Source of the DNA: Actinomycetes bacterium
GTDB lineage: Bacteria > Actinomycetota > Actinomycetes > S36-B12
Assembly: GCA_024641635.1 (NCBI GenBank)
Contig: JAHECS010000027.1
Span: forward strand, 1 to 43,017
DNA length: 43,017 bases
Direction: 5' to 3'
The position numbers were made by a program, and so were the translations under genes. The notes under the pieces were generated by a model. The model did not search any database, was not told the DNA's origin, and saw only the letters and a list, made by a program, of their open reading frames with translations. Below are positions 1 through 43,017 of this stretch, one piece after another. The first letter of the stretch is position 1, and the number at the start of each line of letters is the position of its first letter.

Positions 1-123
1 CCGCTGGTGACCGCCTTCGACTTGGCGGACTGGGAGCAGGCCTTCGCCGCGGTCGAGCGGCGTGAGGTCGTCAAGGCGGTCCTGACGCCGGGACCGGAAT
101 CCGACCTGGACCTCTGCACGTGA
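1..123 (+). CDS. C-terminal end of a zinc-type (MDR) alcohol/polyol dehydrogenase, partial
   Basis: Only the last 40 residues are in the window; the gene begins upstream. The tail has the pattern seen at the end of medium-chain zinc alcohol/sorbitol/threonine dehydrogenases: a short 'lvtaFdLadwEqAFaAver' helix, then a 'vvKAVLTP' strand, then a few disordered residues. In that family this segment closes the catalytic domain after the Rossmann fold. The TGA at 121-123 overlaps the GTG of the next gene, so the two are probably translationally coupled. The substrate cannot be read from this fragment. The family call rests on one short pattern and is moderate. Confidence 0.55.
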   Translation, partial: PLVTAFDLADWEQAFAAVERREVVKAVLTPGPESDLDLCT

Positions 124-644
124 GCAGACCTGCACGGATTCTGCTGCTCGGGATGATGGGGGCCGGTAAGTCCACGGTGGGCGACCTCCTCAGCGCTCGT
201 CTGGACTGGCCGCACGTGGACAACGACACCGCACTCGAGGAGCTGTCGGGACTGTCGCGCGCTGAACTCGCCCTCCTGCCCGTCGACCGCCTGCACAGTC
301 TCGAGGCCGAGCATGCGAGACGCATGTGCGACGCGGACCCGCCCCTGATCGCGGGTGTCGCGGCATCGGTGGCCGACGACCCAGCCGTGATGGACCTCCT
401 GGCTAGCTCCGGATTCTGCGTCTACCTGGCGCTCACCGCCGAATCGGCTCTCACCCGGGTCGGGAAGGAGGGCGTTGGTCGGCAGGTCCTCGACGGCGGC
501 GGCGCGGCCACCACCTTGGGTGAGCGGTTCAGCAGGCGGGACCCGGTCTTCCGTTCGCTCGCGGCCCTTGTGGTGGACGCGAGTCGGCCGCCCGAGGAGA
601 GCAGCGACCGGATCGTCGACGCGTGGACGGCATGGTCGTCCTGA
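120..644 (+). CDS. Shikimate-kinase-like P-loop kinase, divergent
   Basis: 174 residues, the usual size for the shikimate kinase/gluconate kinase fold. The Walker A loop GMMGAGKST is at residues 11-19, followed by a helix and an acidic segment (DNDTALEE) at the place where shikimate kinases carry their substrate-contact Asp. An [10 protein letters not shown] segment near residue 138 looks like the lid arginine and the helix after it. The Gly-Gly-Gly shikimate-binding loop of AroK is not recognisable: the equivalent strand reads [13 protein letters not shown]. The protein is therefore probably not the housekeeping AroK and may phosphorylate another small alcohol or sugar acid. The GTG start overlaps the dehydrogenase stop (GTGA), so a shared pathway with that polyol-type dehydrogenase is plausible but unproven. 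Confidence 0.75.
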
Positions 645-700
645 GGTGTGTCTTCGACTCCGGCGGAGCCCTCGGGTGGAACATGCTCTGAGCTCAGACC

Positions 701-1205
701 GGCCGGACCCTTGTTCGTGGCGAGGTGTTCGAGTGCCTCGTCGATGAGCACGACGTCCGCGTACTTCGCATCCATGTCGATCAGACTCCGCTCGTGGGCT
801 GCCAAGCTGCGGTCACCCACTGCCTCGCGCACGACCATGGGTCGGAAGCCATATTGGACGGCGGCCACGACCGTGGCGCGCACACACCCGCTCGTCGTGC
901 AGCCGGACCGCGATCGCTGCCTCGTAGTTGCCCGTTCGCAGGTCCCTCATCCCGTTGATCTTCTCTGCCCAGAGGCCAGCGTCGAGAGCGTCAGGCTCGT
1001 CGTGGCCGAAGGCGACGAGGAACACCGGGATGTCGGCGGCCCTGGCGGCCGACCACAGGCGGACGGTCTGCGCGATCGGCTCGCGGACATCGACCCCCAT
1101 GGGAAGGTCCGGATTCGTGAAGGCATTGACGAAGTCGATGACGAGCAGTGCCGACCTGGATCCCCACCTCAGCCTCTTGCCGAATCCCCTCCTGCTGGAG
1201 AAGTC
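701..1205 (-). pseudogene. Decayed isochorismatase-family cysteine amidohydrolase (N-carbamoylsarcosine amidase type)
   Basis: Two reading frames on the minus strand together spell an isochorismatase-like hydrolase. The first (about 1205 down to 909) gives GFGKRLRWGSRSALLVIDF with the catalytic Asp, then helices up to [14 protein letters not shown]. The second (about 904 down to 710) gives [20 protein letters not shown], with the nucleophile Cys at 886-884, then [15 protein letters not shown] and [10 protein letters not shown], all hallmark blocks. Between them about 4 extra bases (908-905) shift the frame, and roughly 30 residues that carry the catalytic Lys (the KxxASAFFGT block) are missing. 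The distal frame has no stop at the expected end and runs on into the antisense of the upstream kinase gene. Both defects argue for a dead gene. A sequencing error could explain the frameshift but not the missing block. Confidence 0.8.
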
Positions 1206-1377
1206 GCTGGCGCTCTCGGCCTTGCCGCAGCGGCCTTCGAGGCCGCGGGACCTCGGTTCCACGCCCTGTCTGGCGCAGAGACAAGCTCAGGTTCGCGGTT
1301 TGGCAGGCGCCGCGGAGGCTCCGCCGAGAAGATGGGACGCCCACGTGTGCGTCGCAAGACCGACTGCGGAGGATGTC

Positions 1378-2175
1378 ATGAAGGACACGCACGTTCGATT
1401 CCGCGTGGGGGTCGTCGGGGTCGGGGTCATCGGCGCGGCCGTTACGGAATCCTTGCTGACCGGCCCGCAAGCCGATGCGATCGACGTGGCGCTCTCGCCC
1501 CGCTCGACGGAACTGACGGCGCAGCTGTCCGAACGCTTCGAGACAGCGCACGCCTGCGCGAGCAATCAAGAGGTCGTCGATCGCTCGGACGTCGTGATCG
1601 TCGCGGTGCGTCCTGAGCATGTCCTCGAGGTCTGCCGGCCTCTCGCCTTTCGCGAGGAGCAGGTCGTCGTCAGTCTCGCCGCCGGGTGGCCGGCGTCGAC
1701 CCTTGCCCCTTTGGTGACCCCGGCCGTGAGCGTCTGCCAGCTCATCCCCCTCCCCATGATCAGGCTGCACAGCGGACCGATCGTCCTGCAACCGAGGGTC
1801 GAGGTGGTGGAGCGCTTGTTCCGGGGCTGCGGGCGGTTGGTCGCGCTCGAAGAGGAGTCGGACGTCATCACTCTGAGTTGTGCGTCGGCCTCGATGTCGA
1901 CCTTCTTCGCCTTGCAGGCGCGAATAGTCGAGTGGGTGACGAGTCAGGGCGTGGGCATCGACAGTGCGAAGGAGTACGTCCAGGAGCTGTTCGTCGGCTT
2001 GGCCCACGAGATGACCGCAATCCCGGCGGACGACCTCGCCGGCGTCGTGCGGGCGCACGAGACTCCCGGCGGATTGAACGAGCAGGTCCGCGAAGCGCTC
2101 GATGCCATGGGCGCATTCGACGTCGTTGCCAGGCAACTGGACCTCATGAGGCGTGAGCGACTGCAGCACACGTAG
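1378..2175 (+). CDS. Pyrroline-5-carboxylate reductase-like NAD(P)-dependent oxidoreductase
   Basis: 265 residues. The N-terminal Rossmann motif GVGVIG is at 14-19, followed by a ProC-like layout: VVIVAVRPEHVLEV (strand and helix of the dinucleotide domain), VVSLAAGWP, then a C-terminal all-helical dimerisation domain with the 'HEMTAIPADDLAGVVRAHETPGGLNEQ' region, corresponding to the ProC 'TSPGGTT' substrate loop but reading ETPGGLNEQ. The ATG at 1378 is chosen because GGAGGA lies 6-11 bases upstream and because the same frame continues upstream without coding character. The divergent substrate loop suggests a paralogue rather than the main proline-biosynthetic ProC. It is downstream of a decayed amidohydrolase and ends in a hairpin facing the convergent thioredoxin-like gene. 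Confidence 0.82.
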   Translation: MKDTHVRFRVGVVGVGVIGAAVTESLLTGPQADAIDVALSPRSTELTAQLSERFETAHACASNQEVVDRSDVVIVAVRPEHVLEVCRPLAFREEQVVVSLAAGWPASTLAPLVTPAVSVCQLIPLPMIRLHSGPIVLQPRVEVVERLFRGCGRLVALEEESDVITLSCASASMSTFFALQARIVEWVTSQGVGIDSAKEYVQELFVGLAHEMTAIPADDLAGVVRAHETPGGLNEQVREALDAMGAFDVVARQLDLMRRERLQHT

Positions 2176-2210
2176 CGTCGCGGAAGATCGAGGAGACCCG
2201 ACCCGGGCAG

Positions 2211-2228
2211 CGCCGGCGAAAGCCGGCG
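2211..2228. terminator. Intergenic hairpin with GAAA tetraloop between convergent genes
   Basis: CGCCGGC at 2211-2217 and GCCGGCG at 2222-2228 pair perfectly around a GAAA tetraloop. The hairpin lies 35 bases after the reductase stop and 20 bases beyond the stop of the convergent thioredoxin-like gene, where a bidirectional terminator would be expected. No T-run follows on either strand, which is common in high-GC actinobacteria, so the terminator role is inferred from position and structure. Confidence 0.5.
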
Positions 2229-2248
2229 AGACGCGTACCGCTAAGGCG

Positions 2249-2560
2249 TCACTCCCGGCCGCCATGCGGCGAGGTCAAGGCGTCGCGCAACTGGTCGATG
2301 GCAGGGCAGCCCGACGCACCCTCCGGCGTCGCGTACAGGCGGCAAGCCCAACCCGCATTGCCGGATGGGTCGGTGAACGGATCGATGCCGTCGATCAGGA
2401 GGGTTGGCGAGCCGGCGAATCCGAGCAGTTCGCCCTCCTCGGGGGAACTCACCTCACGTGCCGTCCAGACGAACCCCAGCTCCTTCGCGAGCGTGTCGAG
2501 TCGCTGCCCCAGCACGACCGCGCTGGGGCAGCCCGCGAAGGACAGCATCTGGACCTGCAC
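2249..2560 (-). CDS. Small thioredoxin-fold protein with a GCPS active-site-like motif
   Basis: 103 residues. An N-terminal beta strand leads into SFAGCPSAVV, so one cysteine sits at the place of the thioredoxin CxxC and the second position is Ser or Ala. A strand-helix section follows and then the conserved-looking FAGSPTLLIDGIDPF, which contains the cis-Pro loop of the fold. The C-terminal half has WACRLYATPEGASGCPAIDQL, a pattern of small alkylmercury-lyase/thioredoxin-like proteins common in actinobacteria. With a single Cys at the active site it would be a binding or monothiol exchange protein rather than a dithiol reductase. The GTG at 2560 lies 7 bases after a GATACT -10 box, so the transcript is probably leaderless; an internal ATG at codon 5 is the alternative start. 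Confidence 0.72.
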   Translation of the reverse strand: MQVQMLSFAGCPSAVVLGQRLDTLAKELGFVWTAREVSSPEEGELLGFAGSPTLLIDGIDPFTDPSGNAGWACRLYATPEGASGCPAIDQLRDALTSPHGGRE

Positions 2561-2567
2561 GTGGACG

Positions 2568-2573
2568 AGTATC
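2568..2573 (-). promoter_or_regulatory. -10 box (GATACT) abutting the thioredoxin-like gene start
   Basis: On the minus strand GATACT is separated from the GTG at 2560 by 7 bases, the distance expected if transcription starts at the start codon. I see no good -35 hexamer at 16-18 bases. The same arrangement recurs in front of seven other genes in this window. Confidence 0.45.
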
Positions 2574-2653
2574 GCCTAGTGACGACAGGAGTCATGTCAT
2601 GGTCGTTGCGGGCAGTCCGACCTGGGCCGACAAGGGGGCCGGGACAAGGCGCT

Positions 2654-3481
2654 CTATCGGTCCGTTCCGTGTTGGGCGGGCTCTGGCGTCGGATCCTCAT
2701 GCATCACACAGCGACCCCCGCCCAGGGCCTTCGCCTCGTACATGGCTGCATCTGCAGCACCGATCACGGCGTCAGGCGTGGTCCGTTGTGCCGATCCGAT
2801 CACGAGTCCGATGCTGACCGTGATGGGACGGCCCTCGCCGTCCTTGACGCCCCTCTCGCGTAGCGATGCGTGCAGGCGGGTGGCGAGCGCCAGCGCATCG
2901 TCCGTTGACGACACCTGGTCGAGGAGCACGACGAACTCGTCTCCGCCCACGCGGGCTGCGGTGTCCCCCGACCGCAGGACGTTCCGGATGGCCTCGGCGA
3001 CACTGACGAGGAGACGGTCGCCGCCCGCGTGACCTTCGAGGTCGTTGACGTGCTTGAAGCCGTCGATGTCGAGGTAGAGGAGGGCGAACGGGTCTGCCCT
3101 GCGATCCGCCAGTCGTAGTCGATGCGCGAGCCGGTCCCACAGGAGGACGCGGTTGCCCAGCCCCGTGAGCGGGTCGTGCAACGAACGACGCTCGAGCTCG
3201 GCATTCGCGGCCTCGAGCTCCTGGGTTCGCTCGGCCACCCGCTCCTCCAGCTCTCCCATGGCCGCCGCCAGTTCCTCGCTGAGGAAGTTGACCCCCGCGG
3301 CCAGGGCGTCCTTCATGTTCCCCTCCGCGCTGACGTAGGCGCGGGCGTCCCAATGCCCTGCGGCGATCTCGGTGATCACTCTGACGATCTCCTCGGCGCG
3401 CTCGTCCCAGTCGTCAGGCCGCCCTGACCTGGCCGGCGAATCGTGAGCCGGCTCGTCTAGGGGCGTTCCAGGAGGCGTCAT
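2654..3481 (-). CDS. Soluble GGDEF diguanylate cyclase
   Basis: 275 residues from the ATG at 3481, which overlaps the TGA of the upstream STAS-like gene as ATGA and so fixes the start. Residues 28-66 look like a HAMP-type or short helical segment (ITEIAAGHWDARA), followed by a coiled coil at about 68-100 (heptad-rich ELEERVAERTQELEAANAELE) that runs straight into the cyclase signature SLHDPLTGLGNR. The active-site loop GGDEF is at 179-183, with the product-inhibition I-site RSGD at 170-173, exactly five residues before it. Both are intact, so it should make cyclic di-GMP from two GTP and be feedback-inhibited. It has no transmembrane segment or recognised ligand-binding sensor domain, so control probably comes through the coiled coil and the coupled STAS-like protein. 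Confidence 0.93.
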   Translation of the reverse strand: MTPPGTPLDEPAHDSPARSGRPDDWDERAEEIVRVITEIAAGHWDARAYVSAEGNMKDALAAGVNFLSEELAAAMGELEERVAERTQELEAANAELERRSLHDPLTGLGNRVLLWDRLAHRLRLADRRADPFALLYLDIDGFKHVNDLEGHAGGDRLLVSVAEAIRNVLRSGDTAARVGGDEFVVLLDQVSSTDDALALATRLHASLRERGVKDGEGRPITVSIGLVIGSAQRTTPDAVIGAADAAMYEAKALGGGRCVMHEDPTPEPAQHGTDR

Positions 3482-3864
3482 TCGGAGCGCTCCAGGAGCC
3501 ACGCGACGGCATCGTCCTGCGAGGCGAACAGGCGGATCGGCACTGTCGGTCTAGCCGCGGCCAGGAAGACGTTGCCCATGAGCCGACTCACGGGAGTCGT
3601 GGCGATGAGAGCGACTGCGGAGATGAGCCCCTCGCTGCGTTGGAACTGAAGGCGAGCCTGCCGGTCAATCGGCCCCAGCCCGCGCGTGTCGACGAGCAGG
3701 GGGATGCGTCGACCCTCCCCGAGAGCAGCGAGGGCGTCGGTCGCGGCCTGTGCCTCCGTGAGGCCCGCAGAGATCCCGGGCGTCCACTGCAGCGTGGCGA
3801 TGCCGTCGACTCTGATCCACAGTCGAAAGAAGGGGCTCACGAATTCGACGGGATCAGTGTCCAT
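3478..3864 (-). CDS. STAS/SpoIIAA-like domain protein coupled to the diguanylate cyclase
   Basis: 128 residues. Alternating strands and helices with LLVDTRGLGPIDRQAR, SAVALIATTPVSRLMGN and a C-terminal RLFASQDDAVAWL helix match small SpoIIAA/STAS-like proteins found in actinobacteria. In true anti-sigma antagonists a phosphorylatable Ser would sit near the VDTRGL strand; I do not see a clear one. I choose the ATG at 3864 because GGGAG lies 6 bases upstream; an in-frame ATG at 3870 would overlap that site. The stop overlaps the GGDEF start by 4 bases (ATGA), implying co-translation and probably a physical partnership, such as sensing or tethering for the membrane-less cyclase. The function is inferred only from fold and neighbour. 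Confidence 0.7.
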   Translation of the reverse strand: MDTDPVEFVSPFFRLWIRVDGIATLQWTPGISAGLTEAQAATDALAALGEGRRIPLLVDTRGLGPIDRQARLQFQRSEGLISAVALIATTPVSRLMGNVFLAAARPTVPIRLFASQDDAVAWLLERSE

Positions 3865-4006
3865 GGCCATCTCCCATCGAGGCGCGGCTACCCGCGATTG
3901 TGTCAGCCGGTGTCTCCTGAAGCCCGACGCAGCGAGCGCCGAGAGTCGGCTGGTCTGGGTACGGTCCCCGGATCGACGGGCTTCTGCGAGATCGCGGCTG
4001 GCGCCC

Positions 4007-4420
4007 TCAGGCCGCCGGGCCTGTGATGTTGACGAGCCAGCTGACCCCGAAGCGGTCGACGCACATGCCGAAGGTGTCTCCCCACATCTGATTCTCGAGG
4101 GGCATCACAGTCGTTCCGCTGCTGGAAAGGCTGTCCCAGTAGCCGCGCAGCTCCTCGTCGTCGTCACCGCTGAGGCTGATCGAGATCGAGCTCCCTGACG
4201 GCTGGTCCATGCCCGGTGGGGTGTCCGAGGCCATGATCGTGAAGCCGCCAGCCGTCTCCAGCATGCCGTGCATGATCTGGTCCTCGATCGGAGTGCCGGC
4301 CTGGCCGAACTCACCGAACGTGCTCATGGCCAGCTGTCCCCCGAAGACGGCGTGATAGAACTCCAGCGCCTCGCGGGCGTTGCCGGCGAAGCTGATGTAC
4401 GGGTTGAGGCGCGATGCCAT
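4007..4420 (-). CDS. VOC-superfamily protein, PhnB/glyoxalase-like
   Basis: 137 residues from the ATG at 4420, with GGGAG 6-10 bases upstream. It opens with LNPYISFAGNAREALEFYHAVFGG and ends with WGDTFGMCVDRFGVSWLVNI, the standard start and end of PhnB-type (DUF1428/3-demethylubiquinone-like) VOC proteins made of two beta-alpha-beta-beta-beta units. Such proteins bind a divalent metal or small ligand in a beta-barrel pocket; many have no known substrate. Nothing in the neighbourhood points to one. It is divergently transcribed from the large unknown gene at 4565 and has its own promoter at 4452-4480. Confidence 0.88.
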   Translation of the reverse strand: MASRLNPYISFAGNAREALEFYHAVFGGQLAMSTFGEFGQAGTPIEDQIMHGMLETAGGFTIMASDTPPGMDQPSGSSISISLSGDDDEELRGYWDSLSSSGTTVMPLENQMWGDTFGMCVDRFGVSWLVNITGPAA

Positions 4421-4451
4421 GTCGGCTCCCTGTCTGGTGGCTGTGCTGCGG

Positions 4452-4480
4452 AGCCTAGGGAGCCCCCGCAGCCAGGTAAA
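4452..4480 (-). promoter_or_regulatory. Promoter of the VOC gene
   Basis: On the minus strand TTTACC (4480-4475) and TAGGCT (4457-4452) are separated by exactly 17 bases, matching sigma-70-type spacing, with a leader of about 25-30 bases that contains the GGGAG ribosome site. The hexamers are 4/6 and 3/6 matches to consensus, but TANNNT is the usual actinobacterial -10. Confidence 0.5.
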
Positions 4481-4564
4481 GGGATCGCCGTTACGCACCG
4501 AGGCGCGACGACTGCTGTTCGCCATTCGTGGATGATGGTCAACAGCCACGTCACAGGAGCCTCC

Positions 4565-7500
4565 ATGAACATGCACGACTCTGATCCGGTCTCGGCCGGC
4601 GTACCCGGCGGCGACGGCTTCGTCGATCTCCGCGGTCGGCGCTTCTACCGGATCGGCGACTACGGCCGCCTCGAGCCGTTCTTCATGACGGTGGTGGGAG
4701 CCGGCGACGCCTGGCTCTTCATCTCGAGTTCCGGGGGGCTCACGGCCGGCCGCCAGCAACCCGAATCCGCGCTCTTCCCGTACTACACGGACGACAAGGT
4801 CAGCGAGAGCGCCGGGGGAACCGGAGGGCTGAGCCTCCTGCGCGTTCGCCTCCCCGGGACCCGCGACGTTCTCTGGGAGCCCTTCCTGCTCGGTCGGCCA
4901 GCGACGCTCGGGGCCAGCCGGAACCTGTACAAGGATGTCGCCGGCTCGGCGCTGGTCTTCGAGGAGGAGGTCGCTGACCTAGGACTCCGCCTTCGGGTCA
5001 CGTGGCAGACGTCGAACCGATTCGGGATCGTGCGCACCTGCGAACTGACCAATATCGGTGACGAGAGCCGGGAGGTGGAGTTCGTCGACGGTTTCGTCAA
5101 CCTCCTTCCCGCGGGTGTGGGCGTCGCCGTCCAGAACACCCTGAGCAACCTCCTCGACGCCTACAAGCGCTCCGAGGTCGACACGACCAGTGGACTCGGC
5201 ATGTACTGGCTGAGTTCCAGGCTCACCGACCTCGCTGAGCCGAGCGAGTCGCTGCACGCCAATGTCGCCTGGCATGTCGGCCTGGGTGACGTCCAACACC
5301 TGGCGTCGTCCAGGCAGCTCACCACCTTCCGGCACGGCGGGGACGTCGTCGAGGAGCGGGACGTCCGGGGTGAGAGGGGCGCCTACCTCGTGCACACCTC
5401 TGTCCGACTCGCGCCGGCGGAGAGCAAGCACTGGAGCGTTGTCGGCGACGTTGAGCTGGACGCGGCGGACGTCGTCGGACTGCGGCGACTGCTGGAGAGA
5501 CCATCCGACCTCGCGTCGGAGCTGGAGGCGGAGTTGCTCGCCGACAGCGCTCAACTGGAGCGAATCGTGGCTTCCGTCGATGGCCTGCAGCGCAGCGGCG
5601 ACGAGCTGGCGACCGCACATCACCTGGCGAACGCCCTCTTCAACGTCATGCGCGGAGGCGTCCCAGCCGACGGATACGAGATCGATGGGAGCGACGTGCG
5701 CGCGTTCATCGAGGAGCGCAGCCCACAGACTGCGCAACGCTGCACCGAGTTCCTCGACGCTCTTCCGGCTCACCTGCGCGCGGATGCGTTGGTCGAGCGA
5801 GCGCGCGACAGCGCCGACCCGGATCTCGTGCGCCTGGCTCTCGAGTACCTGCCGCTGACGTTCAGTCGTCGCCACGGCGACCCGTCGCGTCCGTGGAACG
5901 CCTTCCGCATCGACCTTCGCGATGAGCTCGGGAACCCCCGGCTGAGCTTCCAGGGGAACTGGCGGGACATCTTCCAGAACTGGGAGGCCATGGCGTGGTC
6001 GTTCCCTGAGTACCTGGAATCGATGGTGGCGGTCTTCGTGAACGCGACGACAGCTGACGGCTACAACCCCTACCGGATCTCCCGCTCCGGGGTGGACTGG
6101 GAGGTCCCGGAGCCGGACAACCCATGGGCGAACATCGGGTACTGGAGCGACCACCAGATCATCTACCTGCTGAGGCTTCTGGAGACGTCTCACCGCTTCC
6201 ACCCGGGGCGACTGCGCGAACTCGTGGGCGCGGAGATCTTCACGCATGCGGACGTGCCCTACCGGCTGGCCTCCTACGAGCGGACACTGCGCGACCCGCG
6301 CAGCACCGTGGCATTCGACGACGACCGTGCGGCGCTCATCCGTGGTCGAGAGGGCGCCATGGGCGCGGACGGCCGTCTCGTCGTCGGACCAGATGGCGAC
6401 CTGCTTCGGGTCACCCTCGCGGAGAAGCTGCTGCTCCTGCTGCTGGCCAAGCTCGTCAACTTCGTGCCGGACGGCGGCATCTGGATGAACACCCAGCGTC
6501 CGGAGTGGAACGACGCCAACAACGCGCTGGTCGGCTGGGGCCTGTCGGTTGTCACGCTCGCGCAACTGCGCCGCTATGTCGGGTTCGTCAAGGACCTCAT
6601 CGCCGAGGACGTGCGGGTGACGGAGGAGCTGGCGGAGCTGCTCGATGCCGTGACCGACACCCTCGACGCGCACGTGCCGCAGCTGGAGGCGGGCTTCAGC
6701 GACGAGACGCGGCGCACCCTTATGGACGGGCTCGGCGCCGCGGGCACCGACTACCGGGAGCGGGTGTACCAAGGGTTCAGCGGTGGACGTACGGTCGTGG
6801 CGGCGGCTCAGGTCCACCGGCTCCTCGACGCAGCGCAGCAGTACGTGGAGGCGAGCCTGCGCTCAAACGAGCGGGACGACGCGCTGTTCCACTCCTACAA
6901 CCTCCTCGACCTGTCGCACGGTGCCGCGGCGATACGCCGGCTGCCCGTCATGCTCGAAGGCCAGGTGGCCGTGCTGTCGAGCGGCCAGCTGACCGCGGCG
7001 CAGTCGTTGGCGCTGCTGGCGGCACTGCGCGCCAGCCCCCTGTACCGGCACGACCAGCACAGCTACCTGCTCTACCCGGACAAGGACCTCGCGGGATTCC
7101 TGGATCGGAACCGCTTCACGGCCGACAGGGCGGACAACTGCGCGATCGTCACTGCGTTGCTCGACCAGGGGGATGCACGCCTGGTTGTCCGTGATGTGAG
7201 CGGTGATCTCCACTTCGCTGCCGGCATCCGACACGCCCGGGACGTCGAGGCGGTGCTCGACGCACTGACGGATGACCCGGACCTCGGCGACCTGGCCCGA
7301 GAGGGCCGGTCCGAGCTGTTGGAGATCTTCGGCGAGGTGTTCAACCATGCCGAGTTCACCGGCCGCTCCGGATCGTTCTTCGCCTACGAGGGCCTGGGCT
7401 CCATCTACTGGCACATGGTGTCCAAGCTCCTCCTCGCGGTGCAGGAGACCCTCGAGAGGGCCGTGGCCGCCGACGAGGATGAGGAACTGGTGGCAGCGCT

Positions 7501-8002
7501 CGTCGATGCCTACGAGGACATCCGCGCCGGCCTCGGCTACTGCAAGCCGGCCGAGGTGTACGGGGCCTTCCCGACCGATCCGTACTCGCACACTCCTGCG
7601 GGCCGCGGCGCCAAGCAGCCGGGGATGACCGGCCAGGTGAAGGAGGAGGTGCTCACCAGGCTCGGCGAGCTCGGGGTTCGCGTCGAGGACGGGTGCATCG
7701 TGGTCCACCCGATCCACCTTCGAGCATCCGAGTGGCTTCTGGCCGCGTCGACGTTCGAGTACATCGATGTCCGGGGGAGCCTGGAACATCTTGACCTTCC
7801 TGCAGGTTCGCTCGCCTTCACGTTCTGCCAGGTGCCGGTCGTCTACCACCAGTCCGGCACTCTCACGGTGCGAGTGCACCAGACTGACGGAACCGTCGTG
7901 GAGTGCTCGGGCGGGCGCGTCCCGCCGTACGTGAGTGCCGGCGTGTTCGGCCGGCGAGGACGGACGCGCCTGATCGAGGTGCACACGCCCGCGTCTGGGT
8001 GA
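4565..8002 (+). CDS. Large conserved-looking protein of unknown function, possibly (alpha/alpha)6 carbohydrate-active
   Basis: 1145 residues from the ATG at 4565, with AGGAG 6-10 bases before it; the longer frame upstream is antisense to the VOC gene. I do not recognise a named family. The first ~400 residues are strand-rich, as in the N-terminal beta-sandwich of GH94/GH65-type enzymes (GRRFYRIGDYGRLEPFF, LFPYYTDDKV, LRVTWQTSNRF). The middle is helical, with NPRLSFQGNWRDIFQNWEA near 460, WMNTQRPEWNDANNALVG near 640-654 (E647-W-N-D650, resembling the catalytic DWND of GH94) and YEGLGSIYWHM at 941-951. Near the end come FPTDPYSHTPAG and GAKQPGMTGQVKEE, and a final beta domain. No signal peptide or membrane segment is visible, so it is probably cytoplasmic. 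The cellobiose phosphorylase two genes away supports a carbohydrate role, but the reaction is unknown. Confidence 0.85.
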   Translation: MNMHDSDPVSAGVPGGDGFVDLRGRRFYRIGDYGRLEPFFMTVVGAGDAWLFISSSGGLTAGRQQPESALFPYYTDDKVSESAGGTGGLSLLRVRLPGTRDVLWEPFLLGRPATLGASRNLYKDVAGSALVFEEEVADLGLRLRVTWQTSNRFGIVRTCELTNIGDESREVEFVDGFVNLLPAGVGVAVQNTLSNLLDAYKRSEVDTTSGLGMYWLSSRLTDLAEPSESLHANVAWHVGLGDVQHLASSRQLTTFRHGGDVVEERDVRGERGAYLVHTSVRLAPAESKHWSVVGDVELDAADVVGLRRLLERPSDLASELEAELLADSAQLERIVASVDGLQRSGDELATAHHLANALFNVMRGGVPADGYEIDGSDVRAFIEERSPQTAQRCTEFLDALPAHLRADALVERARDSADPDLVRLALEYLPLTFSRRHGDPSRPWNAFRIDLRDELGNPRLSFQGNWRDIFQNWEAMAWSFPEYLESMVAVFVNATTADGYNPYRISRSGVDWEVPEPDNPWANIGYWSDHQIIYLLRLLETSHRFHPGRLRELVGAEIFTHADVPYRLASYERTLRDPRSTVAFDDDRAALIRGREGAMGADGRLVVGPDGDLLRVTLAEKLLLLLLAKLVNFVPDGGIWMNTQRPEWNDANNALVGWGLSVVTLAQLRRYVGFVKDLIAEDVRVTEELAELLDAVTDTLDAHVPQLEAGFSDETRRTLMDGLGAAGTDYRERVYQGFSGGRTVVAAAQVHRLLDAAQQYVEASLRSNERDDALFHSYNLLDLSHGAAAIRRLPVMLEGQVAVLSSGQLTAAQSLALLAALRASPLYRHDQHSYLLYPDKDLAGFLDRNRFTADRADNCAIVTALLDQGDARLVVRDVSGDLHFAAGIRHARDVEAVLDALTDDPDLGDLAREGRSELLEIFGEVFNHAEFTGRSGSFFAYEGLGSIYWHMVSKLLLAVQETLERAVAADEDEELVAALVDAYEDIRAGLGYCKPAEVYGAFPTDPYSHTPAGRGAKQPGMTGQVKEEVLTRLGELGVRVEDGCIVVHPIHLRASEWLLAASTFEYIDVRGSLEHLDLPAGSLAFTFCQVPVVYHQSGTLTVRVHQTDGTVVECSGGRVPPYVSAGVFGRRGRTRLIEVHTPASG

Positions 8003-8091
8003 GCGCCTTCGCTGGGCAGCCATCGTCAGCGCGAGACGCCCCCTCGAGATCGCTACCGTGGAGGCATAGCCCAGCGAAGGACGTGACGCCG

Positions 8092-8559
8092 ATGGCGACC
8101 ACGACGAAGGGTCAGCGACTGCCTCCCCGTTGGTTCGTTGTCTCTGCCTGGCACGTGCACCGAGCCATCTATCGGGCGACCGCCGGGAGAATGGGGTTGT
8201 GGAGGCCCCGACCCGGCAAGTGGGGTGCTCTGCGTCTCACCACGACGGGTCGGCGGACCGGGCAGGCCCGAAGCGTGATGATCGGCTACTTCGAGGACGG
8301 CCCCAACCTCGTGTCGATGGCGATGAACGGCTGGGGAGCAGGTGAACCGGCCTGGTGGCTCAACCTGCAGGCCCACCCGGACGCCGTCGTCGACCTCCGC
8401 GGGGAGCACCGCGACGTACGTGGGCGCGCAGCAGCGGGAGTCGAGCGCGAGCGGCTGTGGCAGCAGTGGCGGGAGATCGACGAGGGCCTCGACGGATTCG
8501 CCGCCCTGCGGCCGACGGAGACGGCGGTCGTCGTGCTCGAGCCCCGCGCGGTCGGGTAG
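8092..8559 (+). CDS. Deazaflavin (F420)-dependent nitroreductase family protein (Ddn-like)
   Basis: 155 residues. The fold is the small split-barrel of Ddn/FGE-type F420H2-dependent reductases: an N-terminal helix with HRAIYRATAGRMG, then LRLTTTGRRTGQARSVMIGYFEDGPNLVSMAMNGWG and EPAWWLNLQAHPDAVVDLRGE, which are the near-invariant blocks of the family. Mycobacterial members reduce quinones and nitro-drugs with reduced F420; the natural substrate here is unknown. The ATG at 8092 follows a GAAGGA site about 10 bases upstream; a GTG at 8083 in frame is too close to that site. A TACCGT -10-like box at 8054-8059 would give a leader of about 26 bases. It converges on the alkylsulfatase gene with only 25 bases between stops. 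Confidence 0.9.
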   Translation: MATTTKGQRLPPRWFVVSAWHVHRAIYRATAGRMGLWRPRPGKWGALRLTTTGRRTGQARSVMIGYFEDGPNLVSMAMNGWGAGEPAWWLNLQAHPDAVVDLRGEHRDVRGRAAAGVERERLWQQWREIDEGLDGFAALRPTETAVVVLEPRAVG

Positions 8560-8584
8560 CGCGGGCCGATGCCGTCGTGACCGC

Positions 8585-10573
8585 TCAGCCCCCGGAGGAG
8601 TCCGCCAGAGGGTCCTGCACGAACGGGTCTGCGTCGCGATCCGCCGAGTCCCCTGCCGTGCCGGGCATGATCTCGAAGCCCAGCTCGAAGTGCGTCAACA
8701 GCCCGGCGAGGGTCTGCAGGACGCCGGCGTCGCCGTCGAGCGTCGCGGTGCCGTCGGCGATCTGCTGAAGGAGGGGGGCGGTTCCGATCATCGCCCGCTC
8801 GAGGTCGGATCGGTTGATCGTGATCGAGAGGTCCGCATCGTCGGCGAGGAAGCCCGCGAGGTTGGTCAGGGCCCCGTTGCTCAGCTCGACCACGAACGTC
8901 TCGTCCGTGTCGGGCGTGACCAGGTTGACGACGAACGCCTCACCCTCGGACCGGACGGGGTCCAGGCGGATGCCGAGGTAGTCGAGGAACTGGCTGGTCG
9001 ACAGCGCACTGATGAGATCCGGTCCGGTGGTCGATGGCGTGACCCCACCCGGGATCCCTGAGCGGAGCTCGAGGGCCGCAGCGAGGAAGCTGTTGCGAAC
9101 GCTGGCGCTCTCCTGCTGGTAGCCGACCTGCTCGAAGGCATCGGCCAATAGCTGGCGTGCTTCAGCGTTGCCCGGTTCCGCGTAGACCACCTTGTTCAGG
9201 ATCTCGATCGCGAGGAGGTACGCGCCCTCGCCGAGAAGCTCGCTCGCTCGGGACACGATTGCGTCGGCGCCGCCCATCATCTCCACGTACAGCGGTGCCG
9301 AATCACGTGGGGACAGGGGGATGAGTGTTGCCGGGTTGCCGTCCCAGTACCCGATGTACCGGTTGATGACCGCCCGCGAGTTGTGCGCCACCGAGCCGTG
9401 GTAGCTGCGTGCCGCCCACCTCTGGGCGAGGCTGTCAGGAACCCGGTAGACGTTGTGGATCTCGTTGATCGTCACGCCCTGGTTCGCCAGGTGAAGGACG
9501 CCGTTGTTCAGGTGCGCGTAGGTGTCCCGTTGAGTTCGCATGACCTCCTGGATGCGGTCGTTGCCCCATCTCGGCCAGGTGTGCGAGGCGAACATGACCT
9601 CCGCCTCGCGACCGAAGAGGTACAGGGCCTTGTTGATCTGGCGTGACCACTCGAGGGCGTCGCGGACCAGCGCGCCCCGGAGGGTGTAGATGTTGTGGAC
9701 CGTGGCGACGATGTTCTCGGCCGCCCAGAAGGCCTTCCAGTCGGGGAACCAGGTGTTCATCTCCGCGGGTGCCTCGGTGCCCGGCGTGTTCTGGAAGATC
9801 ATCCGCACACCGTCGACGGTGAGCTCCTGGATGTCGCCGGTGATGTCGACGGTTGGCGCGATGAGTCCCGAGGTACCTGCCGCGACGCCCTTGCCGATGG
9901 CCTGGTCGACATGGCCGAACGGGCTGCGATCGAGGAGCGAGCCGTACTGGTAGAACATCCGCCGGTTCATCGCATTCCCGGCGTAGACGTTCTCCGCGAC
10001 CGCGTGCTCGAGGAATCCCGATGGTGCGATCACTGGCACCTTGCCGCTGCGCACGTCGGCCACATCGACCACCCCGTGCGCCCCGCCGAAGTGATCGCCG
10101 TGGGAGTGCGAGTAGACGACGGCGACCACGGGGCGTTCGCCCAGGTGCTCGGTGACCAGGGCGAGGGCGGCGGCCGCGGTCTCCTTCGCGGTCAGCGGGT
10201 CGAAGACGATCCAACCCGTGTCGGACCTGATGAAGCTGATGTTCGCGAGATCGAAGCCACGAACCTGGTAGATCCGGTCTGGCACGACCTCGAACAGCCC
10301 GTACTCCATGTTGAGGATCGCCTGGCGCTGCAGCGACGGGTGGATGCTGTCGAAGTCCTGCCCGTCCAGCAGGAAGTCGTAGGCGCCGATGTTCCAGGCC
10401 ACATGCCCGGCCTCGGCCATGATCTGGCGGTACTCGGGCGCAGCGAGGAAGCCGCGTCGGGCCTCCTCGACGTCGCGACGGTCCCCGAACGGCAGGGAGT
10501 CACGAGCTGATTCCTGGGCCGCCACCGTTGAGGCCGAGGGCTGCTTGCCGAGAGGGTGGAAGTGCTCTGTCAT
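8585..10573 (-). CDS. SdsA-type alkyl sulfatase (metallo-beta-lactamase fold)
   Basis: 662 residues from the ATG at 10573, preceded by GGAGGT about 9 bases upstream. The zinc motif HSHGDH is at 156-161, downstream of VFDPLTAKETAAAALAL. The rest follows the SdsA1 plan: metallo-beta-lactamase domain, then AENIVATVHNIYTLRGA and LFASHTWPRWG-type segments, a helical dimerisation region (GYWDGNPATLIPLSP, then AYLLAIEILNKVVYAEPGN) and a C-terminal SCP-2-like domain (about 540-640) that holds the alkyl chain. The enzyme releases inorganic sulfate from primary alkyl sulfates such as SDS. Bacterial SdsA1 is secreted; here no signal peptide is visible, so the enzyme may stay in the cytosol. It is divergent from cellobiose phosphorylase; no functional link is evident. 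Confidence 0.93.
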   Translation of the reverse strand: MTEHFHPLGKQPSASTVAAQESARDSLPFGDRRDVEEARRGFLAAPEYRQIMAEAGHVAWNIGAYDFLLDGQDFDSIHPSLQRQAILNMEYGLFEVVPDRIYQVRGFDLANISFIRSDTGWIVFDPLTAKETAAAALALVTEHLGERPVVAVVYSHSHGDHFGGAHGVVDVADVRSGKVPVIAPSGFLEHAVAENVYAGNAMNRRMFYQYGSLLDRSPFGHVDQAIGKGVAAGTSGLIAPTVDITGDIQELTVDGVRMIFQNTPGTEAPAEMNTWFPDWKAFWAAENIVATVHNIYTLRGALVRDALEWSRQINKALYLFGREAEVMFASHTWPRWGNDRIQEVMRTQRDTYAHLNNGVLHLANQGVTINEIHNVYRVPDSLAQRWAARSYHGSVAHNSRAVINRYIGYWDGNPATLIPLSPRDSAPLYVEMMGGADAIVSRASELLGEGAYLLAIEILNKVVYAEPGNAEARQLLADAFEQVGYQQESASVRNSFLAAALELRSGIPGGVTPSTTGPDLISALSTSQFLDYLGIRLDPVRSEGEAFVVNLVTPDTDETFVVELSNGALTNLAGFLADDADLSITINRSDLERAMIGTAPLLQQIADGTATLDGDAGVLQTLAGLLTHFELGFEIMPGTAGDSADRDADPFVQDPLADSSGG

Positions 10574-10763
10574 CTGTCGACCTCCGTCTGCGAGACCGTG
10601 ACCTGCTGCCACTCGGTGTCCCTGTCCGACCCTAAGCGTCGGTGACTGGCTCAGCACGCGGGCTGCCCCCATCGTCCGGGTTCGCGGGCCGGTTCCGCCG
10701 CCGGAGCGTCGATAGGCTCGAGCGGCGGGGCGCCGGGCCAGGCGCTCGCAGGGAGGACACGCC
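10574..10763. promoter_or_regulatory. Divergent promoter region of the alkylsulfatase and cellobiose phosphorylase genes
   Basis: This 190-base gap separates two divergent genes. On the plus strand TAGGCT at 10713-10718 is a plausible -10 box for the phosphorylase, leaving a leader of about 40 bases that ends in AGGGAGGA. On the minus strand TAGGGT (10634-10629) is a plausible -10 for the alkylsulfatase. I see no clear -35 hexamers and no LacI-type operator palindrome (the kind that controls cellulose genes through CelR/CebR). Confidence 0.35.
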
Positions 10764-13232
10764 ATGCGGTTCGGTCACTTCGATGACGAGGCCCGCGAGT
10801 ACGTCATCACCACGCCGCGCACGCCGTATCCGTGGATCAACTACCTCGGCTCTGAGGGGTTCTTCTCGCTGCTGTCCCACCAGGCGGGCGGCTACAGCTT
10901 CTATCGCGATCCGCGCCTGCGCCGGCTGACCCGGTACCGCTACAACAACCTCCCGAACGACGCGGGTGGCCGATACCTCTACGTGAATGACGGCGGAGAT
11001 GTCTGGACGCCCTCGTGGTTGCCGGTGAAGGCGGACCTGGACCACTTCGAGGCACGGCACGGCCTGGGGTACTCGAGGATCACGGGGGAGCGGAACGGGA
11101 TCTCGGTGTCGACGACGTTCTTCGTGCCGCTTGGTGAGAACGCCGAGGTGCAGCGGATCGCCGTGACGAACACGTCCGACGTCCCGAAGGACGTCACGCT
11201 GTTCTCCTTCGTCGAGTTCTGCCTCTGGAACGCGCACGACGACCAGACCAACTACCAGCGCAACCTGTCCATCGGCGAGGTGGAGGTCGAGCAGGACGGA
11301 CCGTTCGGGTCGGCGATCTACCATCGCACCGAGTACCGGGAGCGGCGCGACCACTACGCGGTCTTCGCGGTCAACGCCCGGGCCGACGGGTTCGACACCG
11401 ACCGGGACGCCTTCCTCGGCCCGTTCAACAGCATGGCCGAGGCGGCCGTCCCACGGACCGGGCGCTCAGCCGACTCGGTTGCGTCCGGCTGGTATCCCAT
11501 CGGGTCGCACTCCATCCGGGTCGATCTCGCCCCGGGCGAGACCCGGGACCTGGTCATCGTCCTCGGCTACGTCGAGAACCCTGCTGATGCGAAGTGGGAG
11601 GACGATGCCCACCAGGTGGTCGACAAGCGGCGGGCGCACGAGCTGCTGGCCCGATTCGCGAGCGCCGAGCAGGCCGATGCCGCCCTCGATGCGCTGAAGC
11701 AGCACTGGACGGCGCTGCTGTCGACCTACCGAGTCTCGAGCACTGACGACAAGCTCGACCGGATGGTCAACATCTGGAACCAGTACCAGTGCATGGTCAC
11801 CTTCAACATGTCGCGTTCGGCCTCGTACTTCGAGACCGGCATCGGCCGCGGCATGGGCTTCCGTGACTCGAACCAGGATCTGCTGGGGTTCGTCCACCTG
11901 ATCCCGGAACGCGCACGCGAGCGGATCCTCGACATCGCCGCCACGCAGCTCCCGGACGGCTCCGCGTACCACCAGTACCAGCCCCTCACCAAGCGCGGGA
12001 ACGACGACATCGGCTCGGGCTTCAACGACGATCCGCTCTGGCTCATCGCCGGGGTCGTCGCGTACGTGAAGGAGACGGGGGACTTCTCCATCCTCGACGA
12101 GCAGGTTCCGTTCGACAACGACCCGGCACAGGCGGAATCACTTCTCGAGCACCTCACCCGGTCCTTCGAGTTCACGGTTTCGCACCTGGGACCGCACGGG
12201 CTTCCGCTCATCGGTCGTGCCGACTGGAACGACTGCCTGAACCTGAACTGCTTCTCCACCACCCCGGGAGAGTCGTTCCAGACCACCGAGAACCAGGAGG
12301 GCGGCGTCGCCGAGTCCGTGTTCATCGCGGCGCAGTTCGTCCTGTACGGAGCGCAGTACGCGGAGCTGGCGCGTCGGCTGGGGAAGGTCCAGACGGCCGA
12401 TCGTGCCGACGAACTGGTCGGAGCGATGCGCCGATCGGTGCACGATCACGGGTGGGACGGCGAGTGGTTCCTGCGCGCCTATGACTACTACGGCAAGCCC
12501 GTCGGCACCGATGCCGATCCCGAGGGCAAGATCTGGATCGAGCCGCAGGGTTTCGCCGTCATGGGCGGAATGGGGGTGGAACCGGGCGACGACGGCTCGA
12601 CGCCACGGGCACTTCGTGCGCTCGACTCCGTCGAGAGATTGCTCGGGACGCCTCACGGCCTGGTCCTGCAGTACCCGGCCTATACGACGTATCAGGTTCA
12701 GCTCGGCGAGGTCTCGACGTACCCGCCCGGCTACAAGGAGAACGGCGGCATCTTCTCCCACAACAACCCGTGGGTGATCATCGCGGAGACGATGGTCGGC
12801 CGCGGTGCGCAGGCTTTCGACCACTACAAGCGGATCACCCCGGCGTACCGCGAAGGCATTTCCGACGTGCACCGCCTGGAGCCGTACGTCTACGCGCAGA
12901 TGATCGCCGGCAAGCAGGCGGTCCGTGCCGGCGAGGCGAAGAACTCGTGGCTCACGGGCACTGCCGCATGGACCTTCGTCGCCGTGTCCCAGTACCTGCT
13001 CGGCGTGCGTCCGGACTACGACGGACTGGTCGTCGATCCCCAGATCGGACCCGACGTGCCGTCGTTCACGGTGACGCGCAAGGCGCGTGGTGCGACCTAC
13101 GTCATCCGGGTGGAGAACTCGGGCGAGGCCGGGAGCCGAGGCAGGCTGGTGGTCGATGGGGCTCCCATCCCAGGCAACGTCGTCCCCTACGCCGCGGAGG
13201 GCACGACCGTTCGCGTCGATGTGACCCTGTGA
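10764..13232 (+). CDS. cbp: Cellobiose phosphorylase (GH94)
   Basis: 822 residues, the length of the Cellulomonas gilvus enzyme, and the sequence looks closely similar from the first residues ([17 protein letters not shown]) to the last. The N-terminal beta-sandwich is followed by a helical linker and the (alpha/alpha)6 barrel; the catalytic acid falls in [14 protein letters not shown], with DWND at 487-490, so D490 matches the numbering of the characterised enzyme. [13 protein letters not shown] and the phosphate-site region are present. It splits cellobiose with inorganic phosphate to alpha-glucose-1-phosphate and glucose in the cytosol, saving one ATP per disaccharide. The ATG has GGGAGGA 7-13 bases upstream. 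No ABC transporter or beta-glucosidase lies beside it, so cellobiose uptake must be encoded elsewhere. Confidence 0.96.
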
Positions 13233-13276
13233 CGCACGCGCCGCGTCCGGGGCGGCGCGGGCCCTGACGTTCCGGT

Positions 13277-13295
13277 CGCCGCTACCCGAGCGGCG
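13277..13295. terminator. Hairpin between convergent cellobiose phosphorylase and hydrolase genes
   Basis: CGCCGCT at 13277-13283 and AGCGGCG at 13289-13295 pair perfectly around ACCCG. It lies 45 bases after the phosphorylase stop and 7 bases beyond the convergent hydrolase stop, so it could end transcripts from both sides. No T-run is present. Confidence 0.4.
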
Positions 13296-13301
13296 TGCGT
13301 C

Positions 13302-14147
13302 TCAGGCGGCTCGAGGGCCTGAGGAAGGCCGGATGATCGCAACCGGAGCGCGCCCGTCGGTCCCCGCATCCGACGTCAGCGGCGAACCTGCGATGAACTC
13401 GGACACGAGGCGCGCGAGCTCGCGCGGATGGCTGAAATTGATCGCATGGGCGGCGCCCCTGATGATGGCGGCCGTCGTCGGGGCCGACCGTGCCTTGGCC
13501 AGCTGGCGTATCCGCTCGGGTGGCGGGAGCAGCGGATCACGTGTCCCGAGCACGGCCAGCAGCGGAACATCGAGACGCATGAGGGCGGTCGCCGCGTCGA
13601 AACGGGTCATGGCGACGAACAGGCGCAGTGCCTCCAGCATGCCGAAGTGCAGGTAGTCGGGAACCGCGACCGTCGCCATGGACACGGGTTCCCGAGGAGC
13701 GTCGGCGGCCAGCTGTGCCATCGCCCGGAGCAGGGGCCGGTTGTGCAGCCCTCCCGCCGGAGAGACCATCACGGCCCGCTCGATCCGGTCCGGATGCCGC
13801 TCGGCCAACGCCGCCAGGATGGCGCACCCGAGCGAGTTCCCGACGATCGTCGCTCTCTCCACGTCGACGGCGTCCAGGATCGACACCGCCATGTCCGCGA
13901 GTGCCGGAACCGTCGGCGCGTTGTCTGCGCGCGGGCTCCGACCGAAGCCGGGCAGGTCCGGAACGAAGGTCGGATGCACGTCCGCCAGCAGCTCTGCGGT
14001 GGGCACCATGTACGCGCCGGAGATGGCGAATCCGTGCAGGTGGAGGACTGGTGGCGCGCCCGTCTCCGGATCGCTGCGCCGCAGGAAGACGGGGGTTCCC
14101 CCAGCCAGCACCCATTCCTCGCGGAGCGGTGACCTGTCCTCAGGCAT
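13302..14147 (-). CDS. Alpha/beta hydrolase
   Basis: 281 residues with a complete catalytic set: the oxyanion HGF near residue 38-40, nucleophile Ser105 in GNSLG (103-107), Asp204 in LGTRDPLLPP and His234 in GAAHAINFSHP. The overall pattern (PDLPGFGRSPRAD, then VSPAGGLHNRPLL) is that of meta-cleavage-product hydrolases/haloperoxidase-like esterases. Substrate cannot be deduced. There is no signal peptide, so it is cytosolic. The ATG at 14147 lies 6 bases after a TAGAGT box, so this gene is probably translated from a leaderless transcript; no Shine-Dalgarno is visible. It is divergent from the ATPase operon. Confidence 0.92.
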   Translation of the reverse strand: MPEDRSPLREEWVLAGGTPVFLRRSDPETGAPPVLHLHGFAISGAYMVPTAELLADVHPTFVPDLPGFGRSPRADNAPTVPALADMAVSILDAVDVERATIVGNSLGCAILAALAERHPDRIERAVMVSPAGGLHNRPLLRAMAQLAADAPREPVSMATVAVPDYLHFGMLEALRLFVAMTRFDAATALMRLDVPLLAVLGTRDPLLPPPERIRQLAKARSAPTTAAIIRGAAHAINFSHPRELARLVSEFIAGSPLTSDAGTDGRAPVAIIRPSSGPRAA

Positions 14148-14153
14148 GCCCGA

Positions 14154-14159
14154 ACTCTA
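14154..14159 (-). promoter_or_regulatory. -10 box (TAGAGT) abutting the alpha/beta hydrolase start
   Basis: TAGAGT on the minus strand is followed by six bases and then the ATG at 14147, so the predicted transcript start coincides with the start codon. The hexamer 17 bases further upstream (TGGGCC) is a poor -35. Confidence 0.5.
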
Positions 14160-14315
14160 GGTGGCCGACGGGTTCCGGCCCAGCCCCCACGAGGCGGGTC
14201 GGCCGGGCGGCGGGACGAGGTGTGGTGCGCCTGGCCTGCGGACTCTGACCAAGGCTTCGACGGCAGGCACGCGCGAGAATGAGGGCAACGACTCACCCGA
14301 GGTGGGGTGGTCATT

Positions 14316-14780
14316 GTGGCTGTGCGAGACCTGCTGGATCGGTTCCGGCCCGCCGGCACACCGGGTGCCGCCGCGCCCTCGGGCGTTCCCGTGGACAGGA
14401 ACCGGCAGCGCGAGGACGAACTCATGCCGGTGCTCGTGCTCCTCGCCGAGACGGAGCAGGAGTCAGACGCGGTGCGCCGGAGCGGCCGAGATCGGGCGGA
14501 GCATGCCCGGTCTGAGGCGAACGCGGTCGCCGCCTCCACGGTGGCCACGGCCAGGGACCAGGCCGAAGCGGCCCGGGCTGAGGCGGCTGCCCGACAGCAC
14601 CGGATCAACGAAGCTCGCGCCGCGGACGAGATGAAGGCGGCCCACCGGCGTGCGGGCGAGATCGCGTCGACAGCGTCCGAACGGAGCCCGGCCGTGGTCG
14701 ACGCTGCGGTGCAGGCTGTGCGAGCGGCGCTGCTCAGCCCCCTAGGGGCGCGTTCGACGACTACCGGCGGGTCGTCATGA
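14316..14780 (+). CDS. V/A-type ATPase peripheral-stalk subunit (G/H type)
   Basis: 154 residues. After a proline-rich N-terminus the protein is almost entirely Ala/Glu/Arg/Gln helix from about residue 40 to 130 (AETEQESDAVRRSGRDRAEHARSEA and so on), a long parallel coiled coil as in subunit G/H, the stator partner of subunit E. It is the first gene of the ATPase operon and its stop overlaps subunit C (ATGA), which supports the call more than sequence alone. Start choice: GTG at 14316 is 10 bases after GAGGTGG; GTG at 14307 and 14322 are alternatives. The ~160 bases upstream hold the operon promoter; GAGAAT at 14275-14280 is the best -10 candidate but weak. Confidence 0.75.
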   Translation: MAVRDLLDRFRPAGTPGAAAPSGVPVDRNRQREDELMPVLVLLAETEQESDAVRRSGRDRAEHARSEANAVAASTVATARDQAEAARAEAAARQHRINEARAADEMKAAHRRAGEIASTASERSPAVVDAAVQAVRAALLSPLGARSTTTGGSS

Positions 14781-15703
14781 GCGCCCGTTGGGTGGCAGCC
14801 ACCGTGCGCGCACGCGCGGCCGGCCGCCGTCGACTCGGTTCCGCACAGGTTCGCGCGCTCGCGGCCTCGCCCTCCTTGGGAGAGGCGCTCGGTCGACTCA
14901 GTTCCGGCCCCTACGGGCACGACGTCCACACGGGGCAGTCGCTGCGGCAGGCGCAACACGGTGTCTCAGCCACCTTCCTCTGGGGTCAGCGGGTGCTGGC
15001 CGGGTGGCTCGGCCCCGGCGGCGGAGAGGCGATGCGTGTGCTGGCGGGATGGGCCGAGATAGCGAACGTGGACGCCCTGCTGGCCACCTACTCGGGCGAT
15101 TCCGACGTCGCCCCCGCGTACGAGTTGGGGACGCTGGCGACGGCCTGGCCACACCTGGCGACCGCGGGGAACAGGGCGGAGCTGCGTGAGTCGTTGGCAC
15201 GATCCGCGTGGGGCGATCCCGGTTCCGAGGACCAGCGCGACATCCAGGCCGCCATGCGCCTGACGTGGTGCTCCAGGGTGTCGTCGTCCGTGCCCGAGAC
15301 GGCCGACTGGGCGGCCGGTGCCGCCACTCTCGTCACGGCTCACGAGCTGATGGATCCCCTGTCACGGCCCAGCCCGGCGTTCGCCGGCCAGGTCGCACGG
15401 GCCCTCGGCCCACGTGCCGTCGCGTGCACGTCACTCGACGAGCTGCGAGAGGCCGTGCCGTCGTCCGCGAGGTGGGTTCTCGCCGACGTGGTCGGCCCCG
15501 ACGACCTCTGGCGGGCCGAGTCAGCGTGGTGGCGCCGCCTGGAGATCGACGGCGCTCGCTTGGCGCGGTCGCCGGGTTTCGACATCGTGCCCGTCGTCGG
15601 CGTCATCGCGCTGCTGGCCGTGGACGCGTGGCGCGTCCGGGCCGCGCTCGAGCTCGCTGACCGGGGAGGCCGACCGATGGAGGTCTTCGATGCCGTCGTC
15701 TGA
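14777..15703 (+). CDS. atpC: V/A-type ATP synthase subunit C (d-type central connector)
   Basis: 308 residues, nearly all helix, with repeated Trp/Leu-rich segments and no membrane span, as in subunit C/d, the funnel that sits on the K-ring and couples it to the central shaft subunits D and F. The family's C-terminal block is recognisable: a helix ending VVGVIALLAVDAWRVRAALELADRGG then EVFDAV. Sequence similarity to characterised archaeal C subunits is weak, so the call leans on size, composition, that C-terminal pattern and its fixed place before subunit I. The start overlaps the previous stop as ATGA. The C-terminal end runs past the first possible ATG of subunit I. Confidence 0.85.
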   Translation: MSARWVAATVRARAAGRRRLGSAQVRALAASPSLGEALGRLSSGPYGHDVHTGQSLRQAQHGVSATFLWGQRVLAGWLGPGGGEAMRVLAGWAEIANVDALLATYSGDSDVAPAYELGTLATAWPHLATAGNRAELRESLARSAWGDPGSEDQRDIQAAMRLTWCSRVSSSVPETADWAAGAATLVTAHELMDPLSRPSPAFAGQVARALGPRAVACTSLDELREAVPSSARWVLADVVGPDDLWRAESAWWRRLEIDGARLARSPGFDIVPVVGVIALLAVDAWRVRAALELADRGGRPMEVFDAVV

Positions 15704-15722
15704 GCGGGGCGGACCCGTACGG

Positions 15723-17590
<1,868 letters not shown>

Positions 17591-17593
17591 GCG

Positions 17594-17836
17594 ATGAGCC
17601 GGATCGTCGTCCTGGGTGAGCGCAGTCGCGTTGCAGGCTTCGCCCTGACGGGCGTCGAGGTCGTCGTCGCCGACGATGACTCGAGCGCCGTGGCGGCCTG
17701 GAACGGACTCGGACCGGACGTCGCCGTGCTCGTTCTCACGCCGGGGGCGGCCGAAGCCCTGACGGATGTGCTCAGTCGTGAGCGGCCGACGCCGGGGCGA
17801 CCCCTTCCGGTCGTCATGCCGGAGGTGACCTGGTGA
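17594..17836 (+). CDS. atpF: V/A-type ATP synthase subunit F
   Basis: 80 residues, at the short end for subunit F (about 100). A strand (RIVVLGERSRVAGFALTGVEVV) is followed by helix and a second strand DVAVLVLTP, then a Pro-rich end. The order fits the Rossmann-like F domain; the C-terminal helix that inserts between D and the AB hexamer is short or absent here. Subunit F sits on the central shaft and modulates rotation. The ATG at 17594 is 3 bases after the subunit K stop; GGGGAAGG at about 17579 serves as ribosome site. The stop overlaps subunit E's GTG. Confidence 0.85.
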   Translation: MSRIVVLGERSRVAGFALTGVEVVVADDDSSAVAAWNGLGPDVAVLVLTPGAAEALTDVLSRERPTPGRPLPVVMPEVTW

Positions 17837-18360
17837 GCGGACAGCTCGACGTCTCGGCCGCGCGCGCGGCCCTGGCTCCCGTGCGCTCGGCGGTGCTCGA
17901 CGCGGCCCACGCCGAGTCCGAGCGCGTGCTCACGGCAGCAGAGGACGATGCGCGCTCCCTGATCGCGGACGCCGAGGCGCGGGCCAGCGCGCTCGTCGAC
18001 CTCGCACGGAAGGAGGGCGACGCCGACGCCGCTGTGGCCCTCGCCACGGAGCGGTCCCGGGCTCGTCGCCGCGCGAGGGGAGTCGTGCTGAAGGCCCAGG
18101 GAGATGCCCATGCTGCCCTTGTTGCCGCAGCACGCTCGGCGGTCACGCGGCTCGCGGACGACGACGAGTGGCCGGCGATGCGCGAGGTCCTCCTCGATCG
18201 ACTTCACGACGCCCTCGGTCCCGACGCCGAGGTGGTCGACATGGACGGAGGCATAACGGGACGCTCCGGGGCCGTCGAACTGGATCTCAGCCTCGCTCAG
18301 CTCGCCGACTCCGCGCTCGGCGCCATGGGCGCCAGGATCGAGGAGGTGTGGCAGCCGTGA
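17833..18360 (+). CDS. atpE: V/A-type ATP synthase subunit E (peripheral stalk)
   Basis: 175 residues. The N-terminal ~95 residues form an Ala/Glu/Arg-rich helix (ESERVLTAAEDDARSLIADAEARA), which pairs with subunit G/H in the stator. The C-terminal ~80 residues form the globular head that binds the top of subunit B: a helix (EVLLDRLHDAL), a strand (EVVDMDGGITGRSG, corresponding to the family's 'GGvvl' turn), and a last helix ending in EEVWQP. The start is GTG overlapping the F stop (GTGA). Confidence 0.88.
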   Translation: MSGQLDVSAARAALAPVRSAVLDAAHAESERVLTAAEDDARSLIADAEARASALVDLARKEGDADAAVALATERSRARRRARGVVLKAQGDAHAALVAAARSAVTRLADDDEWPAMREVLLDRLHDALGPDAEVVDMDGGITGRSGAVELDLSLAQLADSALGAMGARIEEVWQP

Positions 18361-20117
18361 CTGTGACGGCACGTCCCGCGGACACCCGAAGGTCCGTCGG
18401 ATCGGTGACCAGGGTGGACGGGCCGCTGGTCGAGATCCGAGGACTCGACGGAGTGTCGATGTCGGAACTGCTGCACCTGGGGCCGCACGACCTGCTGGCT
18501 GAGGTGGTGTCCCTCACCGGATCCTCGGTGAGTGCCCAGGCCTACGAGTACACCGGCGGCTTGCGCCCCGGCGATCCGGTCGTCCGGCTCGATCACCCGC
18601 TCTCGGCGCGCCTCGGGCCCGGCCTCCTCGGTGGCGTGTTCGACGGGCTGCTGCGACCGCTGGACGACGCGGGGACCTGGCTCGAACCGGGCCAGCAGGA
18701 GGCGGGAGGGGATCCGTCTCGGATGTGGGAGTGGACGCCCGATGTGGTTCGCGGCAGTCGGGTCACTGACGGCGACGTGCTCGGCCATGTCATCGAGGGA
18801 TCTCTCGAGCATCGGGTGATGGTGCCGGTGGGCGTGTCGGGGTCGGTGACCGATGTGCGGGCGGCGGGATCGGTGAACGGCGCGGACAAGGTTGCCCGCG
18901 TCGACGGTGTGCCCGTCGGGCTGGGTCACTGGTGGCCGGTGCGCCGTCCGCGGCCCGCAGCGGAGCGACGCGAGGCCGCCGTCCCGCTCCAGACCGGCCA
19001 GCGGGTGGTCGACGTCCTCTTCCCCCTCGCGAGGGGGAGTTCCGCCGCGGTGCCGGGCGGTTTCGGCACGGGGAAGACGATGCTGCTGCAGCAGATCGCG
19101 AAGTGGTGCGACGCCGACGTCATCGTGTACGTCGGATGCGGGGAGCGCGGCAACGAGATGGCCGACGTCCTTGACGACCTGCGGTCCATCGTCGATCCGC
19201 GGACCGGCGGGCGCCTGATGGATCGGACGGTCATTGTCGCGAACACGTCCAACATGCCGATGATGGCGCGCGAGGCGAGCATCTACGCGGCCGTCACTGT
19301 CGCCGAGTACTACCGCGATATGGGCTACGACGCTGTGGTCATCGCCGATTCCACGTCGCGATGGGCGGAGGCGCTGCGCGAGTTCGCCTCCCGGACCGGG
19401 GCGCTGCCGGCCGAGGAGGGCTATCCCGCGAGCCTGGCGTCGGCGCTGGCCGCCTTCTACGAGCGTGCCGGTCGCGTCCGGACTCTCGGCGGCGCAGACG
19501 GTTCCGTCACCATCATCGGTGCGGTGTCGCCGCAAGGCGGTGATCTCACCGAGCCGGTGACGGCGCACACGGAGCGGTTCGTCCGCACGTTGTGGACCCT
19601 CGATCGCGACCTTGCCTACGCGCGCCACTACCCGGCGGTGTCCTGGGTCGGCTCGTTCTCCCGCGATGCCGATGTGCTGGCCGCCTGGCACGCCGGTCGC
19701 GGCGACTCGGGATGGGCCCGTCAGCGGGCTCGGGTCGTGTCGCTGCTGGGTTCGGCAGACCGGCTGGCCGAGCTCGCCGAGCTCATGGGCGTCGGAGCGC
19801 TGCCGGGCCACGAGCGGATGGTGCTCCTGGGCGGGCGCCTCGTGCGCGAGGGCCTGCTGCAGCAGTCTGCGCTCAGCGCGGTCGACGCGTGGTGCGGTCC
19901 AGAGAGGTCCGCGGCGCTCCTGACTGCCACCCTCGACGTTCTCGATGCCTGCCAGGCGGCGGTCGCCCGGGGGATTCCAGCCGCCAGCGTGGAGGAGGTC
20001 GACTTCACTCCTGTCCTCAGGGCTCGCGAGGAGGCGGCCGGGGAGGGTGACGAGTCGAGGCATGCCATCGCGCGGGCCCGGGACCTGGTTCTTGCAGAGG
20101 TGGAGGCGCTGGGATGA
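18357..20117 (+). CDS. atpA: V/A-type ATP synthase catalytic subunit A
   Basis: 586 residues. It opens with the beta-barrel domain (VGSVTRVDGPLVEIRGL), then the A-specific 'non-homologous' insert (about 110-200, WEWTPDV, GHVIEGSLEHRVMVP). The P-loop GGFGTGKT is at 234-241, the catalytic Glu263 is in GCGERGNEMADVL, and VIADSTSRWAEALREFASR and GDLTEPVTAHTERFVRT follow. All residues needed for ATP hydrolysis/synthesis are present. The start is GTG at 18357 overlapping subunit E's stop (GTGA), with AGGAGG 10 bases upstream. Alternative upstream codons in this frame lie inside subunit E. It forms the A3B3 hexamer with the next gene. Confidence 0.98.
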   Translation: MTVTARPADTRRSVGSVTRVDGPLVEIRGLDGVSMSELLHLGPHDLLAEVVSLTGSSVSAQAYEYTGGLRPGDPVVRLDHPLSARLGPGLLGGVFDGLLRPLDDAGTWLEPGQQEAGGDPSRMWEWTPDVVRGSRVTDGDVLGHVIEGSLEHRVMVPVGVSGSVTDVRAAGSVNGADKVARVDGVPVGLGHWWPVRRPRPAAERREAAVPLQTGQRVVDVLFPLARGSSAAVPGGFGTGKTMLLQQIAKWCDADVIVYVGCGERGNEMADVLDDLRSIVDPRTGGRLMDRTVIVANTSNMPMMAREASIYAAVTVAEYYRDMGYDAVVIADSTSRWAEALREFASRTGALPAEEGYPASLASALAAFYERAGRVRTLGGADGSVTIIGAVSPQGGDLTEPVTAHTERFVRTLWTLDRDLAYARHYPAVSWVGSFSRDADVLAAWHAGRGDSGWARQRARVVSLLGSADRLAELAELMGVGALPGHERMVLLGGRLVREGLLQQSALSAVDAWCGPERSAALLTATLDVLDACQAAVARGIPAASVEEVDFTPVLRAREEAAGEGDESRHAIARARDLVLAEVEALG

Positions 20118-21514
20118 CGACCGGACTGGCGTGGCCGCGGGTCGAACGGCTCGGTGCTGCCGAGCTGCGGGGTCCGCTGCTCGTCATGTCAGGCGTCAGC
20201 GGGGTGGGCTGGGACGAGTTCGCCCGCATCCGGACGCCCGAGGGACCTGACCGGCACGGCCTCGTCCTCGCCGTGGACCGCGACCTCGCGGTCGTCGAGG
20301 TGCTGGAGGGGACCGAGGGCCTTCGGCCCGAGGACACCCGTGTGTCGTTCGACGGGGCGCCGCTGCGCATCCCGGTCGGCGAATCCTGGCTCGGCCGGAC
20401 GTGCAACGGGCGTGGTGAGCCCGTGGACGGCGGACCTCCGGTCATGGGGGACCGGCTCGTACCGGTCGCAGGTCTGCCCATCAATCCGGTCAGGCGCCAG
20501 CCGCCCGCCGAGCCCGTCCTCACCGGGATCTCGGCCATCGACGCCCTCACCACCCTCGTCCGCGGCCAGAAGCTCCCGGTGTTCTCCGTGGCCGGACTGC
20601 CCCACCTCGAACTGGCGACACAGGTGGCGGCCCAGGCGTCGGTCGGAGGGGAGCCGTTCTCCGTCGTGTTCGCCGGGATGGGCCTGACGCACCCGGACGC
20701 GGACGCCGTGCGCGATGCACTGGAGGAGCGGTCTGCGGGCGACGAGCTCGTCCTCCTGGTCAACACCGCCGACGATCCGGTGATCGAGCGCATCCTCACG
20801 CCGCGCATCGCGCTCACCGTCGCCGAGCACCTCGCGTTCGAGCTCGGACGGCACGTGCTGGTGGTCATGGCCGACATGACCAGCTACTGCGAGGCCGTCC
20901 GGGAGGTCTCCGCCGCGCGCGGCGAGATCCCTGGACGTCGCGCCTACCCCGGTTACCTGTACAGCGACCTCGCGTCGCTGTACGAGCGCTGCGGTCGGAT
21001 CCGCGGGATGCCCGGCTCGGTCACCCTCGTCCCTGTTCTCACCATGCCCGGTGGTGACATCACGCACCCGGTGCCTGACCTCACGGGATACATCACGGAA
21101 GGGCAGATCGTCCTGTCCAACGAGGTGGACGCCCGGGGTGTGTACCCGCCGATCGATCCGCTCGGATCGCTGTCACGGCTCATGAGACGCGGTGCCGGCG
21201 CGGGTCGCACCCGGGACGACCACCTCGACGTGGCCGCGCAGCTGCTCGCCGCGCTCGCGCACGCGCAGCAGGTACGGAGTCTGGCCGACCTCGTCGGCGA
21301 GCGGGCGCTGGGAGCAACCGACCGCCTGTACCTGCGCTTCGAGGAGGCCTTCTACCGGGACCTCGTCGATCAGCGGAAGGACGAGGCGCGAGACCTCGGC
21401 GACACGCTCGACCGCGGTTGGACGGCGTTGTCGGTACTGCCCCGCCGGGAGCTGTCCATGCTCGACACCGCGCAGATCGCCGCGCACTACTCGCCTGCTG
21501 AGGGGTCGTCATGA
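20114..21514 (+). CDS. atpB: V/A-type ATP synthase non-catalytic subunit B
   Basis: 466 residues, normal for subunit B. The nucleotide domain has the degenerate P-loop of this subunit: FSVAGLPHLELATQVAAQA instead of GxxxxGKT, matching a non-catalytic role. Downstream are VFAGMGLTHPDADAVRDAL, VVMADMTSYCEAVREVSAARGEIPGRRAYPGYLYSDLASLYERCG and DITHPVPDLTGYITEGQIV, the family's most conserved stretches. The end LSMLDTAQIAAHY is also typical. The ATG overlaps the subunit A stop (ATGA). Confidence 0.98.
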   Translation: MTTGLAWPRVERLGAAELRGPLLVMSGVSGVGWDEFARIRTPEGPDRHGLVLAVDRDLAVVEVLEGTEGLRPEDTRVSFDGAPLRIPVGESWLGRTCNGRGEPVDGGPPVMGDRLVPVAGLPINPVRRQPPAEPVLTGISAIDALTTLVRGQKLPVFSVAGLPHLELATQVAAQASVGGEPFSVVFAGMGLTHPDADAVRDALEERSAGDELVLLVNTADDPVIERILTPRIALTVAEHLAFELGRHVLVVMADMTSYCEAVREVSAARGEIPGRRAYPGYLYSDLASLYERCGRIRGMPGSVTLVPVLTMPGGDITHPVPDLTGYITEGQIVLSNEVDARGVYPPIDPLGSLSRLMRRGAGAGRTRDDHLDVAAQLLAALAHAQQVRSLADLVGERALGATDRLYLRFEEAFYRDLVDQRKDEARDLGDTLDRGWTALSVLPRRELSMLDTAQIAAHYSPAEGSS

Positions 21515-22182
21515 CCAGGGTGCGCGGGATGCCGTCGGGCCGAGCTGGGCGCGGATGGCTGGTGCGCCGCGTCGGCACTGCCGGTCGCGCGGCTTCGCTG
21601 CTGGATCGCAAGCTCCGAATACTGCGCCGTGAGCAGGAGCGGTACACCCGTCGATCCGAGGAGGCCCTCGAAGAATGGACGCGGGCGCTTGCCTCGGCAG
21701 AGGAGTGGGCACTGCGGGCCGCGCTGCTCGGCGGCGCCGGTGCGCTGGTGCCGGAGCTCGACGGGGCCAGTGCCGACGTGACCGTCGAGTGGTCGGCGGT
21801 CATGGGAGCGCGATTCCCCTCCTCCGCGCGGGTGGACCTGCCCGACCTGCCACCAGGATCGTGGCTCCCGGCATCGTCGGCCGTCGACGCAGCGGCCGCT
21901 GCCTACCGCGTGGCCCTGGAGGCGGCAGTCGATGCGGCCGTGTCACGCGCCGCCGCACGGGTCGTCACGGAGGAGATCGACGCCACCCGGTTCCGCAAGC
22001 GGGCGATCGAGGACCGATGGCTGCCGCGGCTGCAGGCGGCGTCCGCCGAGCTGGACCTCGTCCTGTCCGAGACTGAGGCGGGCGAGGCGGGCCGGCTTCG
22101 ACTCGCGGCCGCTTCCCAGGGTCGCGACGCACACCGAGGCGGATCATCGCTCATGGCCAAGGGGGTCAACGATGCCCAATGA
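21511..22182 (+). CDS. atpD: V/A-type ATP synthase subunit D (central rotor shaft)
   Basis: 223 residues. The family signature at the N-terminus is present in altered form: RVGTAGRAASLLDRKLRILRREQERYTRR, equal to the 'a.rg..lLk.Kr..L..e' helix. The C-terminal helix carries VVTEEIDATRFRKRAIEDRWLPRL, the standard 'v..ei..T.rrvNaLE.v.iP.l' block with RFRKRAIEDRW in place of RRVNALE. The two long helices form the coiled coil rotating inside A3B3. The C-terminus is extended by about 25 residues and overlaps the next start by 11 bases. Confidence 0.93.
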   Translation: MTRVRGMPSGRAGRGWLVRRVGTAGRAASLLDRKLRILRREQERYTRRSEEALEEWTRALASAEEWALRAALLGGAGALVPELDGASADVTVEWSAVMGARFPSSARVDLPDLPPGSWLPASSAVDAAAAAYRVALEAAVDAAVSRAAARVVTEEIDATRFRKRAIEDRWLPRLQAASAELDLVLSETEAGEAGRLRLAAASQGRDAHRGGSSLMAKGVNDAQ

Positions 22183-22660
22183 CACGCGCGCAAGCGTCTC
22201 CGCGACCCGACTGCCTCATCCAGACGATGGAGCCTCGCCGATGCAGGTCCTGCTCGGCGTCCACGACTCGCCTGCGTCCATGCGGGCGGCACGCTTCGTC
22301 ATCGAGCTGGCCCGCGGCTCCGGCGCGGCGGTCCTGGCCGTGACCGTCGTTCCGGACGGCCCGGTGTCGGAGGCCCTGGCGAGAACCTCACGCGAGCCCG
22401 CGGGGGACCAGCGTCGGCATGCGGCCGCTGCCGCGGTGCTCCGGCATGTGATCTCCATGGCCGAGGCCGCAGGCGTCACCGTCGAGGGGAGAGAGCTCGC
22501 CGGGGCGGCGGGACCGGCGATCCTCGCGGCTGCCGAGCAGTCGGGCGCCGACCTCATCGTGGTGGGGCGAACCGAGGCGCCCGACCCGCACGGTCACATC
22601 GGCGACGTCGCCCTCCACGTGCTCGAACTGGCGGACGTGCCCGTGGTGGCCGTTCCCTAG
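22172..22660 (+). CDS. Universal stress protein (UspA family)
   Basis: 162 residues from the ATG at 22172, with GGGGG 8 bases upstream. The Usp fold starts at MQVLLGVHDSPASMRAARFVIELA (residue 24 onward; that internal ATG at 22241 is the other possible start) and includes ILAAAEQSGADLIVVGRTE and LELADVPVVAVP. The ATP-binding motif G-2x-G-9x-G-S/T is poorly kept (GRTEAPDPHGHIGD), so this may be a non-nucleotide-binding member. It overlaps the end of subunit D by 11 bases and is the last gene of the ATPase operon, suggesting co-expression with proton pumping, perhaps under acid or energy stress. It converges on the zinc-finger gene with 7 bases between. Confidence 0.88.
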   Translation: MPNDTRASVSATRLPHPDDGASPMQVLLGVHDSPASMRAARFVIELARGSGAAVLAVTVVPDGPVSEALARTSREPAGDQRRHAAAAAVLRHVISMAEAAGVTVEGRELAGAAGPAILAAAEQSGADLIVVGRTEAPDPHGHIGDVALHVLELADVPVVAVP

Positions 22661-22667
22661 GCCCGAG

Positions 22668-23024
22668 TCATTGGTGAAGCTGCTCGGCCCAGTCGGCCGG
22701 GACCTTGCCCTCGGGCCCCGGCTTCGCCTGGTCCTCGGGATGATGCAATGGCGGAGCGAGGTCCGGACCCTCGACCGCGTCGTCGAGGTCGAATGACCAG
22801 AACCAGGACTCGCCGGGTTCGAAGCTCGCGATGATCGGATGGCCCTCCGCCCTCGCGTGCTTCGACGCATGCTGGCTGGGTGACGAGTCGCAGCAGCCGA
22901 TGTGACCGCACTGGGCGCAGCGTCGGAGGTTGAGCCACCACCCGGCGTCCTGGCCCGCGAGGCACTCGACGCAACCGTCACCGCTCGGAGGAACGGTGGG
23001 ATCGATTCCTGACATCTGGGACAT
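22668..23024 (-). CDS. UBP-type zinc-finger protein
   Basis: 118 residues. A zinc-finger UBP-like domain occupies residues 18-66, with candidate ligands C18, C21, C36, C39, C44/C45, H52, H56 and H62 in the pattern CVECLAGQ ... WWLNLRRCAQCGHIGCCDSSP ... HASKHARAEGHP. Eukaryotic ZnF-UBP domains bind the C-terminal Gly-Gly of ubiquitin. Bacterial ones have no known ligand. The C-terminal part has SWFWSFDLDDAVEG and an acidic/proline tail. In actinobacteria such a gene commonly neighbours histidine-kinase/flavoprotein clusters like the one that follows here (recalled association). The ATG at 23024 is 6 bases from a GATACT -10, so it is probably leaderless; the longer frame upstream lacks any protein-like sequence. 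Confidence 0.87.
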   Translation of the reverse strand: MSQMSGIDPTVPPSGDGCVECLAGQDAGWWLNLRRCAQCGHIGCCDSSPSQHASKHARAEGHPIIASFEPGESWFWSFDLDDAVEGPDLAPPLHHPEDQAKPGPEGKVPADWAEQLHQ

Positions 23025-23030
23025 CGCCTC

Positions 23031-23059
23031 AGTATCGCGACGTCGACGTTGGCTGTCCA
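23031..23059 (-). promoter_or_regulatory. Promoter of the UBP zinc-finger gene, leaderless type
   Basis: On the minus strand TGGACA (23059-23054) is separated by 17 bases from GATACT (23036-23031), and the ATG at 23024 follows after 6 bases. The -35 is a 5/6 match to TTGACA. This is the best-formed promoter in the window, and it places the transcript start at the start codon. Confidence 0.62.
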
Positions 23060-23111
23060 CGGTTCGGGCGCGCATCGCGACGGGGTTGTTGGGGGAAAGC
23101 ATTCGTATTCC

Positions 23112-23140
23112 TTGACGATCGGCGATCCAGCGAGCAGGGT
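23112..23140 (+). promoter_or_regulatory. Candidate promoter of the kinase-flavoprotein-ergothioneine run
   Basis: TTGACG (23112-23117) and CAGGGT (23135-23140) with 17 bases between. This would give a leader of about 80 bases before the kinase ATG at 23228, whose ribosome site AGGAG is at 23211-23215. The -10 is a weak match. Confidence 0.35.
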
Positions 23141-23227
23141 GACTGTCTCGGGGATGCCAGGCGGTGATGCCGTCGGACTTCCTGCCTTGGAGCGCCGTCG
23201 TCGGATCGTGAGGAGTTGGTCAGGCTC

Positions 23228-24964
23228 ATGACTGAGCAGGTCGAGGCACTCAGGAGGGAGCTCGAGGACGAGCTGGCGAAGGTCGCGCAGTTCCCCCACT
23301 ACAACCCGGGACCGGTGCTCCGCCTCGACGCCGATGGCGTGGTCCTGCTCGCCAACCGGGCCGCCGACGAGCTTCTGGGCATCGACGACCTGCACGACCG
23401 CTCATGGCTCGAGGTGTGCCGGGGGCTCAGCGACTCCGACTGGTCGCTGGCCGTGGCCGCGGTGGACGAACCGTTCGGCTTCGAGGCCGAGTTCGGGGAG
23501 CGCACCTTCAGCTTCCAGCATGTCCGCGTCCCGGGTGAGGACATCGTCTTCGCGTTCGGCACCGACATCACCGAGCGGCATCGAGCCGAGGCGCAGCTCA
23601 GGGAGGTGGCCCGCTTCCCTGACATGAACCCCGGGCCGGTCGTGCGGATGGACACGTCGGCCACCGTCCTCCTGAGCAACGCGGCCGCCCGCGCGGTGTT
23701 CGGCGGGGATCTCGTGGACCGGTCGTGGCTCGACGTGTGCCCGGGCATCGACGACGAGTTCTGGCAGCGGGTCCTGGCAACCTCCGACGTCGTCGCCCGG
23801 GAGGCGAGTGTCGACGGCTCCATCTATCTCTTCGCACATCGGCACGACCGCCGCACCGGGCTCGTGTTCGTCTTCGGATCGGACATCACCCAGCACAAGA
23901 TGACCGAGCGAGCGCTCGTCCAGTCGGAGAAGATGGCCACCCTGGGCACGCTGGCGGCGGGAGTGGCCCACGAACTGAACAACCCGGCTGCCGCTGCCCG
24001 GCGTGCGGCGGGGCAGCTGGCGGATGCCCTGCAGAAGGTGGACGCGGCGCACGTCGCGTTGAACGAGGCCCATCTCGGACCCGCATCCTGGGCACTCGTC
24101 CGTGAGCTCGAGCAGCGGGCACGGACAGCTGTGCCGGCCTCCGCCGACCTGAGTGGCATGCACCGGGCCGATGCCGAAGGAGCCATCGAGGACTGGCTGG
24201 ATCGGCAGGGGATCGCCGATGCCTGGGAGCTGGCGCCCGCCCTGTGCGCGATCGAGTTGGGCCCCGCGCGGCTGGCGGAGATCGCTGGACAGGTCGAGCC
24301 CGAAGCCCTGGCCGCAGTCGTGACGTTCGCGGCACGAACCGTGCCGGTGTACGCGCTCGCCCGCGAGATCGGTGAGAGCTCCTCGCGGATCTCCGAGATC
24401 GTCAACGCGCTGAGGGGATACTCCTTCCTCGGCCTTGCCCCTTCGCAGGACGTGGACGTGCACCGCGGGATCGACGACACCCTGGTCATCCTCAACAGCA
24501 GGATCCCCGAGGGCGTGGCGGTGCACCGGCGATTCGACCCGCAGGTTCCGCTCCTGGAGGGATTCGGCGGTGAGCTCAATCAGGTCTGGACGCACCTGCT
24601 CGACAACGCACTGGACGCCGTCGGTGCCCACGGCGAGATCACTGTCACGACCCGCCACTCTGCCGGGGCCGTCGAGGTCGAGGTGGCCGATGACGGACCC
24701 GGGATGTCCGCCGACGTCGTCGACCGGGTGTTCGACCCCTTCTTCACGACGAAACCTCAGGGCCAGGGCACCGGACTGGGGCTGTCGACGTGTCACTCGA
24801 TCGTCGTGGACCAGCACGGCGGCGACATCGTCGTGAGCTCCTCTCCGGGCAGCACCCGGTTCACCGTGAGCCTGCCCGTGCGTTCCCGTCAGGCAGTGCG
24901 CGACGGCGGTGACGCGTCGGCCTCGGGGGTGATCGAACTGGAGGACGGATCGGCGATGACCTGA
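23228..24964 (+). CDS. PAS-PAS sensor histidine kinase (soluble)
   Basis: 578 residues from the ATG at 23228; AGGAG ends 12 bases upstream, while a TTG at 23216 touches that site. Two PAS-type sensor domains (about 15-115 and 128-222) are visible duplicates: both begin FP.(Y/M)NPGPV.R.D, both have DRSW(L)(E/D)VC, and both end F.FG(T/S)DIT. Next comes HisKA with the phospho-accepting His248 in LAAGVAHELNNPAAAA, then a ~160-residue helical insertion before the ATPase domain. That domain has the N-box HLLDNALDAV, DDGPGM and GTGLGLSTCHSIV. There are no membrane spans, so it senses a cytoplasmic cue; PAS residues do not reveal a ligand. Its likely partner is the receiver-flavoprotein 83 bases downstream. 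Confidence 0.95.
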   Translation: MTEQVEALRRELEDELAKVAQFPHYNPGPVLRLDADGVVLLANRAADELLGIDDLHDRSWLEVCRGLSDSDWSLAVAAVDEPFGFEAEFGERTFSFQHVRVPGEDIVFAFGTDITERHRAEAQLREVARFPDMNPGPVVRMDTSATVLLSNAAARAVFGGDLVDRSWLDVCPGIDDEFWQRVLATSDVVAREASVDGSIYLFAHRHDRRTGLVFVFGSDITQHKMTERALVQSEKMATLGTLAAGVAHELNNPAAAARRAAGQLADALQKVDAAHVALNEAHLGPASWALVRELEQRARTAVPASADLSGMHRADAEGAIEDWLDRQGIADAWELAPALCAIELGPARLAEIAGQVEPEALAAVVTFAARTVPVYALAREIGESSSRISEIVNALRGYSFLGLAPSQDVDVHRGIDDTLVILNSRIPEGVAVHRRFDPQVPLLEGFGGELNQVWTHLLDNALDAVGAHGEITVTTRHSAGAVEVEVADDGPGMSADVVDRVFDPFFTTKPQGQGTGLGLSTCHSIVVDQHGGDIVVSSSPGSTRFTVSLPVRSRQAVRDGGDASASGVIELEDGSAMT

Positions 24965-25047
24965 CGGCACCCCTGTGGTGCGAGGTACGCTCGCGACGCC
25001 TCGATTTCCCAGACCGCCCTGCAGCAGAAGGGTCGAATACACGTCCC

Positions 25048-26703
25048 ATGGCCAAGCCCACGATCCTCACCGTCGACGACGACCCGATGGTCTCCCAGGC
25101 GATCACCCGCGACCTTCGCGAGCGCTATGGGTCCACGCACCGCATCGTGCGCGCGTCGTCCGGAGCGGAGGCACTCGACGTGCTTCGCGAGCTCGCGCTC
25201 CGCGATCGGCCGGTGGCCATGGTCGTCACCGATCAGCGCATGCCGGAGATGACCGGTACCGAGATGCTCGCTCAGGCCCGGGAGTTCGTTCCGGACGCGA
25301 AGTTCCTCCTGCTGACGGCGTACGCCGACACGGACGTCGCCATCAAGGCGATCAACGACATCGGGCTCGACTACTACCTCCTCAAGCCCTGGGACCCACC
25401 CGGCGAGCGCCTGTATCCGGTCACGGACGACCTGCTCGGGGACTGGCAGGCGGCGCATCCGCAGGCCGAGACCGACGTGCGAATCGTGGGGCACCGATGG
25501 TCTGACCGCAGTCACGACCTGAAGACCTTCCTCGCGCGCAACCACGTCCCGTACGGCTGGCTCGACGTGGACCGAGACCGCGAGGCGATCAGGCTGGTCG
25601 AGCTCGCCGGAGCCGAGCCGGACGACCTGCCGCTGGTGATCCTCCCCGACGGACTGATGCGAGCTCCCACGACACGGGCGCTCGCGGATGCGCTGGGCCT
25701 GCGCACGCAGGCGGAACAGCCGCTCTATGACCTGTGCATCGTCGGCGGCGGTCCGGCGGGCCTCGCGGCAGCCGTGTACGCGGCCTCCGAAGGCCTGAGC
25801 ACCGTCGTCGTGGAGAGGCACGCACCGGGCGGGCAGGCGGGACAGAGCGCGGCCATCGAGAACTACCTCGGATTCCCGAAGGGGCTCTCCGGATCGGACC
25901 TCACCCAGCGTGCGGTCGCCCAGGTGGGGCGCTTCGGCGCCGAGATGGTGCTCGCGCGCGACGTGGCCTCGCTGGAGGCCCGGGGACCCGTGCGCGCCGT
26001 GGTGTTCGACGATGGAGGGTCCATCGAGGCGCGTTCCGTCATCGTGGCTACGGGTGTGTCGTACCGACTCCTCCAGGGTCCCGGGCTGGACGACCTGACG
26101 GGCCGCGGCGTCTACTACGGCGCCACGGCCAGTGAGGCGAGCCAGTGCGAGGGCGACGACGTGTACGTCGTGGGTGCCGCCAACTCGGCGGGCCAGGCGA
26201 CCCTCAACCTCGCTCGCTTCGCCCGACGCGTCGTCATGGTCGTCCGTGGCTCGTCGTTGGACGCCTCGATGTCGTCGTACCTCGTCGAAAGGATCCTGGC
26301 CACGCCCAACATCGAGGTCCGGCTCCAGTGCGAGGTGGTCGGCGGCCGGGGGGAGGGGCACCTCGAGGCGATCACGATCGTCGATCGCGAGTCGAGTGCC
26401 GAGGAGGAGGCGACCACGAACTGGCTGTTCGTGTTCATCGGCGCCTCACCTCGCACAGAGTGGGTCGGTCCCGACGTCGCCCGCGATGACAAGGGCTTCG
26501 TGCTCACAGGCTCGGCGCTCGGCGGTCGCTCGGAGCCGCCGAGGTGGCCGCTCACCCGGCAGCCCTATCCGCTGGAGACATCGCTGCCTGGTGTCTTCGC
26601 CGCCGGTGACGTCCGTCGCGACTCGATGAAGCGGGTCGCATCGGCTGTGGGCGAGGGGGCCATGGCCGTGTCCTTCGTCCACGGATACCTGGCGACGATG
26701 TGA
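25048..26703 (+). CDS. Response regulator fused to thioredoxin-reductase-like FAD oxidoreductase
   Basis: 551 residues in three parts. A CheY-type receiver (1-130) has acidic D10/D11, phospho-acceptor D62 in VVTDQRMPEMTG, T90 and K113 in LLKPWD. A thioredoxin/glutaredoxin-like segment (about 140-225) has DLKTFLARNHVPYGWLDVDRD. A two-nucleotide-domain flavoprotein (226-551) has FAD loop GGGPAG (233-238), HAPGGQAGQSAAIENYLGFP, NADPH loop GAANSAG (376-382) and FAAGDVRRDSMKRV. The redox CxxC expected between the two loops is gone; the stretch reads YYGATASEASQCEGDD, leaving one Cys. It therefore cannot work as an ordinary thioredoxin reductase; phosphorylation may gate an NAD(P)H:FAD reaction. 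A TACGCT box at 24986-24991 might give it its own promoter. The stop overlaps the next kinase (GTGA). Confidence 0.95.
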   Translation: MAKPTILTVDDDPMVSQAITRDLRERYGSTHRIVRASSGAEALDVLRELALRDRPVAMVVTDQRMPEMTGTEMLAQAREFVPDAKFLLLTAYADTDVAIKAINDIGLDYYLLKPWDPPGERLYPVTDDLLGDWQAAHPQAETDVRIVGHRWSDRSHDLKTFLARNHVPYGWLDVDRDREAIRLVELAGAEPDDLPLVILPDGLMRAPTTRALADALGLRTQAEQPLYDLCIVGGGPAGLAAAVYAASEGLSTVVVERHAPGGQAGQSAAIENYLGFPKGLSGSDLTQRAVAQVGRFGAEMVLARDVASLEARGPVRAVVFDDGGSIEARSVIVATGVSYRLLQGPGLDDLTGRGVYYGATASEASQCEGDDVYVVGAANSAGQATLNLARFARRVVMVVRGSSLDASMSSYLVERILATPNIEVRLQCEVVGGRGEGHLEAITIVDRESSAEEEATTNWLFVFIGASPRTEWVGPDVARDDKGFVLTGSALGGRSEPPRWPLTRQPYPLETSLPGVFAAGDVRRDSMKRVASAVGEGAMAVSFVHGYLATM

Positions 26704-28088
26704 TCACCCTCGCTGACCTGCGGGCGGTCTCGCTGTTCGACCGGATCCCCGACGACGCGCTGTCGACGCTGATCGCGGACAGCGAGGAGGTGACGTTCGG
26801 CAACGGTGATCGGTTATGGCCGGAAGGGGCTCCGGCGGAGTTCTGGTGGGTCCTGATCGACGGCTCGATCGACCTCGTACGGCGCGTCGGCCGCGAGGAC
26901 TCGGTGGTCGGGCGCTTCGATGTGCCCGGCCGCTGGGCGGGTGGCTTCCAGGCGTGGGACGACGACGGCACGTACCTCGCTACTGGCGTCGGTCGTACGG
27001 AGGGTCGTGTCCTTCGGGCCCCGGCGCCGGCCCTCCGAGCCCTCCTGGCCGAGATCCCGCTGGCCGGGCACCTCGTCGACGGGCTCTTCCACACTGCCCG
27101 TGCCATCGAGGCCGGGGCAAGGGAGCGGCAGTCGCTCGTGGCCCTGGGCACGCTGGCCGCCGGGCTTGCCCATGAGTTGAACAACCCTGCGGCTGCGGCG
27201 GTGCGCGCCGTCGACTCGCTCGCGCAGGCGAGCGGGAGCCTCCTGCAGTCCCTCTCGGTGCTCGCCAACCTCGGCATCTCGGCCGAGCAGTTCGCCGCCC
27301 TCGACGCCCTCCGCGGCGAGTTCGACCCGCTCGCTCAGCGCATGGACGGGCTGGCGGCGGCGGATCGGGAGGACGCCGTCACGGACTGGCTCGACGATCA
27401 CGGGGTAGAACGGGCGTGGGTCATCGCGCCGGCGCTTGCCGCCGCCGGCGCTGACCCCGCCTGGTGCGATCGCGCGGATCAGATCCTCGGTCCGGCCGCA
27501 CTGGAGTCTGGATTGAACTGGGTTGCCAGCGCCGTGCAGATGACGGTCCTGCTGTCGGAGGTCAAGGAGTCGACCCAGAGGATCTCGAACCTCGTCGGGG
27601 CGGTGAAGTCGTACTCGCAGCTCGATCGCGCGTCGATGCAGATGATCGACGTCACGGAGGGCATCGACAGCACTCTGGTCATGCTCGACAGCCGCATCAA
27701 GGGCGGCATCGAGGTCCAGCGCGACTACGCGCCCGACCTTCCCCTCATCCAAGCGGTCGCGGGCGAGCTCAACCAGGTATGGACGAACCTCATCGACAAC
27801 GCGATCGATGCGATGGACGGTCAGGGGCGCCTACTGGTGGCAACGCGAGAAGACGGGGACGCCGTGATCGTCGAGGTCACCGACTCGGGTGCCGGCATGC
27901 CGGCCGAGGTGCAGGCGAACGCGTTCAAGCCCTTCTTCACGACCAAGGACGTCGGCACGGGGACCGGTCTCGGCCTTGACATCAGTCGTCGCATCGTCAC
28001 CGATCGGCACGGCGGCGACATCTCGATCGACTCGATCCCGGGACGCACGACCCTGCGCGTCCGGCTGCCCATGCGGCCCACGAGCTGA
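26700..28088 (+). CDS. Sensor histidine kinase with cyclic-nucleotide-binding-like N-terminal domain
   Basis: 462 residues. The start is GTG overlapping the flavoprotein's stop (GTGA), so the two are co-translated. Residues 1-125 resemble a cNMP-binding/CRP-type jelly roll (LFDRIPDDALSTLIADSEEVTFGNGDRLWPEG, FWWVLIDGSIDLVRR); the phosphate-binding cassette with its Arg is not clear, so the ligand is uncertain. HisKA follows with His158 in LAAGLAHELNNPAAAA, then the same type of helical insertion as in the first kinase (DAVTDWLDDHGVERAW), then the ATPase domain (NLIDNAIDAM, DSGAGMPAEV, GTGTGLGLDISRRIV). It is soluble. Two kinases with near-identical HisKA motifs flanking one receiver suggests that both signal to the same receiver. 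Confidence 0.94.
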   Translation: MITLADLRAVSLFDRIPDDALSTLIADSEEVTFGNGDRLWPEGAPAEFWWVLIDGSIDLVRRVGREDSVVGRFDVPGRWAGGFQAWDDDGTYLATGVGRTEGRVLRAPAPALRALLAEIPLAGHLVDGLFHTARAIEAGARERQSLVALGTLAAGLAHELNNPAAAAVRAVDSLAQASGSLLQSLSVLANLGISAEQFAALDALRGEFDPLAQRMDGLAAADREDAVTDWLDDHGVERAWVIAPALAAAGADPAWCDRADQILGPAALESGLNWVASAVQMTVLLSEVKESTQRISNLVGAVKSYSQLDRASMQMIDVTEGIDSTLVMLDSRIKGGIEVQRDYAPDLPLIQAVAGELNQVWTNLIDNAIDAMDGQGRLLVATREDGDAVIVEVTDSGAGMPAEVQANAFKPFFTTKDVGTGTGLGLDISRRIVTDRHGGDISIDSIPGRTTLRVRLPMRPTS

Positions 28089-28103
28089 GGAGCCGGTACC
28101 CGC

Positions 28104-29381
28104 GTGACGAGCATTGCCGATCGGTACGAAGCCGTTCGCCGGATGACCGAGTCCTTGGCGGAACCGCTCAGCCCCGAGGACCAGACCGTCCAGTCGATGC
28201 CTGACGTGAGCCCGACCAAGTGGCACCGCGCCCACGTGACCTGGTTCTTCGAGGCGTTCATCCTCGCGCAGCATGAAGCGGGCTTCCGGGTCCACGACGA
28301 GACGTACTGGCTGCTGTTCAACAGCTACTACGAGGCGATGGGGCCTCGCTATCCGAGGCCCGATCGCGGCCTGGTGACGCGTCCGGGCGCGGCCGAGGTG
28401 GGGGCATACCGGGCAGCGGTCGACGAGCGGATGGAGCGCCTGCTGCGTTCCCCTGACCTCGATCGTCGCGCGGACGTGACCTCCCTCGTCGAGCTCGGGC
28501 TCAACCATGAGCAGCAGCACCAGGAGCTTCTGCTCATGGACATCGCGCACGTGCTGTCCCGCAACCCGCAGCGGCCTTCGGCGTATCCCGAGACCGAGCA
28601 CGGTGGGACCTACGGCGGAGTCCGACAGGACTGGCTCGACGTGGACGGCGGCATCGTCGAGATCGGAGCGGACGGGGCGGACTTCGCCTTCGACAACGAG
28701 ATGCCGACGCACGACGTTCTGCTCCGGCCGTTCCGCATCGCTCGCCGCCTCGTGACGAACGCCGAGTGGCTGGACTTCATGGAGGACGGCGGCTACGACC
28801 GTGCCGAGCTGTGGCTGTCGGACGGGTGGGCACGAGTTCGTGCGGAAGGCTGGCGGGCACCCCTGTACTGGATCGACGACGACGGCGGCGGCTGGCAGGA
28901 GCACACGCTCAACGGCACCCGGCCCGTACGGCTCGAGGACCCGGTCGTGCACGTCAGCCACTACGAGGCAGATGCCTTCGCATCGTGGGCCGGAGCCCGC
29001 CTGCCGACGGAGTTCGAATGGGAGACGGCGGCCAGACTGCACGGGAGGGCACCCGATGCCGACCCGCGGCGCATCACGAGCCACCACCCGCTCCCTGCGC
29101 GGGAGCGCCCCGACGAAACCATGCTGCAGGCGTACGACACGTGCTGGCAGTGGACGTCCTCGGCCTACCTGCCGTACCCGGGCTTCCGCGTGGCCGACGG
29201 GGCCGTGGGTGAGTACAACGGCAAGTTCATGTCCGGTCAGATGGTGCTGCGCGGAGGCGCCTGCGTTACTCCGATGGGCCACGCCCGCGCGACGTACCGC
29301 AACTTCTTCCCCCCGCACAGCAGGTGGATGTTCGGCGGCGTTCGACTCGCCCAGGATGCAGGAGACGCTGCTCGTGGCTGA
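28104..29381 (+). CDS. egtB: Ergothioneine biosynthesis sulfoxide synthase EgtB
   Basis: 425 residues. The N-terminal DinB-like helical domain supplies the three-His iron site: H44 in KWHRAHVTWFFE and H135/H139 in LNHEQQHQELLLMD. The C-terminal FGE/sulfatase-modifying-type domain has DFAFDNEMPTHDVLLRPF, FASWAGARLPTEFEWE, WQWTSSAYLPYPGF and LRGGACVTP, the family's diagnostic end. EgtB uses iron and O2 to couple gamma-glutamylcysteine (or Cys) to trimethylhistidine (hercynine). The start is GTG at 28104 with GAGGAG about 11 bases upstream, and the stop overlaps EgtD's start. EgtA, EgtC and EgtE are not in the window. Confidence 0.97.
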   Translation: MTSIADRYEAVRRMTESLAEPLSPEDQTVQSMPDVSPTKWHRAHVTWFFEAFILAQHEAGFRVHDETYWLLFNSYYEAMGPRYPRPDRGLVTRPGAAEVGAYRAAVDERMERLLRSPDLDRRADVTSLVELGLNHEQQHQELLLMDIAHVLSRNPQRPSAYPETEHGGTYGGVRQDWLDVDGGIVEIGADGADFAFDNEMPTHDVLLRPFRIARRLVTNAEWLDFMEDGGYDRAELWLSDGWARVRAEGWRAPLYWIDDDGGGWQEHTLNGTRPVRLEDPVVHVSHYEADAFASWAGARLPTEFEWETAARLHGRAPDADPRRITSHHPLPARERPDETMLQAYDTCWQWTSSAYLPYPGFRVADGAVGEYNGKFMSGQMVLRGGACVTPMGHARATYRNFFPPHSRWMFGGVRLAQDAGDAARG

Positions 29382-30303
29382 TCCACAGCTGATCGACGAC
29401 GTCCGCGCCGGACTAGGCGGCCAGCCGAAGTCGCTCGCGCCGCGCTGGCTGTACGACGACGCTGGCACCGCCCTCTTCGACGAGATCACGCGGCTGCCCG
29501 AGTACTACCCGACCGAGGCCGAGCGCGCCCTGCTGGCCGGAAGCGCCGCTGACGTGGCCGAGGTGTCGGGTGCCCGAGCCATCGTCGAGCTGGGCTCGGG
29601 TACCGCGGACAAGACGATGACCTTGCTCGCCGCCTTCGACGCCGCAGGGCTGCTCACGTCGTACATGCCCCTGGACGTGAGCACCGAGGCGCTCGATCGG
29701 GCCGCGGAGCGCGCACTCGAGCGCTTCCCCCGGCTGGCCGTCGCGCCGCACCTGGCCGACTTCTCCGGGTACCTGCCGGCGGCGGTCGATCCGCAGCCGC
29801 GCCTCGTGGCCTTCCTCGGTAGCACCATCGGCAACTTCCTTCCGGCCGAGCGTCGGGCGTTCCTCGAGCACGTGTCGGCCAGCCTGCGGCCGGGCGACTC
29901 CCTGCTCCTGGGCACCGACCTCGTCAAGCCGGTCGACCGGCTCGTGCGCGCGTACGACGATCCGGGCGGCGTGACCGAGCGCTTCATTCTCAACGTTCTC
30001 ACCATGCTGAACCGTGAGCTCGGCGCCGACTTCCAGGTCGACGACTTCGCCTACGTGCCGCTGTGGGACGCCCGCAATCGACGCATGGACCTGCGCCTGC
30101 GGGCCAGGCGGAGTCACCAGGTGCGCATCCCCGGCGCGGCTCTCGCCGTGGCCTTCTTCGAGGGCGAGGAGATCCGGGTGGAGGTCTCCACCAAGTTCCA
30201 CCTTGACGAGGTCGGTGCGGAGCTGAAGGCCGTCGGGCTGGAGCCGGTTCGGGTGTACTCCGACGACGACTTCGCCCTCACCCTGGCGCTGCGGACGCCC
30301 TAG
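29374..30303 (+). CDS. egtD: L-histidine N(alpha)-methyltransferase EgtD
   Basis: 309 residues. It matches EgtD throughout: LAPRWLYDDAGTALFDEITRLPEYYPTEAE, the SAM-binding loop VELGSGTADKTMTLL, FLGSTIGNFLPAERRAFL and LLGTDLVKPVDRLVRAYDD, ending with a strand VRVYSDDDFALTLALR. The enzyme trimethylates histidine to hercynine, the substrate of EgtB. I choose the GTG at 29374, with AGGAG 9 bases upstream and an 8-base overlap with egtB; an in-frame ATG at 29356 would lie upstream of that ribosome site. It is the last gene before a new promoter at 30361. Confidence 0.97.
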   Translation: MADPQLIDDVRAGLGGQPKSLAPRWLYDDAGTALFDEITRLPEYYPTEAERALLAGSAADVAEVSGARAIVELGSGTADKTMTLLAAFDAAGLLTSYMPLDVSTEALDRAAERALERFPRLAVAPHLADFSGYLPAAVDPQPRLVAFLGSTIGNFLPAERRAFLEHVSASLRPGDSLLLGTDLVKPVDRLVRAYDDPGGVTERFILNVLTMLNRELGADFQVDDFAYVPLWDARNRRMDLRLRARRSHQVRIPGAALAVAFFEGEEIRVEVSTKFHLDEVGAELKAVGLEPVRVYSDDDFALTLALRTP

Positions 30304-30360
30304 GCGCTCGGCGGAATCCGCTGGAGGGTGAGGGTCTCGCCAGATGTCTCCCCCTGGGCG

Positions 30361-30366
30361 TAGGTT
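30361..30366 (+). promoter_or_regulatory. -10 box (TAGGTT) abutting the BNR propeller gene
   Basis: TAGGTT, six bases, then ATG at 30373: the predicted transcript start is the start codon. No good Shine-Dalgarno precedes the ATG, which supports a leaderless transcript. No -35 match was found at 17-18 bases. Confidence 0.48.
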
Positions 30367-30372
30367 CTGCGC

Positions 30373-31437
30373 ATGCGCATCGCGATCGGTACTCGCAAGG
30401 GACTCTGGACGGCACGCGGGGACGATGACGGCTGGGAGGTCAGCCAGCCACTGCATGACATGGCCGAGTTCGCGTCGGTCGCCTGGATGCCCCGAGCCGA
30501 CGGCGAGACGCCGCGCCTCATCGTGGGCGCGCGGAGCTGGTTCTGGGGCCCCTCGGTCATGGTGAGCGACGACGACGGGCTCACGTGGTCCGAGCCTGAG
30601 TCCGGGGCCGTGCGGTTCCCGCCGGAGGCGGACGCGGCGCTCGAGCGGGTCTGGACCATCCAGCCCGACCCCCGAGAGGCCGACGTCGTCTGGGCGGGGT
30701 GCGAGCCGCACTCACTGTGGCGGTCGGCGGACGGCGGCAGCACGTTCGCGCTGAACGCAGCGCTGTGGGCGCACCCCCATCGTGCCGACTGGAGGCCCGG
30801 GGCGGGCGGTGCCGCGATCCATACGATCGTGCCGCGCGCGGACGGGTCGATGATCGTGGCGATGAGCACCGGCGGCGTGTACCGCTCGGACGACAGCGAC
30901 AGCGGCTGGGTGCCCGCCAACAAGGGGATCAGGGCTGAGTTCCAGCCGGACGAGTACCCCGAGTACGGCCAGTGCGTGCACCGCATCGCCGTCGACGCAG
31001 CCGACCCCGATCGCGTGTACGCGCAGAACCATGGTGGCGTGTACCGGTCGGATGACTCGGGCACCTCCTGGTCGCCGATCATGGCCGGTCTGCCGGCAGA
31101 TTTCGGCTTCGTCGTCCTGGCCCACCCGACGCGGGGTGAGACCGCGTGGGTCATCCCCATCGCGCCGGAGACGATGTTCCCGCCGGAGGGTCGCCTGCGG
31201 CTGTGGCGCACCGACGACGCCGGCGCGACCTGGTCGGAGACGGGGCGGGGACTGCCTGACGGTCACTACGCCTCCGTCCTGCGCGACGCAGCCCACGTGG
31301 TCGACGTGGACGGAACAGCCGTCCTCGCCTTCGGCACTCGCAACGGCTCCGTGTACGCGAGCCTGGACGAAGGCGAGAGCTTCACCGAAGTCGCAACGCG
31401 ACTGCCCGACGTGCTGTCCGTGCGGGTGAGTCCCTGA
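30373..31437 (+). CDS. BNR/Asp-box beta-propeller protein (sialidase-like fold), function unknown
   Basis: 354 residues. At least six Asp-box-like turns mark propeller blades: VSDDDGLTW, RSADGGSTF, RSDDSDSGW, RSDDSGTSW, RTDDAGATW and ASLDEGESF. The family is usually annotated as exo-alpha-sialidase or glycosyl hydrolase, but the Arg triad and Asp/Tyr/Glu set of true sialidases is not apparent, and there is no signal peptide, so the protein is cytosolic and more likely a binding scaffold. WFWGPSVMV, WVIPIAPETMFPPEGRL and GRLRLWRT look like conserved surface loops. The MoaD-like gene begins one base after its stop, and I recall this pair as commonly linked in actinobacteria, which suggests that the propeller recognises or uses the small protein. 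Confidence 0.85.
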   Translation: MRIAIGTRKGLWTARGDDDGWEVSQPLHDMAEFASVAWMPRADGETPRLIVGARSWFWGPSVMVSDDDGLTWSEPESGAVRFPPEADAALERVWTIQPDPREADVVWAGCEPHSLWRSADGGSTFALNAALWAHPHRADWRPGAGGAAIHTIVPRADGSMIVAMSTGGVYRSDDSDSGWVPANKGIRAEFQPDEYPEYGQCVHRIAVDAADPDRVYAQNHGGVYRSDDSGTSWSPIMAGLPADFGFVVLAHPTRGETAWVIPIAPETMFPPEGRLRLWRTDDAGATWSETGRGLPDGHYASVLRDAAHVVDVDGTAVLAFGTRNGSVYASLDEGESFTEVATRLPDVLSVRVSP

Positions 31438-31438
31438 C

Positions 31439-31738
31439 ATGACGGGTCCGTACGACCCGATCGTGGTGCGGTGGCCACAGGCGCTCGCCGACCATGCCGG
31501 CGGTGCGCGAACCCTGACCGTGGACGCCACCGCTGACGGTCGGCTTCGCGATGTGGTCGACCAGCTGACGGCCCGGGTGCCCGCAGTGGCGCGGAGGGTG
31601 GTCGACGAGACGGGCTCGATCCGGCGATTCGTCAATGTGTATGTCGGCGAGGAGGAGTGCCGACGGCTCCATGGACTCGAGACCCCGGTCCCGGCCGGCT
31701 CCGTGGTGTACATCGTCGGATCCGTCGCGGGGGGATAG
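31439..31738 (+). CDS. MoaD/ThiS-like beta-grasp protein ending in Gly-Gly
   Basis: 99 residues. A ubiquitin-like beta-grasp order can be followed: strand (IVVRWPQAL), strand (RTLTVDATADG), helix (LRDVVDQLTARVPAVARRV), strand (RRFVNVYVGEEECRRL) and final strand (GSVVYIVGSVAGG). The C-terminus is exposed Gly-Gly as in sulfur carriers MoaD, ThiS and CysO, which are adenylated and thiocarboxylated there. No E1-like MoeB/ThiF partner is nearby. It starts one base after the propeller's stop, so it is co-transcribed. Sulfur carrier or protein modifier are both possible; the link to ergothioneine genes upstream is positional only. Confidence 0.83.
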   Translation: MTGPYDPIVVRWPQALADHAGGARTLTVDATADGRLRDVVDQLTARVPAVARRVVDETGSIRRFVNVYVGEEECRRLHGLETPVPAGSVVYIVGSVAGG

Positions 31739-31788
31739 CCGCACCTGCCGCGATGGGTCGACGCTGGCCGTGCGGTGGACAGGTGGTC

Positions 31789-31794
31789 TAGCGT
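31789..31794 (+). promoter_or_regulatory. -10 box (TAGCGT) abutting the glutamate decarboxylase gene
   Basis: TAGCGT, six bases, then the ATG at 31801, the same leaderless spacing as at 30361, 38331 and 39276. GAGG also lies in the six-base gap but is too close to serve as a normal ribosome site. Confidence 0.45.
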
Positions 31795-31800
31795 CGAGGC

Positions 31801-33192
31801 ATGGCCCTGCACTCGAGCGACAACCTGACCCTCGGCATGGCGATCTCGCCCATCTACGCGCGCCCCCGCGTGGAGCACGGCATCCCCAAGCGCCATATCC
31901 CGGACGAGGGAATGGACCCGCATGTGGCCTATCAGCTGATCCACGACGAGCTCATGCTCGACGGCAATGCGCGGCAGAATCTGGCGACCTTCGTCACGAC
32001 CTGGATGGAACGCGAGGCCGACGTCCTCTTCGCCGAGACCGTGTCGAAGAACATGATCGACAAGGACGAGTACCCGCAGACGGCGGCCATCGAGGGTCGC
32101 TGCGTCAGCATGCTCTCGGAGCTGTGGGGTTCCCCCGATCACGAGGCGGCGACGGGGACGTCCACCACCGGATCCAGTGAGGCGGTCATGCTGGGCGGGC
32201 TCGCCCTCAAGTGGCGGTGGCGGCAGCGGCGGGAGGCTGCCGGGCTCGCCACGGACAAGCCCAACCTCGTCATGGGGATCAATGTCCAGGTCGTGTGGGA
32301 GAAGTTCTGCCGCTACTGGGACGTGGAGCCGCGGTATGCCCCGATCGAGGAGGGGCGGCTCCAGCTGAATGCCGACGAGGCGCTCAAGCTGTGCGACGAG
32401 AACACCATCGGCGTCGTCGCCATCCTGGGGTCGACGTATGACGGCTCGTACGAGCCGGTGAAAGAGATCGCCGACGCCTTGGACCTGCTGGCCGCGCAGG
32501 GGGGTCCCGACATCCCCGTGCACGTGGACGCCGCGTCAGGAGGGTTCGTCGCGCCGTTCCTCGATCCGGATCTGGAGTGGGACTTCCGCGTCCCGCGGGT
32601 GCGCTCGATCAACGCGTCGGGCCACAAGTTCGGCTTGGTCTATCCGGGTGTCGGGTGGGTGATCTGGCGTACGCCCGAGGACCTGCCCGAGGACCTCGTC
32701 TTCCACGTCAACTACCTCGGTGGCGACATGCCGACGTTCGCCCTCAACTTCTCCCGCCCGGGCTCCCAGGTGGTCGCGCAGTACTACAACCTCATCCGCC
32801 TCGGACGCGAGGGCTACCGCGAGATCCAGCAGGCCTGTCGCGACACCGCGACCTACCTGTCGTCCAGGATCGCCGAGATGGGTCCCTATGAGCTGCTCTC
32901 CGACGGATCGCAGCTGCCGGTCTTCTTCTTCCGGCTCAAGCCCGACGCCACGAACTACACCGTCTACGACGTCTCCGCCAAGATGCGGGAGCGCGGCTGG
33001 CAGGTGCCGGCGTACTCGCTGCCGGCGAACCTCGAAGACGTCTCCGGGCTGCGGGTCGTGGTCCGCAACGGCTTCGGTCACGACCTCGCCGACCTCTTCC
33101 TCGACGACTTGGCGCGTGCCACGGAGTTCTTCGAGGGCCTGACGGACCCACTGCCGCAGGATCCGAGCCACACCGAGTCCTTCCGGCACTGA
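31801..33192 (+). CDS. gadB: Glutamate decarboxylase
   Basis: 463 residues, the same length class as E. coli GadB (466). The PLP-binding lysine is K276 in SINASGHKFGLVYPGVGWV, the same number as in GadB. HVDAASGGFVAPF, TSTTGSSEAVMLGGLALKWRW and FALNFSRPGSQVVAQYYN are also hallmark blocks. It converts glutamate to GABA and CO2, consuming one cytosolic proton. No glutamate/GABA antiporter (GadC) or GABA aminotransferase is adjacent; the next gene is an aldehyde dehydrogenase, which would suit semialdehyde oxidation in principle but looks like another subfamily. The ATPase operon upstream is the other proton-handling system in the window. Confidence 0.97.
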   Translation: MALHSSDNLTLGMAISPIYARPRVEHGIPKRHIPDEGMDPHVAYQLIHDELMLDGNARQNLATFVTTWMEREADVLFAETVSKNMIDKDEYPQTAAIEGRCVSMLSELWGSPDHEAATGTSTTGSSEAVMLGGLALKWRWRQRREAAGLATDKPNLVMGINVQVVWEKFCRYWDVEPRYAPIEEGRLQLNADEALKLCDENTIGVVAILGSTYDGSYEPVKEIADALDLLAAQGGPDIPVHVDAASGGFVAPFLDPDLEWDFRVPRVRSINASGHKFGLVYPGVGWVIWRTPEDLPEDLVFHVNYLGGDMPTFALNFSRPGSQVVAQYYNLIRLGREGYREIQQACRDTATYLSSRIAEMGPYELLSDGSQLPVFFFRLKPDATNYTVYDVSAKMRERGWQVPAYSLPANLEDVSGLRVVVRNGFGHDLADLFLDDLARATEFFEGLTDPLPQDPSHTESFRH

Positions 33193-33259
33193 CCCGGAGT
33201 TCCGCCGATTCTGCGACGAGGGGACGTGCGCCCGGCCATGCTGTGATTGCATGACGTTG

Positions 33260-33282
33260 CCGCGCCCGGATCGCCGGCGCGG
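33260..33282 (+). terminator. Hairpin between gadB and the aldehyde dehydrogenase gene
   Basis: CCGCGCC (33260-33266) pairs with GGCGCGG (33276-33282) around a 9-base loop, 68 bases after the gadB stop and just before the GGGAGG ribosome site of the next gene. It may end gadB transcripts or act within the leader of the dehydrogenase gene; sequence alone cannot separate these. Confidence 0.3.
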
Positions 33283-33299
33283 GGAATCGGGAGGTTGCG

Positions 33300-34760
33300 A
33301 TGTCGCTGCTCGGTGGGTCACAGTGGCAGGGCCAGGTCTGCTCAGGGGGATGGCGCGCAGGTGGCGGCGGCACGAGGCCGGTCATCTCGCCGTCCACCGG
33401 CGAGGAGATCGCAACCGTCGGCATGGCCAGCCCTAGCGATATCGCCGAGGCGGCCGCCCTTGCGAGCGTCGCTCAGCGCGAGTGGGCCGCGCAGCCCTAC
33501 ACCGACCGGGCGGCGGTCATGCGTCGCGTGGGAGACCTCTGGCATGCCCACGCGGAGGAGATCACCGGCTGGCTCATGCGGGAGACCGGTGCCATCGGTC
33601 CGTTCGGCGGCTTCCAGATCATGACGTCGGCGGAGGAGTGCTACGAGGCCGCGGCCCTTGCGTCGGCGCCCTACGGCGAGCTGCTCCGCACGCACGACCC
33701 GCGGCTCAGCATGGCCCGCCGGCGACCGGTCGGCATCGTCGGCGTGATCGCGCCGTTCAACGTCCCGACCATCCTGTCGATCCGGGCGGTCGCGCCCGCG
33801 CTCGCCCTGGGCAACGCCGTGATCCTCAAGCCGGACCCGCGGACGTCGGTGAGCGGTGGCGCCGTGATCGCCGAGCTGTTCGCGGAAGCCGGGCTGCCAT
33901 CGGGGCTGCTGCACGTGCTGCCGGGCGGTGCCGATGTGGGCGAGGCGCTCGTCGCCGATCCTCTCGTCCGCGTCGTCGCATTCACCGGTTCCACGCGGGC
34001 CGGTCGCGCCGTTGCGGAGGTGGCGGCCAAGCACCTCAAGCGCGTCCACCTCGAGCTCGGCGGGAACTCTGCGCTCCTCGTCCTCGACGACGTCGACGTG
34101 GACGCCGCGTCGTCGGTCGGCGCATGGGGATCCTTCGCGCATCAGGGGCAGGTGTGCATGACCACGGGACGGCACCTTGTCATGTCGAGCATCGCCGACG
34201 AGTACGTCGCCGCGCTCGCGGCCCGTGCGGACCACCTGCCCGTCGGGGATCCCACGACGGGTCAGGTCGCCCTCGGCCCGGTCATCGACGCGGGCCAGCG
34301 CGACAAGATCCACGGCCTCGTGACGGACACGGTCGCCGCGGGTGCACGCCTCGCGGCCGGGGGCACGTATGAGGGCCTCTTCTACCGCCCGACCGTGCTC
34401 GACAACGTGCCGACGGCGGCTCCGGCCTACTGCGAGGAGGTGTTCGGTCCGGTCGCGCCGGTGGTGCGGGTGGACTCGATCGAGGACGCGATCCGGCTCG
34501 CCAAGGACACGGAGTACGGGCTGTCCCTCGGCATCCTCACCCGTGATGTCATGCGCGGGATGGAGATAGCGGACCAGATCCCTGCGGGCCTGGTGCACAT
34601 CAACGACCAGACCATCAACGACGAGGCGGTGATCCCCTTCGGCGGCGTGCTGTCGTCCGGAACCGGCTCGCGCCACGGCGGCGTGCAGGCGAACCTCGAC
34701 GCGTTCACGGACACCCAGTGGGTGACGATGCGGGGGACGCTGCCGCAGTACCCCTTCTAG
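33300..34760 (+). CDS. Aldehyde dehydrogenase (benzaldehyde/vanillin dehydrogenase-like)
   Basis: 486 residues with the full NAD(P)-dependent ALDH set: GVIAPFNVP near 148, ILKPDP near 175, FTGSTRAGR, Glu252 in LELGGNSALLV and the catalytic Cys286 in HQGQVCMTTGR, then EEVFGPVAPVVRV. The ending INDQTINDEAVIPFGGVLSSGTGSRHGG is characteristic of the benzaldehyde dehydrogenase (XylC-like/vanillin) branch rather than succinic-semialdehyde dehydrogenase. The physiological aldehyde is unknown. The ATG at 33300 has GGGAGG about 6 bases upstream. Its TAG stop overlaps the stop of the convergent MetE-like gene inside a shared CTAG. Confidence 0.93.
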   Translation: MSLLGGSQWQGQVCSGGWRAGGGGTRPVISPSTGEEIATVGMASPSDIAEAAALASVAQREWAAQPYTDRAAVMRRVGDLWHAHAEEITGWLMRETGAIGPFGGFQIMTSAEECYEAAALASAPYGELLRTHDPRLSMARRRPVGIVGVIAPFNVPTILSIRAVAPALALGNAVILKPDPRTSVSGGAVIAELFAEAGLPSGLLHVLPGGADVGEALVADPLVRVVAFTGSTRAGRAVAEVAAKHLKRVHLELGGNSALLVLDDVDVDAASSVGAWGSFAHQGQVCMTTGRHLVMSSIADEYVAALAARADHLPVGDPTTGQVALGPVIDAGQRDKIHGLVTDTVAAGARLAAGGTYEGLFYRPTVLDNVPTAAPAYCEEVFGPVAPVVRVDSIEDAIRLAKDTEYGLSLGILTRDVMRGMEIADQIPAGLVHINDQTINDEAVIPFGGVLSSGTGSRHGGVQANLDAFTDTQWVTMRGTLPQYPF

Positions 34761-35875
34761 CCCCAGACCTCCGCAGCGGTCTCAACGATGAGTCGCAGCT
34801 TGGCCTGCTGCTCGTCGGCGGTGAGGGTGTTCCCCTCGACCGTGGAGGAGAAACCGCACTGGGGTGACAGGCAGAGCTGGTCCAGGGGGATGTAGCGGCT
34901 GGCCTCGTCGATCCGCCTCTTGAGGTCGTCCTTGCTCTCCAGCGCGCCGCGCTTGGTCGTCACCAAGCCGAGGACGACGCACCTGCCCTCGGGCACGAAA
35001 CGAAGAGGCTCGAACCCGCCCGAGCGCTCGTCGTCGTACTCGAGGAAGAAGCCATCGACGTCGAGCTCGCTGAACAGTGCCTCGGCGACGAAGTCGTAGG
35101 AGCCCTCAGCCGCCCACGAGGACCGGAAGTTGCCGCGGCACATGTGGGTCGTCACGTGCAGCCCCTCGGGTCGATCCGCGAGCGCCGTGTTGATGATCCG
35201 GATGTACTTCTCGTGCTGGTGCTCGCCGTCGTCACCACGTTCGGCGATGAGCGCCCGCTGCTCGGGATCGTTGAGGTAGGCGAGGCTCGTGTCGTCGAGC
35301 TGCAGGTACGTGCAGCCGAGTTCCGCGAGGCCCCGCACCTGCTGCGAGTAGGCGGCCGCGAGATCCGTCCAGAACTGATCCATGTCGGGATAGACGGTGG
35401 CGTCGATCGCGGCCCGCCCGCCGCGGTAGTGCACCATGCTCGGCGAGGGGATGGTGATCTTCGGAACGGCCGTGGTCACGGTGTCCCTGAGGTACGTGAA
35501 GGCGCCGCCGAAGATCGTCTCAGGCAGTGAGACGCGATCGTGAACGCTCAGGGCGGCCGATTCGAAGTCGAGCTCCCCCTCGTCGTTCCGGAAGTGGACC
35601 TTGAGCTTCTCGGTCGTCGGGTCGATGCCGCCGAGCTGGTAGATGAAGTCCATATGCCACGACGTGCGGCGGAACTCGCCGTCCGTCGCGGCCTGGAGCC
35701 CCACGGACTCCTGCATCCGGACGACCTCGCGGATAGCCGCATCCTCGGTCTCACGCAGCTGCTCCGCCGTGATCGCGCCGGCGGCTCGCCTGGCCCGTGC
35801 GTCGAGAAGGGCCGCCGGTCGCAGCAGGCTGCCGACGTGGTCGGCCCGGAAGGGTGGTGTCGTGCGACGGGTCAT
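34757..35875 (-). CDS. MetE C-terminal-domain-like methyltransferase (cobalamin-independent methionine synthase family)
   Basis: 372 residues, matching the short single-domain MetE relatives (YxjG/YxjH-like) rather than full MetE (~750). FRADHVGSLLRP opens it; HMCRGNFRSSW supplies His and Cys zinc ligands, DDERSGGFEPLRF follows, and LCLSPQCGFSSTVEGN supplies the last zinc Cys. ATDGEFRRTSWHMDF and YLQLDDTSLAYL are also family blocks. It transfers a methyl group to a thiol such as homocysteine; the methyl donor of the short forms is often not a polyglutamyl folate and is unresolved. The ATG at 35875 has GAGGAG 7 bases upstream. The long frame before it has no protein-like features. Confidence 0.92.
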   Translation of the reverse strand: MTRRTTPPFRADHVGSLLRPAALLDARARRAAGAITAEQLRETEDAAIREVVRMQESVGLQAATDGEFRRTSWHMDFIYQLGGIDPTTEKLKVHFRNDEGELDFESAALSVHDRVSLPETIFGGAFTYLRDTVTTAVPKITIPSPSMVHYRGGRAAIDATVYPDMDQFWTDLAAAYSQQVRGLAELGCTYLQLDDTSLAYLNDPEQRALIAERGDDGEHQHEKYIRIINTALADRPEGLHVTTHMCRGNFRSSWAAEGSYDFVAEALFSELDVDGFFLEYDDERSGGFEPLRFVPEGRCVVLGLVTTKRGALESKDDLKRRIDEASRYIPLDQLCLSPQCGFSSTVEGNTLTADEQQAKLRLIVETAAEVWG

Positions 35876-35957
35876 CGGGGCTCCTCGCTGCGTCTGCGGT
35901 GCAGTGGACATCATCGCGCGGTCGGGTGCCGGCGGCAGCCCAACCGGGCGCCACCTG

Positions 35958-35986
35958 TTGCCGTCATCGACGGCGGAGCACAGACT
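35958..35986 (+). promoter_or_regulatory. Leaderless promoter of the small membrane protein gene
   Basis: TTGCCG (35958-35963), 17 bases, CAGACT (35981-35986), 6 bases, GTG at 35993. Both hexamers are imperfect but the spacing is exact, and the transcript start coincides with the GTG. Confidence 0.5.
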
Positions 35987-35992
35987 GGTGAG

Positions 35993-36217
35993 GTGACCGA
36001 CGACTTCGCGAAGGTGCCGTCCGCCGATCCGGACGCGCAACTGGATCCGCACTGGCTGGAGCTGCGCGGATCCTCGGGGCTGCCGCCGACCTACCTGCCT
36101 CCGGCGATGCCGGGACCGCGATCGCGATCGCTCCGCGTCGTGGCCCTCATCGTCGTCTCCGTGTTCCTGCTGGCCACAGCGGCCGGCGTCTGCCTGACCT
36201 ACGGCCCCGGGCGCTAG
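35993..36217 (+). CDS. Small single-span membrane protein of unknown function
   Basis: 74 residues. The first ~45 are polar and proline-rich (PPTYLPPAMPGPRSRS), followed by one hydrophobic span VVALIVVSVFLLATAAGVCL (about 49-68) and a five-residue tail. Basic residues RSRSLR just before the span predict the N-terminus inside. I recognise no family. The GTG start is supported by the promoter spacing; the longer frame upstream is antisense to the MetE-like gene. It sits between a divergent MetE-like gene and the ArsR pair with no operon partner. Confidence 0.62.
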   Translation: MTDDFAKVPSADPDAQLDPHWLELRGSSGLPPTYLPPAMPGPRSRSLRVVALIVVSVFLLATAAGVCLTYGPGR

Positions 36218-36229
36218 GCCGAGCCGCTG

Positions 36230-36258
36230 TTGACACATGTGTGTCCGTGGACTTAACT
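36230..36258 (+). promoter_or_regulatory. Promoter of the ArsR/SRPBCC operon
   Basis: A perfect TTGACA -35 (36230-36235) is followed at 17 bases by TTAACT (36253-36258), a 3/6 -10 match. The transcript would start about 36265, almost at the ATG. A 10-base palindrome ACACATGTGT (36233-36242) overlaps the -35 and may be chance or an additional factor site. Confidence 0.5.
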
Positions 36259-36275
36259 ACAACCAAATGGTTGTA
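36258..36275. promoter_or_regulatory. Inverted-repeat operator over the arsR-type start codon
   Basis: TACAACCA (36258-36265) and TGGTTGTA (36268-36275) form perfect 8-base arms around AA. The ATG of the regulator (36267-36269) lies inside, and the repeat begins at the -10 box. This CAACCA-N2-TGGTTG form is one I associate with start sites of ArsR regulators paired with SRPBCC proteins, so autorepression by the encoded protein is the natural reading. Confidence 0.65.
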
Positions 36276-36614
36276 AATCAGATGTCAGACGCCGAGATCG
36301 ACCGCGTGTTCCATGCACTGGCCGACACGACCCGGCGCGACATCGTCCGCCGTGTCCTCGTCGGTGAGCAGTCGGTCTCGGGACTGGCTCGGCGCTATCC
36401 GATGAGCGTGACCGCGGTGCAGAAGCACGTGGCCGTGCTGGAGGGAGCCGGCCTGGTGACGAAGCGGCGCGAAGGCCGGGAGCAGAAGGTGGCCGGACGG
36501 ATGGACGCACTACGCCGGGCCGAGCAGTTGCTGGATGAGTACGAGCGCCTCTGGCGTGATCGAATCGACCGCATCGGCGACGTGCTCGCCGAGCCGACAG
36601 ACGGAGAACAGTGA
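36267..36614 (+). CDS. ArsR-family winged-helix transcriptional regulator
   Basis: 115 residues. The ArsR winged helix is clear: IDRVFHALADTTRRDIVRRV (helix 1-2), SVSGLARRYPMSVTAVQKHVAVLEGAGLVTKRREGREQ (recognition helix and wing), and a C-terminal helix LLDEYERLWRDRID. There are no metal-ligating cysteines, so it is of the SdpR/AHSA1-partner class rather than a metal sensor. The ATG at 36267 lies inside its own operator; an ATG at 36282 is the alternative, leaving the operator in the leader. The stop overlaps the SRPBCC start (TGATG). Confidence 0.92.
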   Translation: MVVNQMSDAEIDRVFHALADTTRRDIVRRVLVGEQSVSGLARRYPMSVTAVQKHVAVLEGAGLVTKRREGREQKVAGRMDALRRAEQLLDEYERLWRDRIDRIGDVLAEPTDGEQ

Positions 36615-37102
36615 TGGGCGTGACCGGTGTGGCCAAGGACCTCGAGGCACTCACGATGACCGTGACGGCGGAGTTCGACGTGTCGGCCGAGCGGGCGTGG
36701 CAGCTGTGGGCGGACCCCCGGCAGCTCGAGCGCTGGTGGGGGCCGCCGACGTACCCCGCGACGGTCGAGCAGCACGACCTGCGTGCCGGAGGAGCAGTCA
36801 CCTACTACATGACCAGCCCTGAGGGGGATCGGCATCGCGGCTGGTGGAGCGTGCGGGAGGTCGAGGCGCCACGTCGGCTCGTCGTCGAGGACGGATTCGC
36901 GGACGCGGACGGCAACCCGAACAGCGACCTTCCGACAACGGTGATGGAGGTACGCATCGCCGACCGGCCAGGCGGGGGAGTCCTCATCACGATCGAGTCG
37001 ATCTTCCCCTCGCTCGAGGCGCTGGAGCAGCTGGTCGCCATGGGCATGGAGGAAGGGCTCCGGGCCGCCATGGGGCAGATGGACGGTGTGCTCGCCGCCT
37101 GA
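36614..37102 (+). CDS. SRPBCC/AHSA1-domain protein
   Basis: 162 residues. A START/Bet v 1-like fold of the Aha1-C (AHSA1) type: VTAEFDVSAERAWQLWADPRQLERWWGPPTYPAT, DLRAGGAVTYYMTSPEG, then a strand-rich middle and a long C-terminal helix LEQLVAMGMEEGLRAAMGQMD that lines a hydrophobic pocket. Such proteins bind small hydrophobic ligands; none is known for the ArsR-linked group. Gene pairing with ArsR by TGATG overlap suggests that the regulator controls this protein and perhaps senses the same ligand. It ends 13 bases from the convergent oxidase gene. Confidence 0.92.
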   Translation: MGVTGVAKDLEALTMTVTAEFDVSAERAWQLWADPRQLERWWGPPTYPATVEQHDLRAGGAVTYYMTSPEGDRHRGWWSVREVEAPRRLVVEDGFADADGNPNSDLPTTVMEVRIADRPGGGVLITIESIFPSLEALEQLVAMGMEEGLRAAMGQMDGVLAA

Positions 37103-37115
37103 CGGTTCCGGCTGC

Positions 37116-38324
37116 TCAGCGCCCCGAGCTCAGCACGTGCTCGATGACGTGGTCGGCGATGGCCATCGATGACGTCGCCGCCGGCGAGGGTGCGTTGCGC
37201 AGCACCGTGACCCGGCCGATCTGGTCGATGGCGAAGTCGTCGAGGAGTGCGCCGTCACGACCCCATGCTTGGGCACGGACGCCACTGCCCTCCTTCGCGG
37301 CGAGGTCCGAGCGGCGCAGCTCGGGGATGAACCGGCGTGCCCTGTCGAAGTACACCGGCTTCACGAGTGACCCGGCGATCTCGTCGAGGCCCATGCGCCA
37401 GTGCTTCCTGGCGAGCGGTCCGGCGCCCGGCCATCTCATCGACTCCCACGTGTCCTTCAGCGAGACGCGACTCCAGCCGTAGCCCTCGCGGGCGAGGGCG
37501 GGCACGGCGTTCGGCCCCACGTGCACCTGGTCGTAGACGCCACGGGTGAAGTGCACGCCGAGGAACGGGAAGCGCGGATCGGGCACCGGGTAGATCATGC
37601 CGTTGACCAGGTCACTTCGGTCGGCCCGAAGCGTCCAGTACTCCCCGCGGAAGGGCAGGATCCTCGGCGAGGCGTCCGCTCCGGCCATCACCCCGACCAC
37701 GTCGGACTGCAGGCCGGCGCACGCGATGAGGCGGTCGAACGCAAGGTCCTGGCCAGCGGAGGTCGTCACGATCACCCGGGCATCTCCCTCGGCGCGGATT
37801 CGCGTCACCTCGGTGTCGAGCAGGATCGTGCCGCCGGCCCGTCGCACGTCCATAGCCATCGCCTCGGTGATGGCGACGTAGTCGACAGCGGCCGTCCGGG
37901 GTGAGTGCAGGGCCGCCACTCCGTTCACGTGGGGCTCGATCTCGCGGAGTGCCGCGATGCCCTCGAGGCGCCTGAGGTCGGGAACCTGGTTTACCGTCGA
38001 TCGGCGCTCGATCTCCGCGAGCGCCGGCAGTTCGGACTCGTCGACCGCGACGACCAGCTTGCCGACCTCGCGGTAGGGCAGGCCCTTGTCCAGGCAGAAC
38101 TCCCGGGTGGCGGCCCGTCCGGCCGCGCACAGCCGCGCCTTGAGCGAACCGGGCGCGTAGTAGAGACCGGCGTGCACGACCCCCGAGTTGTGGCCGGTCT
38201 GGTGGGCGGCGAGCCGGCCCTCCTTCTCGAGGACGGTCACCTCACCCATGCCACGCAGGCTCAAGGCACGCGCGAGGGCGATCCCGACGATGCCCCCGCC
38301 GATGACGCCGATCCGTTCGGTCAC
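37116..38324 (-). CDS. lhgO: L-2-hydroxyglutarate oxidase/dehydrogenase
   Basis: 402 residues. FAD-binding GGGIVG at 9-14, then AAHQTGHNSGVVHAGLYYAPGSLKARLC, the signature of LhgO, and later GVHFTRGVYDQVHVGPNAV and NAPSPAATSSMAIADHV at the C-terminus, where the flavin tail binds. The enzyme oxidises L-2-hydroxyglutarate, a side product of malate/lactate dehydrogenases, to 2-oxoglutarate, passing electrons to the quinone pool or oxygen; it is normally membrane-associated but has no spans here. The start is GTG at 38324, six bases after TAGCGT, with no Shine-Dalgarno. Divergent from purU. Confidence 0.95.
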   Translation of the reverse strand: MTERIGVIGGGIVGIALARALSLRGMGEVTVLEKEGRLAAHQTGHNSGVVHAGLYYAPGSLKARLCAAGRAATREFCLDKGLPYREVGKLVVAVDESELPALAEIERRSTVNQVPDLRRLEGIAALREIEPHVNGVAALHSPRTAAVDYVAITEAMAMDVRRAGGTILLDTEVTRIRAEGDARVIVTTSAGQDLAFDRLIACAGLQSDVVGVMAGADASPRILPFRGEYWTLRADRSDLVNGMIYPVPDPRFPFLGVHFTRGVYDQVHVGPNAVPALAREGYGWSRVSLKDTWESMRWPGAGPLARKHWRMGLDEIAGSLVKPVYFDRARRFIPELRRSDLAAKEGSGVRAQAWGRDGALLDDFAIDQIGRVTVLRNAPSPAATSSMAIADHVIEHVLSSGR

Positions 38325-38330
38325 CCCGTC

Positions 38331-38336
38331 ACGCTA
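38331..38336 (-). promoter_or_regulatory. -10 box (TAGCGT) abutting lhgO
   Basis: On the minus strand TAGCGT, six bases (GACGGG), then GTG. The predicted transcript begins at the start codon. No -35 match at 17 bases. Confidence 0.48.
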
Positions 38337-38372
38337 CCTCGGTGCGGGGATGGCCGCCGTCGTCCGTTGCCC

Positions 38373-38378
38373 TATCGT
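38373..38378 (+). promoter_or_regulatory. -10 box (TATCGT) close to the purU start
   Basis: TATCGT ends ten bases before the ATG at 38389. The transcript would have at most a 3-4 base leader, too short for a ribosome site. It lies only 37 bases from the divergent lhgO -10 box, so the two genes share one short regulatory region. Confidence 0.42.
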
Positions 38379-38388
38379 CATTGGTGCC

Positions 38389-39237
38389 ATGCCTGCCTAC
38401 ATCCTGTCCTTCACCTGCCCGGACCGTCCCGGGATCATCCACGCCATCAGTGGGGCACTTCTCGAGGTCGAGGCGAACGTGCTCGAGCAGGAGCAGTACT
38501 CCGACCTCGAGACCGGCCTGTTCTTCGCCAGGACGCGGTTCGAGTCCGCCGAGCCTGATCTCGACCGGGTGCGCGCCGTCGTCGAGGCACGCACGTCGTC
38601 ATTCGCGCCGGACGCCAGCCTGCGCCTGGAGTCGTCGCACCGGCGCGCCCTGATCATGGTGTCGCAGTACGACCACTGCCTGCTGGACCTGCTCTACCGA
38701 TGGGATGCCGGCGAGCTGCCTATCGACATCGCCGGGATCGTGTCCAACCACGAGATCTGCCGTCCGATCGCCGATCGGTACGGCCTCGCCTTCGATCATC
38801 TTCCCGTGACCAAGGAGACGAAGGCCGAGCAGGAGGCGCGGCTGCTCGGGATCGTCTGGGAACGGTCGGTGGACTTCGTGGTGCTCGCGCGCTACATGCA
38901 GATCCTCAGCCCGGCGGTGTGCGACCAGCTCAACGGACGGGTCATCAACATCCACCACTCCTTCCTGCCCGGGTTCAAGGGCGCACGTCCCTACCACCAG
39001 GCGCACGAGCGCGGCGTCAAGCTCATCGGTGCCACCGCGCACTTCGTCACCTCCGACCTCGACGAAGGCCCGATCATCGAGCAGGAGGTCGAGCGCGTGA
39101 ACCACACCTACACGCCCGAGGCGCTCGCCGAGATCGGACGGGATGTCGAGCGGATGGCGCTGTCCCGTGCAGTGAAGCTCTTCGCCCAGGACCGGGTCTT
39201 CCTCAACCGCCATCGGACGGTCGTCTTCGGCGCCTGA
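38389..39237 (+). CDS. purU: Formyltetrahydrofolate deformylase
   Basis: 282 residues. An N-terminal ACT regulatory domain (FTCPDRPGIIHAISGALLEVEANVLEQEQYSD, 7-40) precedes the formyltransferase-fold catalytic domain (about 85-282) with N187 and H189 in VINIHHSFLPGFKGARPY and D225 in VTSDLDEGPIIEQEV, equivalent to the PurN Asn-His-Asp set. It hydrolyses 10-formyl-THF to formate and THF, controlling the one-carbon pool; the ACT domain answers to Gly/Met in E. coli. The internal GTGs before 38389 are out of frame. Stop-to-start gap to the regulator gene is 50 bases. Confidence 0.96.
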   Translation: MPAYILSFTCPDRPGIIHAISGALLEVEANVLEQEQYSDLETGLFFARTRFESAEPDLDRVRAVVEARTSSFAPDASLRLESSHRRALIMVSQYDHCLLDLLYRWDAGELPIDIAGIVSNHEICRPIADRYGLAFDHLPVTKETKAEQEARLLGIVWERSVDFVVLARYMQILSPAVCDQLNGRVINIHHSFLPGFKGARPYHQAHERGVKLIGATAHFVTSDLDEGPIIEQEVERVNHTYTPEALAEIGRDVERMALSRAVKLFAQDRVFLNRHRTVVFGA

Positions 39238-39275
39238 CGCCATCGACTCAGCCCACCTCACCGATCCGGCGGCGA

Positions 39276-39281
39276 CATAAT
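39276..39281 (+). promoter_or_regulatory. -10 box (CATAAT) abutting the LuxR-like regulator
   Basis: CATAAT is a 5/6 match to TATAAT and ends six bases before the GTG at 39288. No -35 match at 17-18 bases and no Shine-Dalgarno near the GTG; a leaderless transcript is likely. Confidence 0.5.
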
Positions 39282-39287
39282 CCGCAG

Positions 39288-42263
39288 GTGACTCGTGAGG
39301 GGGAGGGCGTCGTCCTCGCTGGCTGGACGCTCGCCGATGCGCGTGCCCAATCGCTCGCCGATGCGGACGACCTCTACGTCGTCGAGTCGGAGGCGGACAT
39401 CGCGGCCCTCGTCGACCGCGCAGCCTCCGGCATGCGGGTCGTCATCGTTGCCGAAGGGTCCGGGCCTGTCCTTGAGCTGCTCGTAGGGGAGCTGAGGCGC
39501 GTGGGCCGCGTGACGATCCATCGACCCGGGGAGCCGATGACCTTCGTGCCTGATGGACCCCCGTCGCTCCCAGCGGATTCGCGTGAGCTGCTCACCGTCC
39601 TCGCGGACGGGGTTTCCCTGGGCGAGGCCGCTCGGCAGCTGCACATGTCGCGTCGGACCGCCGACCGACGGCTGGCGGATGCACGGCGCGCACTGAACGT
39701 GTCCACGACCGCCCAGCTGATCGCCGCGCTGCAGCGAGACGGGACCCCGTTGGACTCGGGGGTGGAGGCCGACCCCGTGCCGTTGGTCGGACGGGACGAG
39801 GACCTGGTGCTGGTCACCGGCCACCTCGCGGCCGACCGCGCCGTACTGATCGTCGGCGAGGGCGGCATCGGGAAGACCGCCCTCCTGCGGACCGCCGCGT
39901 CGCTCGATGGCCGTCCGGCGCATCGCGTTGTGGCGCTGGAGAGCCTGCGCTGGAAGGAGTACGGCCCCCTGTCTCCGGCACTCGGCGGTGAGGCACTCAC
40001 GGGCGACATCGAGGCCGTGGCTGCTGCGGTCGAGGCGGCGGTCGGTCCGGATCTCCTCGTCGTCGACGACCTGCACCTGGCCGACCCGTCTACGCAGGCC
40101 GTCGTCACCGCTCTCGTCGGTCGAGTTGCCCTCGTGGCTGCAGCTCGCCCGAACCCGTCTGGCGGCGCCGATCTCACGACTCAGCTGGCGGATGCTGGCG
40201 CGGCGATCATCACCCTCGGGGTTCTCGATGACGACGCCGCGACGGTCCTGGCCCGTTCGTTGGACCCGTCCCTGGGGGTCGACCGGATCGCGGACATCGT
40301 GTCGGGATCCGGTGGCCTCCCGTTGATGGTGGAGTTCCTCAGCGGGTCGGATCCTGAGGCGCCGGTGGGGCACGGGCTCGTGCCTGCACTCGACGCGCTG
40401 TCGCCCGAGGGTGTTCGCCTCGCCGTGCTTCTGTCGGCCGCCAACCGCCCGGTGACCGTCGACGAGCCGATTGCGGAGCTGGTCTCTGCGGGAATCGCGA
40501 CCCAGGTGCAGGGTCGCGGGTACCGGATCAGGCATGCGCTCATCGCCGAGGAAGTCCTGTGCTCCGCTGAGCCCTCGATCGTTGCGGCCGCTCATCGGCG
40601 GCTCGCTGGAGACGCTCGCGACCCCGCGCTGGCTGCACAACACTGGCGCGCAGCTGGCCGCAACGACGAGGCCCGGCAGGCAGCCCTCGACGCGGTGGAC
40701 GCGGCACGATCGCCAAGCGATCGTGCACGTCTGCTCGTGCTGGCCGCCGAGTGCAGTGAACGTGAGGACGCGCCACCTCGGTGGCTGGATGCCGCGGCCG
40801 CTCTGTCGGTCGCCGGACTCCACGACGAGGCTCTCACTGCGGTCGACCAGGCGAACCCGCAGGCGTTGGGGACCGAGCAGGCGGCTCGGGCGTCGTTGAT
40901 CCGTTGCCGCGCACTGTGGCACCAAGGCGATGCCGCGTCCGCTGTCGCGAGCGCCATGGCCGGCCTGCAGATCGCCGAGGGGACCGGCAGCCGGGTGGAG
41001 GCCCTGCTGCTCGTGGAGTCGATCCGCTGTGAGGTGCTGTCCACCGGCATCATCGAGGAGCATGACGCGCGACTCGACCGGGCCGCTCGGATCATCGACG
41101 AGGCGGAGGGTCGCGCCGCCTTCCTCAACGTGGCGGCGCTGCTCCCGTACTTCCGGCATGGGCAGGGCCTGCGGGAGTGGGAGGCGGGTCTCGCAGCGGC
41201 TCGAATCGAGGGCGACGTCGACACGCTCATGCGCTGCGCCAACAACGTCATCATGTGGAACGAATCGAGCGGGGACCAAGCGGTCGCGCTCGAGATGGCC
41301 GTCGCCATGGCGGACGAGGCTGCGGACGCGGGGCTCGGTTCCTGGGAACTGCAGTTCACGACGGCCGCCGCCAACCTCATGTACCACCAGGGACGCTACG
41401 ACGACGCGCTTGCACTTCTCGAGCGGATCGAGGCGTCGGTGCTCGACGTCCGTACCCGGGAGCAGGCGCGGGTCGTTCACGCGGCGATCCTCATCGACCT
41501 GGGCCTGCTCGAGGCCGCAGGGGCGTACGTCGACCCGATCCCCGACGAGTCCCACCGTGACTGGCTGCACGACGACAGCCGGTACTACCTCAACGCGGCT
41601 CTGGAGCTGGCTTCCGGTCGACCGCGGGAGGCCCTGAAGCTGGCGACGGCATTCCGGCGCGAGGCGCCCACAGACTCGTCGATGTGGACCTTCCTCCTCC
41701 CGGTCCGAGCCTGGGCTGAGCACGACCTCGGGCTTCCGGTGTCGCCGTGCGACGACGTCGGCACGATCCCGCTCATCCACGGTCTGGCGACGGAGGCGCA
41801 CGGGGTGGCCTGCATCGCTGACGATCCCGACGGTGCTGTGGTGATTCTCGACGAAGCGGCCGCCATCGGTGCGCAGTGGTCGCGTGCGCAGGGACTCCGC
41901 GCCGAGTGGGGGGCGGCCGAGGCCAGTCGGCTGGCCGGAGCCGAGGATGCCGTGGATCGACTCCTCGCGGTGGAGGCGGCGGCGGCCGAGCTGCGGCTGG
42001 AGCCCCTTCTTGCGCGAGTGCACCGTTCCCTGCGCCTGGTCGGCGTGACTCGGGCGGCCCGGCGCGCCGCCGACCGGTCGGGGCTGCTCACCGAGCGTGA
42101 GCGGCTCGTGCTCGACCTCGTCTCCGACGGCTCCTCCTACACAGAGGTGGCGCGGCGGCTCGGTGTCGGGCGTCCCACCGTGCGGCGGCTGCTCGACAAC
42201 GGCCGCCTCAAGCTGGGGGCGAAGAGCCGGCTGGCCGCGGTGGCGGCGGGCACGACGACCTGA
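39288..42263 (+). CDS. LuxR-family STAND/AAA ATPase regulator with a helix-turn-helix at both ends
   Basis: 991 residues. Residues 1-90 form an alpha/beta domain like a degenerate receiver (LYVVESEADIAALVDRA, MRVVIVAEGS). A first LuxR-type helix-turn-helix follows (about 95-148: DSRELLTVLADGVSLGEAARQLHMSRRTADRRLADARRAL). Walker A is GEGGIGKT at 190-197 and Walker B is LLVVDDLHLAD near 256-266. About 600 helical TPR-like residues follow (470-930), and a second LuxR-type helix-turn-helix ends the protein (about 933-985: TERERLVLDLVSDGSSYTEVARRLGVGRPTVRRLL). MalT/LAL-type regulators normally have only the C-terminal one. The GTG start is supported by the -10 box. The signal and target genes are unknown; the secreted protein downstream is a candidate target. 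Confidence 0.92.
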   Translation: MTREGEGVVLAGWTLADARAQSLADADDLYVVESEADIAALVDRAASGMRVVIVAEGSGPVLELLVGELRRVGRVTIHRPGEPMTFVPDGPPSLPADSRELLTVLADGVSLGEAARQLHMSRRTADRRLADARRALNVSTTAQLIAALQRDGTPLDSGVEADPVPLVGRDEDLVLVTGHLAADRAVLIVGEGGIGKTALLRTAASLDGRPAHRVVALESLRWKEYGPLSPALGGEALTGDIEAVAAAVEAAVGPDLLVVDDLHLADPSTQAVVTALVGRVALVAAARPNPSGGADLTTQLADAGAAIITLGVLDDDAATVLARSLDPSLGVDRIADIVSGSGGLPLMVEFLSGSDPEAPVGHGLVPALDALSPEGVRLAVLLSAANRPVTVDEPIAELVSAGIATQVQGRGYRIRHALIAEEVLCSAEPSIVAAAHRRLAGDARDPALAAQHWRAAGRNDEARQAALDAVDAARSPSDRARLLVLAAECSEREDAPPRWLDAAAALSVAGLHDEALTAVDQANPQALGTEQAARASLIRCRALWHQGDAASAVASAMAGLQIAEGTGSRVEALLLVESIRCEVLSTGIIEEHDARLDRAARIIDEAEGRAAFLNVAALLPYFRHGQGLREWEAGLAAARIEGDVDTLMRCANNVIMWNESSGDQAVALEMAVAMADEAADAGLGSWELQFTTAAANLMYHQGRYDDALALLERIEASVLDVRTREQARVVHAAILIDLGLLEAAGAYVDPIPDESHRDWLHDDSRYYLNAALELASGRPREALKLATAFRREAPTDSSMWTFLLPVRAWAEHDLGLPVSPCDDVGTIPLIHGLATEAHGVACIADDPDGAVVILDEAAAIGAQWSRAQGLRAEWGAAEASRLAGAEDAVDRLLAVEAAAAELRLEPLLARVHRSLRLVGVTRAARRAADRSGLLTERERLVLDLVSDGSSYTEVARRLGVGRPTVRRLLDNGRLKLGAKSRLAAVAAGTTT

Positions 42264-42326
42264 CGCAGGGGCGTTCGCGCTCGAATGTGGCGCAAAGTGA
42301 CGATGAGGGCCTGGTCCTCCCGCTCG

Positions 42327-42332
42327 TACCGT
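42327..42332 (+). promoter_or_regulatory. -10 box (TACCGT) upstream of the secreted protein gene
   Basis: TACCGT lies 48 bases before the ATG, leaving a leader of about 42 bases that contains the ribosome site GGGAGGT at 42367-42373. No -35 hexamer is clear at 17 bases (TGAGGG there). Confidence 0.35.
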
Positions 42333-42380
42333 CCGAATCGACCCAGATCCATCCACGGGGATTCAGGGAGGTACCGGAAC

Positions 42381-42965
42381 ATGAATACGACTATCAGGAA
42401 GAAGGCGACGGCGCTGCTCGGCGTCGCCGCGACGGCGCTCGTCTTCGGACTCGGCGTGGCTGGGGCCGCACCTGCACAAGCGGCAGACTCGCTCGTTGCG
42501 TGTCAGGAGAGCAATCTGGGCGCCGCCGAGTCATCCATCGTCATCAGTTATCCGGCCGACTGCCTGCCCAACATGGTCACGCCCGGAGAAGGCGCCAACG
42601 ACAACGCCGAGTACCTGCCGCATGGCTCGGCACTCTGCTACATCACTTTCGTCAGCCACTCCGTAACGGAGGTTCATGGCGATGCGTTGTGCGGCTGGGC
42701 TTTGTACTTCATCCAGGGTGACTGCGAATACATCCAGAACGTGTTCGGGACGGAGTTCGTCGGTGACAGGCCGGCGGCGTCCAGCACCTGCTCCGGTTCC
42801 TCATCGAGCACGCGCTCTGCCTCGGCCATCCCGGCCTGGGTGCAGGCGTACGGGCGTTCAGCTGGAGACGACTGCCTCAAGGGTTGGGGTCCGTCGTGGC
42901 AGGCATGGGCCGTGCCCGTCACCGGCGGGTGGGTATGCACGCGGAACGTCGCAGCGCTCGGCTAA
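42381..42965 (+). CDS. Secreted cysteine-rich protein of unknown function
   Basis: 194 residues. A classic Sec signal peptide is present: basic n-region (TIRKKA), hydrophobic core (LLGVAATALVFGLGVAGA) and a signal-peptidase site APAQA-A after residue 34. The mature part has eight cysteines, enough for four disulfides, in two parts: residues 35-135 with five or six, and a C-terminal module (from about 148) PAWVQAYGRSAGDDCLKGWG then PSWQAWAVP and GGWVCTR, joined by a Ser-rich linker (SGSSSSTRSAS). The C-terminal module resembles a recurring tail of actinobacterial secreted proteins as I recall it; no sorting motif (LPxTG) follows. ATG has GGGAGGT 7 bases upstream. No enzymatic motif seen. Confidence 0.88.
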   Translation: MNTTIRKKATALLGVAATALVFGLGVAGAAPAQAADSLVACQESNLGAAESSIVISYPADCLPNMVTPGEGANDNAEYLPHGSALCYITFVSHSVTEVHGDALCGWALYFIQGDCEYIQNVFGTEFVGDRPAASSTCSGSSSSTRSASAIPAWVQAYGRSAGDDCLKGWGPSWQAWAVPVTGGWVCTRNVAALG

Positions 42966-42977
42966 CGATCCTTCCTG

Positions 42978-43017
42978 ACGAGGGTGGTGCCGGCGCGGGG
43001 GCCGGCACCACCCTCGT
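42978..43017 (+). terminator. Strong 17-base-pair terminator-like hairpin
   Basis: Bases 42978-42994 and 43001-43017 are perfect reverse complements (ACGAGGGTGGTGCCGGC and its complement) around GCGGGG. It starts 12 bases after the secreted protein's stop. The window ends with the stem, so whether a T-run follows cannot be seen. Confidence 0.8.

Follow-up and report, generated by a model that had tools for sequence, protein, structure and literature searches.

Phosphorylases of clan GH-Q catalyze inverting phosphorolysis, in which the Asp residue of a Trp-Asn-Asp (WND) motif serves as the general acid and α-glucose 1-phosphate is released. Within this clan, GH149 was founded in 2018, when EgP1 from Euglena gracilis and Pro_7066 were assayed on β-1,3-gluco-oligosaccharides as β-1,3-glucan phosphorylases; the members given in the founding paper belong to Proteobacteria, Bacteroidetes, and Euglenophyceae, and gene clusters that combine ABC transporters with LacI or AraC regulators are described there (PMC5827456). 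The structure of a GH149 enzyme was solved in 2019 (Pro_7066, PDB 6HQ6 and 6HQ8), and W651, N652, D653, R470, D471, H959, and E951 are named as its active-site residues (PMC6771811). GH94 and GH161 provide a known case of two phosphorylase families arranged in tandem (PMC6484121).

The window analyzed here is a stretch of 43,017 nucleotides from an Actinomycetes bacterium (contig JAHECS010000027.1). The nearest relatives and a GC content of 0.695 likewise suggest an actinobacterial host. The initial annotation placed at 4565–8002 an unknown protein of 1145 residues, near a cellobiose phosphorylase; the coordinates, length, and motifs given for it are all present, and the GH94 gene lies two genes along. 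The gene and its surroundings are as follows.

4007–4420, minus strand: glyoxalase-superfamily protein, upstream of the GH149 gene (family match)
4555–4559, plus strand: AGGAG, probable ribosome-binding site, five bases 5′ of the ATG (from the sequence)
4565–8002, plus strand: GH149 β-1,3-glucan phosphorylase gene, ATG at 4565, 1145 residues, stop codon included
8585–10765, minus strand: alkyl-sulfatase-like metallo-β-lactamase (Pfam Alkyl_sulf_dimr, Alkyl_sulf_C, and Lactamase_B)
10764–13232, plus strand: GH94 cellobiose phosphorylase, 822 residues (PDB 2CQS, 1591.5 bits over residues 1–821; Pfam GH94 catalytic and supersandwich models)

Judged from its sequence, the ORF at 4565–8002 is a real gene. 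A longer mechanical frame opens at a GTG at 4268, but similarity to the family begins only 19 residues into the protein read from the ATG. No promoter-like sites were found within 3500–13500. The alkyl-sulfatase-like gene sits between the two phosphorylase genes with no evident link to them. An assembly-wide search gave a single GH149 match, this gene, and a single GH94 match, the one in the window.

The protein matches the NCBIfam model NF058639.1, “1,3-beta-D-glucan phosphorylase, GH149 family,” at 1486 bits (residues 19–1140, profile positions 9–1132 of 1134). The model is an equivalog with a curated cut-off of 1150 bits and is the sole NCBIfam model matched; the match is not due to chance, since this score extends across nearly the full length. 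Among PDB sequences, Pro_7066 (6HQ6/6HQ8) is the only strong match (1053.6 bits over residues 19–1140), followed by two GH161-type entries at 66.7 bits; matches to MS2 coat proteins (E-values of 0.025 and worse) were taken as chance. No Pfam family, GH94 included, matched the protein at E-values up to 10, while the same library detects both GH94 models in the GH94 neighbor; for GH65 and GH15, the other families named at first, the comparison covered was this general Pfam search. The blank in Pfam may be the reason why the protein looked like an orphan, and such a blank does not point to an unknown family. The protein is a member of a described family, and its family membership, fold, and active-site residues are established in this analysis; in family and expected reaction, it is almost certainly a GH149 β-1,3-glucan (laminari-oligosaccharide) phosphorylase. 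The suggestion of an uncharacterized six-hairpin carbohydrate-active family thus stands as to the six-hairpin phosphorylase, which shares clan GH-Q with GH94, and falls as to “uncharacterized.” What looked like an orphan can now be placed in a named family with a solved relative, and its mechanism is well founded.

An AlphaFold2 model built from a 40-sequence alignment (mean pLDDT 88, pTM 0.88) shows the strand-rich N-terminal part and the helical middle expected at the outset. In a Foldseek search with this model, 6HQ6 ranks first (TM-scores of 0.95/0.96), followed by GH161 (0.67/0.73) and then GH94. With a second structural aligner, the model superimposes on 6HQ8 at 2.0 Å over 1119 residues (Z-score 50.1), and this match to an (α/α)6 phosphorylase, the barrel on which the initial suggestion depended, spans residues 14–1145. 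The corresponding Z-scores are 32–35 for GH161, and those of the GH94-type phosphorylases in the list run from 18 to 29. Superposition of the model on 6HQ8 indicates that the GH149 architecture is present, namely, a β-sandwich, a helical linker, an (α/α)6 domain with the inserts Dom 1 and Dom 2, and a jelly roll. The three domains below have boundaries transferred by hand from Pro_7066.

4619–5458, plus strand: N-terminal β-sandwich, approximately residues 19–298 (strand-rich in the model; limits from PMC6771811)
5573–7672, plus strand: (α/α)6 catalytic domain with inserts Dom 1 and Dom 2, approximately residues 337–1036 (model, superposition on 6HQ8, and limits from PMC6771811)
7673–7984, plus strand: C-terminal jelly-roll domain, approximately residues 1037–1140 (model and alignment to 6HQ6)

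In the sequence alignment, the seven active-site residues named in Pro_7066 map one to one onto W648, N649, D650, R467, D468, H950, and E942, respectively, and all seven are invariant across the 81 aligned sequences (80 loci plus the window protein). D650, the Asp of the EWND motif, is thus aligned to D653, the predicted catalytic Asp of Pro_7066; its location in a pocket is likewise predicted from this alignment to 6HQ6.

5963–5968, plus strand: R467-D468, RD motif for sugar phosphate recognition, R470-D471 in Pro_7066 (alignment, PMC6771811)
6506–6514, plus strand: W648-N649-D650, catalytic loop, D650 being the predicted catalytic residue (alignment, PMC6771811)
7388–7390, plus strand: E942, donor-site residue, E951 in Pro_7066 (alignment)
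7412–7414, plus strand: H950, predicted phosphate recognition, H959 in Pro_7066 (alignment)

The blocks picked out at first as strongly constrained are LSFQGNWRDIFQNWEA (residues 460–475), WMNTQRPEWNDANN (residues 640–653, including E647, W648, N649, and D650), YEGLGSIYWHM (residues 941–951), DPYSHTPAG (residues 1005–1013), and KQPGMTGQVKEE (residues 1017–1028). They are indeed so: across the 81 sequences, 47 of the 62 block positions agree with the window protein at 97% or more, against 219 of 1145 in the whole protein, a contrast that is somewhat inflated because three of the six peptide patterns used to fetch the 80 relatives fall in or overlap these blocks. One pattern covers W648–D650, so that conservation there is favored by sampling, while R467, D468, E942, and H950 lie outside all six patterns.

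In the proposed reaction, the β-1,3 bond at the non-reducing end of the substrate would be attacked by inorganic phosphate with inversion. Phosphate held near H950 would attack the C1 atom, D650 would protonate the leaving oxygen, and the products would be α-glucose 1-phosphate and a chain one glucose shorter. As expected of GH149, the substrates would be β-1,3-gluco-oligosaccharides from DP 2 upward. The enzyme is probably cytoplasmic, as no hydrophobic N-terminal stretch is seen by eye. EgP1, which belongs to the same family and is expected to catalyze the same reaction, differs in being eukaryotic and in having a predicted targeting peptide (PMC5827456), a comparison made by description.

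The window protein resembles Pro_7066 in its full-length fold and its seven active-site residues, at 41–43% identity, and differs from it at the surface site that binds laminarihexaose. K831, E838, Y841, E982, E990, Y993, E994, and R1062 in Pro_7066 correspond to R822, H829, H832, E973, D981, E984, D985, and R1053, respectively; only E982 and R1062 are retained, and the two tyrosines stacking on laminarihexaose (Y841 and Y993) are absent, H832 and E984 being found instead. This surface site is not a defining feature of GH149, since it varies within the family and, in bacterial GH149 enzymes other than the close relatives of Pro_7066, is described as less conserved (PMC6771811).

At least 591 stretches in the genome_contigs collection encode relatives, of which 80 were kept for alignment; 54 of the tree rows, most of the 80, belong to Bacteroidota. 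In the tree (FastTree, local support only), the window protein groups with four loci labeled Actinomycetales (MAG) with a support of 100 among the loci kept, and this actinobacterial group nests with two Deinococcota loci and one Chloroflexota locus with a support of 97. E984 is present in four of the five actinobacterial rows among these loci, the window protein counted. Relatives occur on contigs labeled Actinomycetales, Chloroflexi, and Trueperaceae in addition to the groups of the founding paper, and such a wider range of taxa may supply enzymes for glucan synthesis that favor other chain lengths. In the part of the literature covered that names both GH149 and Actinobacteria, an actinobacterial GH149 is not described, and such a report may exist.

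Close to the source organism, the gene is rare, with GH149 found in its own genome only among the 59 near relatives searched and among 296 genomes of the class. In the survey of the phylum, 10 of 396 genomes match, six of them over the cut-off (own genome included in both counts). Three of the matches below the cut-off (G456, G543, and G640) are pieces of 18 to 61 bits that are probably sister families, and another (G627) reaches 818 bits over profile positions 6–671 only. Cellobiose phosphorylase is sparse as well (three of the 59 near relatives, own genome included). Ten of 72,556 plasmid records carry a relative, 39–46% identical, and seven of these are from Vibrio. The GC contents of the GH149, alkyl-sulfatase-like, and GH94 genes are 0.679, 0.673, and 0.665, respectively; two other genes in the window have values of 0.713 and 0.714. 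The lower GC content and the rarity among relatives fit a recent acquisition of the GH149 gene by transfer, without proving it.

A conserved pairing of GH149 and GH94 genes was unsupported: a GH94 homologue was found in the flanks of one of the 80 loci kept, in a search of flanks up to 8 kb, some of them ended by the contig (ORFs of at least 150 residues, E-values up to 1e-15). In this locus (L065, Eudoraea chungangensis), the GH94 cellobiose phosphorylase at 12661–15150 near the GH149 gene is 56% identical to that of the window. The two enzymes of the window may possibly cooperate, the cellobiose phosphorylase being a partner in the use of β-glucan oligosaccharides.

The low identity to Pro_7066 means that the acceptor preference of the GH149 enzyme may differ. 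A GH149 enzyme that has come to prefer other acceptors, such as short or mixed β-1,3/1,4 oligosaccharides matching the cellobiose phosphorylase neighbor, is the strongest of the alternatives and is nevertheless unlikely. The replacement of the surface aromatics by H832 and E984, the recurrence of E984 in the actinobacterial rows, the nearby cellobiose phosphorylase gene, and the occurrence of both genes at L065 are consistent with such a shift. Against it, the donor site shows no change, variation of the surface site is known among bacterial GH149 enzymes (PMC6771811), and no cellobiose phosphorylase homologue was found in the flanks of L002, L003, L004, and L008, the closest relatives among the loci kept (L004 being cut within the gene). 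An extended version, equally improbable, is that a small actinobacterial GH149 subclade has lost its surface glucan site and that the organism here lives on oligosaccharides released by others, splitting β-1,3 and β-1,4 breakdown between GH149 and GH94, with the acceptor shifted to short or mixed-linkage chains.

As to the direction of the reaction, it is fairly likely that the enzyme breaks down imported oligosaccharides, yielding glucose 1-phosphate and so saving energy. In the flanks of relatives, 10 chosen ORFs were surveyed, of which three gave no family, among them the one that precedes the L004 gene. Binding-protein-dependent transport permeases lie upstream of the GH149 gene in L002 and L003, two of the closest relatives among the loci kept; L008 has a solute-binding protein, L009 a LacI-type regulator, and L006 a sensor-regulator hybrid in its flanks. 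By analogy, these flanks resemble the GH149 clusters described in PMC5827456. Among the neighbors scanned in the window, which were part of its ORFs, neither a sugar transporter nor a laminarinase was found.

In the own assembly (82 contigs, 96.9% complete, so that absences are provisional), neither GH16 nor GH3 gave a match, with 6 and 10 of 14 control genomes positive, respectively. GH17 was silent in the assembly and likewise in the controls, and is thus uninformative. GH1 matches lie on two contigs (C3 and C56), and GH5 gave two sub-threshold matches. One sub-threshold match to the β-1,3-glucanase family GH64 (20–22 bits against a cut-off of 27, control silent) was found on another contig (C66), in an ORF at 1–3198 on the minus strand of locus L099, which runs off the locus at 1066 residues. 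Its start resembles a signal peptide by eye, so that it is possibly a secreted glucanase; no PDB match was found for it.

A reaction running in the synthetic direction, or serving an internal β-1,3-glucan store rather than imported oligosaccharides, has a still smaller chance than the acceptor shift. The lack of GH16 and GH3 matches in the assembly and of a transporter among the scanned neighbors would suit it, while the permeases, solute-binding protein, and LacI-type regulator beside the relatives and the protein of the own genome with the sub-threshold GH64 match argue against it. Both of these alternatives are refinements compatible with the main reading, a GH149 β-1,3-glucan phosphorylase.

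Membership in a sister family of clan GH-Q, GH94 or GH161, in place of GH149 is refuted by the scores and has a negligible chance: the fold and the W-N-D loop are common to them and the GH161 structures match at 67 bits and a Z-score of 35, but the GH149 match reaches 1054 bits and a Z-score of 50, Pfam gives no GH94 match even at an E-value of 10, and BLASTP against the window's own GH94 enzyme is not significant (E-value 0.32). The GH161 β-1,3-glucan phosphorylases (PDB 9GY9 and 9QQK) act on the same bond with a related fold, and differ in sequence (20–21% identity). The GH94 cellobiose phosphorylase from Cellvibrio gilvus (PDB 2CQS) has the clan fold in common with the GH149 protein, at a Z-score of 25; it is a close relative of the window's GH94 protein, which has its WND in RADWNDCLN.

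Elsewhere in the window, family matches to subunits I, K, A, B, and D mark a V/A-type ATPase gene cluster at 15414–22182. A pyridine-nucleotide-disulfide oxidoreductase that carries a response-regulator receiver domain at its N terminus is encoded at 25048–26703, flanked by HATPase_c proteins at 23216–24964 and 26700–28088. The protein at 28104–29381 combines DinB_2 and sulfatase-modifying-factor domains, a layout also known from ergothioneine-type EgtB enzymes.
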